Of a stretch of DNA of 64,000 nucleotides, positions 1 to 64,000 are shown piece after piece (position 1 is the first letter of the stretch; each line of letters starts with the position of its first letter). Location: assembly GCF_036203305.1 (NCBI RefSeq), contig NZ_CP108131.1, positions 6,510,001 through 6,574,000 of the forward strand. The letters are read 5' to 3'. The translations under genes were made by a program, and so were the position numbers. The DNA is from Streptomyces sp. NBC_00190. GTDB taxonomy: Bacteria; Actinomycetota; Actinomycetes; Streptomycetales; Streptomycetaceae. Under the pieces are notes generated by a model that made no database searches, was not told the DNA's origin, and worked only from the letters and a program-made list of their open reading frames with translations.

Positions 1-603
1 ACCACGATGGCCGAGGCCCAGGAGATCCTTCGGGCTGTTGTGTACGCGCTACCGAGGCCCCTGTCCGGCCCTTCTCCCTGATGCGTCCGGCAGGCCGGCC
101 GGACCTGACGCTCAACTTCGCCTTGCTCTGCAAGGGCCTGGAGAACACCACCGGAGCCCAGCGTGAGCACCGCTTCGGCCTGCTGCTCAAGCACGCTGAA
201 GAGGAGGGCACGAACATCGAGCCGATGCAGGACCATCACCTTCCGGTTCGGCTGCCCGCCCCGCGGTGGCTTGGCGCCGGCCTCGGCTGGATCCTGATGG
301 TCAGGATCGGCATGGACTCGATCGGGGAGGCAGCGCTCCAGCGCTAGCGACCAAGTGGCTCACGTCCTGATCCCCGCGTGTACGAGCCCCGGCTCCACCG
401 TCGACCCGACGGTGGCGCTTTCTTGCGCATCCAGTGGCCAAGAACTGTGGACTCAGATGAGTCTCCACGGTTGAAAATCAGCCACCTCGAAGCACGCCTG
501 GAGGTACGGCCGAGATGACTAGCGAGCGCATTTTCTGAGACTCCCTCAGCTGGTCAGTCAGGGTGTGTCAGACTGCAATCCGCATATCTTCAGGGGAGGA
601 AGA
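1..603. other. leader region left of the defence-like cassette, no confident gene
   Basis: There is one open frame on the plus strand at 81-347 (88 codons). Its translation has no recognisable domain and no good ribosome binding site, so I do not call it a gene; it may be the remnant of a gene that begins left of the window. A hairpin at 395-415 probably ends transcription from the left. The rest, 416-603, is the presumptive promoter and leader of the HerA-like gene. Confidence 0.4.
395..415. terminator. hairpin terminator
   Basis: Perfect 9-bp inverted repeat CCACCGTCG / CGACGGTGG with a 3-nt loop, followed by a short T-rich stretch. It would insulate the downstream three-gene cassette from leftward transcription. 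Confidence 0.5.
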
Positions 604-2667
604 GTGTCTGTAACGTTGTTCCCTGGCGTCGGAGCCGGTGCGCTCCTGGAGTCGACCCTGCTTGCGCAGGACCGGTCGATGCGCATCGGTGCCATCCACC
701 GCCTTGACTACAACGAAGCAATCGTCCTGACTCACGACAAGTGGAAGTTCGACGCAGGGGGCATCCCGCAATACGCGTTCCTGCTCGCCACAGCTCGCGA
801 GATCGACGGAGACTCTCGCGACGATGACGAGGTTCTGCTGCTCCGAGTTGATGGCACCGCACCCCTTGCCATGGAGTCAGATCTGCACGCCGTCCGAGAG
901 GAGGCCCTGCGGGCGGCCCTGTCGAGCAACGGTGACCCGTCCCCCTCAGTAGTGCTCGACGTTAATCTCGATCCGTTCACCAAGAATCGAGTGTCCTTCA
1001 CTGGACTCAGGTGCCGGATTCTCGGAACCTTCTACGAAGATGACGTGGACGGAAAGAAGCGTCTCGACTTTGGTGCGGACGTTGACAACTTCTACGCTAC
1101 GTCTACATACCGAGTTTTGAAGCCTGTTGGTGAAGGTCTGTCTGAGATTGCCTCTTACCTTAAGCCGTCTGATAGGGAGGTTGAGAGGGTACGCATCGGA
1201 TCGGTTCGATATTCTGCAACGCGACGTCGTGCTAAAGCGGCCAAGCAGGATGACTCTGCCGTCATGATCAATATTCATGACTTCATCGGCACCAAGACCG
1301 GTCTACTCGGCATGACACGGATGGGCAAGTCCAATACAGCAAAGATCATCATTGCGCGAACGTTTGCCGTTTCCGAACGACGTCGCGCCGCGGGCGGAAC
1401 GCCGATTGGTCAGCTAATCTTTGACCCTCAGGGCGAATATGCAAATCCGAACACGCAGGATGGCACCGAGATTGCCGCAATCGGCGAACAGCATGTGCGC
1501 ATCTTCAAGTTCGGTGCTGGGAGCACTGAGCCTCATGTGCGGCCATTGGGCATCAACTTCTTTGACCCTGCCCAGGTTGAAGCGGTGCAGGGGCTCATCG
1601 CGGATAAGCTCCGTTCAGATGGATCTGCTGGGTATATCAATGACTTCGCTGTAACTCGCTTCACAGACATCCCTAATGATTACAGCGAGACGACGCGGGC
1701 ACAGCGAGGCCGCCTGATCCTCTATGCATCTCTGGATCGTGCAGGCTTCGCCCTCCCAAGCCATAACGCAGGTACATCTCAGGCGTTCTCCGTGAAGCTT
1801 GCAATCAAAGAAGAGCTGCGCGCCGCGGTTACGGAGAAGGTGCGGAGGAACCTCTTTGCCCCAGCTGGTCGAGCTTTTGCGGTCAAGGGGCAGGATATTC
1901 GTCCGCTCGTGGATGCAATCATCGAACTGCGGAATGCGGGCAACGTCGAGGCCCAGAAGTTCTGCGATGACGTGCGCTGGACATCTACCGAACCAATCTA
2001 TACCGGCCAAACTGGACAGTCCGGAAATGTGCGCGGATGGCGTAATCTTCTCGACCTCAAGGAATTCCACAATGAGGCGACGGACCAAGATCCGTCGGAG
2101 GAAATCTATCGCCACTTGACTGATGGTCGCATTGTAATTGTCGACCTTCATGTCGGATCGCCGCCCATCATTAAGGCCCTCTCCGAGAGCATCACTCGGC
2201 GTCTACTCGCCAAGCAGACGCTAGTTTTCACTTCAGGAGAGGAACCTCCCTCCATTCAGGTGATGCTCGAGGAGGCCCATAACCTCTTCTCCTCGGACAA
2301 GTATAAAGATGACGGCGACATCTGGGTAAAGCTGGCAAAGGAAGCGGCCAAGCTCAATATTGGAATGACCTACGCCACCCAAGAAGTGTCAGGGGTCGCT
2401 CACCAGGTGAAGGCAAATACGGCGAACTGGGTGGTCGCGCACCTCAACAACACCAAAGAAGTGCAGGAACTCTCAAGGTTCTACGACTTCGCGGCCTTCG
2501 CTTCGGCGATCATCACGGCTGAGGATAGAGGGTACGTGCGCCTAAAGACGCTCTCGTCGCCTTTCATCGTGCCCGTGCAGATCGATAGGTACGACCTCGA
2601 TCTCGTGAACGAAGCCAGGGCCGCTGCCGGCGATCCCGCCCTCATCCCCTCTCCTCGGAAGGCGTAA
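604..2667 (+). CDS. HerA/DUF87-type hexameric ATPase
   Basis: P-loop ATPase of the HerA/FtsK superfamily, predicted to be a DNA-translocating motor. The N-terminal ~210 residues look like the beta-rich HAS-barrel region. Walker A GMTRMGKS is near residues 236-243, and a Walker B-like strand ending in MLEEAHNLF is near residue 555. The length of 687 aa is on the long side for HerA. I chose GTG 604 because GGGGAGGA lies just before it; an in-frame GTG at 565 would add 13 residues but lacks such a site. It is followed after 7 nt by a NurA-type nuclease gene, the classical HerA partner, and then by an adenine methyltransferase. In archaea and Thermus, HerA-NurA resects DNA ends; several bacterial HerA proteins pair with effectors in phage defence (SIR2-HerA, DUF4297-HerA). 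A defence role here is inference. Confidence 0.85.
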   Translation: MSVTLFPGVGAGALLESTLLAQDRSMRIGAIHRLDYNEAIVLTHDKWKFDAGGIPQYAFLLATAREIDGDSRDDDEVLLLRVDGTAPLAMESDLHAVREEALRAALSSNGDPSPSVVLDVNLDPFTKNRVSFTGLRCRILGTFYEDDVDGKKRLDFGADVDNFYATSTYRVLKPVGEGLSEIASYLKPSDREVERVRIGSVRYSATRRRAKAAKQDDSAVMINIHDFIGTKTGLLGMTRMGKSNTAKIIIARTFAVSERRRAAGGTPIGQLIFDPQGEYANPNTQDGTEIAAIGEQHVRIFKFGAGSTEPHVRPLGINFFDPAQVEAVQGLIADKLRSDGSAGYINDFAVTRFTDIPNDYSETTRAQRGRLILYASLDRAGFALPSHNAGTSQAFSVKLAIKEELRAAVTEKVRRNLFAPAGRAFAVKGQDIRPLVDAIIELRNAGNVEAQKFCDDVRWTSTEPIYTGQTGQSGNVRGWRNLLDLKEFHNEATDQDPSEEIYRHLTDGRIVIVDLHVGSPPIIKALSESITRRLLAKQTLVFTSGEEPPSIQVMLEEAHNLFSSDKYKDDGDIWVKLAKEAAKLNIGMTYATQEVSGVAHQVKANTANWVVAHLNNTKEVQELSRFYDFAAFASAIITAEDRGYVRLKTLSSPFIVPVQIDRYDLDLVNEARAAAGDPALIPSPRKA

Positions 2668-2674
2668 GGGTCGC

Positions 2675-4072
2675 ATGCCATACGAGACGGTTAATGGGTC
2701 TTTTGAGCGGGCTTCCCGAGTTGGGCACAGCAATGCTGCAATGCGAGCTTTGGCTGACAATTCGAACTTCTACGTCCCTGCCGAGAGCATCGGGGACTTG
2801 GAATGGCTGAAGCCCAAAATCAAGAGGGTCGAGCAGTTCTCCGGAGCTGCTAAGGGTGGGCATCTCTCGTCGGCCATAGCAATCGACGGCTCGCGTATGA
2901 GCGAGCGCATCCGAGATGGTCTACCTTCGGTAGTGTATGGCTACGCTCAGGCGGCTGCGGCGTACGTGGATCTAGGCGCCATGGAATTTCAGAGGGCTGA
3001 AAGGTTCGTCGACCCGGTAGCTATCGAGTCGGCGGTAAACACCGCACTGGTTTCGCTCGATCTACCCGTTGCTGGGGCGTACACGCGGCCTAGCATCGGA
3101 ATAGCCACCTCTTGGCGCGAGAACCTCGATCGGATATTTCGGACGAAAAAAGTCGAGGTGAATAGGCTCGATCAGACCCTCTTAGACCTACTCATGCTCG
3201 TCCATGGCACCCCTGGTCGACCTGCTAGGGGCGTCCCGGTCAATTGCCCGGCCGACGACTGCGACGCTCAGGACGTGCTGATCTCGACGCAAGGCGGCGT
3301 CTGCCCAATTTGCGAGCAGGTGCTGTACCCCACGGATGTCCTGCGCATCCACGAGGAGGTGATGGAGGAGGGAACGAACGAATCCGCCCTCGGTCGCCTG
3401 ATGTCTGTCGTTGAACTCCTCGTGCTAGTGGGACTCACCAGCCTGCTCTGGGAGCAATCACGAGACGACCTTCTGTGTTCCACTCTATTCATTGTGGATG
3501 GTCCGCTGGCTATGTATGGCCCGCCGGCCAAGCTTCGTGGTCGAGCCCAGGAGTACTTCCAGGCGATGGCTGCAACCACCCCCGGTGACGGGCCGTACCT
3601 GTGCGGCTTGGAAAAGACCGGAGCAATGGTCGACTATGCTCAGCAGTTGGCGCGCCATGAGGTCCTACAGCCCGGCGACCTCCTTGTCTGTGACGAGGAG
3701 GTCGTTAAAGTGGTGACTAACACCGCAAATGCATCCTCATACGGCAAGGAGACCTACTGGGGGCGTAAGTTTATCTACCGAGCCAAAGATGGGCGCATTG
3801 TTGTGCCGACTGTTATGCCAGTGACAGGTGCTGCGTACGATGCTCGAGGTGGCCAGGCCGGCCCGCAGGGGTATCCGACCTTGCCGGCGATCCTTGACGT
3901 GATCGACCGAACCGGATCATCCATGTACAAGGATGGCATCATCCCTGTCGCAGTGGCACATGGCAAGGCGGCGTTCCCCATCGGTGTCGGCACAGATGTA
4001 CTCCGGCTGGTTGCGGAACATAAACTGGGCCTTGGGGCATCTACTCGGGGGACGCAGGTCAGTGGGATATAG
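2675..4072 (+). CDS. NurA-type nuclease
   Basis: 465-aa protein with the NurA signature: a first acidic strand AIAIDGSR near residues 67-74 (catalytic Asp about D71), a second acidic strand FIVDGPLAMYG near residue 272, and a late ...LEKTG... segment. NurA enzymes are Mn-dependent nucleases that work with HerA in DNA end resection. An insertion near residues 190-225 contains two Cys pairs (CPADDC and CPIC), a probable zinc ribbon not expected in a minimal NurA domain. It is in the same operon as the HerA-like ATPase (7-nt gap) and is followed 12 nt later by a methyltransferase gene, so the three are probably co-translated. Family assignment rests on these motifs and the genomic pairing; the biological target is unknown. 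Confidence 0.75.
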   Translation: MPYETVNGSFERASRVGHSNAAMRALADNSNFYVPAESIGDLEWLKPKIKRVEQFSGAAKGGHLSSAIAIDGSRMSERIRDGLPSVVYGYAQAAAAYVDLGAMEFQRAERFVDPVAIESAVNTALVSLDLPVAGAYTRPSIGIATSWRENLDRIFRTKKVEVNRLDQTLLDLLMLVHGTPGRPARGVPVNCPADDCDAQDVLISTQGGVCPICEQVLYPTDVLRIHEEVMEEGTNESALGRLMSVVELLVLVGLTSLLWEQSRDDLLCSTLFIVDGPLAMYGPPAKLRGRAQEYFQAMAATTPGDGPYLCGLEKTGAMVDYAQQLARHEVLQPGDLLVCDEEVVKVVTNTANASSYGKETYWGRKFIYRAKDGRIVVPTVMPVTGAAYDARGGQAGPQGYPTLPAILDVIDRTGSSMYKDGIIPVAVAHGKAAFPIGVGTDVLRLVAEHKLGLGASTRGTQVSGI

Positions 4073-4084
4073 CGGGAGGGCTGG

Positions 4085-5335
4085 ATGAGTTCGGACAGTT
4101 TGCCAGGAGTGGTTACTGCCTGGTCGACGAGGCATGTCCAGCCCCCGCACGTCCCCAGCCGCCTAGCAGCTATTCCCAATGCTCCACGGAGCATTGGGAA
4201 TCCAATGAGGGCTGGATTGCGGGTTGAAGATGTAGATCACCCTTTGGCGCAGGGGAGGTATCAGACCCCGCTCAGGTACCCTGGCGCAAAGACAGGCCTT
4301 TCTAGCCTGATTGGTAATCTCATCGAATCGGCGAAGACTTCATCTCAGATTCGAAAAGTTGACCTTCTTGTTGAGCCATTCGCCGGGGGTGCCTCCACAT
4401 CCCTGCGACTGGTCGGAGCCGGGATCGTCAATCGAATTTTGCTAGCAGATGCGGACCCCTTGGTCGCTGCGTTTTGGCAAGTGGCTGCTGCGGATACAGA
4501 GAACTTCGTCGGCCGGATGGCAGAAGAGCACGCTCTATATATCAGCCCTGGTGGATCGACTGCACTCGATCGCTGGGATTACTGGCGGGCCTGGACGCCT
4601 GCTGCTGGAATGTCGGAATCGACCGCGCGTTTCGAAACCGCAGTTAAGTGCCTCTTTCTCAATCGGACTACCTTCTCGGGTATCCTCCATGGCAGTGCCG
4701 GCCCGATTGGCGGACGGAAGCAAGAATCCCAGTACGGGATAGGTTGCCGATTTAATGTAGAGCCTCTGTCTGAGCGCATTCGTTACGTAGGTCACTTGTA
4801 CGACACGAACCGCCTCGTGGATGTCTGGTGCAAGGACTGGAAAGATACGCTGGCTGACGTACCAGAATGGTATGCCGACCTGATTCCTGATCAGGTGGTT
4901 GCGTATCTGGATCCTCCGTATATCGAGAAATCCGAAAAGCTCTATCAGAGGTCATTTTATTCGCAGGTGAATAATTCGATGTCACCTGTGGATGATTTGA
5001 ACTGGTCGGACCGTTTCCCTCATTACCGCCTGGCTGAATATCTGCGAAATAGGATGCAATTTCGCTGGGTTCTTTCTTATGACGCCAAGCCGCAGCTCCT
5101 CTCGAACCCCTGGCTATATGCTGGCGACAGGATGACTCCCGGCGCGACGGAGAAGGAGGTCCTGGGTGTCAAAGAGTGGAGGATCTCAAAGAGGCTTGTC
5201 TCTCTCCGGTACACGGCTTCAGCCCGTCAAGGGCGTGGTGCTGCAGATGAATTGTTGGTCACTACCCTTCCGCCCTCGACAGTTCCGCAAGACGGCGACT
5301 TTCGGCCCGTCGGCGAAATGTTGCCAAGTGAGTAG
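4085..5335 (+). CDS. D12-class (Dam-like) DNA adenine N6-methyltransferase
   Basis: Class alpha/D12 adenine methyltransferase. The N-terminal motif RYPGAK is at about residue 64, the AdoMet motif EPFAGGAS at 97-104 and the catalytic DPPY at about 276-279. The expected product is N6-methyladenine in a short target that cannot be read from sequence. Start ATG 4085 has a strong GGGAGGG 4 nt upstream. However, the first ~60 residues are unlike the family and contain a perfect palindrome (4172-4201), and an in-frame ATG at 4205 would give a 376-aa protein beginning just before the conserved domain. It is the third gene of the HerA-NurA cassette and plausibly marks self DNA so that the motor-nuclease pair spares it (inference). 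A hairpin terminator follows. Confidence 0.85.
   Translation: MSSDSLPGVVTAWSTRHVQPPHVPSRLAAIPNAPRSIGNPMRAGLRVEDVDHPLAQGRYQTPLRYPGAKTGLSSLIGNLIESAKTSSQIRKVDLLVEPFAGGASTSLRLVGAGIVNRILLADADPLVAAFWQVAAADTENFVGRMAEEHALYISPGGSTALDRWDYWRAWTPAAGMSESTARFETAVKCLFLNRTTFSGILHGSAGPIGGRKQESQYGIGCRFNVEPLSERIRYVGHLYDTNRLVDVWCKDWKDTLADVPEWYADLIPDQVVAYLDPPYIEKSEKLYQRSFYSQVNNSMSPVDDLNWSDRFPHYRLAEYLRNRMQFRWVLSYDAKPQLLSNPWLYAGDRMTPGATEKEVLGVKEWRISKRLVSLRYTASARQGRGAADELLVTTLPPSTVPQDGDFRPVGEMLPSE
4172..4201. repeat. perfect 30-bp palindrome inside the methyltransferase 5' end
   Basis: Arms ATTCCCAATGCTCC and GGAGCATTGGGAAT are 14 bp each, perfectly complementary, with AC at the centre. It lies in frame within the start of the methyltransferase gene, 3 bp before the alternative ATG at 4205. 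The 8-mer GAGCATTG in its right arm recurs in another perfect palindrome at 21002-21038 and in the repeat at 18688-18733. It may be a translational or protein-binding control element, or an inserted palindromic unit. Confidence 0.8.
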
Positions 5336-5363
5336 ACGGCTGAAGAAGAGGTAACTGGGCTGT

Positions 5364-5398
5364 CGCCCCGACGCCACGCCAGTGTGACGTCGGGGGCG
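5364..5398 (+). terminator. hairpin terminator after methyltransferase
   Basis: CGCCCCGACG pairs with CGTCGGGGGCG around a loop of about 14 nt, 29 bp after the methyltransferase stop. It ends the HerA-NurA-methyltransferase operon. Confidence 0.5.
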
Positions 5399-5446
5399 GC
5401 AGTAGCGGTGTGAGCCAGATCGAGAGTCCAGGCTCTCGGTGGTCGG

Positions 5447-5797
5447 TTACGACTGCAGGGCTTCGTTGCGGCCGCGGTGGCGACCACGACGCCGTCGTGA
5501 TGTCGCATCGGCGTGGTTCAGCCGATCAGGCTCAGCTTCGGGTGGTCTATCTGCGCAGAGCACCGATTGCCACACGCGCTCGTGGAGTTCGGTGATGCAG
5601 GGGCTGCGCGCGAACATCGGGGCCTGTATGCCTGCCACGCTCACCGGTCCTATCCATAAGACGCGGGTCCAGCGTTGCCCGCAGTACAGCCAACAGAAGC
5701 CGTCGATCCATGGGTTCCCGTCATCGGTCTGGGCGGGCGCGGGCAGACCGTTGCTGGCGAACGAGGCCATCCCAGGAATCACCATGCGGTCAAACAT
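5447..5797 (-). CDS. small hypothetical protein
   Basis: 116-aa reading frame, the only protein-like frame in the 530-bp gap between the methyltransferase and serine hydrolase genes. It is rich in Trp and Cys in the middle (GFCWLYCGQ near residues 33-41, a further Cys near 67) and has an Arg-rich tail, so it could be a small metal-binding protein. No Shine-Dalgarno is obvious before ATG 5797. I do not recognise the family. It lies downstream of the serine hydrolase gene on the same strand. Confidence 0.4.
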   Translation of the reverse strand: MFDRMVIPGMASFASNGLPAPAQTDDGNPWIDGFCWLYCGQRWTRVLWIGPVSVAGIQAPMFARSPCITELHERVWQSVLCADRPPEAEPDRLNHADATSRRRRGRHRGRNEALQS

Positions 5798-5868
5798 CGG
5801 GAGTCTGTCCAGTTCGATCTTCTGCTAGCCGGTGAGGCGAGGACGGGAAGCGGTCTCGTGGCGGATGG

Positions 5869-7164
5869 CTACTGGCGGATGTACGCGAGCCCTGGGGCAC
5901 GGTCGAGGTCGAGGGTGAAGCGGTCAACCTGATCCATGCTGCTGGGGATGGTGAGGGTGTAGCCATTGCCGACGTGGACGCCCGGTCCTGTCGGGGTGAG
6001 CTGGTCCCTTGTCCCTCGGCGCCACAGGTGGAGGGCGCCGGCGCTGCTGGTGAGCTGCAGGCTGCCGAGGGCTTGGTCGCATGTGAAGGTGCCGATCTCT
6101 GTGTGCCGGTCGCGGTCGTCGAGTATGGGCTGGGTTCGTACGACAGTGCCCGGGATTCGCTCCAGGGTCGCGGCGCGGAGGAGGACTTCCTTGGGGGGCA
6201 GCATCGGCTGCTCGTGGAGGTCCCGGAGGATGGCGGCGGTGACGCGGTCGGTTGAGAGCCCGGCGTTGTTGGACAGGGCGATCACGCGTAGCCCTGATGC
6301 TTCCACGTGGGCAGCGGCGGAGAACCCCTGTTCGTGGCCGTAGTGGAAGACGGCAGTGCGGCCGGGGCGGGCGTCGGCGTAGAGCCCGGGGCCGTAGAGA
6401 TAGGGCTCGTGGTCGCTGGGCTCGTAGTCGACAGCTTCCTGCCAGGGGAGCTGGTGGGGGTGCTGCCAGTGCTGGTGGAGGTGGGTGAGCCAGCGGTCGA
6501 GGTCGCCGACTGTGGTCCATAGGGTGCCGGGTCCGGGCAGGGTGACCGGCGTTTCCGTGTGCTGCCACCCGTGTTGGGTGGCCTGGTAGGCGGATGCGGC
6601 TCCGGGGATGACCTGGCGGGGGTCCGTCTTGAAGCGGGTGGAGTGCATGCCGAGCGGGCCGAGAACGCGGTGCCGGACGAGGTCGGGCAGTGTGGTTCGG
6701 TGGACCGTTTCGAGGATCTCTGCCAGGAGGAGGTAGTTGGTGTTGCTGTAGAGGAAGCGGTCTTTGGGGACGGCGCGCTGATCCTGCCGGTAGGCGAGGG
6801 TTCGCAAGTCGTCGGCCGTGTAGTGGTCGAGGTCCCGGAAGCCGGCGAGGGAGAGCAGGGACTCGGCGTCGCGTATGCCCGACCGGTGGGTGACCAGGTC
6901 CGCGACGGTGACATCGCTGATCTTGAGTCGGGGCAGCAGGTCAGCGGCCCGCTGGCCCAGCTGCAGCAGGTTGTCACTCGCGGAGAGCAGGATCAGGTGG
7001 GCGGTGATCTGCTTCGCGACGGAACCGACGTTGAAGATGGTGTCCGGTCCGATGGGCAGTCCGTGTTCGAGGCTGGCCAGACCGGTGTGTAGAAGAGCGG
7101 GCTCTTCGCCCGGCTGGTGGACCAGCAGGGACAGGCCGGGCTCCTCGTCGCGGGCCGCGTTCAC
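5869..7164 (-). CDS. serine hydrolase of the beta-lactamase/DD-peptidase fold
   Basis: 431-aa class C beta-lactamase-like serine hydrolase. It has the nucleophile motif SVAK at about 48-51 (SxxK), YSN at about 139-141 (YxN), and GHEQG near 276-280 in the place of the HxG/KTG motif. No signal peptide is seen, so it is probably cytoplasmic, unlike penicillin-binding proteins. GTG 7164 is chosen because it overlaps the stop of the upstream HExxH gene (GTGA), giving translational coupling. As the last gene of the putative RiPP operon it might cut the leader from the modified peptide or act as an esterase/amidase on it; that is inferred from position only. Confidence 0.75.
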   Translation of the reverse strand: MNAARDEEPGLSLLVHQPGEEPALLHTGLASLEHGLPIGPDTIFNVGSVAKQITAHLILLSASDNLLQLGQRAADLLPRLKISDVTVADLVTHRSGIRDAESLLSLAGFRDLDHYTADDLRTLAYRQDQRAVPKDRFLYSNTNYLLLAEILETVHRTTLPDLVRHRVLGPLGMHSTRFKTDPRQVIPGAASAYQATQHGWQHTETPVTLPGPGTLWTTVGDLDRWLTHLHQHWQHPHQLPWQEAVDYEPSDHEPYLYGPGLYADARPGRTAVFHYGHEQGFSAAAHVEASGLRVIALSNNAGLSTDRVTAAILRDLHEQPMLPPKEVLLRAATLERIPGTVVRTQPILDDRDRHTEIGTFTCDQALGSLQLTSSAGALHLWRRGTRDQLTPTGPGVHVGNGYTLTIPSSMDQVDRFTLDLDRAPGLAYIRQ

Positions 7165-8072
7165 AGGGCGAGGGCCTGGTGGTGGGCGGCAGCGAGGCGA
7201 TCGCGGAGATCGTCGTTGCTGATCAGCTCCAGCGCGCGGGCATGATCGGGCGCGGTTCCGGCGAGGAGGCTTCGCTGCTGGTCGAGGTAGGCAGTCAGGA
7301 ACCGGTGCAAGTCTCCCGTGGCGCTGTTCAGTGCGTGGGCGGTGAACAGCATGGTGAGCGGGAACGCCCAGCAGGCGTGGAGGAAGCCGAACGCTGGCCG
7401 CATCGTCTGCTTCCACGGGGAGTGGAAGTGCGCAGCGTCGCTGATCTTGCATCCCGTTGCCGCGAGAGCGTCGTTCAGCCAGTTGTGCCCGGCCTCGTGG
7501 ATCAGGTCGCGGGCCAGGACTACCGGGTCGTCGACGTGGTCCATGAAGACCGTGCCCGGCAGGCGGCTGATGGTCCAGCTGTCGAGGGTCTCGCCGAGGT
7601 TCTTCGTCCGCAGCAGGCACAGGACGACGGCGTGCGCGGCAAGCAGATCACCGAAGCCCGCTCGTGCGGCGCTGGCGTAAGCGTCGGCCGCGAGGCTGCG
7701 CAGGTGGGGCTGGGCGGGCTCGGTACCGGGGCCGAGGACGTAATAGGGGGTCTCTGAGATCGCGGATCGGGGCAGGTCGGCGAGTGTGGGCGTGACGACC
7801 ACGCGGACGCCGACCGCGGTGGGAATGGAGTCGGTGGTGGCCCCCGCGTCGGGGTGGGCGACGTACCAGTCGAAGGTCGCGGCATCGCCGGCGCGGGCGG
7901 CTGCTTCGGCTCCTTCGAGGGCGTGGTGAGCCAGGCAGTAGTCGGCCGCCGCACTGGCGCCGGGCTGAGGCGCCCGGACTCCGGGGCGGATGACCGCGTG
8001 GATGCGCTGCGTCCGCTCGAGGTGGAGACGGCCGATCGGCGGGAGGTCGAAGAGGTCGGCGAGGGTGTGCAT
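7161..8072 (-). CDS. HExxH-motif protein, putative 2-oxoglutarate-dependent peptide beta-hydroxylase
   Basis: 303-aa protein with HEAGH at 192-196, followed by HSPWKQTMRP near 217-226 and LHACWAF near 231. This arrangement matches the HExxH-motif domain family (TIGR04267), found beside radical SAM peptide-modifying systems. Some members are now described as 2OG/iron-dependent peptide beta-hydroxylases; I rely on memory for that. The substrate would be the small peptide encoded just upstream at 8178-8321. An AGGAG site precedes ATG 8072, and a strong hairpin separates it from the peptide gene. The stop overlaps the start of the serine hydrolase gene. Family call is fairly sure; the exact chemistry is inference. 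Confidence 0.75.
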   Translation of the reverse strand: MHTLADLFDLPPIGRLHLERTQRIHAVIRPGVRAPQPGASAAADYCLAHHALEGAEAAARAGDAATFDWYVAHPDAGATTDSIPTAVGVRVVVTPTLADLPRSAISETPYYVLGPGTEPAQPHLRSLAADAYASAARAGFGDLLAAHAVVLCLLRTKNLGETLDSWTISRLPGTVFMDHVDDPVVLARDLIHEAGHNWLNDALAATGCKISDAAHFHSPWKQTMRPAFGFLHACWAFPLTMLFTAHALNSATGDLHRFLTAYLDQQRSLLAGTAPDHARALELISNDDLRDRLAAAHHQALAL

Positions 8073-8099
8073 GAGGCGGCTCTCCTGTTCGGTGGCGGG

Positions 8100-8136
8100 C
8101 CTGGGGCCGGGCCGCAGGTGGCGGCCCGGCCCCAGG
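8100..8136 (-). terminator. attenuator-like hairpin between precursor and HExxH genes
   Basis: Perfect 16-bp stem CCTGGGGCCGGGCCGC / GCGGCCCGGCCCCAGG with a 5-nt loop, without a T-tract. It sits between the stop of the 47-aa peptide gene and the start of the HExxH gene. Partial terminators just after the precursor gene are common in RiPP operons and raise precursor over enzyme levels. Confidence 0.6.
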
Positions 8137-8177
8137 TGTGTTCACCGGCGGCGCTCAGCGTGCCGGGCGGCTGTGGT

Positions 8178-8321
8178 TCAGGCGGTGGTGGTCGCCGCCT
8201 TGGCCGCCGGCCAGCCCTCGGCCGAGACGCTGGAGGTGTGGGCGGTGGTACGGACGGTCTCGTCCTCGCCGCGCAGGTCCTCGACGTTGGCGAGGAATTC
8301 GGCGATGCGGTCCTGGTTCAT
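8178..8321 (-). CDS. candidate RiPP precursor peptide
   Basis: 47-aa peptide starting MNQDRIAEFLANVEDL and ending WPAAKAATTTA, with AAAGGCGGA before ATG 8321. The acidic, amphipathic N-terminal ~20 residues look like a leader that a modifying enzyme could bind. The C-terminal half is rich in Thr/Ser/Ala and has single His (about 28), Trp (about 37) and Lys (about 41) residues that could be modified. It lies inside a one-strand operon with radical SAM, 2OG-oxygenase-like and HExxH genes and is followed by an attenuator-like hairpin. No Cys is present, so a thioether lanthipeptide or sactipeptide is unlikely. Assignment is from position and composition. Confidence 0.65.
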   Translation of the reverse strand: MNQDRIAEFLANVEDLRGEDETVRTTAHTSSVSAEGWPAAKAATTTA

Positions 8322-8434
8322 GAGGTGTTCCGCCTTTCGGTCTCGTTGGCTTCGGCTTGTTCCGCTTGCTGTGTTGTGGCGCCCGGTACGCGGCGGTGCT
8401 CTCGCCCTGGGCATGAGGGGCTCCCTCGCGTCGA

Positions 8435-9301
8435 TCAGCGTTGGTGGAGGTCGGCCGCTGTGCGGAGCGCGGTGTGTAGGTCGTCCATGGCGGGGCGGTC
8501 GCCCGCGGCGTCGGAGAGAGCGCCGGTGACGACGCTGCGCAGCGGCTCGAGGATGAGGGGGAGTTTCGTACGGCCGGCGAGGCGGGGGATGTCCGCGCAC
8601 AGGTAGCGGTAGATGAGGACGGCGAGGCTGAACACGTCGGCTGCCGGGGTGGCCTCGTGGTAGCCAGTGAGGTACTCCGGCGGCCAGTGGACCTCGGGGC
8701 CGCGGTGTTCAGGCCCGCGCGGGGTGGACAGGCGGCGGGCGGCTCCGAGGTCGGTGATCAGGCCCCGGCCCTGGTCGATGAGGATGTTCTCCTGGTAGAC
8801 GTCGCGGTGGACGATTCCACGCTGGTGCAGGTTGTCCAAGCCGTCGGCGACGTCGGCGAGGATGCTGAGACCCTTCCCGGTGTCTTTCGACGAGGCCATG
8901 AAGGCCCGGAAGTTCCTGCCGTCGCAGTGCGGCATGGTGTACCAGTCGAACCGCTCCGAGCTGCCCTGTTCCAGCAGCGGGACGACGTGATCGGTTCCTC
9001 CGGCGGCAGCGGTCAGCTCCGCCTCATGGTGAAAGTCTTCACGGGTGAGGGCACGTTCGGTCTCGGTCATCTGCGCGTACCAATAGAAACCGTACGCGGC
9101 CGGCTTCTGGCTGGGGTCGAGGTCGGCGAGGACGTGGTTGCTGCCGAAGCCCGCCTTCAGTACGACGTCCTGCTTGCCGGGGCGGCTCGCTCTGACCAGG
9201 GTGCTGGCCCGCGTGAACGCGAGGAGGTCGCTGATGTGCCACCCGTCCGTGCGGAGCTGATCAAGGACCCAGGCTGCGGGATGCATCGGGTGCAGGTTCA
9301 T
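8435..9301 (-). CDS. protein-kinase-fold protein (Ser/Thr kinase-like)
   Basis: 288-aa single-domain kinase. Visible elements are VVLK with the ATP-binding Lys at about 49, an alpha-C Glu near 93, the catalytic loop HRDVYQEN at 165-172 and DLG instead of DFG at 184-186, followed by the ...PPEYL... and DVFSL elements of an activation segment and helix F. All catalytic residues are present, so it is probably active. No membrane segment. Start ATG 9301 gives a 41-bp overlap with the preceding P-loop kinase gene. It could phosphorylate the precursor peptide, a small molecule, or a pathway protein; a peptide-modifying role is inferred from its position next to the precursor gene. Confidence 0.7.
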   Translation of the reverse strand: MNLHPMHPAAWVLDQLRTDGWHISDLLAFTRASTLVRASRPGKQDVVLKAGFGSNHVLADLDPSQKPAAYGFYWYAQMTETERALTREDFHHEAELTAAAGGTDHVVPLLEQGSSERFDWYTMPHCDGRNFRAFMASSKDTGKGLSILADVADGLDNLHQRGIVHRDVYQENILIDQGRGLITDLGAARRLSTPRGPEHRGPEVHWPPEYLTGYHEATPAADVFSLAVLIYRYLCADIPRLAGRTKLPLILEPLRSVVTGALSDAAGDRPAMDDLHTALRTAADLHQR

Positions 9302-9938
9302 CGGCTCGCTTCCTGTTCTTGGGGCTGCCGGCCGAGCGGAGGTCCTCCATGCAGGCGTCGACCAGGGCTTCGAGATCGGCATGGGTCATGCAGGGGTGCT
9401 TCAGCACGGGAAGGCCAGTGGCCTTGGTCCAGGCGTCGGCGGCCTCGTTGTAGAGGTCGGCCAGCCGGGCGGCGGCCTCGGGGTGTTCGGTGAAGCGGCG
9501 TTCTGTCGCGCGTCGAGTGATGCGGGTGTGGCAGATGTCGGGCTCGGTGGTCAGCAGGACGGTCAGCTGCGGACGGGCCTGGGTTTGCTCGGCGAGGCGC
9601 TCGACGTACGCGTCGACGGGCTGCTGGTGGAGCAGGGCGAGCAGGCAGGCGGTGGAGAGGGTGAACCGGTCGGCGAGGACCGGGCCCTCGGTGAGGGCGA
9701 CGGCGATGTTGAAGCGGGAGTGCAGGGCCAAGTCCTGTGTGGCGGCCTCGATGGCCTCCTGCTCGTCCCCTCCGTGGCCGGCCCGCAGGCGGATCAGGGT
9801 GCGGGTGGCCGAGTGGGAGAGCCAGGAGCACTGGCCGATGTGGCTGAGGGGGATGCCCTCGGCGTGGGCAGTGGCCAGGAGTTGGTCGCGGAGGGTGCTT
9901 TTTCCGGCGCCCGCTATGCCTTCCAAAGCCAGGAGCAC
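9261..9938 (-). CDS. P-loop (thymidylate/deoxynucleoside-kinase-like) kinase
   Basis: 225-aa P-loop protein with GIAGAGKST immediately at the N-terminus (residues 7-15) and a DRF motif near residue 80 (LADRFTLS), followed by an Arg-rich lid segment near 130-145 (TRRATERRF). This layout resembles thymidylate and deoxynucleoside kinases. GTG 9938 is selected: it begins 5 nt after the stop of the 2OG-like gene and puts the P-loop at the usual distance from the start. A longer frame upstream would overlap the neighbour extensively. In this operon it might phosphorylate a peptide or a nucleoside-like cofactor rather than dTMP; unknown. Confidence 0.65.
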   Translation of the reverse strand: MLLALEGIAGAGKSTLRDQLLATAHAEGIPLSHIGQCSWLSHSATRTLIRLRAGHGGDEQEAIEAATQDLALHSRFNIAVALTEGPVLADRFTLSTACLLALLHQQPVDAYVERLAEQTQARPQLTVLLTTEPDICHTRITRRATERRFTEHPEAAARLADLYNEAADAWTKATGLPVLKHPCMTHADLEALVDACMEDLRSAGSPKNRKRADEPAPDASRSLGP

Positions 9939-9942
9939 GCGC

Positions 9943-10677
9943 TCACCCGGCCGCGGTGGGCTCGGCGATGAGCCAGCTGATGAACTTGGCGACCCGGCCA
10001 GCGGTGACCGGGAGGGTTCCGTGCGCGAGCTGGGAGCCGTACAGCAGGGCGGTACCGGGCGCCGGGGCGACGCTCCAGCGGGTTCGGGGCATCTGCTGGA
10101 ACCAGGTCGCGGAGTTGTCCGCGCCGTCGTGGGCCAGCCACATGCCCTCCGCGTAGCCGTTCGATGCGGCATCGGGGGCCTTGCCGTTCCACAGCCGGTC
10201 GCTGGAGGAGGTCTCGACGTAGAAGTCGCCCCCGGCGTCGGCCTGGGTGATCACGACGCTGATGCCGGCGATCTGGCGGGGCCAGGCGAGCGGGTCGGGG
10301 GCGATGCCGTCGAGGTGGCAGGTGATGTGCTGGCCCACGCCGTACTCGACGTACGTCCACGGGCGGCAGATGGTGATCGAGGGCATGACGCGGGAGAGCT
10401 CCGGGCGAGCGCGTTCGAAGGCGTCGCCCAGGAGCTTCTCGGCGGCCTGGGGGATCGAGGGGATCTCGACGCGTCCGGCCGGCTCGTAGACGGCCATGGC
10501 TTGTTCGGGGCTGTGGCCGGGGATCTCGTGGATGGAGGTGCGGCGCTCGTCACCGAAGCGGCTGGTGCCGCCGTTGGTCAGGACGTCGTTCATCAGATTG
10601 GCGAGGTGGGTCCGCTCGGCGTTGCTGAGGAAGTTCTCGATGCTTCCGACGCCGACGGTCTCGGCTATGTGGATCAC
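9943..10677 (-). CDS. 2-oxoglutarate/Fe(II) oxygenase-like protein
   Basis: 244-aa protein with a double-stranded beta-helix pattern and the facial triad H121-x-D123 (CHLDG) and H219 (LAHGT), plus Arg about 228 for 2-oxoglutarate. It fits the 2OG-Fe(II) dioxygenase superfamily, which hydroxylates or otherwise oxidises peptides and small molecules. Its start overlaps the stop of the upstream gene by ATGA, and 4 nt separate its stop from the next gene. Together with the HExxH protein the operon would have two different 2OG-type oxygenases. The substrate is unknown; the precursor peptide is the obvious candidate. Confidence 0.65.
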   Translation of the reverse strand: MIHIAETVGVGSIENFLSNAERTHLANLMNDVLTNGGTSRFGDERRTSIHEIPGHSPEQAMAVYEPAGRVEIPSIPQAAEKLLGDAFERARPELSRVMPSITICRPWTYVEYGVGQHITCHLDGIAPDPLAWPRQIAGISVVITQADAGGDFYVETSSSDRLWNGKAPDAASNGYAEGMWLAHDGADNSATWFQQMPRTRWSVAPAPGTALLYGSQLAHGTLPVTAGRVAKFISWLIAEPTAAG

Positions 10678-11306
10678 TTCGTGGTTCCCCCTTGCTGGAG
10701 CACGCGGTGGATGTCGTTCAGGTCCGTGCAGTGGTTGAGCCAGCTGACGACCGGCCTACGGGTGGCAGCCAGCGGGTCCCGCCACAGGGCGAGGAGCTCT
10801 CCGGTCAACGGCAGGGCGCTGCTGTCGGGCAGCAGGTCAGCAGCAGGTGTCTCGGCCTGGGCCAGGGTGCGGCACGAGGTCCCGTGCTGCTGGGTGAAGA
10901 CGAGGGCGAGACGGGTTGCGGCCGTGGTGCGGCAGGCCCACACGAGGGGGTCCGGGGGCAGTGGCAGTCCGTATGAGCGGTGTTCGGTGACTGCCCATGC
11001 CTGGGCGATGGCGGCGCCGGAGGCTGCGATGCGGCAGGCCGCGCAGCATCGGTGGTCGGAGTCCGGGCATGGGCGGAGGTGCTCGCCGAGGGTGGTTGCG
11101 ATCTCGTCGAGGACTGCCCAAGCGGTCCTCGCCAGCACGGTTCCGACGTCTGGCTGTCCGGATCCCGCGGTGTCCTTTTGGTTGCAGCAAGGCTCGCCCG
11201 CTCCGGGCTGCTCGCTGGAGGTGAGGGCGGGTTCGATGAACAGGGTGTGGAAGTAGGCGATGCGTCCGAGGAGCTGGTGAATGGTGACCGCGTCGCCGGG
11301 CTTCAT
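10674..11306 (-). CDS. Cys-containing hypothetical protein of the radical SAM operon
   Basis: 210-aa protein I do not recognise. It is mostly helical in character, with a central cluster of Cys and His (CPDSDHRCCAACRIA near residues 78-92) plus a CC pair near 41, suggesting a metal or iron-sulfur site. ATG 11306 overlaps the radical SAM stop (ATGA) and its own stop overlaps the next start (ATGA), so it is made in step with both neighbours. It could be a partner protein or peptide-recognition subunit for the radical SAM enzyme; that is inference from coupling only. Confidence 0.6.
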   Translation of the reverse strand: MKPGDAVTIHQLLGRIAYFHTLFIEPALTSSEQPGAGEPCCNQKDTAGSGQPDVGTVLARTAWAVLDEIATTLGEHLRPCPDSDHRCCAACRIAASGAAIAQAWAVTEHRSYGLPLPPDPLVWACRTTAATRLALVFTQQHGTSCRTLAQAETPAADLLPDSSALPLTGELLALWRDPLAATRRPVVSWLNHCTDLNDIHRVLQQGGTTK

Positions 11307-13189
11307 CGCAGCACCCCCTCGGGGGCTTGCGGCGACGCCGGTAGCGGGCAGGCGCACGCGGATTCGGCCTCGGGGCGCTCGGCATCGAGGGCTGCGGCCA
11401 ACACAGCGGTGGCCTCGTCCAGGCGGGCAAAGTAGCCGTCCCACCCCTGACCGGAGCCGGGGTCCAGGCTCAGGTCGAGGACCGGGGTGGTGGTGCCCGT
11501 GTTCTCACAGGTGAGCTCCGAGCGTCCGACGTTGACCTCGATGCCCTCGGGGAAGAGGGCGGTTGCGAAGGTGGCAGCGCGGCACAGGGCCGCAGCAGCG
11601 CGGGCGTACTCCTGGCGGTCGCGGGGGAGGAGCCCGATGCGTAGACCCGTTGGGGCCAGGTCCGTGCCGGTGTACTGGTGGCCCTGGCAGCTGTCGTACG
11701 TCACGAGCCCCCAGGCTCGGGTGACCGTGTCGACCAACGGCCAGACGCCGGGTTCGATGGCGGCCCGCCACATCGGGTGGGCTGGGGTCAGGTCGTCGGC
11801 CTCGTGGATACCGGCGAGGCCGACAGTGTTGATATTGCCGTGCTCACTGGTGTGCAGCCTGACTTCGTTGCCGACGAGGTCGGGAGTGTCCCAGCGGTTC
11901 AGGAAGGCGTTCACGTCGTGCATGCTGTTCGGGGTGCGCGGGCGCCAGCGCAGGCTCTGGCACCAGGCGCCGGCGGGGTGCGCCGGCTGGGCCAGCAGGG
12001 CGGCGACGCCGTCGATCATGCGCATGCGGTAGTCGCAGTACGCGTCGTGATCGTTGGTCGGGTCCTGGCGCCAGCGGGTGGCGATGCACCCTCCGCCGCA
12101 GGTGGTGCGGTAGTCGCAGGTCGTGCACCTGTCCATCAGGGCTTTGCCCTGATCCAGGAGGAGGGAGTCCTGCTGGGCGCGGACCACCTCGTGCTCGTCG
12201 GCCGTGGACTCCAGCTGGGTGAGGCGGGCCTGGGGCCAGGGAAGTTCGTCGCAGCTCCCGAGGCGGCCATCGGGGTAGAGGGTGAAGACGTGGTCGCACT
12301 TGAGGTCGGAGAAGTGGCAGAAGCCTGTCGTCAGACCCCGTAATCGCCGGATCGTGGAGACGGCCGGTTCCAGCTTGATACGGGCGCAGTGTCCGGCGGT
12401 GATCCAGTAGGCGGTGGCGGCAATGACGAACTGGGCGTATTCGTCAGGATGGATCGCCCAGGCCGGGCCATCGGCTGCGTTCACGGCAGCCTGCTGAAGC
12501 AGTCGGCTGGCTGACTTGCGCCTGCTCGGCAGGGCCGTGGAGCGGCGGATCGTGGAGTCGAAGCAGGGTACGAAGCTGATCGCGTTGACCGAACCGAAGC
12601 CGGCGAGGTGGTCCAGCACCTCTTCGGCGCGGTCCAGCACCGCCGGGGTCACCGCGGCGATCACACCGACGCTCCGGCCCTGCTCCGCGAGAAGGTTCAG
12701 GGCGGCGGCGACGCGCGGATACACGGGCTTGCCGTCGTAGCCAACACGCCAGGCGTTGCCCTGGGCGTCCCCGTCGAGGGAGATACCGATTCGGAGGCCA
12801 GGGCAGAGAGTGTCGAACATGTCGAGCCACCCGCCGTCGAGCAGGACACCGTTGGTCTGCAGGCTGACACGGACGACCTGCGGCAGGTCGGCGAGCTCCG
12901 CGAGGATCTCGCCGATGTGCTCCCGTCCCGCAGTCAGGGGCTCGCCGCCGTGGAGTTCGACGGCGAGCTTGCGGCCCTTGAAGATGTCGGCCAGGCGCCT
13001 GATCTGGTCGGCGCTGACCCTGGCGCCCCCAGGCGCCTCCTTGCGCTTCTCGTAGCAGTAGAGGCAGTCGATGTCGCACGTCTCGCCGCGCGTCTTGACG
13101 ATGACCGACACCGCGGTGCCGGTGTCATCGGCGTCCAGGTTCCGGTAGAGCCTGTTGATCGTGTGGCGCTGTTCTGTGCTGTGGTTCAT
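11303..13189 (-). CDS. radical SAM/SPASM peptide-modifying enzyme with C-terminal extension
   Basis: 628-aa radical SAM protein. The CxxxCxxC cluster is at C38, C42 and C45, and HGGEPL is near residue 90. A SPASM-type Cys-rich region lies near 290-390 and includes CTTCDYRTTCGGGC. These features place it with peptide-modifying enzymes such as the FxsB and cyclophane-forming groups. The last ~230 residues (about 400-628) are an extra domain with short motifs such as TYDSCQGH that I cannot assign. GGAGGGGG precedes ATG 13189. It follows the Nudix gene by 39 nt and is coupled to the next gene. Probable role: carbon-centred crosslinking or oxidation of the 47-aa peptide. Confidence 0.85.
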   Translation of the reverse strand: MNHSTEQRHTINRLYRNLDADDTGTAVSVIVKTRGETCDIDCLYCYEKRKEAPGGARVSADQIRRLADIFKGRKLAVELHGGEPLTAGREHIGEILAELADLPQVVRVSLQTNGVLLDGGWLDMFDTLCPGLRIGISLDGDAQGNAWRVGYDGKPVYPRVAAALNLLAEQGRSVGVIAAVTPAVLDRAEEVLDHLAGFGSVNAISFVPCFDSTIRRSTALPSRRKSASRLLQQAAVNAADGPAWAIHPDEYAQFVIAATAYWITAGHCARIKLEPAVSTIRRLRGLTTGFCHFSDLKCDHVFTLYPDGRLGSCDELPWPQARLTQLESTADEHEVVRAQQDSLLLDQGKALMDRCTTCDYRTTCGGGCIATRWRQDPTNDHDAYCDYRMRMIDGVAALLAQPAHPAGAWCQSLRWRPRTPNSMHDVNAFLNRWDTPDLVGNEVRLHTSEHGNINTVGLAGIHEADDLTPAHPMWRAAIEPGVWPLVDTVTRAWGLVTYDSCQGHQYTGTDLAPTGLRIGLLPRDRQEYARAAAALCRAATFATALFPEGIEVNVGRSELTCENTGTTTPVLDLSLDPGSGQGWDGYFARLDEATAVLAAALDAERPEAESACACPLPASPQAPEGVLR

Positions 13190-13228
13190 CGGCTGCCCCC
13201 TCCTATGCTGCCGTGACCGGATGCCTGG

Positions 13229-13663
13229 CTAGTCGGACAGACGCCCCAGCAGGGCGCCCTGGCCGGACTGGAGAATGTGTGCGGCCTCCAGCGGCATCCA
13301 GAAGCACTCGAAGTGAGTCGGCTCCTGCTCGCCGTCGTGGTCCTCTTGGCTCATCCACCGCTCCGGGGTCGGCTCGGTGAGCTCCAGGTAGAAGACGTGC
13401 CGGTGCTGGATCTCGAATCGGTACGGGCTGATGTCGTACTCGGTCTCGCCGAGCTTGCGGACGATCTTGAAGTCCGACAGGCCGGTCTCCTCGCGGGCCT
13501 CGCGCAGAGCGGCGGCCTCCGGGGTCTCACCGGGACGGATGCTGCCTGCGGGCACCTGGATGCCAACCTCCTCGTAGGAGTAGTCGGTGTGGCGGAACAC
13601 CAGCAGGCGCCCGTCGCGCACGACGTAGACGAGGACCTTTTCCTTCGTGACCTTCTCGGGCAT
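13229..13663 (-). CDS. Nudix hydrolase
   Basis: 144-aa Nudix protein with a complete Nudix box: G...E then REAREETGL, at about residues 44-66, fitting Gx5Ex7REUxEExGU. It would hydrolyse a nucleoside-diphosphate-linked compound. ATG 13663 is preceded by GGAGG at the right distance; a start at 13678 would lack it. It is the first gene of the long reverse operon. Its tie to peptide modification is unclear; removal of damaged cofactor or regulation by a nucleotide are possibilities. The gap 13664-13813 upstream holds the presumptive operon promoter. Confidence 0.85.
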   Translation of the reverse strand: MPEKVTKEKVLVYVVRDGRLLVFRHTDYSYEEVGIQVPAGSIRPGETPEAAALREAREETGLSDFKIVRKLGETEYDISPYRFEIQHRHVFYLELTEPTPERWMSQEDHDGEQEPTHFECFWMPLEAAHILQSGQGALLGRLSD

Positions 13664-13813
13664 AGCAACAACCTCCACTTGGTACAGGAGCTGATTCGTG
13701 GGCCGGCCCGGTAGAGGGCCGGGGACTGCTTGTCCCGTGGTCGACTGCGATAGTCGGTGTCCCGGGGAAGCCCACGAGTCTAGGCCCCCAACTTGCTGTC
13801 AAATCAGCGCTAT

Positions 13814-14410
13814 TCAGTCGATGGACTGGCCCGTAAAGGGCCGCCATGCTGTCGGGGCTGCAGTCCGGCGCCAGGCCCCCGTTCGGGTGTGCGATGGCGC
13901 TCCAGCTGCCGGTGTACGAACCCTCGTCACCGCCCGATCAGCCACGTCGCCGGTATGGTCGTGGAGCAGACGCCGATCACGACGGCTGTCCTGATCTGTC
14001 GGTCGATCACCCGCGCTGCTGGGCAGATCGAACTCCGCCCAGCAACGCTTGCCCGTCGCCGTCAGATCGGCACCGTGGCGGTCGGCGAGCACGGATACGA
14101 GATACAGACCGCGCCCAGACTCGGCGCTCCCGCTCAAGGGTTCCGGGTGCGGCAGCACCTTCGCCGCGTCGTGCACTTCGACCACAAGCACCGGCCCCTC
14201 CTGACTAACGCTGACGGTGACCGGACCCGACGCGGTGTGACGCACAGCGTTGGTGATCAGCTCACCAGCCGCCAGCTCGATTCCGTCTAGGGCCTCCCCG
14301 TCGATCCCTATGCCCCAGGAGTGAATGCCGGCCACGACGCGGTGTCGTGCCTGCTGGGCGGCGGCTGCCGTTCGGGCGACGGTGAACGCGAGCTGGTGGT
14401 GCGCTGCCAT
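13814..14410 (-). CDS. anti-sigma/SpoIIAB-like histidine-kinase-type ATPase
   Basis: 198-aa protein with a GHKL ATP-binding domain: N-box ELITNAVRHT near 55-65, VEVHDAA near 85, G1-like GRGLYLV near 105. There is no dimerisation or receiver domain, as in the many stand-alone anti-sigma-like ATPases of Streptomyces. ATG 14410 is used because the domain begins directly after it. The C-terminal ~70 residues are low-complexity and Arg-rich. It is divergent from the TPR regulator gene at 14640 and may regulate the cluster through a sigma/anti-sigma partner switch, which is not shown here. Confidence 0.8.
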   Translation of the reverse strand: MAAHHQLAFTVARTAAAAQQARHRVVAGIHSWGIGIDGEALDGIELAAGELITNAVRHTASGPVTVSVSQEGPVLVVEVHDAAKVLPHPEPLSGSAESGRGLYLVSVLADRHGADLTATGKRCWAEFDLPSSAGDRPTDQDSRRDRRLLHDHTGDVADRAVTRVRTPAAGAPSHTRTGAWRRTAAPTAWRPFTGQSID

Positions 14411-14639
14411 GAGTGGGCCTCCTGGGCTACCTGACTTGCGTAACCACGGCGGTGACTCGGCCTCGCAGGGCGCTGTCTTGCCGGGGCGAAGACGAAGTGT
14501 TCCCGGCGGCTCCCGCCTGAACGAGGCCCTGAACGACGCCGAACGCGGCCCTTTCATGCCTAACCGATGTCTATTCACCGTCCACCTGGATTTTCTGGAC
14601 AACAGATCTTCGATCGGGGGCTGTTGATGTCTAGCGTGG

Positions 14640-16043
14640 ATGTCGGACAAGGAACCCCGGCATGAGGGAGCGGCTGTGGAGCCATCAGGACCGACCCTCT
14701 TCCAGACTCTGATCAACCAGCGGGGCTGGCAGGACTACCAGGTCTTCAAGCGGCGCTACGAGCAGGCGGCCAAGCAATTAGCGGAGTTGGAGGGACCGCT
14801 CTCGATCTCGACCGCGACGATCGAGAAGCGGCAGTTCTTCCGATACGCGCATGGCGAGGTCCGGACCCCGCAGACCGTCGCCCGCCGCGTCCTGGAGTTC
14901 ATGTTTTCGGGCATCCCGGCCACCCGACTCCTCGGGCCTGCGGAGTCCAAGCCGGGCCCCTCCCCACATTACCCAGCGGCTGACGACCGAGATGCAGTGG
15001 ATCCATCCGAGTACGGCCTTGAAGACGTGGTCATGGCGGCGGCGAATGAGTCGGCGCAGTTCGCGGCCAAGGCAGAGAGCAGCAACGTGGGACCGCACAC
15101 GCTGGAGCAGCTGGAAGCTGACATCCGCCGCCTCGTCATGACGTACCCCAACCGGCCCGTCGGGCCCCTGTTCCGCGAGGTCCGTGCCCTCCGAGACCGC
15201 GCCTTCGAACTTCTCGAAGGACGTCAGCCACCGCGGTACACCTCCGACCTCTACGTGGGCGCCGGCGTCCTGTGCGGCGTTCTGGCGAACGCCAGTTTCG
15301 ACCTGGGCCGCTACGACGCGGCCGAGACACAAGCCCGTACCGCCTTCCTGTTCGGCGAACTCGCGGGGCACAACGGACTGCGCTCCTGGGTACGCGGACT
15401 CCAGGCCCTGATCGCGTACTGGGACGGTCGCCCCGTAGACGCTGTACGCCTTGCGGACTCCGGAAGCGCGTTCACCCCGGAGTCCGGCACGGCGCAGATC
15501 CGGCTGGAGAGCATCAAGGCACGCGCCTACGGCCAGCTCAGCAGGGGCAGCGATGCCCTGGCGGCCCTCAGCGCCGCCGACCACCTGCGAGAGCGTCTCG
15601 CCGAGGGGGACGAACTGCCAGGCGGGATGATGGCCTTCCCCGTCGAGAAGCAACTCTTCTACTCCAGCAGCACGCACCTCTGGCTGGCAGGCACCCAACA
15701 CCTCAGCGATGCCGAGGCTCGCGCCGACGAAGCTGTGGAGATGTTCCAGTCAGCGCCGCCGGAGCAGCAGAGACTCGGCGAGATGTCCCTGGCCCGCATG
15801 GACCTGGCCATGGCTCGGCTGGGCCGAGGAGACATCGACGGGGCGGCGACCCAGATCCACGCCGTCCTCGGGGTCAGCGCCCGGCGCCGCACCGAGAGCG
15901 TCGACCGCCGGATCGGCCAGTTCAGTCGTCAGCTCGCGCTGCACCCCGGGGCCGGATCACCTGCCGCGATCGGCCTTCGTGAGGTGATCATTGCTCATCA
16001 GGAACGCATGCCCGCTCAGCTCCCGCCAGGAGGCAGCCAGTGA
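14640..16043 (+). CDS. XRE/TPR-type transcriptional regulator
   Basis: 467-aa protein. The N-terminal ~100 residues carry a Streptomyces-type helix-turn-helix region (TLFQTLINQRGWQDYQVFKR...), and residues ~150-460 are helical TPR-like repeats typical of multi-domain regulators that sense peptides or other ligands. Its stop overlaps the start of the reductase gene by GTGA, so the two are coupled. It is transcribed divergently from the ATPase gene at 13814-14410. As the only complete large regulator near the radical SAM operon it is the best candidate for its control (inference). Confidence 0.75.
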   Translation: MSDKEPRHEGAAVEPSGPTLFQTLINQRGWQDYQVFKRRYEQAAKQLAELEGPLSISTATIEKRQFFRYAHGEVRTPQTVARRVLEFMFSGIPATRLLGPAESKPGPSPHYPAADDRDAVDPSEYGLEDVVMAAANESAQFAAKAESSNVGPHTLEQLEADIRRLVMTYPNRPVGPLFREVRALRDRAFELLEGRQPPRYTSDLYVGAGVLCGVLANASFDLGRYDAAETQARTAFLFGELAGHNGLRSWVRGLQALIAYWDGRPVDAVRLADSGSAFTPESGTAQIRLESIKARAYGQLSRGSDALAALSAADHLRERLAEGDELPGGMMAFPVEKQLFYSSSTHLWLAGTQHLSDAEARADEAVEMFQSAPPEQQRLGEMSLARMDLAMARLGRGDIDGAATQIHAVLGVSARRRTESVDRRIGQFSRQLALHPGAGSPAAIGLREVIIAHQERMPAQLPPGGSQ

Positions 16044-16882
16044 CGACCGTGACCCTCTTGCACCCCGGCGCCATGGGCGCGGCCGTCGCCGCCCAGGCCG
16101 TCAAGGCAGGTCACGAGGTGCTGTGGGTGCCGGAAGGCCGCAGCGACGCGACGCACCGACGCGCGAAGGAAGTCGGCGCCACCGCGTGTGACTCGCTCGA
16201 CGAAGCGCTGGAACGGAGTGAGATCGTCCTGTCGATCTGTCCTCCGCAGGCCGCCGAAGACGTGGCGACCACGGTCGCCGGCCACGCCTTCGCCGGGGTG
16301 TACGTGGACGCCAACGCGATCAACCCCAAGCGAATGCAGCGAATCGCGGAGGAGATCAGGCCGGGCGCCATGGTCCTGGACGGTGCGATCTTCGGCCCGC
16401 CGCCCGGTGGCCAGCGGGCTGCTCGCCTCTACCTCGCCGGCGAAGCCCAGGCTGTGGACACGGTGCAGCCCGTGTTCAAGGACACCGCATTGCACGTCCG
16501 CCGCACGAGCGGCAGCGTCGGCTCAGCCTCCGCGCTGAAGATGGCATTCGCCAGCTACCAGAAGGCCGCCCGAACTCTCGCCGGCGTGGCCCACGCGCTG
16601 GCCGACGCTCATGGCGTCGGCGACGAGCTCACGGCCGAGGCGCAGGTGATGGCGTCCAACATCCTCTCCGACCCTGGATACCTTCCCAGCGTGGCCGCAC
16701 GCGCCTGGCGCTGGGCTCCGGAGATGGAGGACATCGCCGAAACGCTCCGCACCGCCGGGTTGCCTGTAGATATGGCCGAAGCGGCGGTCGCGGTCATGGC
16801 CCGCTGGGAAGGAGACAAGGACCACTACGACCTGTCGGTCGCAGAGGTCTTGTCCCATTTGCGGGAACAGCCTGCTCGCTGA
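16040..16882 (+). CDS. NAD(P)-dependent beta-hydroxyacid-dehydrogenase/imine-reductase-like protein
   Basis: 280-aa protein with an N-terminal Rossmann fold (LLHPGAMGAAVA, GxMGxx near residues 6-17) and a C-terminal all-helical domain of the DUF1932 type near 190-255. This places it with 6-phosphogluconate/3-hydroxyisobutyrate dehydrogenase relatives and imine reductases. The usual catalytic Lys may be K172 in LKMAFASYQK. GTG 16040 overlaps the regulator stop. The substrate is unknown; coupling to the regulator and closeness to the RiPP-like operon suggest a tailoring or linked metabolic step. Confidence 0.8.
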   Translation: MTTVTLLHPGAMGAAVAAQAVKAGHEVLWVPEGRSDATHRRAKEVGATACDSLDEALERSEIVLSICPPQAAEDVATTVAGHAFAGVYVDANAINPKRMQRIAEEIRPGAMVLDGAIFGPPPGGQRAARLYLAGEAQAVDTVQPVFKDTALHVRRTSGSVGSASALKMAFASYQKAARTLAGVAHALADAHGVGDELTAEAQVMASNILSDPGYLPSVAARAWRWAPEMEDIAETLRTAGLPVDMAEAAVAVMARWEGDKDHYDLSVAEVLSHLREQPAR

Positions 16883-17098
16883 GCGGCGGCCGCCTCAAGA
16901 CAGTGGCGTGCTCGCGGACCATCTGCTGACCAGAGGCAGAGAGGAAGCGGAAGATGTGGTTGAACGGGGTGGTCCTGTGCGGCTCCGGTCGCCCGGTCGC
17001 CAAGCAGTTTTTCCTGGCCTTGGCGGCAGCCGCAAGCACCGGAAAGGATCGGTGGCCGGGAGGGTTCCTGGCCACCGGTCGCACGGTGTTGCTCAGTG
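16883..17098. other. 216-bp spacer with a possible gene fragment
   Basis: A short plus-strand frame at 16954-17118 (54 codons, MWLNGVVLCGSGRPVAKQ...) has a protein-like composition but no upstream ribosome site. It runs into the decayed copy that starts at 17099, so it is probably a truncated gene end. No other signal seen. Confidence 0.3.
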
Positions 17099-17333
17099 GG
17101 GCCTGTCAGTCCTCGTAGGCGAGATGAATGCCGCCATCCGGAGCGTATGGCACACAGGCGCTCGTACTCGGCGCGGTCTTCCTCGGTCATGGGCGGGAGT
17201 ACGTCCATGACCATGCGGGCTTCGGGGTGCCGGGCGAGGCCAGACTGGTACATCGCTGATGGACGTGGTGCTGTCCAGCTCCCGATGCTGGGTGGCTTCG
17301 GCGAGGAGGATGGCCGAGTCGTGGCTGGCGGCC
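17099..17333 (-). pseudogene. decayed partial copy of the 127-aa gene and relaxase 3' end
   Basis: The stretch 17099-17229 closely matches 18258-18402 (the C-terminal part of the 127-aa gene, HPEARMVM.VLP.MTEEDRAEYE). The following 17247-17333 matches 18889-18970 (the relaxase C-terminus, LLAEAT.HRELDS.TS.SDV). The order is the same as in the intact region, but about 480 bp between the two blocks is missing and reading frames are broken. It is therefore a remnant of an older or duplicated mobilisation region. Confidence 0.75.
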
Positions 17334-17337
17334 TGGG

Positions 17338-17609
17338 CAACGCAGCGACACCGCACGCCCGCTCACGCTTCGCCACATCCCGGTACCCGAAAGCCGAGCC
17401 GCCCTGTGGGTCGAAGCCGCCCGCGCCTAGGCACAGCAGGGCCGCCTCGCCTCCGGCTACCTGGCCCTGCGGATCGCCGAGACCTGCGCCGCCCAGGATG
17501 TACGGCGGCCCGCCGTCCGGGACCTGGTCGCCGACATGGCAGCGCGCGACCGTCGGCGTACGCTGCCAGTGCTCCACCACTTCAGCCGCCGACTGGGAGT
17601 ACCCGCGTG
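17338..17609 (+). pseudogene. C-terminal remnant of a TPR-type regulator, interrupted by TAG
   Basis: In one frame the plus strand encodes a helical, Ala/Arg-rich tail (...PESRAALWVEAARA, stop, AQQGRLASGYLALRI... to RRLGVPA) ending at TGA 17609. A TAG codon at about 17430 breaks it and no start is found, so it is a truncated regulator C-terminus. Its stop overlaps the GTG of the flavoprotein gene (GTGA), which suggests an original regulator-flavoprotein operon. Confidence 0.5.
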
Positions 17610-18161
17610 ACCGATCCGCAGCGCAAGCCCTTCCTGTACGTCGTCGTCTGTGCGGCCGGGATCGCGGGCGACGTCGGGAAGCTGATTGACGCCGCGCACG
17701 AGCGGAGCTGGGACATCGGCGTCGTCGCCACCCCGCAGGGGCTTCCCTTCCTCGACGTCGCCGCGATCGAGGAGCGGACCGGTTACCCCGTCCGCTCCGC
17801 CTGGCGCGCGCCCGGCGACGCACGGTCCTTCCCACCCGCCGATGCGGTCGCTGTAGCCCCGGCCACCTTCAACACGGTCAACAAGTGGGCGGCCGGCTTC
17901 GCGGACAACCTCGCCCTCGGCATCCTCTGCGAATCTCCGGGCATGGGCATCCCCACCGCTGTCCTGCCCTACGTGAACACCGCCCTCGCGGCCCATCGCG
18001 CGTACCAGCGGAGCCTTGCAGAGCTGCGCGAGATGGGTGTTCTGGTCGGCAGCTACGAGCCTCACCGCCCGAAGTCCGGTGGCGGCGCCGACCGCTTCTG
18101 CTGGGAGGAAGCTGTCGACCTCCTGGCTCCGTTGCTCGCGGCAGGCGACGCCCGCCACTGA
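17607..18161 (+). CDS. flavoprotein (phosphopantothenoylcysteine decarboxylase-like)
   Basis: 184-aa flavoprotein family member. It begins with VVVCAAGIAGDV and has APATFNTVNKWAAGFADN near residues 85-102, the segment that binds FMN in HFCD-type proteins (Dfp/EpiD). Such proteins are FMN-dependent decarboxylases or oxidoreductases; EpiD-like ones modify RiPP C-terminal Cys, but the precursor here has none. GTG 17607 overlaps the stop of a broken regulator gene. A conserved catalytic His is not clearly visible, so activity is uncertain. Probably cargo of the mobile element. Confidence 0.75.
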   Translation: MTDPQRKPFLYVVVCAAGIAGDVGKLIDAAHERSWDIGVVATPQGLPFLDVAAIEERTGYPVRSAWRAPGDARSFPPADAVAVAPATFNTVNKWAAGFADNLALGILCESPGMGIPTAVLPYVNTALAAHRAYQRSLAELREMGVLVGSYEPHRPKSGGGADRFCWEEAVDLLAPLLAAGDARH

Positions 18162-18265
18162 TCTTGCGACTCCCGGTGGGGTAGAGCTTGGCGGATTCTC
18201 ACGCGGGGAATGCTGCTGCCCGGCGGCCGGGGGCGCCCGGGCGCAGGGTGCTGTTCCGGGGCCTG

Positions 18266-18649
18266 TCAGTCCTCGTAGGGGAGGTCCCTGCGGCCGTCCG
18301 GAGCGGCTATGGCGCACAGGCGTTCGTACTCGGCGCGGTCTTCCTCGGTCATGTGCGGGAGTACGTGCATGACCATGCGGGCTTCGGGGTGCCGGGCGAA
18401 GTACGAGAGCACGAGCTCGGTGAGGGCCTCCACGGCGTTGTCCTGTTCGAGGACGGCCGCGGCGTTGCGGGTGCTCAGTGCTGCCATGGCTTCGAGTTCG
18501 GCGCGCGTGGCCTGGAAGGCGGTGGCCTGTTCGGCCCGTGTGAAGGGGCGCCCGTCACTGTGGGACCAGGTGTTGGTGTCGGGTCGGAGCTTGAAGTCCG
18601 CGTCCAACAGCAGGGCGATGATTTCGATGCGCAGTTCGGTTTCGGGCAT
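18266..18649 (-). CDS. hypothetical protein of the mobilisation region
   Basis: 127-aa acidic protein (MPETELRIEIIALLLDADF...) with a helical C-terminal half. No known domain recognised. Its C-terminal third is duplicated in degenerate form at 17099-17229. It lies downstream of the relaxase gene on the same strand, separated by a hairpin-containing repeat (18688-18733), so it may have its own transcript. Conserved association with the relaxase in two copies suggests that it belongs to the mobile element. Confidence 0.6.
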   Translation of the reverse strand: MPETELRIEIIALLLDADFKLRPDTNTWSHSDGRPFTRAEQATAFQATRAELEAMAALSTRNAAAVLEQDNAVEALTELVLSYFARHPEARMVMHVLPHMTEEDRAEYERLCAIAAPDGRRDLPYED

Positions 18650-18687
18650 GCGGGGGTTCCTTACGGGGTGGGGTCGGTGGTGATGTT

Positions 18688-18733
18688 TTCAATGCTCCGG
18701 AGAAACCCCGGTTTGGCTGACTGGGGATCGTCG
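18688..18733 (-). repeat. 46-bp repeat, copy B (inverted relative to 24273-24318)
   Basis: Read on the minus strand it matches 24273-24318 at 41 of 46 positions. It contains a stem CCCC.GT / AC.GGGG around CAGCCAA, so it can also act as a hairpin terminator for the relaxase operon's last section. The two copies are in opposite orientation and bracket the relaxase, MobC, loader, replication and XRE genes. Confidence 0.75.
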
Positions 18734-18761
18734 GCTATGTAGGGACGGACACGTCCTGGCG

Positions 18762-20464
18762 TCAGCGCCGGCGGGAGGCGTTGTTCGCGGCCTTCAGAGC
18801 TGGTTGTGTGGTCGCCGCGTGCCGGGGGAGTGATGCTGCAGGATCGGCAGGCAGGTGCGCGAGACGGCGGAGACGCCAGACGAGGACGTCGCTGACGGAG
18901 GTGGCGCTGTCCAGCTCCCGGTGCCGCGTGGCTTCTGCGAGGAGGTGGGCTGGGTTGTGGCCTGCGGCCTGGGTATCGGCGAGTGTGGCCGCCAGGGCGG
19001 GCCAGCCCGGCTCGGCCAGAACTTGTTCGGCAATCTCGGGCAGCGCCTGGCGTAGGACGACTGCCTGTCGTCGCTGCAGTGGCAGGGAGCGGCCTCGCTG
19101 GTGGAGCACGGACATCGGCTGGGCGGCCGCGATCTCGTAGGCGGCGCGCAGGTGTTCGGCGGCTTGGTGGGCGGCCTCGGCTTGCTGGGCGTGGTGCTTC
19201 TTGGCGTGCCACTTCGCCGCCGCGGTGACGAGGAAGAACGCGGTGTCGATGAGCATGGCGGTGGTGGCGCCGTCCTCTCCGCGGCCGAGGGCTGGTCCGC
19301 TGTGGGCGAGGTCGTGCGCGGCCTGGCGCAGGGCGTGGTCGTGCCCGCGTACGGCGCGGACGTGGGAGCGCGAGGCCCGCTCGAACGCGAAGGCTGCATC
19401 CCGGAGTTCGCGTCGGGTGTGGGCGGCGGAGGTGTCGGCGAGCGCGTCGAGGACCTCGCCGGCAGCGGCGATCTTGGCTGCTGCCGTGCCGTCGTCGCCG
19501 TGATCGATGAGCAGCAGTGACTGCCAGGTAGCTGCGGTGGCGCGGCGGCGGGCGTACGCCGGGCCGGTCACCGGCGGGAGAATGGGCTGCTCCGGTGAGA
19601 CGCCCTCGTCCGAGGAGGGCTCTGCCGGTTGGGTCCAGCGTTCGCGGATGCGGGGCAGGGAGAGGTCGGGGGCGAGCTTGGATCCCGAGTAGAAGATGGG
19701 TTCGCCGTTCTTGTTGCGGTCGTCGGGCAGGGCCACGGTGTAGCCGAGGAGGTCCCCGGACGGTGCCACGCGCCGCTTTACGAGGAGACCGGCATGGGTG
19801 AGACGGTCGAAGAACTCCTCCTCGCTCCGGGCACCGGCCGCTGCGCGTCGGACGCTCTCGCGCAGTTCCTCCCTCGGGGTGCGTTCCCGCTGGTGGCGGT
19901 CGGCTTTGTGGCGTTCGGCGCTGGTGGGGCGCTGGGCTGCGGTTCCGTCACCGGTGTTGAGGCGGCGCAGGCCGTAGTAGGCCTCGATGAGACGGGCTTC
20001 GGCCTGGGAGCGTTTGGCTTCGTTGTGGCGGCGGGGCCGGCGGCCGTCTTCGCGGACGGTGGTGGCGATGATGTGGATGTGGTCGTCGGCGTGGCGGACG
20101 GCTGCCCAGCGGCAGGCGGCGGTGTCGCTCTCTCGGGGGCTATGCCGGTGGCGGCGACCATGCGGCGGGCGATGTCGCCCCACTGTTCGTCGGTGAGGAT
20201 CGGGTCCTCGGGCGCGGCACGTACGGACAGGTGCCACACGTGCTCGGTGGGGCGCCGTGACTTGGGAAGGGCTTCGACGGGCTGGTCGAGGAGCCTTTGC
20301 AGGTCCGCGTAAGTGGCTTTCGGGTTGCGTCCGGGGTCGGGGACGAGGCTGTCCCAGGCCGCCACGAGGTGCGGGTCGGTGTGTTCCTCGTGGGTGCCGG
20401 GGCCGTAGAGGTAGCGGATCAGGCCGATGGTACGGGTGCCCATCTTGTGGACGCGGGGGATCAT
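18762..20464 (-). pseudogene. relaxase/mobilisation nuclease, frameshifted
   Basis: The relaxase is split over two frames. The N-terminal part starts at ATG 20464 (MIPRVHKMGTRTIGLIRYLYG) and reads to about 20135. The rest continues in another frame from about 20128 to 18762 and begins with the motif-III-like HADDHIHII. The switch falls in CTCTCTC at 20128-20134 (GAGAGAG in coding sense), so a 2-nt gain or 1-nt loss there explains it. Without the frame change the catalytic His motif is lost. The start overlaps the MobC stop (ATGA). Relaxases nick oriT and pilot DNA in conjugation. It may be a true pseudogene, a phase-variable gene, or a sequencing error. Confidence 0.7.
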
Positions 20465-21117
20465 CCGGCGGGAGTCTCCGTCTCCAAGTAGCGCTGGGTG
20501 AAGTCCTCCACGCGCTCGGCGGTCCGCTGGACGGCGTCGAGGACCGCCTTGGCGTGCGGAGCGTCGGCGCCGGAGTTCAGGACGGTGGCGACCTGGTTGA
20601 GGTTGTTGCCGATCTGGCCGAGGGCCCTGCGCAGCGCGAACAGCTCTCTGGCCATCTCCCGATGGGTGGCGATCTCGGCTTCGGTGTGTTCGAGGTGGCG
20701 TGCGGCCTTTAGCGCACAGTGGGCGAGGAAGCCGGCGATGCTCATGTGGCAGGCAGACGCGGCGTGGGTGAGGAGCTGGAATTCATCGTCGTTCATGCGG
20801 CAGCTGGGCTGGTGCACGCGCTTCTTCTCGGCGAGCAGGCGTTCACGCTGGCGCACGTGCGATGTCGTTGGGGCGGTGTGCGTGCAGCGGGGGGTGTGGC
20901 AGGTGTGCTGTCCCTCCGATTCGTGGTGCGGTCCGGCCGCGTCCCGAAGGGCCGGCACCCCCTGGTGCCGGTCCGCTCCCGCCACCCCTGGGGCGGGGGA
21001 GCCCAGAGCATTGCTCCCGACGGGAGCAATGCTCTGGGTGCAACTTGCTCCTCCTGAGGCTGGAAGCGAGGGCATGTGCTCGTCGTGGCTGGGACGGTCG
21101 TGCGGTGGGTTCTGCAT
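20461..21117 (-). CDS. MobC-like relaxosome accessory protein
   Basis: 218 aa from ATG 21117, which has AAGGA 5-6 nt upstream. The conserved part is the C-terminal ~125 residues: a basic stretch, then a ribbon-helix-helix-like segment (CRMNDDEFQLLTHAA) and the MobC signature LRRALGQIGNNLNQVATVLN. MobC proteins bind near oriT and help the relaxase open the strands. The N-terminal ~85 residues are low-complexity and contain the perfect palindrome 21002-21038, so a later start (for example GTG 20856) is possible. The stop overlaps the relaxase start. Confidence 0.7.
   Translation of the reverse strand: MQNPPHDRPSHDEHMPSLPASGGASCTQSIAPVGSNALGSPAPGVAGADRHQGVPALRDAAGPHHESEGQHTCHTPRCTHTAPTTSHVRQRERLLAEKKRVHQPSCRMNDDEFQLLTHAASACHMSIAGFLAHCALKAARHLEHTEAEIATHREMARELFALRRALGQIGNNLNQVATVLNSGADAPHAKAVLDAVQRTAERVEDFTQRYLETETPAG
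21002..21038. repeat. perfect 37-bp palindrome (candidate oriT or operator)
   Basis: Arms CCCAGAGCATTGCTCCCG and CGGGAGCAATGCTCTGGG are 18 bp each with one central A. It lies at the 5' end of the MobC frame, upstream of the conserved domain. A strong inverted repeat beside mobC/relaxase genes is what an oriT usually shows. It shares GAGCATTG with the palindrome at 4172-4201. Confidence 0.8.
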
Positions 21118-21152
21118 GCGTGTCCTTGAAGCGGTAGAGGCTGGTCGTGTGA

Positions 21153-22488
<1,336 letters not shown>

Positions 22489-22492
<4 letters not shown>

Positions 22493-23409
22493 AGCTGGCC
22501 TCCGTAAGCGGCCTCGGCGTCAACGGGGTTGGTGTATGGCTGAGGGGCTCTGCGGGCGCCAGCAGTGGCCTGGGGCGGGTTCATGGCCTCGTTGACCAGG
22601 CTGGGCAGCAGGCTCGGGTAGAGGCTCTTCAGGCGCATGCGGTCGACTCCGGCTCGGATGTGGTCCGGGTCGATGCCTTCGTGCAGCAGCTTGCTGATCT
22701 CCCGGCCGACGTGGCCCAGGACTTTCTCCGGAGGGCGCTTCCCGCACGCGGCGGCGTACTCGGCGACCAGTTGCTGGGCCGTTGCGGTCTGGGGTGTGGC
22801 GGGGGTGCTCGCGCCTCCCAACGGAGATCCTAGATCCATGATCCTAGGTCCTAGATCCGGACCGTGAGGACTCGGCGCAGGCTCCCGCACCTCCCCCTGA
22901 TGCTGCACGGAGGGCTCACTGAATCCATCCTGACCTGCGGATACGGGGATCAGTGACGTGGCAGGAGGTGCGGGTGCGAGTTCCGGGACGGGCGCCTGAT
23001 GGTGCACGGATGCCTCACGGAGCCCTCCCTGCGCCAGCGGTGAAGTCAGGGGTACCCGGCCGCCGTCGTGGTAGGGGCAGTTCGGGTGCCGGACACCGCT
23101 GGGGCGGTTGACCTTCTGGTGCTTGGAGAAGGTCACGATGTGCAGGTACCGCTTGCCGTCCTCGCCCTCGTACCGGCAGATGAGTTCATTGCCGGCGAGC
23201 TGGGTGAGGTCGTCCTCGACCTCGATCGGGCCGTGTTCGGGGCGCAGGGACCACAAGAGGCCCGCGATGACGGCGGACTGGTCACGGAACCGGCCGTGGT
23301 CGTCGGCCTGGGTGAGCAGGCCGAAGAACGTCCGCTCCGCGGTGATGCTGACAGCGGCCAGCGATTCGGAGCTGAAGGCTTCCGGCTTGATGGTGCGGAT
23401 GCGTGCCAT
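22489..23409 (-). CDS. replisome-organiser/DnaD-like replication protein
   Basis: 306-aa protein starting MARIRTIKPEAFSSESLAAVS, with a winged-helix-like N-terminal domain (FFGLLTQADDHGRFRDQ, then LIWSLRPEH-like and YLHIVTFSKHQKVNRPS segments). The linker near 115-200 is low-complexity and Pro-rich. The C-terminal half (AAACGKRPPEKVLGHVGREISKLL...) resembles a DnaD/replisome-organiser tail. Many actinophage and plasmid replication proteins start this way. It is the probable origin-binding protein that recruits the loader encoded immediately downstream. It follows a 29-aa leader ORF by 2 nt. Confidence 0.75.
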
Positions 23410-23411
23410 GC

Positions 23412-23501
23412 CTATCGCCCCGCCTTCGCCTGCTGCTGGGACGGCGACGCCGGGGTGGGCGCGGGTGTGCGGACGGCTGCTTCGGCCGTACTGTGGGGCA
23501 T
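23412..23501 (-). CDS. 29-aa leader ORF before the replication gene
   Basis: Short frame MPHSTAEAAVR...QAKAGR, rich in Pro and Ala, with GAGGAA 6-7 nt before ATG 23501. Its TAG is 2 nt before the ATG of the replication gene, so translation of the leader probably controls initiation at rep. There is no good independent ribosome site for rep, which supports coupling. The product itself may have no function. Confidence 0.5.
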   Translation of the reverse strand: MPHSTAEAAVRTPAPTPASPSQQQAKAGR

Positions 23502-23977
23502 AGACGTTCCTCAGATCCGTTCAGGAGTGGGCGGTTTGGACAAGGGGCTCCCCTCGGCTCTCGGCGCTGCAACGCCGGGAGCCGATTCCTTTGTCAGGGG
23601 TGCTTAGCCAAGACAGCCACACCCAGCCCGCGCAAGTCCAGCGAATCAGCACTGGAAAAGCGTCAGAGCGCATCGCTGATCGCGAACGTCTTCACAGTAA
23701 GGGCGAATCCCCGGTTGACCAAAAAGTCGACGGCGTAGGGAGAGCGGCGAAGATCGCACCCCGAAAGCCGTTGACCGGGGTAGGTGAGGCGATCTATGTT
23801 TCCGCCGCCGGGAGCCGCTGATGGTGTGCGTACCTCTGTGGTTCGAGATGTGTCGTAGTTCCGCAATGGCTGCCTATGCGGGAATCGCCAGTTCGTTCTC
23901 CGCGAAACGGGCCCCAAAGTCCCATGTCTGGGCTTCCGCGATTACGTGAACCCGGGAACCCGAGCTACAACAGACGC
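23502..23977. promoter_or_regulatory. divergent control region between replication operon and XRE gene
   Basis: 476 bp with no credible gene. It holds the promoters for the reverse replication operon and the forward XRE gene. Several short inverted repeats near 23860-23970 (for example CGGGAACCCG at 23953-23962) could be operators of the XRE repressor. Confidence 0.4.
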
Positions 23978-24229
23978 ATGCCCCGAAGAGCTACGGAAAT
24001 CGGTCCCGCCGGAGAACGGACCGCCGGTGCCATCGAGCGCCTGCGCACCTCGCGCGGGTTCGCCCAGCGCGAGCTCGCTGCCCGTGTCACCGAGCTCGGC
24101 CACCCCATGACCAACACCATGCTGTCCCGCATCGAACGCACCCGCCGGCGCTGCGACATGGATGACCTCGTCGCCATTGCGGCCGCCCTCGGTGTCTCCC
24201 CACTCGCCTTGCTCCAGCCCGCGACGTAG
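23978..24229 (+). CDS. XRE-family repressor
   Basis: 83-aa single-domain helix-turn-helix protein. The HTH covers residues ~15-65 (GFAQRELAARVTELG, then TNTMLSRIERTRRR), ending ALGVSPLALL. Such small XRE proteins keep integrative elements silent. ATG 23978 is chosen at the start of the conserved region; a longer frame from 23876 has an unlikely N-terminus. It is divergent from the replication operon and upstream of the excisionase and integrase genes, so it probably controls both directions. Confidence 0.8.
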   Translation: MPRRATEIGPAGERTAGAIERLRTSRGFAQRELAARVTELGHPMTNTMLSRIERTRRRCDMDDLVAIAAALGVSPLALLQPAT

Positions 24230-24272
24230 GGGTCCGGGGTGGGTACGCGGTGACGCCGCCCCGGCTTATACC

Positions 24273-24318
24273 CGACGATCCCCGGTCAGCCAAACCGGGG
24301 ATTCTCCAGAACATAGAA
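24273..24318 (+). repeat. 46-bp repeat, copy A, with terminator-like hairpin
   Basis: CCCCGGT CAGCCAA ACCGGGG at 24280-24300 forms a 7-bp stem, about 50 bp after the XRE stop. The surrounding 46 bp is repeated in inverted orientation at 18688-18733 with 41 identical positions. It may be a shared terminator, a recombination remnant, or a recognition site. Confidence 0.75.
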
Positions 24319-24463
24319 GTAGTCCGCTCCACCTGCCTGACAGCAAGCGGGGGCGGGCTCGTCATGCCCGATGTCCGTCGCCGCAGGTTGTCGACGGAAG
24401 ACCCCGAAGGTTCGATACGTGCGAAGTGTTGCTTGTGACAGTGAATCGCTGGCGAATGCCCCT

Positions 24464-24742
24464 ATGTCTCCCCGTGTGTCGCCGCTAGGGAGGGGCTTTC
24501 TGAAGGTGCGTGAAGCTGCCGAATACCTGGGGCTGTCGCCCTGCACCCTTTACGTGTGGCGGCACCGTCGCCAAGGTCCGCCGAGTTTTCGGATGGGGCG
24601 GAGCGGACGTGTGATGTACCGGATCGAAACGCTTGATGAGTGGATCCGGGAACAGGAGCAGGCGGACTCCCGCAGTAATACCTCCCTAAGTCCGGTGAAT
24701 GTCGCCCCGCAGTGCCGCGCCGGGTATCCGGCCACAGCCTGA
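24464..24742 (+). CDS. excisionase-like MerR/HTH_17 protein
   Basis: 92-aa protein with a winged HTH_17 domain: VREAAEYLGLSPCTLYVWRH then GPPSFRMGRSGRVMYR and LDEWI. This is the standard layout of actinomycete excisionases, which bend DNA at the attachment site and steer the integrase. The start is uncertain: ATG 24464 is used, but GTG 24506 is preceded by GGGAGGGG and starts right at the domain. The gene is followed by the integrase gene on the same strand. Confidence 0.75.
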   Translation: MSPRVSPLGRGFLKVREAAEYLGLSPCTLYVWRHRRQGPPSFRMGRSGRVMYRIETLDEWIREQEQADSRSNTSLSPVNVAPQCRAGYPATA

Positions 24743-24794
24743 CCGCCCGGCCTTACCGCCCGCCCTACGTCCACCCCTTACCCCGAGGAATTCT

Positions 24795-26042
24795 TTGGCT
24801 GGCTATATCGAAGACCGTTGGATCAAAAAGAAGAAGGACCCCGTCACCGGGAAGCGTGAGCGTACGACCCGTTACGGCAAGGGGTCCCGATATCGTGTCG
24901 CTGGAATCCCGGGCGTCCGGGACATGTCGTTCGACGTACTGGAGGACGCCAAGGGGTGGCTCCGGCGGTCCGGCACCGACAGCGAACGAGGCGAGTTCGT
25001 CGACCCGCGCGACGGCTCCATCACCTTGACGGACTTCGTCACGCGCCACTGGCGCGTCGGCGTTCGTGGCGCGCCCGGCACGGTCAAACGAGTTGACGAG
25101 CGTGTACGACTCCACATCCTTCCGCACCTCGGTGCGGTGGCGCTGCGCGACGTGTCGGCGACCGTCCTGCGCGGCTACATAGCCACGCTCGAAGGCGAGT
25201 GCTCTCCGCGGTACGCCCGGCAGATCCTCGCCTCGCTGTCGAACATCTTCGAGACCGCGATCGACGACAAGCGCCTCGTCCGTAACCCGATGCGGGCCAA
25301 GACGGTGCGTTGGCCGAAGGCCCCCGACGAGGATCGTGACGCGTGGCCGCTGGCAACGGCGCAGCGGGTGCGGGACGTGATCAATCCTCGCTACCGGATC
25401 GCGGTCGTCGTCGCGGTGGGGTGTGGGCTGCGCCAGGGAGAGGTGTTCGGGCTGTCGCCGAGGGACATCGACTTCGAACGCGGTGTCGTCCGGGTGCGCA
25501 GGCAGGTGCAACTCCTCTCTGGGCGCCTCTACTTCGCCCTGCCCAAGGGTGGCAAGACGCGCATCGTCGACATGCCCCGGTCGGTGGCCACGGAATTGGC
25601 CGCGTACTTCCTCGACCATCCGGCGGTCGACGTCGAGCTCCCCTGGGGCGGACCGGAACCCGACCGGGAGAAGCAGAGCTTCCCGCTCGTCCTCACGACG
25701 ACGTACGGCAACGCCATCCGCGCCAACATCTTCAACGACGAGGCCTGGAAGCCGGCCCTCGCCGCGGCCGGAGTCATTCCAGTGCGGGAGGAGGGGGCTC
25801 GGTGGAAGGCCTCCCGTAAGGACGGCTTCCACGTGCTCCGGCACACCTACGCCTCGGTGCTCCTCGAAGCGGGCGAGTCCATCGTCACGCTGGCCCGGTG
25901 GCTCGGTCACTCAAGTCCGACCATCACCCTCGACCACTACGCCCACTTCATGCCGGAGGCCGGCGGCAAGGGCCGCGCGGCCATCGACGCGCTGCTCGGC
26001 ACGGTGCCCGAATATGTGCCTGAGGGCCTGATCGCGGCGTGA
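24795..26042 (+). CDS. tyrosine site-specific integrase
   Basis: 415-aa tyrosine recombinase. The N-terminal SAM-like/core-binding region spans ~65-170, and the catalytic domain carries Arg in GCGLRQGEVFGL, HVLRHTYA (HxxR) with the following LGHSS, and the Tyr nucleophile in LDHYAHFMPEA. TTG 24795 is chosen: GAGGAA lies 4 nt upstream and the protein then begins (M)AGYIEDRWIKKK, typical of Streptomyces element integrases. An ATG at 24699 would overlap the excisionase gene. It catalyses integration and excision of the element, whose attachment site is expected near this gene. Confidence 0.9.
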   Translation: MAGYIEDRWIKKKKDPVTGKRERTTRYGKGSRYRVAGIPGVRDMSFDVLEDAKGWLRRSGTDSERGEFVDPRDGSITLTDFVTRHWRVGVRGAPGTVKRVDERVRLHILPHLGAVALRDVSATVLRGYIATLEGECSPRYARQILASLSNIFETAIDDKRLVRNPMRAKTVRWPKAPDEDRDAWPLATAQRVRDVINPRYRIAVVVAVGCGLRQGEVFGLSPRDIDFERGVVRVRRQVQLLSGRLYFALPKGGKTRIVDMPRSVATELAAYFLDHPAVDVELPWGGPEPDREKQSFPLVLTTTYGNAIRANIFNDEAWKPALAAAGVIPVREEGARWKASRKDGFHVLRHTYASVLLEAGESIVTLARWLGHSSPTITLDHYAHFMPEAGGKGRAAIDALLGTVPEYVPEGLIAA

Positions 26043-26322
26043 TCAACGGGTGGCTGGCTGCCGAATGCCAGTGGGTGTTGGCAGCGCTGCCAACAGAACA
26101 GGGCTGGAGACGTTGGTGAGAAGCGGGAACGGCTGGAGGCTGCTCCAGGCCTAACCGCAACTGACCATGATTGCCTCGGCACACCACGCGGCGGCCTCAT
26201 CAGCGGTTCGGATCGGGTTCAGGATTCTGACCGTGCTTCCGTGACGACTGCGCCAGAGCGACGGGGTCTTCCACGTACATGCTCTCCTGCGGACCAGTGC
26301 CGGGTGGAGCGCGACGGGTTCC
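26043..26322. other. integrase-proximal spacer, possible attachment-site region
   Basis: 280 bp without a convincing gene or tRNA. The boundary between mobile element and chromosome is probably here, since the next genes are chromosomal in character. No tRNA-like att core can be seen. An inverted repeat TTGGCAGC.GCTGCCAA at 26079-26095 might be an integrase terminator. Confidence 0.4.
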
Positions 26323-26940
26323 TCATCCAGCCAGGCGTTCCACCAACAGGAAGGCGCCGATGGCGATCATCATGGCACCGCTGATGCGCGTGACGACACG
26401 GGCGGCCGAGGGCCGGGACTTCAGGACCGTCCGGGCCAGGACGCCGACGGCGAGGTAGACCGCAGCGCACGCGGTCAGGTGCAGCATGCTGAGCAGCCCG
26501 GCCTGCGCGGCGACCGGCCAGCCGTCGGTGGAGTCTATGAACTGAGGGAACAGCGCGAAGTACAGCAGTAGCGCCTTCGGGTTCAGGCCGCTGATCCCAG
26601 CCCCCTTGAGCATGACCTGTACGCGGGAGGCGTCCGAGCTCTCCCCAGCGGCCGCCGGTACGGCCGGCTGCCTCAGAACGCCCCAGCCCAGCCACAGCAG
26701 GTAGCCGGCGCCCACCATGGTCAGGGCGGTGAGCAGCGCCGGGGAGCTCGCCACGATCACTGCCAGGCCCGCGACGGCCACCAGGGCGTAGGCCGCGTGT
26801 CCGGCGATCAAGCCTGTTACGGCCGGGACGACCGAGCGTTCCCGAAGTCCGGCGGAGATCGCGAAGGCCCAGTCCGCGCCGGGGGTGAACACCAGGAGCA
26901 GGTCCACCGCCAGGAAGGCCGCCAGCGTCGTCGTATCCAT
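26323..26940 (-). CDS. LysE-family amino acid exporter
   Basis: 205-aa integral membrane protein with about six hydrophobic segments and the LysE/RhtB features: LLVFTPGADWAFAISAG near residues 14-30, then GLNPKALLLYFALFPQF near 118-134. It exports amino acids or related compounds. The gene is divergent from an Lrp/AsnC regulator gene 111 bp away, the usual arrangement in which the regulator senses the amino acid and turns on export. Confidence 0.9.
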   Translation of the reverse strand: MDTTTLAAFLAVDLLLVFTPGADWAFAISAGLRERSVVPAVTGLIAGHAAYALVAVAGLAVIVASSPALLTALTMVGAGYLLWLGWGVLRQPAVPAAAGESSDASRVQVMLKGAGISGLNPKALLLYFALFPQFIDSTDGWPVAAQAGLLSMLHLTACAAVYLAVGVLARTVLKSRPSAARVVTRISGAMMIAIGAFLLVERLAG

Positions 26941-27051
26941 CGATCGTTCCCTCTCGCATTTCGCGCCCTGGAGGGAAGGCTAGGCCGGATTTGCCCGAAG
27001 ATGTTTGTGTTCTTACCCCATGATCGCGAGATGTGAGGGAGAATCTTCCCC

Positions 27052-27507
27052 GTGGATGCCCTGGACCGGAAGATTCTTACCGAGCTACAGATCGACGGCC
27101 GCCTGACCATCACCGAACTGGCCGCTCGCGTGAAGCTCAGCGTCTCGCCCTGCCACCGGCGGCTGCGCGACCTTGAACGCGAGGGCGCGCTCCGCGGCTA
27201 CCGCGCCATCGTCGACCCGGCCGCCGTCGGCCTGAACTTCGAGGCGCTCGTCTTCGCCACCCTGCGCTGGGAGAGCCCCGACACCGTCACTGCCTTCGAA
27301 GAGGCCGTGGCCGCCGTCCCGCACGTGCTTCAGGCGCAGCGCCTGTTCGGCGAGCCCGACTACCTCCTGCGGGTCGCCACCACCGACCTGGCAGCGTTCC
27401 AGGAGCTGTACGACCAGCAGCTCGCACGCCTGCCCGGGGTCCAGCGGCTGACGTCCACACTCGTCATGAAGAACGTCATCGATGGCCGGCCCCTGCCCGA
27501 AAGCTAG
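27052..27507 (+). CDS. Lrp/AsnC-family regulator
   Basis: 151-aa Lrp/AsnC protein: N-terminal HTH at ~3-60 (LDRKILTELQIDGRLTITELA, VSPCHRRLRDLE) and a C-terminal RAM ligand-binding domain. GTG 27052 follows GAGGGAGAA. It is divergent from the LysE exporter and probably activates it in response to an amino acid. The intergenic region 26941-27051 holds the shared operator. Confidence 0.9.
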   Translation: MDALDRKILTELQIDGRLTITELAARVKLSVSPCHRRLRDLEREGALRGYRAIVDPAAVGLNFEALVFATLRWESPDTVTAFEEAVAAVPHVLQAQRLFGEPDYLLRVATTDLAAFQELYDQQLARLPGVQRLTSTLVMKNVIDGRPLPES

Positions 27508-27626
27508 TCACCACCGAGCTGCTGCGCTGAACGTTCCAGGGATGGCGCCCCACCCGGCGCTTTGCTGAGCGTCTATCTGTCCAGACTGGCCAACTACAGG
27601 TTCCGGAAGCGCGGTCAGAACCGGGT

Positions 27627-28580
27627 TTAGCAGTCGTAGCGGTGGGTGTACGGGGTGTCCGGGCAGGTGCGGCAGACGAAGAAGTACATGCCGCCGAGGT
27701 CGCCCAGGCCCATGTCGTGCCCGAATGTGTCGAGGGCGGTGGGGTCCGCCTTGGCGAGCCAGGACGGGGTCGTGGTCTGGTCCTGGCTGGGGTCCCGCTC
27801 GTCCAAGGGGAGCCAACGACCCATGCCCGCCTCGGTCGCGGTGACGCTGAGCAGGTGCTCCATGCGCGTGCCGCAGCCCGTGCAGTCAGGCCAGTTTGGC
27901 GGCTGGGTCCAGCTCGGGTAGCCGCCGACCTTGCTCTGCTGGGTGGTGGCCACGTCGAAGTAGTCGAAGCCGCGTTCCTCTTGTAGGGCCTCGAAGCGAT
28001 CGCCGAGCTGCTCGCTGAGTCCGTCCGGCAGGTCCCAGTTCGGGTATTCCACGGCTGGTGTGGGGGACACCGTGCACGGGCGGGGCAGGTAGTCCTCCTC
28101 CGCGGTGTGCGGGCTGGGCGGTTGCTCGTCCGCGGCGTTAGTGGCCGTCAGTGCCGTGTTGCGCCAGTGGAGCCGGGGGTTGGCCGCGTACTGCTCGTCC
28201 TCGTGCACGAGCGGGCACCACAGGATCTGCAACAGGTCGGTGCCGGTGGGGAAGACGAGGCCGGGCACATCCCGTGCGTACAGCTGGACCACCGGGACCA
28301 TCGCGACCGGCTCGGGCCCGACGGGCGCGTCGAGCGGCTTGTAGTGGTCCGGTTCGGCGCACATCGGCCAGGGCTCGCCGGCCGGCCACAGCAGGGGCCC
28401 GCCGATGGAACTGTCGCCGGGGCCCGGTTGCCCGGCCCGGGCGTAGAGGAGGGTGACCTCGCGGGCCGTACCGGCCAGCTCCGGAAAGACCGACTCGACC
28501 TCGAAGGGGATCGGCGCCAGCGGCCGCGGCCCGGTCGGCCGAGCCTCCTCGGTGTCCTGCTGTATGTGCCCTGACGGCAT
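27627..28580 (-). CDS. DUF1963/YwqG-like protein
   Basis: 317-aa soluble protein with DUF1963-like elements: GGPLLWPAGEPWPMC near 60-75, VVQLYARDVPGLVFPTGTDLLQILWCP near 98-125, and a late Cys-containing end (CTGCGTR near 240 and CRTCPDTPYTHRYDC at the C-terminus), suggesting bound metal. The molecular function of this family is not known. It stands alone between the Lrp gene and corA. Confidence 0.75.
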   Translation of the reverse strand: MPSGHIQQDTEEARPTGPRPLAPIPFEVESVFPELAGTAREVTLLYARAGQPGPGDSSIGGPLLWPAGEPWPMCAEPDHYKPLDAPVGPEPVAMVPVVQLYARDVPGLVFPTGTDLLQILWCPLVHEDEQYAANPRLHWRNTALTATNAADEQPPSPHTAEEDYLPRPCTVSPTPAVEYPNWDLPDGLSEQLGDRFEALQEERGFDYFDVATTQQSKVGGYPSWTQPPNWPDCTGCGTRMEHLLSVTATEAGMGRWLPLDERDPSQDQTTTPSWLAKADPTALDTFGHDMGLGDLGGMYFFVCRTCPDTPYTHRYDC

Positions 28581-28757
28581 GGGGTCTCCCGCTGCTGGTG
28601 GTCGTACGCCGCCGACCCTAGCCCCCGCCTCCGACAGCGGTACCGCCCGTGGCTCGCACTGCCGAGGGCATTCTCCCCAGATTCTCCCCAGGAGGCCCAG
28701 CGGTCTACTTCTCGACGTTCGCGCTAGCTAAGTGGATCAACCGTAGTGATGTGCGGG

Positions 28758-29924
28758 CTAGAGCCAGTCGCGCTTCTTGAAGATGACGTACAGGCTGACG
28801 CAGACCACTGCCATCAGGAGGATCGCGAAGGGGTAGCCGCCCGCCCACTTCAACTCCGGCATGGTCTCGAAGTTCATGCCGTAGATGGTTCCCACGAGTG
28901 TGGGTGCAAACAAGATGGCGGCCCACGAGGAGATCTTCTTGATCTCCTCGTTCTGTTCGAAGCCGGCTTCGGCCAGGGCGCGCATTTCGGCGTTCTGTTG
29001 CTGGGAGACCAGGGTGGCGTTCACCGTCAGGATTTCCGTGAGGGCCTGGCGGAAGCCGTCGACGCGCTCGCTGGTGTGGGTGACGTGGTCGGCCACGTCG
29101 CGGAGGTAGCGCTGGAGTTCCTCGTCCGTGCCGTACTTGGCGAAGCCCGCCATCAGGCCGTGGATCATTCCGACCAGGGGGCGGGTGGCGCGCTGGAACT
29201 CGACCATTTCGCGGGAGAGTTCGTAGATGCGGCGGGAAACCGCCGGGTCGCCGCGGAAGACCTCCGTCTCGATCTCGTCGATGTCGGTCTGGACGCCCTC
29301 GACGACCGGGGCGTAGCCGTCGACCACCGCGTCGAGGATGGCGTACAGGGCGGCCTCGGGGCCGAGGGAGAGGAGCTCCGGGGTCTCCTCCATGCGGCGG
29401 CGGACCGACGAGAGGTCCGGGGCGCCGCCGTGGCGGACCGTGATCAGGAAGTCCGGGCCGACGAAGATGTGGAGCTCGCCGAACTCCACCTCCTCCTGCG
29501 CGTCCAGGTAGCGGGCGGCGCGCAGTACGACGAACAGGGTATCGCCGTAGCGTTCCAGCTTGGGGCGCTGATGGGCCTCCAGGGCGTCCTCGACGGCGAG
29601 CTCGTGGAGGTTGAACTCGCCTGCCAGAGAGTGCAGTTCGGGCTCGGTGGGGCGGTGCAGGCCGATCCAGGCCATGCCTTCCGGTTCCTCGCGCAGCAGC
29701 CGGAAGGTGTCCGCCAGGGTCGTGGGGGAGGCGATGCGGCGGCCGTCGCGGTAGACGGCCGAGTCGATCACGCTGCGGTGGTTCGGGGCGGCTGGGTCCG
29801 ACGGGGCGGGCTGCGGGGCGGCCGGAGGTCCCGCCGGGGGCGTGTCGGACGGGGAGGCGGGGCGACGCCAGCCCGCGCGCTTGCCGACGGAGGGAGAGGG
29901 GCGGCGGTCTGGGCGCTCCGACAT
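28758..29924 (-). CDS. corA: CorA-family magnesium/cobalt transporter
   Basis: 388-aa CorA. A long cytoplasmic N-terminal domain is followed by two C-terminal membrane helices and the selectivity motif GMN in TIYGMNFETMPEL; the extreme C-terminus is basic (FKKRDWL). It forms a pentameric Mg2+/Co2+ channel. ATG 29924 starts a Pro-rich, low-complexity tail of about 60 residues before the conserved domain; a farther start would add non-conserved sequence. Confidence 0.93.
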   Translation of the reverse strand: MSERPDRRPSPSVGKRAGWRRPASPSDTPPAGPPAAPQPAPSDPAAPNHRSVIDSAVYRDGRRIASPTTLADTFRLLREEPEGMAWIGLHRPTEPELHSLAGEFNLHELAVEDALEAHQRPKLERYGDTLFVVLRAARYLDAQEEVEFGELHIFVGPDFLITVRHGGAPDLSSVRRRMEETPELLSLGPEAALYAILDAVVDGYAPVVEGVQTDIDEIETEVFRGDPAVSRRIYELSREMVEFQRATRPLVGMIHGLMAGFAKYGTDEELQRYLRDVADHVTHTSERVDGFRQALTEILTVNATLVSQQQNAEMRALAEAGFEQNEEIKKISSWAAILFAPTLVGTIYGMNFETMPELKWAGGYPFAILLMAVVCVSLYVIFKKRDWL

Positions 29925-30318
29925 CGCAGGTCTGCTCCCGGTAGAACGGTCGAACGTCTGTTTACGGGCAAGAGGCAGGATATACGGGAGAAAAGGGCGC
30001 CGGACCTCGTGTCCGGGACTTCTGCGGCCGTCGCCCCGTGGGACGCGCCGCCGACTTGTGGACAGCAGGTGTCCGCAAAGGGAGCTGCCATGGCCCGCAC
30101 CGAATCGCGTGCGCTCAGCCCGCCGCCGCTGCTGCCGGGCCACCCCCGGTCCGCCCGACCCTTCCGAAACGGCCTACGGCACACCAACGACCGATCCGGC
30201 TCGCCCGCACCCTGCCGCCCCCAGGGGCATCCGATGGGAGTACTTGTGCATGCCACGGACATGCCGCCCAGTCATCCTGGGAAGACCCAAACGGGCTAAA
30301 CCCCGAGAGGAGCAAGCC
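29925..30318. other. 394-bp region with a duplicated leader and a decayed ORF
   Basis: Contains a palindrome at 30056-30078 followed by GGGAG and an ATG at 30090 that opens a 69-codon frame (MARTESRALSPPPLL..., to 30299) with no known domain. The same leader precedes the gene at 30880. The 30090 frame is probably a remnant of a duplicated gene start. Confidence 0.4.
30056..30078. promoter_or_regulatory. 23-bp palindromic operator-like site, copy 1
   Basis: TTGTGGACA-N5-TGTCCGCAA. A nearly identical site with the same downstream context (GGGAG then GCTGCCATGGCC) is at 30838-30860. Confidence 0.6.
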
Positions 30319-30537
30319 ATGCGCGTTCGACGACTGCTCGGCCTGGCCCTCGCAACCCTGGCCTTCGCAGGAATGAGCGTCACCGGGTCCTTCGCGGCCG
30401 AGGCGGCCGCACCCCAGGTGTCCTTGGCGGACTGCAAGTACGGCGGCGGTTACCAGGTGAAGCACAGCAACGGTTACTGGTACTGCGAGGGCGGCAAGTA
30501 CGACGGCCAGCGGATCTACGAAAGCAGCGGCTACTGA
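30319..30537 (+). CDS. small secreted protein
   Basis: 72-aa precursor with a classical signal peptide: MRVRR, hydrophobic core LLGLALATLAFAG, and a signal-peptidase-I site near AAEAAA. The mature part is ~40 aa, rich in Gly, Tyr and Lys, with two Cys (ADCKYGGGYQ and WYCEGG) that could form a disulfide. GAGAGGAGC precedes ATG 30319, and a strong terminator follows. No function assigned. Confidence 0.75.
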   Translation: MRVRRLLGLALATLAFAGMSVTGSFAAEAAAPQVSLADCKYGGGYQVKHSNGYWYCEGGKYDGQRIYESSGY

Positions 30538-30550
30538 CCACACGCGACCC

Positions 30551-30579
30551 CGGGTCGTCGGCTCACTGCCGACGACCCG
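30551..30579 (+). terminator. hairpin terminator after the small secreted protein
   Basis: Perfect 12-bp stem CGGGTCGTCGGC / GCCGACGACCCG with a 5-nt loop, 13 bp past the stop codon. The rest of 30580-30837 shows no credible gene. Confidence 0.75.
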
Positions 30580-30837
30580 AGGCGTTCGTGCCGACGGCCT
30601 GTCCCCCGGTCGTGAGCTGAACCAGCCGGCCGAGGCGGCCGCGCCCCTTGGCGGCCGTGCGGGAGGTGCCCGCCGTGGCGAGCGTCCTCACGGACGTGGA
30701 GCCCGGGGCCACCGTGCACGGGATCCGCAGAGCGATGGCCCACACGGCATTCGGTACACGAGTTACGCGAGTTATGTGAGTTGCGCGCGATCCAACTCCG
30801 GCGCCACCTGATCGACGGCTGCCTCATCGCCGCCGAC

Positions 30838-30860
30838 TTGCGGACAGTGGTTGTCCGCAA
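30838..30860. promoter_or_regulatory. 23-bp palindromic operator-like site, copy 2
   Basis: TTGCGGACA-N5-TGTCCGCAA, perfect 9-bp arms, directly upstream of the ribosome-binding region of the winged-helix gene at 30880. Copy 1 is at 30056-30078. Its position suggests autoregulation of the downstream gene. Confidence 0.6.
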
Positions 30861-30879
30861 GGGGAGTTAGGTTGCTGCC

Positions 30880-31992
30880 ATGGCCTCCAGGACAACGCAT
30901 CCCGTGCTCGACACCCGCGCACTGAACCGTGCCACGCTCGCCCGCCAGTTGTTGCTGAGCCGCGCCGAGATGTCCGCGCGGGACGCGGTCGCGCACCTTC
31001 TCGGACTCCAGGCGCAGAACGTGAAGCCTCCCTACTTCCAGCTCCACGCCCGCCTCGCCGACTTCAGGCCCGCCGAGCTGGCCGGCCTGATGGAGTCCCG
31101 GGAGGCCGTCCGGATGGTCACCATGCGATCCACCATCCACACCCACACCGCCCACGACGCCCTGACCCTCAGGCCCCTCGTCCAGCCGGCCCGGGACCGC
31201 GAGGTGAACTACTTCCGCAAGGGGCTCGTCGGGGTGGACCTCGAACGGCTCGCCGAGCTCGCCCGTGCCTTCGTCGAGAGCGAGCCGCGCACCATGGGAG
31301 AGATCCGCGAGGAACTGCTGGGGGAGTGGCCCGGGGCCGACCCGCAGTCCCTGTCCGTCGCCGCCCGGTGCCGGCTCCCGCTGGTCCAGGTCACGCCCCG
31401 CGGCGTGTGGGGGCGCAGCGGCGGGGTCCGCCTCACCACCGTGGAGAACTGGCTCGGGCGGCCCGCCGGGGAGGCGCAGCCCGTGGACGACGTCGTACTG
31501 CGCTACCTGGCCGCCTTCGGACCCGCCTCCGTCAAGGACATGCAGATCTGGGCCGGGCTCACCCGGCTGCGGGAGGCCTTCGAGCGGTTGCGCCCCGGCC
31601 TGGCCGTCTTCCGCGACGGGAACGGCGTCGAGCTCTTCGACCTGCCCGACGCGCCCCGGCCCGACGCCGACACCCCGGCGCCGCCCCGCTTCCTCCCCGA
31701 ATTCGACAACCTCCTCCTCTCCCACGCCGACCGCTCCCGCGTCGTCGCCCCCGAGATCAAGGGACGTACCTGGACGGGGAACCAGGCCCACTGCACCCTG
31801 CTCGTCGACGGCTTCCTCGCCGGCCTCTGGAAGCAGGAGGGGAGCGAGGTCACCGTGGAGCTGTTCGGGAAGGCCTCCCCGGCGCGGAGGGAGGAGATCG
31901 CCGCCGAGGCAGAGCTGATGGTCAGCGCCATGAGCGCAGGATCCGAGGCCCCCGCGAAGGTCTCCGTACGCTTCGCGTCAATCCACGGCTGA
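30880..31992 (+). CDS. AlkZ/YcaQ-like winged-helix DNA glycosylase family protein
   Basis: 370-aa member of the HTH_42/winged-helix DNA-binding family that includes AlkZ-type DNA glycosylases. Near residues 42-49 it has LGLQAQNVKPPYF, matching the QxQ catalytic motif of AlkZ-like enzymes, followed by VRMVTMRSTIHTHTAHD typical of the family. AlkZ enzymes excise bulky or crosslinked bases, often for self-resistance. No toxin biosynthetic gene lies immediately beside it, so a housekeeping repair role is equally likely. Confidence 0.75.
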   Translation: MASRTTHPVLDTRALNRATLARQLLLSRAEMSARDAVAHLLGLQAQNVKPPYFQLHARLADFRPAELAGLMESREAVRMVTMRSTIHTHTAHDALTLRPLVQPARDREVNYFRKGLVGVDLERLAELARAFVESEPRTMGEIREELLGEWPGADPQSLSVAARCRLPLVQVTPRGVWGRSGGVRLTTVENWLGRPAGEAQPVDDVVLRYLAAFGPASVKDMQIWAGLTRLREAFERLRPGLAVFRDGNGVELFDLPDAPRPDADTPAPPRFLPEFDNLLLSHADRSRVVAPEIKGRTWTGNQAHCTLLVDGFLAGLWKQEGSEVTVELFGKASPARREEIAAEAELMVSAMSAGSEAPAKVSVRFASIHG

Positions 31993-32342
31993 CGCCGCTC
32001 TGGTGGTGCGGACGCCGCACGCGGCACGATGCCTGGCATGACGACCGAAAGTGCGCGGGCCGAAAGTGCGCGGGCCAGGAGTGTACGGGCCGAAAGCGCG
32101 CGGCCCGGCAGTGCGCCGAACGGCGCCACCGCCCCGTTCCCGGCCGCGCGCGACGCCGACGGGTACCTCACCGCGTCGGGCGCTCCGACGACGTCTTCGA
32201 GGCACCGAGATCAGGTGTCATTCGTTCTCCATTGCAGCTGACCGCGTGACCGCCGATGTCACGGCGTGCCGTCACGGCGTGCCGTTACGGATCACGCCGT
32301 CGGCGCCGCTCCATGCAGTTGTCCCGATACCAGGAGAGAGCA
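31993..32342. other. 350-bp intergenic region with 15-bp tandem repeats
   Basis: A small frame at 32029-32241 (70 codons) is built partly from 15-bp tandem repeats and has no domain; probably not a gene. The rest is the leader of the acyl-CoA synthetase gene. Confidence 0.4.
32046..32120 (+). repeat. 15-bp tandem repeat, five units
   Basis: Two exact copies of CGAAAGTGCGCGGGC at 32046-32075, then three degenerate copies to 32120. In the one open frame they would encode ESARA-like pentapeptides. Confidence 0.7.
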
Positions 32343-33884
32343 ATGCGGATTCCGATGACCGTCGCGGACTTCCTCGACCGGGCCGAGCTGGGGTTCTCCT
32401 CCAGCGCCGGCGTGGTCGACGAGCCGGATCAGCCCGGGCCGCCGGTGCCCGTGTCGACGTACGGGCGGCTGGGTGAGCGGGTTCGGGCCTGGCAGGCGGG
32501 CTTCGACCGGCTCGGCGTCGGTGAGGGCGAGCGGGTGGCGGTGGTCAGCCACAACTCGGCGCGGATGCTTGAGCTGTTGTTCGCGGTGCCGATGAGCGGT
32601 CGGATCTGTGTGCCGGTCAACTTCCGTCTCAAGCCCGAAGAAATCGACTACGTGCTGCAGCAGAGCGGGGCCTCGGTCCTGCTCGTCGACCCGGAGCTCG
32701 ACGAGATGCTCTCCGGGATCAAGGTCCGCCATCGGTTCGTCCTCGGTGAGCAGACGGACAGTGAGCTGATGTGCTTCGGCGTCGAGCCGCGCCCGTGGTC
32801 GAACCCGGACGAGGACGCCACCGCGACGATCAACTACACGTCGGGCACCACCGCCCGTCCCAAGGGCGTGCAGCTGACCCACCGCAACATCTGGGTCAAC
32901 GGTCTGACCTTCGGGCTGCACACCCGTGTGTGGGAGCGCGACGTCTACATGCACACGCTGCCGATGTTCCACTGCAACGGCTGGGGAATGCCGTACGTGA
33001 TGGCCGGACTCGGCGTCAAGCAGGTGGTGCTGCGCAAGGTCGACGGCGCCGAAATCCTGCGTCGCGTGGACGAACACGGTGTCACGCTCATGTGCGGCGC
33101 GCCCGCGGTGTGGAACGCGGTGCTCGATGCGGCGACGACATGGCAGGGCGAGATCCCGGGCCGTGACCGCGTACGGATCGTCTGCGCGGGAGCCCCGCCG
33201 CCGAGCAAGATGATCCAGCGGATCGGTGAGGAGCTGGGATGGGAGTTCACGCAGATCTACGGCCTGACCGAGACCTCGCCGCTGCTCACCTTCAACCGGG
33301 CCCGGCCCGGCGATGCGGACCTGCCGGGGGAGGAGCGGGCGCGCAAGCTGTCCCGCGCGGGGCTGCCGGCGCTCGGGGTCACACTGAAGGTCTCCGACTC
33401 CGGTGAGGTCCTGGCCCGGTCGAACGTCGTGCTGGACGGCTACTGGGGCAAGCCGGAGGAGACGGCGGCCGTCCTGGAGGACGGCTGGTTCCACACCGGC
33501 GACGGCGGCACGATCGATGAGGCCGACGGGCACCTGACGATCTCCGACCGGAAGAAGGACGTGATCATCACCGGCGGTGAGAACGTCTCGTCGATCGAGG
33601 TGGAGGACGCGATCTTCAGCCACCCGGCGGTCGCCGAGGTAGCCGTCATCGGCGTGCCGCACGAGAAGTGGGGCGAGACGATCAAGGCCCTCGTGGTCCT
33701 GGCCGAAGGCGCGACGGCACAGGAGTCCGAGATCATCGCCCACTGCAAGCAGCGGATGGCCGGCTACAAGGCACCGACCACGGTCGAGTTCCGCGATGCC
33801 ATCCCGCGCACGGCCACGGGCAAGATCCAGAAGTTCAAGCTCCGCCAGCCGTACTGGTCCGGTCTCGACCGCGAGGTCAACTGA
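32343..33884 (+). CDS. AMP-forming acyl-CoA synthetase
   Basis: 513-aa member of the adenylate-forming (ANL) family: P-loop-like INYTSGTTARPKGVQLTHRN near 160-180, the A5 element IYGLTETSPL near 305, HTGDGG near 385, DRKKDVIITGGENVSS near 405-420, and the catalytic Lys in PRTATGKIQKFKLR near the end. It activates a carboxylic acid as acyl-AMP and transfers it to CoA; similar enzymes act on medium-chain fatty or aromatic acids. ATG 32343 has AGGAGAG upstream. It is monocistronic and faces the aminotransferase gene. Confidence 0.9.
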   Translation: MRIPMTVADFLDRAELGFSSSAGVVDEPDQPGPPVPVSTYGRLGERVRAWQAGFDRLGVGEGERVAVVSHNSARMLELLFAVPMSGRICVPVNFRLKPEEIDYVLQQSGASVLLVDPELDEMLSGIKVRHRFVLGEQTDSELMCFGVEPRPWSNPDEDATATINYTSGTTARPKGVQLTHRNIWVNGLTFGLHTRVWERDVYMHTLPMFHCNGWGMPYVMAGLGVKQVVLRKVDGAEILRRVDEHGVTLMCGAPAVWNAVLDAATTWQGEIPGRDRVRIVCAGAPPPSKMIQRIGEELGWEFTQIYGLTETSPLLTFNRARPGDADLPGEERARKLSRAGLPALGVTLKVSDSGEVLARSNVVLDGYWGKPEETAAVLEDGWFHTGDGGTIDEADGHLTISDRKKDVIITGGENVSSIEVEDAIFSHPAVAEVAVIGVPHEKWGETIKALVVLAEGATAQESEIIAHCKQRMAGYKAPTTVEFRDAIPRTATGKIQKFKLRQPYWSGLDREVN

Positions 33885-33917
33885 CCGGCGAGCCGTTCCT
33901 GGTCGGCTGGAATCTGC

Positions 33918-33988
33918 CTCGGTTGGAATCTGCGCAGGTCAGGGTGGTGACGAGTCGAAAGGCTCGTCGTGCGCAGATTCCAACCGAG
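33918..33988. terminator. bidirectional terminator with 19-bp stem
   Basis: CTCGGTTGGAATCTGCGCA at 33918-33936 and its exact complement at 33970-33988 enclose 33 nt holding a smaller hairpin (GACGAG...CTCGTC). It separates the converging acyl-CoA synthetase and aminotransferase genes. A third, partial direct copy of TGGAATCTGC lies at 33908-33917. Confidence 0.65.
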
Positions 33989-34038
33989 CACACCAGGCAA
34001 CTGGCAACAGGCCCCTCAGTGCCCGGCCACGCCACCGT

Positions 34039-35241
34039 TCACAGCGCTGCCCCGATCCGGTCGAACGCCTCGCCCAGGACCGCTGGATGGCTCGCGGCGT
34101 TGATCCGGAAGAACCCGGCGTAGGCATCGCCCCCGAAGCCGGCCCCGGGAAGGGTGTGGACCCGGGCGTCGGTGAGGGCGCGGGCGAAGCGCTCCGCCTG
34201 GTCCGGCGCAGGGATTCCCGCCCACACCAGATAGGTGGCCTCGGGTACGACGACGTCCACCTGCAGGGGGAGCCGGGAGAGTTCCGTACGGACCAGTTCC
34301 ACACGCTCGGCGAGCAGGGCACGCAGTGCGGTCAGCCAGCCGGTCCCCTGCTCGTAGCAGGCGACCGTGGCGATGGCACCGAGGCTTCCGGGGCGCCCGA
34401 GCAGACCCTGCGGCAGTCCGGCGAGCGCCCCGGCCGTGCGGTCCGAGGCGTAGACCGTGGCGCTCTTCAGGCCGGCGATGTTGAACGCCTTGGACGCCGA
34501 GGTGAGGCCGAAGGCCCGGGCCCGGTGCGCGGCGGGATCGGCGAACACGGACCGCGGCTGCCGCGCGAGCCCGAGCGGCATGTGCACCTCGTTCGCGAGC
34601 AGCAGCAGATCGTGCTCCAGTACGAGGGAGAGTGCCGCGGAGGTCTCCTCGTCATTCCAGGCCCGCCCTACCGGGTTGTGCGGCTGGCAGAGAATCCAGG
34701 CCCCGGCACCGGCTGCGGCGGCAGCGTCGAGCGCTGCGAAGTCGTGACGCCAGCCGGCCGCGTCCCGCAGCAGGGGCACGGCCACCGGCCGCATGCCGGC
34801 CTCTTCGATCACCGTGAACAGGTCGCCGTACACCGGTGTCTCCACGATGACGGGGGTGCCGGGCGGCAGCTGGTCCCGCAGGAGTGTCCGGAGCCCGGCC
34901 AGTATGTCCGTCGTGCAGCGAAGCCCCGCTGTGGAGGCGTGGTGCTCACGGGCCAGATGGCGTGCGCAGGCCTGCTCCTGCTCGCCGGTGAGGCCGTATC
35001 CCGTCTCGCCGTCCCGCACGGCGCGTTCGAGGGCGCTGCGGAGGAACTCCGGTGTCTCCAGATCCATTTCCGCGACACCGAGGCAGATCCGGTCCGGTTC
35101 CGGCGGGCCCACCTGCCACTTCAGGGTGCGCCGGCCGCGCAGGACGTCCGCGTCCGCTATGAACCGCGGGGCGTCCGCATGCGGCTCGGCGGCCCCTCGG
35201 AGCGGGGTGTCCGCGCGCGTGGGGTGCTCGTCAGTCCGCAT
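34039..35241 (-). CDS. PLP-dependent aminotransferase/C-S lyase (PatB/MalY-like)
   Basis: 400-aa fold-type I PLP enzyme. It shows ADMD-like AEMDLETPEFL near residue 57, the cofactor-binding ILCQPHNPVGRAW near 183, ANEVHMPL near 218 and the Schiff-base Lys in TSASKAFNIAGLKSA near 245-260. This pattern is close to PatB/MalY cystathionine beta-lyases, which also include aminotransferase-like members. ATG 35241 overlaps the AlaX stop by 11 bp. Last gene of the five-gene operon. It may carry out a lyase or transamination step on the amino acid made by the PLP enzyme two genes upstream. Confidence 0.85.
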   Translation of the reverse strand: MRTDEHPTRADTPLRGAAEPHADAPRFIADADVLRGRRTLKWQVGPPEPDRICLGVAEMDLETPEFLRSALERAVRDGETGYGLTGEQEQACARHLAREHHASTAGLRCTTDILAGLRTLLRDQLPPGTPVIVETPVYGDLFTVIEEAGMRPVAVPLLRDAAGWRHDFAALDAAAAAGAGAWILCQPHNPVGRAWNDEETSAALSLVLEHDLLLLANEVHMPLGLARQPRSVFADPAAHRARAFGLTSASKAFNIAGLKSATVYASDRTAGALAGLPQGLLGRPGSLGAIATVACYEQGTGWLTALRALLAERVELVRTELSRLPLQVDVVVPEATYLVWAGIPAPDQAERFARALTDARVHTLPGAGFGGDAYAGFFRINAASHPAVLGEAFDRIGAAL

Positions 35242-35968
35242 CGCGGTCCAGCTCGACATAGAGGCGGGTGCCGCCCTTCCCCTTGGTGCGGCGGCGCACG
35301 GTGATGCCGCCCCGGATCTCCTTCGGATGCCGCACGTGGGTGCCGCCGCAGGGGATCTCGATCTCTCCCGAACGCCAGACGAAGACGTCGTCGGCCCCCG
35401 GCAGGGGGGTCACGACCGCCTCCCCGGCGGACCCGAGCAGGGCGAGGACACGGCCTTGGATCTCCGGCACCGCCTCGCTGGGGATCGCGCAGCCGAAGTC
35501 GAAGCGCGCGGCGCTGTCGCTGATGTGACAGCCGCGGGTCGAGCGCGTCTGGCCGTGCGCCGAGAGGTATTCACCGGTGGCGTGGAACAGGAAGTGCGCC
35601 AGGGTGTGCATCTGCATGTTGCGGAAGCGGCGTTCCCAGTCGATCTCCATGGTGACCTCCGCTCCCACCTCCAGCGAACACGGTTCCTCGAACACGTGAC
35701 AGAACACCGAGTCGATCGTGGCGACTTCACCGTTGGGCAGCTGGTAGGGCCGGCCGCCCGCCTTCTGCACGTCCACCACACGCCGGCCGTCGATGCTTCC
35801 CTGGTCGGCGACCTGCCCGCCGGACTCGGCGTAGAACAGCGACCGGTCGAAGACCGCATGGTGCCCCTCGACCGCCAGCACGACTGCCGTCGCGGTCGTC
35901 GCGTACGGGTCGTGGTGGTAGACCTGGGCAGTGGCGGGAGCCTTGCTCCACAGGGCGGGGCTAATCAT
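35231..35968 (-). CDS. alaX: AlaX-type alanyl-tRNA editing hydrolase
   Basis: 245-aa stand-alone editing protein related to the AlaRS editing domain. The metal-binding motifs are HTLAH (HxxxH) near residues 111-115 and CGGTH (CxxxH) near 211-215. AlaX proteins hydrolyse mischarged Ser- or Gly-tRNA(Ala) in trans. ATG 35968 overlaps the stop of the PLP enzyme gene. Being inside an amino-acid-modifying operon with an exporter, it may protect the cell by removing a non-proteinogenic amino acid from tRNA; this is inference. The ordinary alternative is general Ser-tRNA(Ala) proofreading. Confidence 0.85.
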   Translation of the reverse strand: MISPALWSKAPATAQVYHHDPYATTATAVVLAVEGHHAVFDRSLFYAESGGQVADQGSIDGRRVVDVQKAGGRPYQLPNGEVATIDSVFCHVFEEPCSLEVGAEVTMEIDWERRFRNMQMHTLAHFLFHATGEYLSAHGQTRSTRGCHISDSAARFDFGCAIPSEAVPEIQGRVLALLGSAGEAVVTPLPGADDVFVWRSGEIEIPCGGTHVRHPKEIRGGITVRRRTKGKGGTRLYVELDRDAD

Positions 35969-36944
35969 CGGTCCGTCCTCCGTTCAGCAGCGTGGTTCCG
36001 TACAGTTCGCCGCGGTCGGCGAAGAAGGTGAGGATGTCGCCGTCGGCGGACGGGCTCAGGTCCGCGGCGAGTTGGCCCGCGCCCATGAAGCAGACGCCGG
36101 ACGATCCGCCCACGCTCAGGCCTCTGGCGGCCAGCTCCCGGACTCCGTCGCAGGCCTGCGCGTCGGACACCTGGTAGACGCCGCTGACCCGGGTCCTGGC
36201 CGCGTCGATCACGGCGGGGATCCGGTTCTGATTGCCGGTTCCGCGCAGGATGCTCCGGGCCGGCGAGCCGCCGAAGGTGATCGAACCCTCGCGGTCCGCC
36301 ACGTAGGAGGGTATGCCCTTGGCCTCCAGCATCGCGGACAGCGCGGAGAAGTGGCCGCCGCTGCCCACGCAGAAGATTCCGGCGGTGATCCGGGAGAAGT
36401 CGAGGACGCCCATCAGGTGCGGCACCACCCAGCGGGTGTACACCTGCGGGTTGAGCGGGCTGTCGTTCTGGTTGGTCCAGTAGAAGTCGGGGTGCTCGGA
36501 CAGGATGGTCCGCAGCAGGTCGTCTCGGGCCTGCTGGCTGCCGAGGACCGGATGCGGGGTCCCGGCGATGTGAAGGACCCCGCCGACCAGTTCGATCTTC
36601 CGTCGGGTGATGTCCGGGATGCCGGGATCGGTGACCAGGTGCACGGGGTGTCCGAGCAGCCGGCCGGCTACCGCCAGGCCGAGTCCGAGGGAGCCCGAGG
36701 TGGACTCGACCACGGTCTGGCCCTCGGCGAGCAGTCCCTGCTCACGGGCCAGCAGGAGCAGCCCAAGACCGAGGATCGACTTGAAGCTGGACTCGGTGGC
36801 CGGGCTGCCGTGGATCGCGCGCAGCCGCAGTCCGCCCGTCTCGAAGCCGCCGCAGTCCACGGTGCTCAGCCGGCTGAGCTCTTCGATGAGTTCGTAGGGG
36901 TCGGGGCCGCGGTGGGGCAGCACCGAAGGGTGGGACCGGCTCAC
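35961..36944 (-). CDS. PLP-dependent cysteine-synthase-like enzyme
   Basis: 327-aa fold-type II PLP enzyme. The Schiff-base Lys is K55 in ESSFKSILGLG, the substrate-carboxylate loop is ESTSGSLGLGLA near 80-91, and a Gly-rich phosphate-binding loop VGSGGHFSA lies near 186-194. This is the layout of O-acetylserine/O-phosphoserine sulfhydrylases and of SbnA-type beta-replacement enzymes. GTG 36944 overlaps the exporter stop (GTGA). With a GHMP kinase two genes upstream, a phosphorylated hydroxy amino acid such as O-phosphothreonine or O-phosphoserine is a plausible substrate for beta-replacement; inferred from context. Confidence 0.85.
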   Translation of the reverse strand: MSRSHPSVLPHRGPDPYELIEELSRLSTVDCGGFETGGLRLRAIHGSPATESSFKSILGLGLLLLAREQGLLAEGQTVVESTSGSLGLGLAVAGRLLGHPVHLVTDPGIPDITRRKIELVGGVLHIAGTPHPVLGSQQARDDLLRTILSEHPDFYWTNQNDSPLNPQVYTRWVVPHLMGVLDFSRITAGIFCVGSGGHFSALSAMLEAKGIPSYVADREGSITFGGSPARSILRGTGNQNRIPAVIDAARTRVSGVYQVSDAQACDGVRELAARGLSVGGSSGVCFMGAGQLAADLSPSADGDILTFFADRGELYGTTLLNGGRTDD

Positions 36945-37963
36945 TTCTTGCCCTCCAGGAGGTTCTTGGCCCAGAAGATCGAAACGAGCAGCACGCCGAT
37001 GCCCGCCATTTGCACCAGGCTGAGACGCTGGTCGAACAGGACCAGGCCGTAGACGGCCGCGGCGACCGGCTGCAGCAGCACGAAGAGCGCGGCGAGCTGG
37101 AGCGGCAGGTACTTCACGGCGTGTGCCATCAGGGTCTGGCCGAGCAGCTGAGACGTCACCGCCAGGGCGATCAGCACGAGCCAGCCCTTCACGCTGGTGG
37201 GCCACATGCTCTCGCCGAGTACGGCCGCCACCGCGAAGCAGGCGACGCCGCAGACCAGGCTGAGGGTGGCCATGATGCGGGTGGCTTCGTGGCGTTCGCG
37301 CAGCCCCTTGGCCACGACGAGGAACAGCGCGTAGAACACCGCGGTGGCCAGTGCGAGGAGGTCCCCGCGCAGATGCTCGGGGTCGAGGCCCGTCCCGAGG
37401 ATGACCAGGATGTACAGGCCGGCCAGCGCGAGCAGGGCGGGCAGGGCGAGCCGCCACGGCAGCCGGTCCCCGAAGAGGAGGAGGCAGAGCGGGGCGATGA
37501 TGAACGGCACCAGATTGGCCAGGAGGTTCGCCTCGGCCAGCGAGGTGAAGAGGAACGAGATGTTCCACAGGCACAGGTCGGCGGCGAGGAACAGCCCGCC
37601 CAGGACGATGAGGAGCTGGTCGCGCCGCCCGATCCGAGCGGTGGCGCCCGGTTGGCCGGTGCCGGAGGCGGTGGGGGCGGAGGCGTTCAGGCGGGTGCGG
37701 CGGGCGGCCGCCAGCGACATGCCGAGCAGCATGGGCGCGGCGAGCAGCGAACGGTAACCACCGGTGGCCACCGGACCCACTTCGCTGATCCGGACGAAGA
37801 CGCCGCCGAGGGCCAGGCAGCAGACCGCGAGGAGCACCATGAGCTGGGAGCGGGCGCGGTGGCCCGGCTGTTCCTCCGCCGCGGGTTCCGGCCCGTCCGG
37901 GACGGTGCCGGGGGCCTCGTGTCCCGGCTCTGTCGTCGAGTCCGTCGTGACGGTGCGGCTCAT
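36941..37963 (-). CDS. EamA/DMT-family transporter
   Basis: 340-aa membrane protein with about ten hydrophobic segments arranged as two EamA repeats (about residues 40-170 and 190-330). After an acidic N-terminal tail, LMVLLAVCCLALGGVFVRISE begins the first helix. DMT/EamA proteins export amino acids and metabolites. ATG 37963 overlaps the GHMP kinase stop (ATGA), and its stop overlaps the next start (GTGA). It is the obvious exporter for the product of this operon. Confidence 0.88.
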   Translation of the reverse strand: MSRTVTTDSTTEPGHEAPGTVPDGPEPAAEEQPGHRARSQLMVLLAVCCLALGGVFVRISEVGPVATGGYRSLLAAPMLLGMSLAAARRTRLNASAPTASGTGQPGATARIGRRDQLLIVLGGLFLAADLCLWNISFLFTSLAEANLLANLVPFIIAPLCLLLFGDRLPWRLALPALLALAGLYILVILGTGLDPEHLRGDLLALATAVFYALFLVVAKGLRERHEATRIMATLSLVCGVACFAVAAVLGESMWPTSVKGWLVLIALAVTSQLLGQTLMAHAVKYLPLQLAALFVLLQPVAAAVYGLVLFDQRLSLVQMAGIGVLLVSIFWAKNLLEGKK

Positions 37964-38862
37964 GAGCGCCCCGACTCCTTCAGTGTGTAGAGGTCGCTGT
38001 CGTAGCCGAGAGAACGCAGTTCTCGCCGGGATTCGGCGACGCGAAGATCGTGGTCCGTCTGGTGCTTCGAGAAGATGAGCCCGGCCAGCGTTCCGCTGTG
38101 CGCCACGCACACACCGAGTGCCCCCCATTCCCTTTTGACTGCCATGAGGTCCTCCAAGGACTTCTTGGGGAGCCGGTCATTGTGCAGTTCGCTGCTGAGC
38201 GTCGCAATTTCTGCGGCCGCCTTGCCGTCGTTCGCGAGGAGCGCCGCGTCGAGTTCGCGGAAGAGCCGCTCGTAGACACGGGCCTTCCCCGGGTCCTCCG
38301 GGACTTCCCGGTGGAATTCATCCGTCCGCACCCAGCCGCCCTCGTCCACCCCGACGATGCTCCAGCGCAAATCAGTGTGATATTGCGTGATCAGGGTCTG
38401 TGACCGCTGGGCGCAGGAGGCGATTCCGGGGTGCAGCAGATAGTCGCCGTATTCGAGCCGTCGGGCCACGGAGAGCGCGAGCGCGTGCGCCACCGGCGCC
38501 GGGGTCGCCGGGTAGGCCTCCCGGATGCAGAGCAGTGCGACGGCCAGGATGTCGGCGGTCGAGCTCGCATGTCCTTTGGCCACGGGAATGTTCGACGTGA
38601 TGTCGATGGTGATGCCGGAGGTGGAGAGGCCCAGTTCGGCGCTGAGGGTCTCGAAGGCGGAGAGTGCCTTGGTCCGGTCGGCCGGGCTGATCGTGAGCGC
38701 TTGGGTGCCATGGCTCTCGGCTCGCCGGAGCCGCGCTGCGCAGGTCAACTCCTCGACCGGCGCCGTGAAGAGGAAGTGCTCGAACCCGTTCGCGCCCGCG
38801 GTGTAGCCCTGAAGTATTTCTCCGAATGCGCCGTGGACGGCGCTGACGATCTTGTCGTGCAT
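37960..38862 (-). CDS. GHMP kinase (L-threonine-kinase/PduX-like)
   Basis: 300-aa GHMP-family small-molecule kinase. GAFGEILQGY lies near the N-terminus, the phosphate-binding motif PVAKGHASSTADILA near 90-105, and a C-terminal GVCVAHSGTLAGLIF near 255-270. The N-terminal HGxxGEhhQG-type start and overall size resemble PduX/BluE L-threonine kinases, which make O-phospho-L-threonine. No cobalamin genes are near, so the product is more likely used by the PLP enzyme of this operon. ATG 38862 starts directly at the domain; the frame reaches 38898. Confidence 0.8.
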   Translation of the reverse strand: MHDKIVSAVHGAFGEILQGYTAGANGFEHFLFTAPVEELTCAARLRRAESHGTQALTISPADRTKALSAFETLSAELGLSTSGITIDITSNIPVAKGHASSTADILAVALLCIREAYPATPAPVAHALALSVARRLEYGDYLLHPGIASCAQRSQTLITQYHTDLRWSIVGVDEGGWVRTDEFHREVPEDPGKARVYERLFRELDAALLANDGKAAAEIATLSSELHNDRLPKKSLEDLMAVKREWGALGVCVAHSGTLAGLIFSKHQTDHDLRVAESRRELRSLGYDSDLYTLKESGRS

Positions 38863-39193
38863 GGCGTCGTTGTACGTGGCATCGAGTGCCCCCGGCAACC
38901 AAAGGCAACCTACTGGCAGCCATAAGTCGGGAGCGGCGCGGGGCTGGGCGTGAACCGCGTCACGTGCGAGCTTGTGTCAGTTGTCCCGTTAGGCACCCAT
39001 TTCGATATCACCTGCCTTACCGGTGCCGAAAGGCGTACTTATATGAAATCCCCGTGATGGTCGATGTTCAAGGCTTGGCAAAATCGCCTAAGTGCCGCCG
39101 TGTGGGCCGAATTATTTCGCGCCATTGGCGCGATGTTTTCGCTCGGTAGGGGTGAGTTGCTCGATGCCATTCCTCCCGCTTACGTTTCATCCC
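38863..39193. promoter_or_regulatory. divergent promoter region between operon and LysR gene
   Basis: 331 bp without a gene. It contains the palindrome TCGCGCC-ATT-GGCGCGA at 39117-39133, a T-N11-A-type LysR box, about 60 bp before the LysR start. This is the likely shared operator for the five-gene operon and lysR. Confidence 0.6.
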
Positions 39194-40141
39194 ATGATCG
39201 AGACGCGTCATCTCCGCACGCTGCGTGCCGTTGCGGAATCGGGCTCTTTTGCTGCCGCGGCGCGGCAGCTGGGCTGTACCCAGCCGGCCGTGAGCCAGCA
39301 GATGAAAGCCCTCGAACTGGCCATGGGTACTCCGCTTCTGATACTCACGGGCCGCGAGATACGGCTCACCGAGGCCGGTGCGGCCCTGGTGCGGCATTCG
39401 GTCGGGGTGCTGACCGGACTCCACGCGGCCGAGGAGGAGATGGCGGCATTCGCGGGGCTGCGCGCCGGCCGGGTCCGGCTCACCTCCTTCCTGAGCGGTA
39501 CTTCGGCACTCATACCGTCCGCCCTCGCCGCGATGCGCGCCGCCCATCCGGGCATAGAGGTGTCCCTGTCGTCGTCGCCGCCTCCGCGCTCCATCGACCT
39601 CCTTCGCAGCGCCGACTGCGACATCTCCCTTGCCTTCCGCTACTCGGAGATCCCCGGCGCGGGCACGAAGACGCAGGCCGAGTGGCAGGACCTCGTGGTC
39701 CGCCCGCTCCTCGCGGATCCCCTGGTCGTGTTGGTGCCGGATACGCATCGCCTCGCGGAGGCGGAACAAGTGGAACTGGCCCAACTGGCCGACGAATCCT
39801 GGGTCATGGGCTGCAGTCGCTGTCACAGCCATCTGTTGCGGCTGTGCGGGCAGGCCGGTTTCGAACCGCGCGCGGAGTACAGGACGGACGACTACCAGAC
39901 CGTGATCGGACTGGTCGCGGCGGGCCTCGGAGTCGCCGTCCTGCCGGAGCTGGCCCTCAGCGGGCCGCTGACGAGGGGAATCCGGCTGCTCCGCCTGGAG
40001 CCCGTCGTGCACCGGGAGGTGGTAGCCCTGTCCATGCCGGGCTTCCCCTCCGTCCCGGCGGTCGGACTCATGCTCCGCGAACTGGAACGCTCCGCCACCC
40101 GCCTGGCGGGCTCGTCACCGGTTCGCCCCGGCCGCCGGTGA
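39194..40141 (+). CDS. LysR-family regulator
   Basis: 315-aa LysR protein: winged HTH at residues 1-60 (MIETRHLRTLRAVAESGSF, QLGCTQPAVSQQMKALE) followed by a periplasmic-binding-protein-like effector domain. ATG 39194 starts right at the HTH. It is divergent from the five-gene operon (38862-34039) and by LysR convention is likely to activate it in response to a pathway ligand. Confidence 0.9.
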   Translation: MIETRHLRTLRAVAESGSFAAAARQLGCTQPAVSQQMKALELAMGTPLLILTGREIRLTEAGAALVRHSVGVLTGLHAAEEEMAAFAGLRAGRVRLTSFLSGTSALIPSALAAMRAAHPGIEVSLSSSPPPRSIDLLRSADCDISLAFRYSEIPGAGTKTQAEWQDLVVRPLLADPLVVLVPDTHRLAEAEQVELAQLADESWVMGCSRCHSHLLRLCGQAGFEPRAEYRTDDYQTVIGLVAAGLGVAVLPELALSGPLTRGIRLLRLEPVVHREVVALSMPGFPSVPAVGLMLRELERSATRLAGSSPVRPGRR

Positions 40142-40209
40142 CGCGCGGCTCGGGAGCTGCCGGGGGAGGAGCGGGCGGGCGCGCGGGCTGTCTCGGCCGC
40201 GTCAGCGCG

Positions 40210-40794
40210 TCAGCCCGCCGATGCCCCCAGCGTCCTGCTGCGTCGCGACACCGCCGCGCGCAGGACCCGCTTGCCCTCGTTGGACAGGGCGAGGGCGCCG
40301 CGCAGCCCCGAGCCCGATTCGTCGGCGAGCATCTCCAGCAGCGCGGCCTGGCGGCGCTGCTCGCCGAGGGTGAGCGGGCCGATGCCGTCCGTGCCACCGG
40401 TGCGGTACGCGGCGATACGGGCTTCGTCGACGGCCGGGGCGCCGTCCAGCAGCTGGTGGACGGCGAGCAGTACGGTCGAGCACTCGTCGGACCAGGCGCG
40501 CAGCGCCTCGCCGCAGTAGGTCTCGGGGATGTGCTCCACCAGCCGCATCGCGTACTCGGCGAGTTCGCAGTCCGGGGTGATCCGGCTCACCCGGATTCCG
40601 GCGGCGCGCAGCTGGCCGAGCCAGCGGTCCCCTCCCTCGACGGCGACCCAGAGGGGGCGCAGCACCGACTCATCGGCGTCGAGGCCGAGGCCTTCGACGC
40701 CTTCGAGGAGGGGCAGGCAGCGGTCTACACAGGCGACGGCGCTCGCGGCGAGGGCACGCTCGTCCGCGCGGGCGATCAGTTCCACCAGGCTCAT
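40210..40794 (-). CDS. hypothetical protein, helical
   Basis: 194-aa protein starting MSLVELIARADERALAASAVACVDRCLPLLEG, predicted all-helical and rich in Ala/Leu, with no membrane segment and no known motif. It ends just after the LysR gene, facing it. A longer frame (to 41442) would run through the glutathione peroxidase gene and is not credible. Function unknown; widely kept genus-specific proteins of this kind are common in Streptomyces. Confidence 0.6.
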   Translation of the reverse strand: MSLVELIARADERALAASAVACVDRCLPLLEGVEGLGLDADESVLRPLWVAVEGGDRWLGQLRAAGIRVSRITPDCELAEYAMRLVEHIPETYCGEALRAWSDECSTVLLAVHQLLDGAPAVDEARIAAYRTGGTDGIGPLTLGEQRRQAALLEMLADESGSGLRGALALSNEGKRVLRAAVSRRSRTLGASAG

Positions 40795-40925
40795 GTTTCG
40801 TACTGCGCCATAGGGCCGACTCCCGTCACAGCAGCACCTCCCGCACCACCTCCGGCACCGCGGCCGGCTCGGCGCAGGAGTGCGACGAGCCCGGCCTGAG
40901 CCTCGGCCGGGCCCGGCGGCAGGAC

Positions 40926-41414
40926 CTACGCGGGCAGGTGCGCCTCGATCGCGGCGACGACCTCGGGGGACTCGGGCTCGGTACGGGGACGGAAGCGCGC
41001 CACGACCTCGCCGGCGGGGGAGATCAGGAACTTCTCGAAGTTCCACTGGATGTCCCCCGCCTCGCCGTCGGCGTCCGGGACCTTCACCAGTTCCTGGTAG
41101 AGGGCGTGCCGGTTCTCGCCGTTGACCTCGGACTTCTCCAGCATCGGGAAAGTGACGCCGAAACCGGCCGCGCAGAAGGTCTGGATGTCCTCGGCGTTGC
41201 CGGGCTCCTGCCCGCCGAACTGGTTGCAGGGCACCCCGATGACGGTGAAGCCCTTCTCCTCGTACGTGAACTGCAGGCGGGCGAGCCCCGAGTACTGGGG
41301 GGTGAGCCCGCACTGGGAGGCCGTGTTCACCAGCAGGATCACCTTGCCCTTGTGGGCGCCGAGGCTGGTGGGCTCGTCGGACAGACTGGTCAGAGGGATG
41401 TCGTAAAGGCTCAT
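40926..41414 (-). CDS. glutathione peroxidase family protein
   Basis: 162-aa GPx with the catalytic motif NTASQCGLTPQY near residues 30-41, the second motif GVPCNQFGGQEPG near 62-74 and a final WNFEKFLIS motif near 130. The active site is Cys, not selenocysteine, so it is probably thioredoxin-dependent. It reduces hydrogen or lipid peroxides. Single gene with a good upstream AGGAG. Confidence 0.92.
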   Translation of the reverse strand: MSLYDIPLTSLSDEPTSLGAHKGKVILLVNTASQCGLTPQYSGLARLQFTYEEKGFTVIGVPCNQFGGQEPGNAEDIQTFCAAGFGVTFPMLEKSEVNGENRHALYQELVKVPDADGEAGDIQWNFEKFLISPAGEVVARFRPRTEPESPEVVAAIEAHLPA

Positions 41415-41494
41415 CGGGCTCTCCTGGCTTGGAAGCGGACAACGGCTCCGAGCCTAAGGGCTGTCCGGCGCGTGCCCCGGCGGCCGCACCCCCG

Positions 41495-42322
41495 CTACGC
41501 GCCCGTACCGATCAGCTCGTCCGCCGGGTCGTTGACCGGCTGGGGCATGCCCGTGAGGTCCATGACGAACAGGGGTATCCCCAGGTCGTCCGCGCGGGCG
41601 CGGGCGTCCTGCGTGTATCCGGCGAGCGCGAAGTAGACGCTGGTCGCGGAAGCCGTGAGTCCGTTCAGCCAGACGCACTCCACCGCCCGCACCCCGGCGG
41701 GCCCGGTGGTCGGGTCCACCTGCGCGACCAGCCCCGGAGCCCGCAGGTCCACGGCCGCCGAGGGGATCGGCCGCCCGTCGGGCTGCCGTACGTCCTGGAA
41801 GCCGAGCCAGCGCAGATACAGCGCGGCGGTGGCCACCGCGTCGCGGGCCGTACGGATGGTCACCGGGCGGAACGCGGGGCGCGGCACCGGGGCCGTCGGC
41901 GGCAGCGGTATGTGCGCCGGCTGCGGATCGCGCCGATCGGCGGTCGCCCGGGCAGGATCGGCCGCCCCGGGAGACGTGTCGCTCACACCGCCGCTCCGGT
42001 ACTCGGCCCGCTCGGCCCGTTCGCCCGGGTGCAGGGGATGAACGGGACGAACGCCGTGTACGGGGTGTACCGGAATCCGCACCACCGTCCCGCACGATCC
42101 GCACCCCAGCTCGGGCTGCGGCCACTCGCTCTCCCGCCCGCACGACTCGCAGCGCACCGCCACCCAGCTGTCCGACCAGGTCCGATGGGTCAGCGGCTCC
42201 GGCGGCGCCGTCAGGTTCAGCGGCGGATTGACCGGGCTCCCGCAGGCGCAGGGGAAGACCGGGGCGGTGTAGCCGTTCTCGCGCAGGCACGCCGGGCAGC
42301 GCACCGGTACCGCTTCCGCCAT
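41495..42322 (-). CDS. zinc-ribbon-containing hypothetical protein
   Basis: 275-aa protein. The N-terminal ~90 residues carry three CxxC-type pairs (CPACL, CACG, CESCG, CGSCG) that suggest two zinc ribbons. A Pro-rich linker follows, and the C-terminal half (about 150-275) is an alpha/beta domain with VRAVECVWLNGLTASATSVYFALAGYT, which resembles restriction-endonuclease-fold or DNA-interaction domains only loosely. Start ATG 42322. Function unknown. It is divergent from gcl, so the gap 42323-42589 serves both genes. Confidence 0.65.
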   Translation of the reverse strand: MAEAVPVRCPACLRENGYTAPVFPCACGSPVNPPLNLTAPPEPLTHRTWSDSWVAVRCESCGRESEWPQPELGCGSCGTVVRIPVHPVHGVRPVHPLHPGERAERAEYRSGGVSDTSPGAADPARATADRRDPQPAHIPLPPTAPVPRPAFRPVTIRTARDAVATAALYLRWLGFQDVRQPDGRPIPSAAVDLRAPGLVAQVDPTTGPAGVRAVECVWLNGLTASATSVYFALAGYTQDARARADDLGIPLFVMDLTGMPQPVNDPADELIGTGA

Positions 42323-42521
42323 GAGACCTGGACCCCCTCCGTCGCTGTGCGTAGGTACATGCTCCACCACCCGCCACCGCCGGGGCGAGCATGCCCGCCA
42401 TTTCCGGTGGATTCCCGCCGGAGGCTCGGTCATTTGTGCAACGCACCGAGCGAGACGCGGCTTTTGGTGGCATCCGGGGTCTCGAAGCGCCTTGACGTCA
42501 GGGAAGTCGCCACTTAGCTTG

Positions 42522-42557
42522 TTCCGTATAGCAGAACAAAACTTCCGGATGACGGAA
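42522..42557. promoter_or_regulatory. paired operator boxes upstream of gcl
   Basis: Two 15-bp boxes, TTCCGTATAGCAGAA (42522-42536) and TTCCGGATGACGGAA (42543-42557), begin 21 bp apart, so they face the same side of the helix. The same arrangement occurs before hyi (49145-49180) and aceB (59495-59530). The second box is a perfect TTCCG-N5-CGGAA palindrome, 33 bp before the gcl start. Confidence 0.75.
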
Positions 42558-42589
42558 AAGCCTGACCGCCAGACCCGCAGGAGAACCTG

Positions 42590-44377
<1,788 letters not shown>

Positions 44378-44399
44378 CCACCCGGTCCGGCTGTACGCG

Positions 44400-44436
44400 G
44401 CGACCCCCGTCCCTCCGCGAGGAGGGCGGGGGTCGC
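44400..44436 (+). terminator. strong terminator after gcl
   Basis: GCGACCCCCGTCCCTCC pairs with GGAGGGCGGGGGTCGC around a 4-nt loop, 22 bp after the gcl stop codon. One bulged position in a 16-bp stem. Confidence 0.8.
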
Positions 44437-44589
44437 TCCGCGTTCCGGCGCCGCCCAGCCCCGTACGGCGGCGTCCGTTCGGGGCTCCGCCGCGTGTGTC
44501 GGCCGTCGGCGCCCCGGGCGGGGCGGCCCGGCACAGGACACTGGCCGGGCCTGCCGCAGCCGCGGGGGCCGCTGGAGAGCGAGCTGGCC

Positions 44590-45272
44590 GGGGCGGCGGG
44601 GGCGTCGACGGGCGGGCAGGGCGGCGACGGCTCCGTCGAGGCCGCGGCCGAGGTCGAGCGCGGGGGATACCGCCAGGAGCTGAAGCGCACGCTGGGCCCC
44701 TTCCAGGTGTTCGCGATCTCGTTCGCGTTCTTCGGCGCCGGGATCGTGGTGATGGTCTCCTGTGGTCTACGCGATGTCGCGCGACGCGCGGTCCCCCGCG
44801 CACCGGCTGATGCGGCGGGTGGACCCCCGTACGCAGACGCCGGTCCCGGCGATCCTCCTGATCCTCGCGCTCGGGTTCGTCCTGATGGTCGCGCTGCCCG
44901 GCGCGGCACTGCTGGAGCTGATCACGGCGTCGACGATCCTGCCGGCCCTCATCTACGGCGCGACGATCGTCCTCTACCTGGCCGTACGCGGCCGCCTGGG
45001 CCGTCAGGAGGGCGCCTTCGGCCTCGGACGCCTCGAACTGCCGGTCGCGGTCTGCGCGCTGGCCTGGACCCTGCTCGCGCTGCTCGCGCTGTTCGTCCTC
45101 GTGACGCCGCGGGAGGCGCTGGTCCCCGTCGTGGTCGTGGCCGGCCTGCTCCTCCTGGGAGGGCTGTTCTTCCTCGGCACGCTGATGTTCCACCGAGAGG
45201 CGCTGGACACCGAACCCGGCGGCGACTCCTTCCGGTGGGGCGCCCGAGAGTGGTTTCGCCCGGGCACGACAA
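44590..45272 (+). pseudogene. truncated APC-family permease
   Basis: An N-terminal piece typical of APC permeases (GYRQELKRTLGPFQVFAISFA, at about 44668-44730) is joined, out of frame at about 44755-44765, to a C-terminal piece (VVYAMSRDARSPAHRLMRRVDP, then about four membrane segments, to about 45270). Most of the permease, roughly 300 residues with helices 1-8, is missing, and the frame changes at the joint. It lies where a purine or allantoin-related transporter could be expected next to gcl. The strong terminator at 45273-45308 was probably this gene's terminator. Confidence 0.7.
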
Positions 45273-45308
45273 AGCGCCGAGTCACGGGACCGTCCGTGAC
45301 TCGGCGCT
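45273..45308. terminator. strong hairpin terminator
   Basis: AGCGCCGAGTCACGG pairs exactly with CCGTGACTCGGCGCT around a 6-nt loop, directly after the permease remnant. Confidence 0.8.
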
Positions 45309-45653
45309 CTGGTTGTTACCGCCCGACGGGGCGAGGCTGGCGCGACAGGACGTTCGCGCCGCCGGGCGGAGTGTGTGGGGAGGAGTTCACCTCCTCGTAC
45401 AGGGGGCTCTGTGCGTGGCCCCTGTACGGAGAGGAGTGGCTGGGACCGTGGCGGGCGGGCGACGAGAACTCCGGCACCGTCTCCCTCAGGTCAAGAGACG
45501 GGCCTTGAGAACCCATTACCACCGCACTGGCTCGCACGCCTGCCACGGTCCTCGTCCTGCCCTCGCCGCGTACCACCCCTCATCCGGGTCCACGGGTCGG
45601 GCTCAGCACCCGGAGCCTGACCTCCCGTCAGGCCCCCGGTACAGCTGTGTGGC
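45309..45653. other. 345-bp spacer between permease remnant and catalase
   Basis: No credible gene. Inverted repeat GTACAGGGG (45397-45405) / CCCCTGTAC (45419-45427), extended by imperfect CTCCTC/GAGGAG flanks, forms a stable stem; it could be a catalase terminator or a small structured RNA. Nothing else seen. Confidence 0.4.
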
Positions 45654-47111
45654 TCAGGCGTCGCGCAGGGCGCGCACGGCCTCCTCGACGCGCTTGCCGT
45701 AGTCGGCGTCGGCGGCGTGGAAGTGAGCCAGGTTCTTCTCGATGACGTCCTCAAGGGTGACCTGGGACAGGCCGCCGGCGATGTTCGCCACCAGACGCTG
45801 CTTCTCGGCCTCCGACATCAGGCGGTAGAGCTCACCGGCCTGGAAGAAGTCGTCGTCCTTGGTATGGGCCGGGGCCTCGTGGGTGCCCGTGTAGCCGGAG
45901 ACGGCCTTCGGGGCGCCGAGCGCGAGACCGGTCTCCGCCGGACCCTGGTACGAGTTGGGCTCGTAGTTCTTGTCGTGGCGCGAACCGTTGCGCAGCGCCA
46001 TGACACCGTCGCGGCCGTAGTTCTCGGCCTTCGTCGCCTTCGGGGCGTTGACCGGCAGCAGGGTGTGGTTCACACCGAGGCGGTAGCGCTGGGCGTCGGC
46101 GTACGCGAAGAGACGGCCCTGGAGCATCTTGTCCGGCGAGGCGGTGATGCCCGGGACGAAGTTGTTCGGGGAGAAGGCGGACTGCTCGACCTCGGCGAAG
46201 ACGTTGTCCGGGTTGCGGTCGAGGACCAGACGGCCCACGCGCTGCAGCGGGTAGTCGCTGTGCGGCCACACCTTGGTGAGGTCGAACGGGTTGAAGCGGT
46301 AGTCCGCGGCCTCGGCGGCGGGCATGATCTGGACGTAGAGGGTCCAGCTCGGGTTCACACCGCGCTCGATCGCCTGCAGCAGGTCGGTCTGGTGCGAGTT
46401 CGCGTCCTGGCCGACGAGCTCGGCGGCCTGCTCGCCCGACAGGCAGCGGATGCCCTGGTTCGTCTTGAAGTGGTACTTGACGAAGAAGGCCTCGCCCTGC
46501 TCGTTCGTCCACTGGTAGGTGTGGGAGCCGTAGCCGTTCATGTGACGGTACGAGGCGGGGATGCCGCGGTCACCCATCAGCCAGGTGATCTGGTGCGTCG
46601 CCTCCGGGGCGTGCGCCCAGAAGTCCCAGACGTTGTCCGCCTCCTGCTTGCCCGTGAAGGGGTCGCGCTTCTGGGAGTGGATGAAGTCGGGGAACTTGAT
46701 CGGGTCCTTGATGAAGAACACCGGGGTGTTGTTGCCGACGAGGTCGTAGTTGCCCTCTTCGGTGTAGAACTTCAGCGCGAAGCCGCGCGGGTCGCGGACC
46801 GCGTCCGCGCCACCGAGCGAGTCGGCCACGGTGGAGAAGCGCAGGAAGGTCTCGGTCTTCTTGCCGACCGTGTTCAAGAACGCGGCGCTGGTGTACGCGG
46901 TGACGTCGTCGGTCACCTCGAAGTAGCCGTACGCGGCCGAGCCGCGGGCGTGCACCACGCGCTCCGGGATGCGCTCACGGTTGAAGCGGGCAAGCTTCTC
47001 GAGGAGCTGCTGGTCCTGGACCAGGAGCGGGCCACCGACGCCGGCGGTGGCGGAGTTCTGATTGTCGGCGACCGGGGCGCCGGACTCGGTCGTCAGCGTG
47101 CGCTTCGACAT
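45654..47111 (-). CDS. katA: monofunctional haem catalase
   Basis: 485-aa small-subunit (clade 3-like) catalase that converts H2O2 to water and oxygen. It has VVHARGSAAYGYFEVT with the catalytic His near residue 60, NTPVFFIKDPIKFPDF near 130-145, and the haem-ligand Tyr in RLFAYADAQRYRLG near 340. ATG 47111 has GGAAGG 6 nt before it; the frame reaches 47159 but the added residues are not conserved. It lies within the purine block and shares the TCAACA-N3-TGTTGA operator with the uricase operon, whose enzyme makes H2O2. Confidence 0.95.
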   Translation of the reverse strand: MSKRTLTTESGAPVADNQNSATAGVGGPLLVQDQQLLEKLARFNRERIPERVVHARGSAAYGYFEVTDDVTAYTSAAFLNTVGKKTETFLRFSTVADSLGGADAVRDPRGFALKFYTEEGNYDLVGNNTPVFFIKDPIKFPDFIHSQKRDPFTGKQEADNVWDFWAHAPEATHQITWLMGDRGIPASYRHMNGYGSHTYQWTNEQGEAFFVKYHFKTNQGIRCLSGEQAAELVGQDANSHQTDLLQAIERGVNPSWTLYVQIMPAAEAADYRFNPFDLTKVWPHSDYPLQRVGRLVLDRNPDNVFAEVEQSAFSPNNFVPGITASPDKMLQGRLFAYADAQRYRLGVNHTLLPVNAPKATKAENYGRDGVMALRNGSRHDKNYEPNSYQGPAETGLALGAPKAVSGYTGTHEAPAHTKDDDFFQAGELYRLMSEAEKQRLVANIAGGLSQVTLEDVIEKNLAHFHAADADYGKRVEEAVRALRDA

Positions 47112-47192
47112 GGTGACCTTCCGTACGGGTAACTGCTGACGGAAAGTGTCTTCCGTCATGCGGAACAGCCTAATTTCGGCAGGAACTAAACG

Positions 47193-47207
47193 TCAACAGT
47201 CTGTTGA
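47193..47207. promoter_or_regulatory. palindromic operator upstream of catalase
   Basis: TCAACA-GTC-TGTTGA, perfect 6-bp arms, 82 bp before the catalase ATG. The same 15-bp form recurs upstream of the uricase operon at 49984-49998. Confidence 0.7.
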
Positions 47208-47328
47208 ACGAAGTTGAAGAGAGGTGATCCGGACGGTGCCGGCGCTTGGGCGCGACAGGACAGGTGTCAGCACCGGCACCATCCGGAGACTCAGGTCCCC
47301 GAGACGGGGAGGGGGCTCAGATCCGAGC

Positions 47329-48219
47329 TCAGATCTGGGCGCCGGAGAGGCGCTCGACGGCGCGGAGCAGGGCCGAGTGGTCCAGGCCGCCGTCGCCCTG
47401 GGCGCGCAGCGAGGCGACCAGCTGGGCGACGACCGCGCCGACCGGGAGGGCCGCACCGACGTTGCGGGCGGCGTCGGTGACGATGCCCATGTCCTTGTGG
47501 TGCAGGTCGATCCGGAAACCGGGCTTGAAGTCGCGGTTCAGGAAGTTGTCCTTCTTGCGGGTCAGGACCGTGGAGCCGGCCAGACCGCCGTTGAGGACGT
47601 CGAGGGCGGCCTGGAGGTTCACGCCGGACTTCTCGAGGAAGACGACGGCCTCGGCGCACGCCTGGATGTTCACCGCGACGATGAGCTGGTTGGCGGCCTT
47701 CACCGTCTGGCCGGAGCCATGCGGGCCGCAGAGCACGATGACCTTGCCGAGGGCCTCGAGGATCGGCAGGGCCTCGTCGAAGTCGGCCTGCTCGCCACCC
47801 ACCATGATCGACAGGACGGCCTCGATGGCGCCGGCCTCGCCGCCGGACACCGGGGCGTCGATGACGCGGATGCCCTTCTCGGCAGCGTTCTTCGCGAGGT
47901 CGATCGAGGTCTGCGGGGTGATCGACGACATGTCGATGATCAGCGCACCGGACTTGGCGTTCTCCAGGATGCCGTTCTCGCCGTAGGAGATGGCCTCGAC
48001 CTGCGGGGAGGCGGGCACCATCGTGATGATGACGTCGGCGTCCTTGACGGCTTCGGCGATCGAGCCCGCGGCGGCGCCGCCGGCGGCGGCCAGGCGGTCC
48101 AGCTTGTCCTGCTCCAGCGTGAAGCCGGTGACCGAGTAGCCGGCCTTCAGGAGGTTCTCGGCCATGGGGGAGCCCATGATGCCGAGACCGATCCACGCGA
48201 TCTTGGGGAGGTTGCTCAT
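47329..48219 (-). CDS. glxR: tartronate semialdehyde reductase (2-hydroxy-3-oxopropionate reductase)
   Basis: 296-aa beta-hydroxyacid dehydrogenase. Rossmann motif WIGLGIMGSPMAENL near residues 10-24, substrate-binding DAPVSGGEAGA near 118-128, and catalytic Lys in GQTVKAANQLIVA near 170-180. It reduces tartronate semialdehyde from Gcl to glycerate with NAD(P)H. The gene lies 75 bp downstream of hyi on the same strand. Confidence 0.93.
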   Translation of the reverse strand: MSNLPKIAWIGLGIMGSPMAENLLKAGYSVTGFTLEQDKLDRLAAAGGAAAGSIAEAVKDADVIITMVPASPQVEAISYGENGILENAKSGALIIDMSSITPQTSIDLAKNAAEKGIRVIDAPVSGGEAGAIEAVLSIMVGGEQADFDEALPILEALGKVIVLCGPHGSGQTVKAANQLIVAVNIQACAEAVVFLEKSGVNLQAALDVLNGGLAGSTVLTRKKDNFLNRDFKPGFRIDLHHKDMGIVTDAARNVGAALPVGAVVAQLVASLRAQGDGGLDHSALLRAVERLSGAQI

Positions 48220-48294
48220 GATGAGGGTCCTTCTCTTAATACTTCGTACGAAAAGTGCGAGAGGTGCCTGGCCGATCGCCCGGACTTTGTCCTC

Positions 48295-49128
48295 TTACTT
48301 GGCGGCGCGGGCCTCGGCCGGCAGCCAAGCGAAGGACGCGGCAGCGTCGGCGGCCTTGTACTCCAGGCCTACGTAGCCCTCGTATCCGGCCTTCTTCAGC
48401 TGGTCGAGCAGCTCCTCGAGGGGCAGCTCGCCGGTGCCGGGGGCACCGCGTCCGGGCTTGTCCGCGATCTGGACGTGCCCGGTCTTGGCGGCGTACTTTT
48501 CGATGACCTCGGAGAGGTCCTCATCGTTCATCGCCAGGTGGTACAGGTCGAGCAGGAACTTGGCGTTGCCGAGGCCGGTGGCCTCGTTCACCTTGTCCAC
48601 CACCTCGATGCCGGCCGGGGCGCTCACCAGCGGGTAGAGCGGCGACTCGGGCTTGTTGAGGGTCTCGATCAGGAGGATCGCGCCGACGCGGTCCGCGGCC
48701 CGGGCCGCGACGACCAGGTTCTTCAGGGCGAGCTCGTCCTGTACGGCCGGGTCCACGCCTTCGACGCGGTTGCCGTACAGGGCGTTCAGCGCCTTGCAGC
48801 CGACCGAGGCCGCGAAATCGGCGGCCACGTTGATGTTGGCGTTGAAGCGCTCCGACTCCTCACCGGGAACCGAGACCGCACCGCGGTCCGGGCCCGGCAG
48901 CTGGCCGGCGTAGAAGTTCAGGCCCACCAGCTGCGTGCCGGCGTCCTCAAGAGCCTTCTTGAGGGCGTCGAGCTCCGCCTGGGCGGGGGTGGGGGTCTCG
49001 ATCCAGGGCCACCACAGCTCGACCGCCGTGAAGCCCGCCGCGGCGGCGGCCGCGGGACGCTCCAGGAGCGGGAGTTCCGTGAAGAGGATCGAAAGGTTCA
49101 CATCGAAGCGCTGGTCCGTGTATCCCAT
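48295..49128 (-). CDS. hyi: hydroxypyruvate isomerase
   Basis: 277-aa TIM-barrel enzyme of the xylose-isomerase-like family. Recognisable Hyi elements: VNLSILFTELPLLERPAAA near the N-terminus, the catalytic Glu segments ILLIETLNKPE near 150-160 and GYVGLEYKA near 250-258, and HVQIADKPGRGAPGTGE near 210-225. It interconverts hydroxypyruvate and tartronate semialdehyde. ATG 49128 chosen; the frame reaches 49209. Paired operator boxes lie just upstream. First gene of the hyi-glxR unit. Confidence 0.93.
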   Translation of the reverse strand: MGYTDQRFDVNLSILFTELPLLERPAAAAAAGFTAVELWWPWIETPTPAQAELDALKKALEDAGTQLVGLNFYAGQLPGPDRGAVSVPGEESERFNANINVAADFAASVGCKALNALYGNRVEGVDPAVQDELALKNLVVAARAADRVGAILLIETLNKPESPLYPLVSAPAGIEVVDKVNEATGLGNAKFLLDLYHLAMNDEDLSEVIEKYAAKTGHVQIADKPGRGAPGTGELPLEELLDQLKKAGYEGYVGLEYKAADAAASFAWLPAEARAAK

Positions 49129-49144
49129 GAGGGGTGTGCGCTCC

Positions 49145-49180
49145 TTCCGTATTGCGGAAGTTATTTTCTGCTTGATGGAA
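49145..49180. promoter_or_regulatory. paired operator boxes upstream of hyi
   Basis: TTCCGTATTGCGGAA (49145-49159, a perfect 5-bp-arm palindrome) and TTCTGCTTGATGGAA (49166-49180), 21 bp apart, 17 bp before the hyi ATG. Same design as at gcl and aceB. Confidence 0.75.
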
Positions 49181-49253
49181 GACTGCATGGGGTCCCGCGC
49201 CGATGTCAAGTGCGGACTCCCGAAAAATCCTGACCGCGGGGTAGCTTGACGGC

Positions 49254-49505
49254 GTGCGATTGAGAGTGGAGTTCACGACCGAGCCCTTCGATCTGGAAGA
49301 GGCTCCTGCCCATGCCGTGGCGGCCCGCGAGGTCATCCAGAAGGCCCAGCTGGACGCGGTGGACGTCGGGCCGTTCGGAAACACAGCCGAGGGGGAGGCG
49401 GGTCAGGTGCTGGCCGCGGTGGGCGCGCTGCTGCGCGACTCCCTGGAGGCCGGAGCGACCCGCGTGTCGCTCCAGGTCAATGTGATCGGCGAGGAGACGC
49501 CATGA
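49254..49505 (+). CDS. small protein coupled to the HTH gene (thiamine-binding/MTH1187-like?)
   Basis: 83-aa protein (GTG 49254) with alternating strands and helices and the motif DVGPFGNTAEGE near 37-48. The pattern resembles the small MTH1187/YkoF-type family, but I am not sure. Its stop overlaps the start of the next gene (ATGA), so it is co-translated with the HTH protein, possibly as ligand sensor for it. Divergent from hyi. Confidence 0.6.
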   Translation: MRLRVEFTTEPFDLEEAPAHAVAAREVIQKAQLDAVDVGPFGNTAEGEAGQVLAAVGALLRDSLEAGATRVSLQVNVIGEETP

Positions 49506-49912
49506 CCGAGCCCCGCGACCACCCGTTCATCACCGCGGTCAAGCCGCTCGTCGACGCCATGGGCGGCGAGCTGATGGATCCCGCCCAGGCGCAGCCCGAC
49601 GACGTCGTGCTCAGCTGGGAGGGCCAGGACCTGCTGGCCGTGCGCCTGCCCCAGCTCTCGGACTCGCTGGATCACATCCTTGCGGCCCTGGAGCGCCGGC
49701 ACGGCGTACCGTTGTCGCAGCTCGACCGCAAGTCCAAGCAGGACGTCGTGCGGATACTGGAGGCGCGGGGCGCCTTCTCCGTGCGGCACGGTGTGGAAAC
49801 GGTCGCGGGTGCCCTGGGTGTAAGCCGCTTCACGGTCTACAACTACTTGAACAGGGACGCCGGCACTCAGGCGAAGGCCAACAAGAGCAGCCGGCAGCGA
49901 AGCCAGGAGTGA
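49502..49912 (+). CDS. helix-turn-helix protein, probable purine-catabolism regulator
   Basis: 136-aa protein with a C-terminal helix-turn-helix at ~85-120 (QDVVRILEARGAFSVRHGVETVAGALGVSRFTVYNYLNR), resembling the HTH end of PucR-type regulators, and an N-terminal ~70-residue region without known sensor motifs. It is translated with the upstream 83-aa protein and sits 150 bp before the uricase operon. It is a candidate for binding TCAACA-N3-TGTTGA at 49984-49998 and 47193-47207; an IclR-type regulator elsewhere could do so too. Confidence 0.7.
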   Translation: MTEPRDHPFITAVKPLVDAMGGELMDPAQAQPDDVVLSWEGQDLLAVRLPQLSDSLDHILAALERRHGVPLSQLDRKSKQDVVRILEARGAFSVRHGVETVAGALGVSRFTVYNYLNRDAGTQAKANKSSRQRSQE

Positions 49913-49936
49913 ACGTCGTCTGACCCATGGTGACGA

Positions 49937-49969
49937 GCCGCCGCCCAATTCACCCGGGCGGCGGCTTTT
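49937..49969 (+). terminator. Rho-independent terminator
   Basis: GCCGCCGCCC / GGGCGGCGGC stem with a 9-nt loop followed by TTTT, 25 bp after the HTH gene stop. Confidence 0.85.
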
Positions 49970-49983
49970 GTGTACGGGAAGTT

Positions 49984-49998
49984 TCAACAAAGTGTTGA
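49984..49998. promoter_or_regulatory. palindromic operator upstream of uricase operon
   Basis: TCAACA-AAG-TGTTGA, perfect 6-bp arms, 68 bp before the OHCU decarboxylase start. Same site as upstream of catalase (47193-47207). Confidence 0.7.
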
Positions 49999-50066
49999 CG
50001 CCGTGTTGCCGAGGGCGTTAGCTATGCGCAGCCCGTCAAAGCAACAACAGGCCACGGAGGCCTACC

Positions 50067-50582
50067 GTGACTTCGAGTCCGACCCCGGGTCTCACCCGGT
50101 TCAACGCCTTGGACGACGGCGCGGCCGCGGCCGAGCTGCACGAGGTGTGCGCCAGTTCGGCATGGGGGAGCAAGCTGCTCGCCCAGCGCCCCTTCACCAG
50201 CGTCGAGTCCCTGTTCGCCGCGAACGAGTCCGCCATGGCGGAGCTCACCGCGCAGGACCTGGGTGACGCGATGGGTGGCCACGCGCCGATCGGCCGGCCG
50301 AAGCCGGGAGACCCGACCTCCGCCCGCGAGCAGCGTGGCATGGCCGGTGCCTCGGAGGAGCTCAAGAGCGAGCTCCTCGAACTCAACCTGGCGTACCAGG
50401 AGAAGTTCGGCCACGTCTTCCTCATCTGCGCCACCGGCGCGACCGGTGAGTTCATGCGGGACGCGGTCAAGGTCCGGATCGACAACTCGCCGGAGCAGGA
50501 GCGGGAAATCGCCCGCGGCGAGCTCGTCAAGATCAACAAGATCCGCCTGACCCGCCTCGTAGAACTCGCAGAGGGAGAGTGA
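50067..50582 (+). CDS. uraD: 2-oxo-4-hydroxy-4-carboxy-5-ureidoimidazoline (OHCU) decarboxylase
   Basis: 171-aa UraD. It decarboxylates OHCU to S-allantoin, the last step of urate oxidation. The catalytic His is in GGHAPIGRP near residue 70, followed by the substrate-binding region ELLELNLAYQEKFGHVFLICATG near 108-130. GTG 50067. Its stop is 2 nt before the HIU hydrolase start. First gene of the uraD-uraH-uricase operon. Confidence 0.92.
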   Translation: MTSSPTPGLTRFNALDDGAAAAELHEVCASSAWGSKLLAQRPFTSVESLFAANESAMAELTAQDLGDAMGGHAPIGRPKPGDPTSAREQRGMAGASEELKSELLELNLAYQEKFGHVFLICATGATGEFMRDAVKVRIDNSPEQEREIARGELVKINKIRLTRLVELAEGE

Positions 50583-50584
50583 CC

Positions 50585-50977
50585 ATGAGCACCGAGACCA
50601 CCGCGTCGGTGTCCACGCACATCCTGGACACCAGCATCGGAAAGCCCGCCGAGGGCGTCGCCATCTCCCTATCGGCCCGTACCGGGCTCGACGGAGAGTG
50701 GGCGGCCCTGGGCGGCTCCGCCACCGATGCGGACGGGCGCTGCAAGGACCTGCCCGCCCTGCCGGAGGGCACCACACACGTGCGTCTCGACTTCGAGACC
50801 GAGACGTACTTCTCCAAGAAGCAAGCCGCCGAGGCACAGCAGGACGCCCCCCGCGTAAGGGACAGCGGTCCGTTCTTCCCCGAGGTCACCATCACCTTCG
50901 CGGTGAACCCGGGCGAGCACTACCACGTACCGCTGCTGCTCAACCCGTTCGGCTACTCCGTTTACCGAGGGAGCTAG
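50585..50977 (+). CDS. uraH: 5-hydroxyisourate hydrolase (transthyretin-like)
   Basis: 130-aa HIU hydrolase: STHILDTSIGKPA at the N-terminus with the catalytic His, an internal Arg-containing strand and the signature C-terminal NPFGYSVYRGS. It turns 5-hydroxyisourate from uricase into OHCU. ATG 50585 preferred over GTG 50579. The stop is 1 nt before the uricase start. Confidence 0.93.
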   Translation: MSTETTASVSTHILDTSIGKPAEGVAISLSARTGLDGEWAALGGSATDADGRCKDLPALPEGTTHVRLDFETETYFSKKQAAEAQQDAPRVRDSGPFFPEVTITFAVNPGEHYHVPLLLNPFGYSVYRGS

Positions 50978-50978
50978 C

Positions 50979-51902
50979 ATGGCCACCATTCTGGGCCAGA
51001 ACCAGTACGGCAAAGCAGAGAACCGCGTAGTCAAGATCACGCGGGACGGCGACACCCACCACATCAAGGACCTGAACGTCTCGGTCGCCCTCTCCGGCGA
51101 CATGGACGACGTCCACTACTCCGGCTCGAACGCCAACTGCCTGCCGACGGACACCACCAAGAACACGGTGTACGCGTTCGCCAAGGAATACGGAATCGAG
51201 TCCGCCGAGCAGTTCGGCATCCACCTCGCGCGCTGGTTCGTCACCAGCCAGGAGCCGATCAAGCGGGCGCGCATCCGGATCGAGGAGTACGCCTGGGACC
51301 GGATCGCCACGTCCGACGCCAACTCCAAGTTCATCGGCGCCGACGAGGTGAACCACTCCTTCGTCCGCAAGGGCATGGAGACCCGCGTCACCCAGATCAC
51401 GTACGACGGTCAGAACTGGGAGGTCATCTCCGGCCTCAAGGACCTGATCGTCATGAACTCCACGAACTCCGAGTTCTGGGGTTACGTGAAGGACAAGTAC
51501 ACGACCCTGCAGGAGGCGTACGACCGCATCCTGGCCACCCAGGTATCGGGTCGCTGGCGCTTCAACTGGACCGACGACGAGCAGCGGATGCCCAACTGGG
51601 AGAAGTCCTACGCCGAAACCAAGAAGCACATGCTTCAGGCCTTCGCGGAGACCTACTCCCTCTCGCTGCAGCAGACCCTGTACCAGATGGGTTCGCGCAT
51701 CATCAACCACCGTTCGGAGATCGACGAGGTCCGCTTCTCGCTCCCGAACAAGCACCACTTCCTCGTGGACCTTGAGCCGTTCGGCCTCAAGAACGACAAC
51801 GAGGTGTACTTCGCCGCGGACCGTCCGTACGGTCTGATCGAGGCCACTGTTCTCCGGGACGGCGTTGACGCCCGTATCCCCGTGGACATGACCAACCTCT
51901 GA
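50979..51902 (+). CDS. pucL: urate oxidase (uricase)
   Basis: 307-aa cofactor-free uricase that oxidises urate to 5-hydroxyisourate and H2O2. Motifs: GQNQYGKAENRVVKI at the N-terminus with the catalytic Lys, TDTTKNTVYAFAKE near 55-68 with the catalytic Thr, and NKHHFLVDLEPFG near 250-262. The substrate-binding Arg is in VSGRWRFNW. Third gene of the operon. A terminator follows, so the downstream deaminase is separately expressed. Confidence 0.95.
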   Translation: MATILGQNQYGKAENRVVKITRDGDTHHIKDLNVSVALSGDMDDVHYSGSNANCLPTDTTKNTVYAFAKEYGIESAEQFGIHLARWFVTSQEPIKRARIRIEEYAWDRIATSDANSKFIGADEVNHSFVRKGMETRVTQITYDGQNWEVISGLKDLIVMNSTNSEFWGYVKDKYTTLQEAYDRILATQVSGRWRFNWTDDEQRMPNWEKSYAETKKHMLQAFAETYSLSLQQTLYQMGSRIINHRSEIDEVRFSLPNKHHFLVDLEPFGLKNDNEVYFAADRPYGLIEATVLRDGVDARIPVDMTNL

Positions 51903-51914
51903 TGCGGCACGCGT

Positions 51915-51943
51915 GTCCCGGGGCTCCGCAGTGGCCCCGGGAC
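51915..51943 (+). terminator. terminator after uricase
   Basis: Perfect 10-bp stem GTCCCGGGGC / GCCCCGGGAC with a 9-nt loop, 12 bp past the uricase stop. Confidence 0.75.
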
Positions 51944-52092
51944 GACGCGACACGCAACCGCTTCCTGAATCGGCACCCGGACGCATCGCGCGGGGCGGCA
52001 GTACTGTCAGCTGTCAAGGCCCCCGGCTCCGGCACTCAAATCTCCTGGGCCTTGCCGTGCCCGCACCGCCACTGAAAGCACGAGGAAGTCCC

Positions 52093-53496
52093 ATGGCAGC
52101 ATCGGCAGCCCCTGACAGCGCGGTCGAGCGCATCGTCATCGAGAACTGTGCGATCGCGACGGTCGACGCGAACGACACCGAGTACGCCTCGGGGTACGTG
52201 GTCGTCGCCGGCAACAAGATCGAGTCGATCGGTGCGGGCAAGGCCCCCGAGAACCTCGAGAACGTGGTCCGCCGCATCGACGGCACCGGGCACCTCGTGA
52301 CCCCGGGTCTGGTCAACACGCACCACCACTTCTACCAGTGGATCACGCGTGGCCTGGCCACCGACCACAACCTCTTCAACTGGCTCGTCGCGCTGTACCC
52401 GACGTGGGCGCGCATCGACGAGCAGATGACGTACACGGCCGCCCAGGGCTCCCTGGCGATGATGGCCAAGGGCGGCGTCACCACCGCCATGGACCACCAC
52501 TACGTCTTCCCCAAGGGCTCCGGCGACCTCTCCGGCTCGATCATCCGCGCCGCGTCCGAGATGGGTGTCCGATTCACCCTCGCCCGCGGCTCGATGGACC
52601 GCAGCGAGAAGGACGGCGGCCTGCCGCCGGACCACGCCGTCGAGACCCTCGAAGGCGCGCTCGCCGACACCGAGGCGACCGTCAAGAAGCACCACGACTA
52701 CTCCTTCGACGCGATGACCCAGGTCGCCGTCGCCCCGTGCTCCCCCTTCTCGGTCTCGACCGAGCTGCTGAAGCAGGGTGCCGAGCTGGCCCGCCGACTG
52801 GGTGTGCGCATGCACACGCACGGCTCGGAGACCGTCGAGGAAGAGCAGTTCTGCAAGGAACTGTTCGGCATGGGCCCGACCGACTACTTCGAGTCGACCG
52901 GCTGGCTCGGCGAGGACGTGTGGATGGCGCACAGCGTCCACATGAACGACTCCGACATCGCCGCGTTCGCCCGTACCAAGACCGGTGTGGCGCACTGCCC
53001 GTCCTCCAACGCCCGTCTGGCCGCCGGCATCGCCCGCGTCCCGGACATGCTCGCCGCCGGTGTACCGGTCGGCCTCGGCGTCGACGGCACCGCCTCCAAC
53101 GAGTCCGGTGAGCTGCACACCGAGCTGCGCAACGCGCTGCTGATCAACCGTCTGAACCCGGTCCACCGCGAGCGCGCCCTGAACGCGCGTCAGGCCCTGC
53201 GCCTGGGTACGTACGGTGGCGCCCAGGTCCTCGGCCGCGCCGACAGCATCGGCTCGCTGGAGGTCGGCAAGTGCGCCGACCTGGTGATGTGGAACCTGAG
53301 CACCCTGGCCCACTCCTCCATCGCCGACCCGGTCACCGCGCTGGTCTTCGGTGCGGCCGCCCCGGTGACCCTCTCGCTGGTCAACGGCAAGCAGATCGTC
53401 GAGAACAACCGACTGCTCTTCGCCGACGAGGACGCCATCGCCGCGTCCACGCGGGAAGAGGCCCAGCGCCTCGCGCGGATCGCCGCGCAGGCCTGA
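52093..53496 (+). CDS. guanine/8-oxoguanine deaminase-type amidohydrolase
   Basis: 467-aa amidohydrolase with the metal motif NTHHHFYQ near 75-82, the HDAD-like AMDHHYVFP near 136, MHTHGSET near 240 and the final metal Asp in GLGVDGTASNE near 325-335. Overall it is closest to the guanine/8-oxoguanine deaminase and atrazine-hydrolase-like group. It would turn guanine (or 8-oxoguanine) into xanthine (or urate) feeding uricase. ATG 52093 has GAGGAAG upstream. Substrate preference is not decidable from sequence. Confidence 0.82.
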   Translation: MAASAAPDSAVERIVIENCAIATVDANDTEYASGYVVVAGNKIESIGAGKAPENLENVVRRIDGTGHLVTPGLVNTHHHFYQWITRGLATDHNLFNWLVALYPTWARIDEQMTYTAAQGSLAMMAKGGVTTAMDHHYVFPKGSGDLSGSIIRAASEMGVRFTLARGSMDRSEKDGGLPPDHAVETLEGALADTEATVKKHHDYSFDAMTQVAVAPCSPFSVSTELLKQGAELARRLGVRMHTHGSETVEEEQFCKELFGMGPTDYFESTGWLGEDVWMAHSVHMNDSDIAAFARTKTGVAHCPSSNARLAAGIARVPDMLAAGVPVGLGVDGTASNESGELHTELRNALLINRLNPVHRERALNARQALRLGTYGGAQVLGRADSIGSLEVGKCADLVMWNLSTLAHSSIADPVTALVFGAAAPVTLSLVNGKQIVENNRLLFADEDAIAASTREEAQRLARIAAQA

Positions 53497-53815
53497 CCCT
53501 CCCCAGGGAGGTGCCCCAGAAGTCCGGCCGGGGGGGACGGCCCCCGGCCGGCGGCCGCGGACCCGAGCGGGGTCCGCGGCAGCCGTTCCCGGGAAGCGCC
53601 CGGTCTTTTGCGGGCGCCCCCGGGAGCGGTGACTCGCGCCACTGGCTTGATCTCCGCAGAACCGACTCGGGCGAATCGTTTCTGCACACCCGCAAACTCT
53701 GCGCACCCATAACTCTGCGCACCCACAACTGAAAACAGGCTCGACTCGCACAGCTTTCGCACCACCTCCAAGACACCACGTCCCTGCCGACGTGTTCAAC
53801 CGAACGGAGGAAGCC
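53497..53815. promoter_or_regulatory. permease leader with three 16-bp repeats
   Basis: 319 bp without a gene. Direct repeats at 53679-53726 (see separate entry) lie about 90 bp before the permease start and probably bind its regulator. No purine riboswitch fold is recognisable. Confidence 0.5.
53679..53726 (+). repeat. three tandem 16-bp direct repeats
   Basis: TTTCTGCACACCCGCA, AACTCTGCGCACCCAT and AACTCTGCGCACCCAC follow one another exactly. The last two differ at one base. Probably repeated binding sites for a permease regulator. Confidence 0.75.
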
Positions 53816-55204
53816 GTGGCCCAGGCGCCCAGGTTTCGCAAAGACGCAGTCGCAGTACCGGAGGAGAAGCACCCGGTCGACGAGACCCTGCCTCCGCTGA
53901 AAATGTTCACGAGCGGCCTCCAGCACGTGGCCGCCATGTACGCGGGTGTCGTGGCCCCGCCCATGATCGTCGGCCCCGCCGTCGGCCTCTCCGCCACCGA
54001 GACCGCCTTCCTGATGGGCGCCTCGCTCTTCACCGCAGGGCTCGCGACCCTCCTCCAGACCCTCGGTTTCTGGAAGATCGGTGCCAGACTCCCCTTCGTC
54101 AACGGCGTCTCCTTCGCCGGTGTGACCCCGATGATCGCGATCGGCAAGGGGGAGGGAGCGGACGCCATCCCCGTCATCTTCGGCGCGATCATCGTCGCCG
54201 GAGCCGTCGGCTTCTTCGCCGCCCCCTACTTCGGCAAACTCGTCCGCTTCTTCCCGCCGGTCGTGACGGGTACGGTCATCACCCTGATCGGCGTCTCGCT
54301 CCTGCCCGTCGCCTTCAACTGGTCGCAGGGCGGGAACCGCACCGCCACCGACTACGGCTCGATGAAGAACATCGGGATGGCGGCCGTCACCCTGGTCATC
54401 GTCCTGCTGATGCGCAAGTTCCTGCGCGGCTTCCTCCAGCAGATATCCATCCTGCTCGGCCTGGTGGCGGGCACGCTGATCGCTCTCCCGCTGGGCATGA
54501 CCAGCTTCGACGCCGTCAAGAACGCCTCGGTGATCGGCTTCCCGACCCCGTTCCACTTCGGCGCCCCGCAGTTCCAGGTCGCCGCCATCGTCTCGATGTG
54601 CATCGTCATGCTCGTCTGCATGACCGAGTCCACCGCCGACATCCTGGCCCTCGGCAAGATCGTAGGCCGCCCGGCGGACGCGAGGACCATCGAGGGCGGC
54701 CTGCGCGCCGACACCCTCGGCAGCGCGATCAGCCCGCTCTTCAACGGCTTCATGTGCAGCGCCTTCGCCCAGAACATCGGCCTGGTCGCCATGACCAAGG
54801 TGCGAAGCCGGTTCGTCGTCGCCGCCGGCGGGGGCATCCTGATCCTGCTGGGCCTGTGCCCGATGGCGGCCTCCGTGATCGGCGTCGTCCCGTTGCCGGT
54901 CCTCGGCGGCGCCGGCATCGTGCTCTTCGGCTCGGTCGCGGCGAGCGGCATCCAGACCCTGGCGGGCGCGGCCATGGAGAAGGGCGAGAACGCCCTGATC
55001 GTCGCCGCCTCGGTGGGCATCGGCCTGATCCCCATCGCCGCGCCGGAGTTCTACCACGCCTTCCCGAAGGACCTGCTGGTCGTCCTCGACTCCGGCATCA
55101 GCACCGGCTGTGTGGTGGCGATCCTGCTCAACCTCGCCTTCAACCACCTCGGCGCCGGGAAGGACGCGGGCGCGGCCGTCCCGGATCCTGTCCCGGTGCA
55201 CTGA
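53816..55204 (+). CDS. nucleobase:cation symporter (xanthine/urate permease, NCS2)
   Basis: 462-aa NCS2 permease with about twelve membrane segments. Signature elements include LPPLKMFTSGLQHVAAMYAGVVAPPMIVG near the N-terminus (QH motif), SFAGVTPMIAIG near 95-106, and the NCS2 motif MTESTADILALGKI near 270-283. It imports xanthine, urate or guanine with a cation. GTG 53816 is used because GGAGGAAG precedes it; an upstream GTG/ATG at 53792 has no site. Strong terminator downstream. Confidence 0.9.
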   Translation: MAQAPRFRKDAVAVPEEKHPVDETLPPLKMFTSGLQHVAAMYAGVVAPPMIVGPAVGLSATETAFLMGASLFTAGLATLLQTLGFWKIGARLPFVNGVSFAGVTPMIAIGKGEGADAIPVIFGAIIVAGAVGFFAAPYFGKLVRFFPPVVTGTVITLIGVSLLPVAFNWSQGGNRTATDYGSMKNIGMAAVTLVIVLLMRKFLRGFLQQISILLGLVAGTLIALPLGMTSFDAVKNASVIGFPTPFHFGAPQFQVAAIVSMCIVMLVCMTESTADILALGKIVGRPADARTIEGGLRADTLGSAISPLFNGFMCSAFAQNIGLVAMTKVRSRFVVAAGGGILILLGLCPMAASVIGVVPLPVLGGAGIVLFGSVAASGIQTLAGAAMEKGENALIVAASVGIGLIPIAAPEFYHAFPKDLLVVLDSGISTGCVVAILLNLAFNHLGAGKDAGAAVPDPVPVH

Positions 55205-55232
55205 CCGGGACAGGCCCGGCACGCGGACAGCA

Positions 55233-55279
55233 CGGCGGTGCGTACGCCACCCACTGCGGGCGTGGCGTACGCACCGCCG
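55233..55279 (+). terminator. strong terminator after the permease
   Basis: Perfect 18-bp stem CGGCGGTGCGTACGCCAC / GTGGCGTACGCACCGCCG with an 11-nt loop, 28 bp after the permease stop. Confidence 0.8.
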
Positions 55280-55419
55280 TACCGGGCCGTGACGCGTCAA
55301 GGGCGCGGCCCCGGTCGTATGCGCAGCCCCATTGCGCCATCCGCCCCGGGCAGGCAACTGACGGACAGTCAATTCGGTGTTGACAGGCGTCTCCGATGTC
55401 CAACCGAAGGAGCCCCGCC

Positions 55420-55617
55420 ATGCGAAGGAAGACCGCGGCACTGCTGGGAAGTGCCACGCTGCTCGCCATCCCGCTGCTCGCCGGGCCGGCCGAGGCCGCA
55501 CCGGCCGGGGCCAACTGGAATTGCGGTGACGCCTGGTACTCCAGCCGCGCCGAAGGCCATGCGTGGATCCAGTACTGCCGGTGTGACATGGAAGAGCTGC
55601 TGATCCGTAGCCCGTAG
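55420..55617 (+). CDS. small secreted protein
   Basis: 65-aa precursor with a signal peptide (MRRKT, hydrophobic ALLGSATLLAIPLLAG, likely cleavage after AEAAPA) and a ~35-aa mature part with three Cys (WNCGDAWY, YCRCDMEE). AAGGAG lies 8 nt before ATG 55420. Short Cys-containing exported proteins like this are frequent in Streptomyces; function unknown. Confidence 0.7.
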   Translation: MRRKTAALLGSATLLAIPLLAGPAEAAPAGANWNCGDAWYSSRAEGHAWIQYCRCDMEELLIRSP

Positions 55618-55633
55618 CCCGTAGCCCGTCCTG

Positions 55634-56275
55634 TCAGCCCTGTCCGTCCGCCGGCCCCTCCCACAGCATCAGATTGCTCATCAGCTCGGCCTGCTCGATC
55701 GCGTCGTCCAGCGCGTGGTGGGTGTGCCGGCGGCCGGAGAGCAGTGCCTTCGGCATCCGGCCCTTGACGGCGGCCCGCAGCGGTACGCGCGCCTTCGTCG
55801 CGTAGAGGGTCTTCATGTCCAGGCATCCGGAGTGGCCGAAGGGGCTGTCGCCGCCGAACCGCATCAAGTACCAGTACAGGAAGGTCCAGTCGAAGGAGGC
55901 CGGGTAGCCGCACATCACGGGCTGCGCGCCGACGGAGACCTCGCGCACCCACGCGCGGAACTGGGCCATGGCCGTCTCCGGATCGGCGCCCTCGCGAACC
56001 AGCCGGTCCCGGTCCAGCCCGCTCACCGCGAGGGCCTCGGGCACGAACTCGTCGCTGATCGGCCGCAACTCGCGGTAGAAGGTGAGCTCTTCGGGGTCGG
56101 CGGCCGTATACGAACCGCCGTCCTGCCGCCCGGCGACGGAGGCCCCGAAGCTGATCATCGAGTACGGACCGGGAATCGGCCCGTCGGCCTCGATGTCGAC
56201 GGAGATGTACAGGGAGGGTCGTGCGGTACGGGCTGCCATGCCCGAGAGCATGGCAGCCCGTACCGTTTCGATCAC
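55634..56275 (-). CDS. DEDDh-family 3'-5' exonuclease
   Basis: 213-aa exonuclease-fold protein with SVDIEADGP (ExoI, D-x-E) near residues 25-33, ASFDWTFLYW (ExoII Asp) near 125-134 and HHALDDAIEQ (ExoIII with His and Asp) near 188-197, all catalytic residues present. It would remove nucleotides from 3' ends of DNA or RNA. Two starts are possible: ATG 56275, or ATG 56239 (MAARTARPS), which lies inside a 17-bp hairpin (56225-56264). Confidence 0.8.
   Translation of the reverse strand: MIETVRAAMLSGMAARTARPSLYISVDIEADGPIPGPYSMISFGASVAGRQDGGSYTAADPEELTFYRELRPISDEFVPEALAVSGLDRDRLVREGADPETAMAQFRAWVREVSVGAQPVMCGYPASFDWTFLYWYLMRFGGDSPFGHSGCLDMKTLYATKARVPLRAAVKGRMPKALLSGRRHTHHALDDAIEQAELMSNLMLWEGPADGQG
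56225..56264. terminator. 17-bp-stem hairpin at the lipase/exonuclease junction
   Basis: GGTACGGGCTGCCATGC / GCATGGCAGCCCGTACC with a 6-nt loop. It lies 25 bp past the lipase stop and covers one of the two start codons of the exonuclease gene, so it may both end lipase transcription and limit translation of the exonuclease. Confidence 0.65.
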
Positions 56276-56288
56276 CCGGTTTTCGCCG

Positions 56289-57503
56289 CTACGGCGCGGG
56301 CGTCAGGTACATCCCGCTCTGGTCGGCTCCGGCGGTGTTCTTGCAGCTGGAGCCGGAGTTCGCGGGCTGGGCGACGGCCAGGGCGAGGCAGCGTCCCGCG
56401 GCCAGCTGTCCGAAGTAGTTCGGGTGCATGGACTCCTGGATCAGGCCCTGCGTCTCGTTGTTGTCGATCCAGCGCGCCCACTCGCTGGTCTTCGCCGAGG
56501 CCGGGACGGTGGAGGTCACCTGCTTGCTGGCCTTGGCGCACACCTCGCGGCCCTGCATCATGTCCCGCAGGTCCAGGAACTGCACGCCCTTGGCGGCGGC
56601 GACGCCCTTGATGCGGCCCGCGATCTGCGGCACGAGCGAGTCACGCGCCCAGTCCGAGTCCCGGTTCCAGAAGGGGCAGCCGCCGCTGTTGAGGCGGCTC
56701 CAGTCGCTCTGCGTGTACCGGTTCTCGGCGCCCCGCGGGATCGGCGACGGGTAGGACTGCAGCACGATCCGGTAGGCGGAGTCAGCGTACCCGGCCGCGC
56801 GCATCACGGCCCGCACCTCGTCCACGGACTTCCCGACGTCGGCCATGACCTGGTCGATCTTCTGGTCCACGCCGTACTGCTGGTCGTCGTAGCAGTAGGA
56901 GTTCCAGAGGACGAAGTCGAGGGCGCAGTCCTTGATGATGTCGGCGAAGCCGAGGTCGTTCCCGCCGATGGACAGCGCGATGACCTTGACGTCGTGGCTC
57001 GCGGCCACGGCGGCGAGCTGATCGGCCTGCGGGGCCTCGCCCTTGAAGCCCACGCCGCCGTTGGAGGCGCGGAAGACGTTCTCGGAAGTCGCCCCGGAAC
57101 ACGCCAGGTTCACGGCGACATCGGCGATCGCGCCGGCGCTCTTGACCTCGGCGGAGTCGGAGCGGTGGCAGCCGCCGGCGGTGCTCCCGTAGACCTTCGA
57201 GGGGTCGTAGGTGCTCCCGCTGACCCAGGCCCGGTCGGTGCCGGTGCGATTCCCGGTGTTGGTGAGGCTGTTGCCCTTCCAGCGGCCTGCCTCGCCGGAT
57301 ATGTAACTGTCGCCCATGGACACGACGGCGGTGGGCCCGGTCCCGGAACTGGCCACCGAGGTCCCGGCCCCACCGGCCACCAGCGCGCTGACGGCGAGCG
57401 GCAGGACCAACCCGGCCCCTGCCAGGCGTCGCACGCGACGGCGGGCCCGGTCCTTGCTGACGTTGCGGAATCCGATCACTGCGGAACTCCTGCGGTAGGC
57501 CAT
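56289..57503 (-). CDS. secreted SGNH/GDSL-family lipase or esterase
   Basis: 404-aa secreted SGNH hydrolase. Signal region: basic N-terminus (DRARRRVRRLAG) followed by a hydrophobic core LVLPLAVSALVAGG. Block I GDSYISGEAGRW near residues 63-74 (Ser nucleophile), SIGGNDLGF near 176 (block III GGND), and block V with Asp/His near MHPNYFGQ at the C-terminal end (QESMHPNYFGQLA). Eleven or so Cys fit a disulfide-bonded extracellular lipase like those of Streptomyces. It is monocistronic. Confidence 0.88.
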   Translation of the reverse strand: MAYRRSSAVIGFRNVSKDRARRRVRRLAGAGLVLPLAVSALVAGGAGTSVASSGTGPTAVVSMGDSYISGEAGRWKGNSLTNTGNRTGTDRAWVSGSTYDPSKVYGSTAGGCHRSDSAEVKSAGAIADVAVNLACSGATSENVFRASNGGVGFKGEAPQADQLAAVAASHDVKVIALSIGGNDLGFADIIKDCALDFVLWNSYCYDDQQYGVDQKIDQVMADVGKSVDEVRAVMRAAGYADSAYRIVLQSYPSPIPRGAENRYTQSDWSRLNSGGCPFWNRDSDWARDSLVPQIAGRIKGVAAAKGVQFLDLRDMMQGREVCAKASKQVTSTVPASAKTSEWARWIDNNETQGLIQESMHPNYFGQLAAGRCLALAVAQPANSGSSCKNTAGADQSGMYLTPAP

Positions 57504-57666
57504 GCCGAAGCCCAGGTACAGCTCCGACGCATGGCTGGAAAAGTGGGGGTACCGCCGGCCGGTGGCATCGGAAAGGTGACATGGCGCACGTTGTTACCGC
57601 TAGGTACAGGCAAGTTACGAACAAGTAACAACCGATCGGTCGTTCGGCCCGGTGCCCGGGAAACAG

Positions 57667-57702
57667 CTCCGCCCCCGCTGCCTGGTGGCGGCGGGGGCGG
57701 AG
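57667..57702 (-). terminator. terminator after malate synthase
   Basis: Perfect 12-bp stem CTCCGCCCCCGC / GCGGGGGCGGAG with a 12-nt loop, 45 bp past the malate synthase stop on the minus strand. The remainder of 57504-57746 holds the lipase promoter. Confidence 0.75.
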
Positions 57703-57746
57703 TCCGTGATGTCCGGCTGCTGTGCGTTTCAGCCGGAAGCGGGGTG

Positions 57747-59366
57747 TCAGCCGAGCAGTTGGTCGTACGCGGGGAGGGTGAGGAAGTCCGCGTAGTCCGC
57801 GTCCAGGGAGACCTGGAGGAGGAGGTCGTGGGCCTGCTGCCACTTTCCGGCCGCGAACGCCTCCTCGCCGACCTCGGCGCGGATGGCGGCCAGTTCCTCC
57901 GCCGCGATCTCGCGGGTCAGCTCGGCCGTCGCCGTCAGGCCGTTCTCGAAGACGACACCTGCGTTGATCCACTGCCAGATCTGCGAGCGCGAGATCTCGG
58001 CGGTGGCCGCGTCCTCCATCAGGCCGAAGATGCCGACGGCGCCGAGGCCCCGCAGCCAGGCCTCGATGTAGCGGATGCCGACCTGGACCGCGTTGCGCAG
58101 GCCCTCGTACGTGGGCTTCGCGTCCAGCGAGTCGATCGCGATGAGCTCGCCCGGGGCCACCGAGACGTCCTCGCGCAGGCGGTCCTTCTGGTTCGGCTTG
58201 TCGCCGAGCACGGCGTCGAAGGAGGCCATCGCGATCGGGACCAGGTCGGGGTGGGCGACCCAGGAGCCGTCGAAGCCGTCGCCCGCCTCGCGGTCCTTGT
58301 CGGCCTTGACCTTCTCGAACGCGACCTTGTTGACCTCGGCGTCCTTGCGGGAGGGGATGAAGGCCGCCATGCCGCCGATGGCGTGCGCGCCGCGCTTGTG
58401 GCAGGTGCGCACCAGCAGTTCGGTGTAGGCGCGCATGAACGGGGCGGTCATCGTCACCGCGTTGCGGTCCGGCAGGACGAACTTCTCGCCGCCGTCACGG
58501 AAGTTCTTCACGATCGAGAAGAGGTAGTCCCAGCGGCCCGCGTTCAGGCCGGCCGCGTGGTCGCGCAGCTCGTAGAGGATCTCCTCCATCTCGTACGCGG
58601 CGGTGATCGTCTCGATGAGGACCGTCGCGCGGACGGTGCCCTGCGGGATGCCGACGTAGTCCTGGGCGAAGACGAAGATGTCGTTCCAGAGGCGCGCCTC
58701 CAGGTGCGACTCCGTCTTCGGCAGGTAGAAGTACGGGCCCTTGCCGAGGTCGATCAGGCGCTTCGCGTTGTGGAAGAAGTACAGGCCGAAGTCGACGAGC
58801 GAGCCGGAGGCCGGGCCGCCCTCGAACCGGAGGTGGCGCTCCTCCAGGTGCCAGCCGCGCGGCCGCATCACGACGGTGGCGAGCTCGTCGGCGGGCCGCA
58901 GGGCGTACGCCTTGCCCGTGCGCCCGTCCGTGAAGTCGATGCGGCGCTCGTAGGCGTCGATGAGGTTGAGCTGGCCGAGGACGACGTTCTCCCAGGTGGG
59001 AGCGGATGCGTCCTCGAAGTCGGCGAGCCAGACCTTGGCGCCCGAGTTCAGGGCGTTGATGGTCATCTTGCGGTCCGTCGGACCGGTGATCTCCACGCGG
59101 CGGTCGTTCAGCGCGGCCGGCGCCGGGGCCACCTTCCAGTCTCCCTCGCGGACCTGTGCGGTGTCCGGGAGGAAGTCGAGGGTGGAGGTCCGGGCGATCT
59201 CGGCACGGCGCTCGCCGCGCCGGGCGAGGAGCTCCGCCCGGCGGGGGGCGAACCGCCGGTGCAGCTCGGCCACGAAGGCGAGGGCCGCTTCGGTGAGGAC
59301 TTCGTCCTGCCGGGGCAGGGGCTCGGCTGCGACGATGGCCAGCGGGGACGGCGCTGGTGCGGACAT
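57747..59366 (-). CDS. aceB: malate synthase A
   Basis: 539-aa malate synthase (A form length). It condenses glyoxylate and acetyl-CoA to malate. Motifs: [38 protein letters not shown] region near residues 75-105, the catalytic Arg/Glu region [17 protein letters not shown] near 210-226, and [21 protein letters not shown] near 245-265. ATG 59366 has AAGGAG upstream and matches the family start; the frame reaches 59429. Operator boxes like those of gcl and hyi lie upstream. It links purine-derived glyoxylate to the TCA cycle. Confidence 0.95.
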
Positions 59367-59494
59367 ATCTGTCACTCCTTCAGCGGCGGTGCCTTGCGGC
59401 CGCGGGGGAATGCTCGCGCGAGACGGCACGCAGTGCCGTCGGATGTGGAGAGTTCCGGGATACGGTCGCGGGCGCCGTCTTTGGTTCAGGGCGC

Positions 59495-59530
59495 TTCTGA
59501 CCAGTGGATAGTAATTTCCTCATGGTGGAA
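59495..59530. promoter_or_regulatory. paired operator boxes upstream of aceB
   Basis: TTCTGACCAGTGGAT (59495-59509) and TTCCTCATGGTGGAA (59516-59530) begin 21 bp apart. They match TTCYG-N5-YGGAA with a few changes and lie about 130-165 bp before the aceB ATG, i.e. in its promoter region. Confidence 0.6.
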
Positions 59531-59617
59531 GTTCAATGGTTTGTTGATGTCGAGATTCTCCGAGTCGACAGATTCCGTTTCGCGGTGGCCCTCAGTGCCA
59601 CTCCCGTTACACCGCGC

Positions 59618-60277
59618 TCAGAGCAGGCGGGCCAGGTCGGGCGGGGTGTCGATGTCGTATGCCTCCGCGATGTCCGCGCACTCCACCAGCGTGAGCTCCT
59701 CCGCGTGTCGCGCAAGGTGCACCCGCGCGCCCTTGTCACCCGTCGCCGTGGCCGCGATGTCCGCCCACCGGTCCGCGCCGAACAGCACCGGGTGGCCGCG
59801 CTCGCCGTCGTAGGCCGCCGCCACCAGGCTCGCCGGGGAGCGGTACGCCTCCCGCACCCGGGCCACGGCCGCCGGCCCGATGCCCGGCTGGTCCACCAGG
59901 CAGACCAGGGCCGCGCGGGCGCCCGTACCGGCCAGGGAGGCGAGGCCGACCCGCAGGGACGAGCCCATGCCCTGGGTCCAGTCGGGGTTGTCCACGACCA
60001 CGCAGCCGGCCAGGTCCGCGCGCTCGCGGACCTCGGACGCCGAAGCGCCCAGCACCACGTGCACCGGGCCGCAGCCCGCCTCGCGCAGCACCCGCACGGC
60101 GTTCTCGACCAGCGGGCGGCCGCGGTAGGGGAGCAGGGCCTTGGGCCGGCCGCCGAGCCGGCGGCCGCCGCCGGCGGCCAGGAGGAGGCCCGCGATCACC
60201 GGTGAAGCGGTCTGGCCGCTCCGGTCGGTCCGGTCGGTCAGGTCGGGGTGGTCAGTGTGGTCGGTGTGGGATGGCAT
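59618..60277 (-). CDS. MocA/MobA-like nucleotidyltransferase
   Basis: 219-aa NTP-transferase: LLLAAGGGRRLGGRPKALLPYRG near 30-52 (nucleotide-binding GxGxRxGxPK), VVDNPDWTQGMGSSLRVGLA near 100-118 and VCLVDQPGI near 130. This is the MocA/MobA-like layout, cytidylyl- or guanylyl-transferase to molybdopterin. It fits the context, since xanthine dehydrogenase needs molybdenum cofactor, but that gene is not in the window. The N-terminal ~25 residues are a repetitive His/Thr/Asp stretch; a later start is possible. It overlaps the next upstream small gene by 40 bp. Confidence 0.8.
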   Translation of the reverse strand: MPSHTDHTDHPDLTDRTDRSGQTASPVIAGLLLAAGGGRRLGGRPKALLPYRGRPLVENAVRVLREAGCGPVHVVLGASASEVRERADLAGCVVVDNPDWTQGMGSSLRVGLASLAGTGARAALVCLVDQPGIGPAAVARVREAYRSPASLVAAAYDGERGHPVLFGADRWADIAATATGDKGARVHLARHAEELTLVECADIAEAYDIDTPPDLARLL

Positions 60278-60432
60278 GCCACCGATTCTCGCTCCTGGGC
60301 CGGCGCGACCGGCCGTCTTCCACGGGTCAGGGCGCCGCGTACGGCGGCCAGCGCGGCCCCGATCCGCAGCGGCTCGGAGATCCGGTTCTCGGCGGCGGCC
60401 AGCAGGGCTCGTTCGTCACGGTCGGTCAGCAT
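60238..60432 (-). CDS. small hypothetical protein
   Basis: 64-aa protein (MLTDRDERALLAAAENRISEPLRIGAALAAVRG...) with a helical N-terminal 40 residues and a low-complexity tail. A start at 60462 would add 10 residues. No domain recognised. It is divergent from the MocR-type regulator gene with the operator at 60447-60488 between them. Confidence 0.5.
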   Translation of the reverse strand: MLTDRDERALLAAAENRISEPLRIGAALAAVRGALTRGRRPVAPAQERESVACHPTPTTLTTPT

Positions 60433-60446
60433 CGCCGAAGCTCCTT

Positions 60447-60512
60447 GCCAATCGGGGTCCAATACGGCGAGTCTGGTCCCCGATTGGCCTGGCCGTCAGA
60501 GCCAATCAGGGG
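60447..60512. promoter_or_regulatory. MocR operator: inverted plus direct repeat
   Basis: GCCAATCGGGG (60447-60457) and CCCCGATTGGC (60478-60488) form a perfect 11-bp inverted repeat, and a third, direct copy GCCAATCAGGGG lies at 60501-60512 next to the MocR ribosome site. Inverted plus direct copies are typical of autoregulated MocR-family promoters. Confidence 0.7.
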
Positions 60513-60520
60513 AGGTTGGC

Positions 60521-62008
60521 ATGGCAAACGGGCGAGTGGTCCAGACAGCGGACAGAACCCTCGGCAGTCGGCAGCTGGCGGCCCTGCTCCCCGCCGAGGT
60601 GCTGGCCCGCCCCGGCTACCGGTCGCTCGCCGACGCCGTCCGCACGCTGATCCTCGACGGTCGCATCGCCCTGCACGTACGGCTGCCCGCCGAGCGCGAG
60701 TTCGCCGAGGCGGTCGGCGCCAGCCGGGCCACCGTCACCGGCGCCTACGACCTGCTGCGGGAGAGCGGCTACGTCCGCAGTCGCCGCGGCTCCGGCACCT
60801 GGACCGAACTCCCCGACGGCCACCGCCCCGTCGGCGCCCACCTCCTCGTCGGGGCCGGCGGCTACAGCGCCGACGACGACCCCGGCATCGACCTCGCCAT
60901 CGCCGCCATGGGCGCGCCCGAGGACAGCCTCTCGGAGGCCTTCGCCTGGGCCGCGACCAGGCTGCCCCGGTTCGCCCGCACTCCCGGCTACCACCCCTTC
61001 GGCCTGCCCGACCTGCGCACGGCCGTCGCCGAGCGGTTCACCCGGCGCGGGCTGCCCACCCGCCCCGAGCAGATCCTGGTCACGGCCGGGGCCCAGCAGG
61101 CCTTCGCGCTGGTCGTCAGCCTGCTCTGCCGGGCCGGGGACCGGGTCGTCACCGAGAACCCGACCTACGCGAACGCCCTCGACGCCCTGCGCCACGCCCG
61201 GCTGCGCACCGGGTCGATCGCCGTCTCCGACGCGGGATGGGACATGGAGATAGCCGAGTCGACGCTGCGCCAGACCGTGCCCCGGCTGGCGTACGTGATC
61301 CCGGACTTCCACAACCCGACGGGCGCGCTGATGCCGCCGGAGCAGCGGCTGCGGCTGCTCGCGGCCACCCGGGCCACCGGGACCTGGCTGGTGGTGGACG
61401 AGACGATCGCCGACATCGCGCTGGACGTTCCCGCGCCCGCGCCCCTGGCCTCGCTGGCCCCGCGCGGCGGCGCCGACCACGTGATCACCATCGGCTCGCT
61501 CAGCAAGACGCACTGGGGCGGTCTGCGGGTGGGCTGGATCCGGGCCACCGCGAAGATGATCACCGAGCTGACGGCCGTACGCGTTTCCGCCGACATGACC
61601 GGCTCGGTACTCGACCAGCTCGTCGCGCTCCCGCTGATGGAGGGCCTGGACCGGACCGTGCCCGCGCGCCTGGCGCAGCTGCGGACCCGGCGCGAAGCCC
61701 TGGTGCGGTCCCTCCAGCGGCACACACCGGAATGGTCCTGGCAGCTGCCGCCCGGCGGGCTCTCGCTCTGGGTCGACCTGGGCGAGCCGGTCAGCTCCGC
61801 GCTGGGGGAGCGGGCCGCGGCCGCCGGGGTGCACATTGGCCGCGGGGCCCGATTCGGGGTGGACCCGGGGACCTTCGAACACCGGCTCCGCATCCCGTAC
61901 ACGCTGCCCGAAGACCGCCTGGACGAAGGCGTACGCCTCCTCGCGCAAGCCTTCCACGAGGGCGTCCCGCTGACCCCGGCGGTGGACCGGCCGTACTGGG
62001 TGGCGTAG
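60521..62008 (+). CDS. MocR-type GntR/aminotransferase regulator
   Basis: 495-aa MocR protein: N-terminal GntR winged helix (about 20-90: LADAVRTLILDGRIAL, LPAEREFAEAVGASRATVTGAYDLL) fused to a fold-type I aminotransferase domain with PLP-site segments FHNPTGALMPP near 260 and the Schiff-base Lys in ITIGSLSKTHWGGLRVGWIR near 325-345. ATG 60521 has GGGGAGG upstream. MocR regulators bind PLP and an amino acid and control nearby genes; possible targets are itself and the divergent small gene. Confidence 0.92.
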   Translation: MANGRVVQTADRTLGSRQLAALLPAEVLARPGYRSLADAVRTLILDGRIALHVRLPAEREFAEAVGASRATVTGAYDLLRESGYVRSRRGSGTWTELPDGHRPVGAHLLVGAGGYSADDDPGIDLAIAAMGAPEDSLSEAFAWAATRLPRFARTPGYHPFGLPDLRTAVAERFTRRGLPTRPEQILVTAGAQQAFALVVSLLCRAGDRVVTENPTYANALDALRHARLRTGSIAVSDAGWDMEIAESTLRQTVPRLAYVIPDFHNPTGALMPPEQRLRLLAATRATGTWLVVDETIADIALDVPAPAPLASLAPRGGADHVITIGSLSKTHWGGLRVGWIRATAKMITELTAVRVSADMTGSVLDQLVALPLMEGLDRTVPARLAQLRTRREALVRSLQRHTPEWSWQLPPGGLSLWVDLGEPVSSALGERAAAAGVHIGRGARFGVDPGTFEHRLRIPYTLPEDRLDEGVRLLAQAFHEGVPLTPAVDRPYWVA

Positions 62009-62018
62009 GCCCCGGCGG

Positions 62019-62468
62019 CTACGGCCGCTCGCGGAAGTACGCGTTCGCCGCCGGGCGGAACATCAGGGCCACCGCCGTCAGGACGGCCGCCAGGTGGACC
62101 GCCCGGCTCGCGCCGAAGACCAGGTCGAGGGTGTCCGCGCGCGACAGGGCGTCGGCGAGCGAACCCCCGTCGAGGAGGTACCGCAGGGGCTCCACGACCA
62201 GCGAGGCGGTGCCGACGACGCCGAGGCCGACGGCCAGGGTGATCCGGGCCCAGCGCGCACCCGAGCGCATGCGGAAGGCGACCAGGACGGCCACGGTGAA
62301 GACGGTCAGGCGGACCACCAGGCCGACGGCGATCTCGTCGGCCGGAACCCTGCCGAGCATGAGCGCGGTTTCGAACGCCCCGGCGGCCACCGCCGTGAGC
62401 CAGAGCACGAAGGCGGCGCGGACCTCGGTGGGGGGCGTGAGTCGGCGGGGTACGACGGCGGTGTACAT
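62019..62468 (-). CDS. small integral membrane protein
   Basis: 149-aa protein with four hydrophobic segments (about 18-40, 48-66, 75-95 and 118-138). ATG 62468. No family recognised. It follows the response regulator gene on the same strand after 104 bp and may belong to that two-component unit. Confidence 0.7.
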   Translation of the reverse strand: MYTAVVPRRLTPPTEVRAAFVLWLTAVAAGAFETALMLGRVPADEIAVGLVVRLTVFTVAVLVAFRMRSGARWARITLAVGLGVVGTASLVVEPLRYLLDGGSLADALSRADTLDLVFGASRAVHLAAVLTAVALMFRPAANAYFRERP

Positions 62469-62572
62469 CGGGGGCTCGCTCTCGGCTCGGGTACTCGGCA
62501 CCCCGATGCTCCCGCCGGTCCGGTCCGCGCACCCGCCTGCCGCCCGGTGTATCCGACCTGGGGCTGGCCCCC

Positions 62573-63202
62573 CTACGGCGTGCGGATCAGGCGGCGGGTG
62601 GCGGCGGCCGCGACCGCGGAGGTGCGGGAGTCGACGCCGAGCTTCGCGTAGATGTGCACCAGGTGGGACTTGACCGTGGCCTGGCTGAGGAAGAGCCGCT
62701 TGGAGATCTGCTGGTTCGACAGGCCGTCCGCGACCAGCTGGAGCACCTCCAGCTCCCGCTTCGTCAGCGCCTCCGCCGGGGTCCGCATCCGGTCCATCAG
62801 CCGCAGCGCCACCGCCGGGGCCAGCGCCGACTGGCCCGCCGCGGCCGTTCGGACCGCAGCTGCCAGCTCCTCCGGCGGGGCGTCCTTCAGCAGGTAGCCC
62901 GAAGCGCCCGCCTCCACGGCCGCCAGGATGTCCGCGTCCGTGTCGTACGTGGTCAGCACCAGCACCCGGGGCGCGCCCTGCCGGGCCGTGATCAGGGCCG
63001 TCGCCTCGGCGCCGTGCATACCGGGCCCGAACTGGAGGTCCATCAGGACCACGTCCACCGGCTCGGCGGCGGCCAGCTCCACGGCCCGCTCGGCGGTCGC
63101 GGCCTCGGCGACCACCGTGAAGTCCGGTTCGGTGTCCAGCACCGCGCGCAGGCCCGCCCGCACCACCGGGTGGTCGTCCGCGAGCAGCAGTCGGACGGTC
63201 AT
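62573..63202 (-). CDS. NarL/LuxR-family response regulator
   Basis: 209-aa response regulator: receiver domain with acidic pocket LLADDHPVVRAG, phosphoacceptor Asp in VVLMDLQFG near residue 55, TTYD and KDAP (Lys near 105), then a LuxR HTH (LTKRELEVLQLVADGLSNQQISKRLFLS, VKSHLVHIYAKLGV) near 145-195. Its start overlaps the stop of the sensor kinase gene, forming a typical two-component pair. Confidence 0.93.
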   Translation of the reverse strand: MTVRLLLADDHPVVRAGLRAVLDTEPDFTVVAEAATAERAVELAAAEPVDVVLMDLQFGPGMHGAEATALITARQGAPRVLVLTTYDTDADILAAVEAGASGYLLKDAPPEELAAAVRTAAAGQSALAPAVALRLMDRMRTPAEALTKRELEVLQLVADGLSNQQISKRLFLSQATVKSHLVHIYAKLGVDSRTSAVAAAATRRLIRTP

Positions 63203-64000
63203 CAGACGGCCTCCAGGGGAAGGGGCAGGGTGACGGCCACGGCGGTGCCCTGGCCGTAGCCGGACTCCACGGTGAACAGCCCGCCCAGCGTCTCGGCGCG
63301 CGAGCGCATCGCGGGCAGGCCGAAGCCGCCCTCGCCCGACGGGGCGGAGGAGAGGTCGAAGCCCTGCCCGTCGTCCACGATGTCCAGGGTGACGGAGGCG
63401 TCCATGAAGGTGAGCGTGATCTCGGCCCGCCGGGCGCGCGCGTGGCGCACCACATTGGCCAGCGCCGACTGCGCGATCCGCAGCAGGGCCACCTCGTACG
63501 GGGTGGGCAGCACCCGGGGCCTGCCGCTCAGCGAGAACCGCACCAGCGGCCCCGGCGCCCCCGAGCACAGCCGTTCCAGCGCGGCGGCGAGCGACCCGTG
63601 CTCCAGGTCCGGCGGGGTGAGGGCCCGTACGAAGCGACGTGCCTCGGCGAGGTTCTCCTGGGCGGCCTCCCGCGCCCGCGCGATGTGGGGCACGGCCGGC
63701 GACTCCACGGGAAGCGCCCGCTCGGCGGCCCGCAGCAGCAGCTGGATCGAGGACAGTCCCTGGGCCAGGGTGTCGTGGATCTCCCGGGCGAGCCGCTCCC
63801 GCTCGGCCAGGATCCCCGCGCCGCGCTCGGCCGCGGCCAGCTCCGCGCGGGTCGTGATGAGCTCCTCGATCAGCTCCCGCCGGCGTTCGCTCTCGCGGTA
63901 CAGCGCCTGGTAGCCCAGAACGGTCGCCACCGCCACGGCCCCGCCCAGCAGCGGCCCGAGGAAGGCCCCGGGCGTCACCGCGCTGCTGTGCGCGAGGAAA
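63202..64000 (-). CDS. NarL-type sensor histidine kinase (partial)
   Basis: At least 266 residues, open to the window edge; the N-terminus lies beyond 64000. Visible: part of a membrane helix (GGAVAVATVLGYQALY), then a coiled-coil linker, the HisKA_3 dimerisation motif EIHDTLAQGLSSIQLLL with the phospho-His, and a HATPase_c domain ending DGQGFD...GGFGLPAMRSRAETLGG. Kinase of the two-component pair with the regulator at 62573-63202. An internal GTG at 63978 is not the true start because the frame continues. Confidence 0.9.
   Translation of the reverse strand, partial: FLAHSSAVTPGAFLGPLLGGAVAVATVLGYQALYRESERRRELIEELITTRAELAAAERGAGILAERERLAREIHDTLAQGLSSIQLLLRAAERALPVESPAVPHIARAREAAQENLAEARRFVRALTPPDLEHGSLAAALERLCSGAPGPLVRFSLSGRPRVLPTPYEVALLRIAQSALANVVRHARARRAEITLTFMDASVTLDIVDDGQGFDLSSAPSGEGGFGLPAMRSRAETLGGLFTVESGYGQGTAVAVTLPLPLEAV

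Follow-up and report, generated by a model that had tools for sequence, protein, structure and literature searches.

A RiPP-like operon of Streptomyces with a conserved His-x-Ser precursor peptide and a thymidylate-kinase-like enzyme

What is made by an operon in which genes for a radical SAM (rSAM) enzyme, a HExxH-type peptide hydroxylase, and two kinase-like proteins accompany a gene for a 47-aa peptide? Such an operon lies in the window, which here means the whole stretch of 64,000 nucleotides analyzed from Streptomyces sp. NBC_00190 (NZ_CP108131.1, positions 6,510,001 to 6,574,000). An earlier note on this DNA had described a RiPP-like operon of nine genes, and all nine are present on the minus strand (13663-5869) in the order listed there: Nudix hydrolase, rSAM/SPASM enzyme, Cys-rich protein ("helper"), 2OG oxygenase-like protein, thymidylate-kinase-like enzyme (TMPK), Ser/Thr kinase, peptide, aKG-HExxH protein, and serine hydrolase (Table 1). 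The ATGA/GTGA couplings that it pointed out are seen between the rSAM and helper genes (11306-11303), the helper and 2OG genes (10677-10674), and the HExxH and hydrolase genes (7164-7161). A 4-base gap lies between the 2OG and TMPK genes, while the TMPK and Ser/Thr kinase genes overlap by 41 bases. Since about 113 and 105 bases separate the peptide gene from its two neighbors, cotranscription across it is presumptive. The intergenic region 8177-8073 folds with an MFE of -58.1 (z -3.9), and a hairpin 3′ of the precursor gene has z<=-2 in 48 of the 53 other loci folded.

Table 1. Features of the operon, in gene order (window coordinates)
Feature	Size	Position	Strand	Sequence marks
Nudix hydrolase	144 aa	13229..13663	-	complete Nudix box GSIRPGETPEAAALREAREE; Pfam NUDIX 5.1e-19
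Radical SAM/SPASM enzyme	628 aa	11303..13189	-	CX3CX2C at 38; SPASM Cys 355-364
Cys-rich helical helper	210 aa	10674..11306	-	no match in Pfam or NCBIfam
2OG-Fe(II) oxygenase-like protein	244 aa	9943..10677	-	HLD at 121
Thymidylate-kinase-like P-loop enzyme	225 aa	9261..9938	-	GIAGAGKS, DRFTLS, GQCSW
Protein-kinase-fold Ser/Thr kinase	288 aa	8435..9301	-	VLK, HRDVYQEN, DLG
Precursor peptide	47 aa	8178..8321	-	leader FLANVEDLR, core TAHTSSVSAEGW, variable tail
GC hairpin	16 bp	8100..8136	-	between precursor and HExxH genes
aKG-HExxH-type peptide beta-hydroxylase	303 aa	7161..8072	-	HEAGH at 192, SPW 218, RPAFGFLHA 225
Serine hydrolase, beta-lactamase/D-aminopeptidase family	431 aa	5869..7164	-	SVAK, YSN

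Is the short ORF a real precursor gene? The peptide was found in 26 of 392 genomes (E<=0.01), and 22 of these are among the 25 rSAM-bearing Streptomyces genomes of the same sample, where it lies 0.8-3.0 kb from the rSAM gene. An H-x-S-x6-W motif is present in all of the 120 homologues listed (of 196), and any product name that their sources give them is hypothetical or uncharacterized protein. When the 12-residue core was compared with that of the window, roughly, over 12 codons, dN was 0 with dS of 0.12-0.44 in 13 of 35 loci, Nocardiopsis and Actinospica included, and dN was above 0 in 11; in L106, dN (0.234) exceeded dS (0.197) in the same rough comparison. The precursor was recognized by its pattern in 68 of 75 loci; that of L142 reads TRHTS, and L143, L145, and L146 have divergent peptides. 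The earlier note had named absence of the peptide beside conserved enzymes as a point against its reading. Among the 75 loci, only L113, L132, and L136 lack the peptide; the first two are contig ends and the third is a deletion remnant. Thus, with the co-occurrence and the conserved H-x-S core, the proposal that the 47-aa peptide is a RiPP precursor was borne out; that it is a genuine precursor under selection, and that the operon is RiPP-like, are both well supported. One peptide match (L080) was set aside as chance. Three loci (L077-L079) have the peptide and the HExxH gene without an rSAM gene; of these, L078 has a nearly full-length HExxH gene, and the other two have partial ones.

Many actinomycetes have relatives of the operon, and so do a few alphaproteobacteria. 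Among the 67 rSAM-anchored loci listed, TMPK is found in 64, the HExxH protein in 63, the 2OG protein in 57, and the Ser/Thr kinase in 25. These counts leave out 12 of 79 loci (L148-L159), which have weak rSAM relatives, and the kinase count leaves out a spurious opposite-strand match of 35% coverage in the remnant L136. The loci of Azospirillum, Thalassobaculum, and Paracoccus retain rSAM, HExxH, TMPK, and the precursor. The H-x-S is present in 13 of the 14 members of a cross-phylum set, the exception being L141 with H-T-A, and the Paracoccus precursor is without the Trp. L141 is also the exception among intact clusters in having no TMPK. The operon in the window is of type A, and most type A loci keep the entire 12-residue core. 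Type B adds a PEP-mutase-like protein, a TylF methyltransferase, a 2-hydroxyacid dehydrogenase, and a nucleotidyltransferase, while type C adds an amine oxidase, a GT2, an AICARFT-like protein, an epimerase, and two APH kinases. A phosphonate RiPP was considered for type B and rejected; the PEP-mutase-like protein reads EDSxxxxxNS instead of the EDKxxxxxNS of phosphonate makers.

The rSAM enzyme has its cluster motif as CDIDCLYC (Radical_SAM Pfam 2e-12) and exceeds the cut-off of the SPASM domain model TIGR04085 (38.5 bits against 27), while its C-terminal domain (about 395-628) showed no recognized fold. The best PDB relative is ChlB (9gm3, 2.2e-25, over the rSAM domain), followed by sulfatase maturases (1.8e-19), and among NCBIfam models that of the anaerobic sulfatase maturase matches best (134.5 bits against a cut-off of 349). 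The scores also stay below the curated cut-offs of the cyclophane maturases FxsB (92.3/370), YhhB (103.8/445), AmcB (92.4/425), and GrrM (66.6/310 bits). Since the enzyme falls far short of all the curated equivalog cut-offs seen, its chemistry could differ. The aromatic-x-x motif of triceptides is present in the precursor as H-x-S, which fits the three-residue cyclophane rule and makes it the putative crosslink site. The core thus points first to an rSAM crosslink, a step absent from the earlier note, which had suggested, as a possible logic, that the peptide is hydroxylated and then phosphorylated.

The HExxH protein scores above the cut-off of TIGR04267 (54.6 bits against 40); hydroxylation is its predicted activity, and its profile aligns to ChlH (8s5f, E 7.5e-5). 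The HExxH motif is kept in 62 of 63 homologues and a strict RPxxGxxHA in 57; five homologues retain the later His as RS/HS variants, and L085 is truncated. The 2OG protein matches PF13640 at 23.8 bits, under the 27-bit cut-off, with the HxD present; a permissive HxD..H..R/K pattern is found in all 57 homologues.

What the earlier note called a P-loop kinase is more exactly thymidylate-kinase-like (PF02223, 39.5 bits against a cut-off of 27, 6.1e-10). Its PDB match to thymidylate kinase is weak (E 0.006), and it is not a true dTMP kinase equivalog (TIGR00041, 39.2 of 83.25 bits). The P-loop and DRxxxS are kept in all 64 homologues and a GQxSW-type stretch in 33 of them, and identities of rSAM and TMPK correlate at 0.949 in type A and 0.985 in type B. 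The Ser/Thr kinase (PF00069, 67.9 bits; Pkinase 1.2e-18) occurs only in type A. Thus, of the two kinases and second oxygenase that had looked new, TMPK proved to be family-wide, whereas the Ser/Thr kinase and the 2OG enzyme are type-specific and therefore cannot be the core logic.

When six genes were compared across 25 type A loci, the Nudix protein showed the highest conservation (mean identity 0.883). Its box has the RE..EE form in 28 of 59 proteins and RK or RT forms in 30, with one unmatched, and the type B boxes are altered. At E<=1e-35, it was found in 19 of 392 genomes, nine in the rSAM list and 10 outside it, two of the latter (L180 and L181) retaining rSAM fragments; with 10 of 19 outside the list, its status as a dedicated member is not certain. 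Nudix and HExxH are a single protein in Azospirillum and Thalassobaculum, and the fusion is seen in L145, L146, and Xanthobacter; it speaks for a link of Nudix to the pathway. The helper has invariant Cys at 40, 41, 87, 88, 91, and 145 (22 sequences) and an AF2 model with a pLDDT of 73.8. Its count of 60 among the 67 loci listed pools three groups: the type A helper, a 245-aa protein of type B, and a protein of type C and alphaproteobacterial loci. A single family was rejected for these (hhalign probability 40% over 23 columns, and 0.3%). By eye, all three groups share a GR..H..LFIEP-like stretch at the start and an EL..LW-like one at the end. The serine hydrolase (PF00144, 137 bits; Beta-lactamase 1.1e-39) shows no evident signal peptide by eye, and its PDB relatives include D-Ala-D-Ala carboxypeptidase, D-aminopeptidase, and ClbP.

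The RiPP-like reading of the operon is strongly supported, and the best explanation, which I hold to be slightly better than an even bet, is a RiPP of triceptide-like kind whose pathway also includes phosphotransfer. The precursor would be recognized via its FLxxVxxLR leader. The rSAM enzyme would then join an imidazole carbon of His28 to the beta carbon of Ser30, giving a three-residue cyclophane. The aKG-HExxH protein, with the 2OG enzyme in types A and B, may hydroxylate the core, for which the likeness to ChlH suggests the His as first candidate. TMPK may phosphorylate the modified peptide or a released piece, the Ser/Thr kinase perhaps contributing in type A. In the weakest part of the scheme, the Nudix and serine hydrolases might trim or release the product.

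Could the peptide instead be a scaffold, in the style of PQQ, mycofactocin, or pearlins, from which the crosslinked and hydroxylated H-x-S piece is excised and completed as a small molecule or cofactor by TMPK, Nudix, the nucleotidyltransferase, or the sugar enzymes? The core is near-fixed across families while the tailoring sets of types B and C differ, no transporter is among the nine type A operon genes, and TMPK and Nudix folds normally work on small phosphates. However, the operon lacks a leader protease of its own and any gene obviously meant for recycling a scaffold, and conservation of all 12 core residues in most type A loci suggests a role as a peptide or recognition site. I regard this as possible but rather doubtful. 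It is improbable that the Ser/Thr kinase phosphorylates core Ser/Thr residues for elimination to dehydro residues to which His adds, as in noursin with its His-Abu bond (PMC10206099). The kinase weakly resembles LanL and LanKC models, but at 34.4 of 650 and 21.1 of 575 bits it is no such synthetase; no lyase or cyclase domain was matched in the nine proteins, and H-x-S is retained in loci without the kinase.

A viperin-like defence function, in which rSAM makes a modified nucleotide for TMPK to phosphorylate, is very improbable: the PADLOC matches are weak (pVip, 31.1 bits; "viperins associated with kinases", 21.5) against the SPASM domain, the 134.5-bit maturase match, and the ChlB relationship, and the operon holds a conserved precursor and a peptide hydroxylase. 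That the small ORF is a chance frame among unrelated genes, as its shortness and lack of any Pfam or NCBIfam match might suggest, can practically be dismissed in view of the selection on the core, the co-occurrence with rSAM, and the 196 database homologues.

The triceptide-like reading with phosphotransfer may be extended, tentatively, to a new RiPP class spanning Actinomycetota to Alphaproteobacteria, in which a TMPK-fold enzyme would phosphorylate (perhaps to a diphosphate) a crosslinked and hydroxylated His-x-Ser peptide. I know of no thymidylate-kinase-fold enzyme that acts as a peptide kinase. If the extension is true, TMPK would be the first peptide kinase with a nucleotide-kinase fold that I know of, and three or more tailoring sets would build on one shared scaffold, the H-x-S core. 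That the core stays fixed while these sets change points to where the chemistry happens. Over the 67 loci listed, TMPK is found as regularly as the hydroxylase, so the question of what TMPK acts on is clean and testable. Pathways with rSAM and HExxH enzymes acting on peptides are only just coming into description, and in the literature searched on such pathways, no description of this operon or of a constant nucleotide-kinase-like enzyme was found. An H-x-S-x6-W motif after an FLxxVxxLR-like leader offers a hook for mining this unannotated family.

How does the operon compare with known systems? Mycofactocin and PQQ are peptide-derived cofactors made with an rSAM enzyme from a short fixed core; the operon shares these two traits and, in type A, the lack of an exporter gene, but genes matching theirs were not noticed in it. 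Noursin (PMC10206099) shares a His crosslink, kinase activity, and a Streptomyces origin, whereas it depends on a class III lanthipeptide synthetase, which the operon does not encode. The triceptide enzymes HaaB and ScaB form His C2-Cbeta(Ala) bonds, ScaB on a His-Ala-Ala motif, and MscB forms a Phe-Cbeta(Ser) bond, according to a review (PMC11002830). The likeness, by description and motif only, is an rSAM enzyme with a His-initial three-residue motif; here the third residue is Ser, a Trp is fixed at +9, and hydroxylase and phosphotransfer enzymes are added. ChlB/ChlH, the best PDB relatives of the two operon enzymes, likewise combine rSAM/SPASM and aKG-HExxH chemistry on one peptide. As described in PMC12636437, which cites Morishita et al. 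2024, they are fused, ChlB forming the cyclophane and ChlH beta-hydroxylating His and Asp, so that His is among the modified residues there. In contrast, the operon in the window has separate enzymes, a single H-x-S, and additional TMPK-like, Nudix, and helper proteins, with a Ser/Thr kinase in type A.

As listed in the table, the genes that the earlier note had grouped into a nine-gene operon do form a single operon in the 8.9 Mb genome. Among named organisms, the closest relatives are Streptomyces. The encoded proteins retain a Nudix box, the CX3CX2C and SPASM cysteines of the radical SAM enzyme, HxD in the 2OG oxygenase-like enzyme, a P-loop and DRxxxS in the thymidylate-kinase-like enzyme, VLK/HRD/DLG in the Ser/Thr kinase, HEAGH in the aKG-HExxH hydroxylase, and SVAK and YSN in the serine hydrolase. 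There is no transporter gene among the nine.

The 47-aa precursor peptide is encoded by a real gene. Of 392 genomes from the genus, 25 had a match to the radical SAM enzyme at E<=1e-80 and 26 had one to the peptide at E<=0.01. In 22 genomes the two genes occur together, 0.8-3.0 kb apart; the small peptide gene suspected earlier has a homologue in 22/25 genomes with the enzyme. Three genomes with the enzyme lack a peptide match: G024 and G378, both with the type C gene set, and G028, whose locus is a deletion remnant. The G024 locus (L075) has its own divergent precursor, as does the type C locus of Streptomyces minutiscleroticus (L137). Four genomes have the peptide without the enzyme, and the hydroxylase is still there in three of them (L078 retains it at near full length, L077 and L079 in part); the fourth peptide match (L080) was rejected as chance.

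I also collected loci from named genomes by radical SAM similarity; the best 80 of 127 relatives gave 79 loci, of which 67 were used and 12 weak ones excluded. With the window and seven others, 75 loci were surveyed for precursors. The precursor pattern matched in 68 of them, a count that is partly built in because the pattern includes the motif itself, whereas the 392-genome co-occurrence is free of such bias. The pattern did not catch the L142 precursor, with TRHTS, and divergent peptides in L143, L145, and L146 were recognised by locus comparison. This leaves L113, L132 (sequence ends too early), and L136 (remnant) without a precursor.

Codons were compared with the window in 36 loci whose leader and core align without gaps, giving 86, 90, and 223 differences at positions 1, 2, and 3. 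In the leader, 67 of the differing codons are synonymous and 145 non-synonymous; in the 12-residue core the figures are 49 and 28. By rough estimates from 12 codons each, the core has dN=0 with dS of 0.12 to 0.44 in 13/35 loci, including Nocardiopsis and Actinospica, and dN>0 in 11, with L106 having dN (0.234) above dS (0.197); the other 11 are identical to the window and hence uninformative. The precursor profile matches 196 database proteins, in a search biased toward proteins with five-letter words common to the queries. All of the 120 matches listed carry H-x-S-x6-W, and only His, Ser at +2, and Trp at +9 are fixed among their core positions. In a cross-phylum alignment of 14 sequences, His is found in 14, and Ser and Trp in 13 each. 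A GC-rich hairpin (MFE -58.1, z -3.9) lies 3' of the window precursor, and z <= -2 was obtained in 48 of the 53 other loci folded, six with unsuitable spacing being excluded. I infer that the hairpin could allow an excess of precursor over the downstream enzymes.

Coordinates of the features discussed
Feature	Record	Position	Strand
Nine-gene operon	window	13663-5869	-
Low-GC (58-59%) block: HerA-type ATPase (PF01935), unmatched 465-aa protein, D12-class adenine methyltransferase	window	565-5335	+
RsbW-like ATPase, 467-aa regulator-like protein without Pfam match, NADP oxidoreductase-like protein	window	13814-16882	
IstB-like gene	window	21794-22492	
Phage-type integrase	window	24699-26042	+
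Type B locus (example)	L067	6754-16040	
Type C locus, precursor TAHSSAVSVKPW	L075	845-11821	
Nudix-HExxH fusion, single open frame, alphaproteobacteria	L145	8017-9366	
Nudix-HExxH fusion, single open frame, alphaproteobacteria	L146	11799-13148	

Among the 67 loci, counting matches with >=35% query coverage, the radical SAM enzyme is found in 67, the thymidylate-kinase-like enzyme in 64, the hydroxylase in 63, the helper (any of three groups pooled) in 60, Nudix in 59, the oxygenase in 57, TylF in 31, hydroxyacid dehydrogenase in 30, PEP-mutase-like enzyme and nucleotidyltransferase in 29 each, Ser/Thr kinase in 25 (26 with a spurious L136 match), and serine hydrolase in 23. The thymidylate-kinase-like enzyme is missing from three loci: L132, which runs into a contig end, the remnant L136, and L141, a MAG that has the radical SAM enzyme and precursor. 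Type A loci, the window among them, come from Streptomyces, Nocardiopsis, Actinomadura, Nocardia, Actinospica, and Micromonospora. Type B loci come from Streptomyces, Kitasatospora, Actinomadura, and Micromonospora, and four Streptomyces have type C. Three loci (L098, L100, L101) are of mixed type. On linear plasmid records with incomplete gene tables, the short type B cluster of Kitasatospora cathayae has no annotated oxygenase or TylF gene and the type A cluster of Streptomyces clavifer lacks serine hydrolase; both precursors are annotated as hypothetical. Azospirillum, Thalassobaculum, and Paracoccus keep the radical SAM enzyme, hydroxylase, thymidylate-kinase-like enzyme, and precursor; in the first two the hydroxylase is fused to Nudix, and a similar fusion exists in Xanthobacter.

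Identity correlations with the radical SAM enzyme are 0.949 (hydroxylase), 0.949 (thymidylate-kinase-like), 0.97 (oxygenase), and 0.841 (Nudix) in 25 type A loci, and 0.977, 0.985, 0.861, and 0.98 in 28 type B loci; they indicate joint inheritance, not interaction, because shared descent of the operon alone yields high values. Partial loci (L077, L078, L079, L180, L181, L136) hold the peptide with the hydroxylase, or Nudix with a radical SAM fragment, suggesting that the operon was lost repeatedly.

Type B loci have the same kind of precursor core as the window. Their extra genes encode a PEP-mutase-like enzyme, a TylF methyltransferase, a hydroxyacid dehydrogenase, and a nucleotidyltransferase. 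The PEP-mutase-like enzyme has EDSxxxxxNS in place of the EDKxxxxxNS of phosphonate makers. The C-terminus of the type B 245-aa protein is a nearly invariant KYxGGTGAGQVE (11 aligned sequences). The Nudix box RE..EE is changed to RK..QE in 21/59 Nudix proteins (type B, e.g. L107 and L110), with other RK/RT forms in 9/59; these residues suggest an altered or non-hydrolytic role in type B. Type C is a third tailoring set built on the same kind of core, with an amine oxidase, GT2, an AICARFT-like enzyme, an epimerase, and two APH kinases (L075).

In the window, the low-GC block looks like a defence island adjoining the operon; its methyltransferase resembles PADLOC PD-Lambda-5_B (167 bits). The RsbW-like, 467-aa, and oxidoreductase-like genes also adjoin the operon in five relatives (L053-L057) and are perhaps its regulators. 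The region with the integrase and IstB-like gene may belong to an integrative element.

The result listings of literature searches (HExxH/radical SAM RiPPs, cyclophanes, triceptides, thymidylate kinase with RiPP, FxsB, phosphonate RiPPs, Salinispora locus tags) held no description of this operon type, which by these searches, though they are no proof, is undescribed. The precursor motif H-x-S (H-x-A in L141) is of the kind that suits a three-residue cyclophane. Since the His and the Ser at +2 are fixed in all 120 listed matches, a His-Ser cyclophane is proposed to form in the core, and hydroxylation would follow. The thymidylate-kinase-like enzyme, found in every intact cluster except L141, would carry out a further step of phosphotransfer. 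It scores only 39.2 of the 83.25 bits for the dTMP-kinase equivalog, and a GQxSW-type stretch is found in 33/64 homologues where dTMP kinases carry TREPGGT; thus, its acceptor likely differs from dTMP. A further phospho- or nucleotidyl-transferase accompanies it in each type: a Ser/Thr kinase in A, a nucleotidyltransferase in B and L145, and the two APH kinases in C. As the phosphate acceptor might be the peptide or a released fragment, it was considered whether the peptide is a scaffold for a small molecule, the phosphate being placed on the fragment; I regard this as plausible but less likely. The nearest solved relative of the radical SAM enzyme is the radical SAM domain of the cyclophane enzyme ChlB, and that of the hydroxylase is, weakly (E 7.5e-5), the aKG-HExxH hydroxylase ChlH. 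Phosphotransfer is proposed to be the new element of the pathway.
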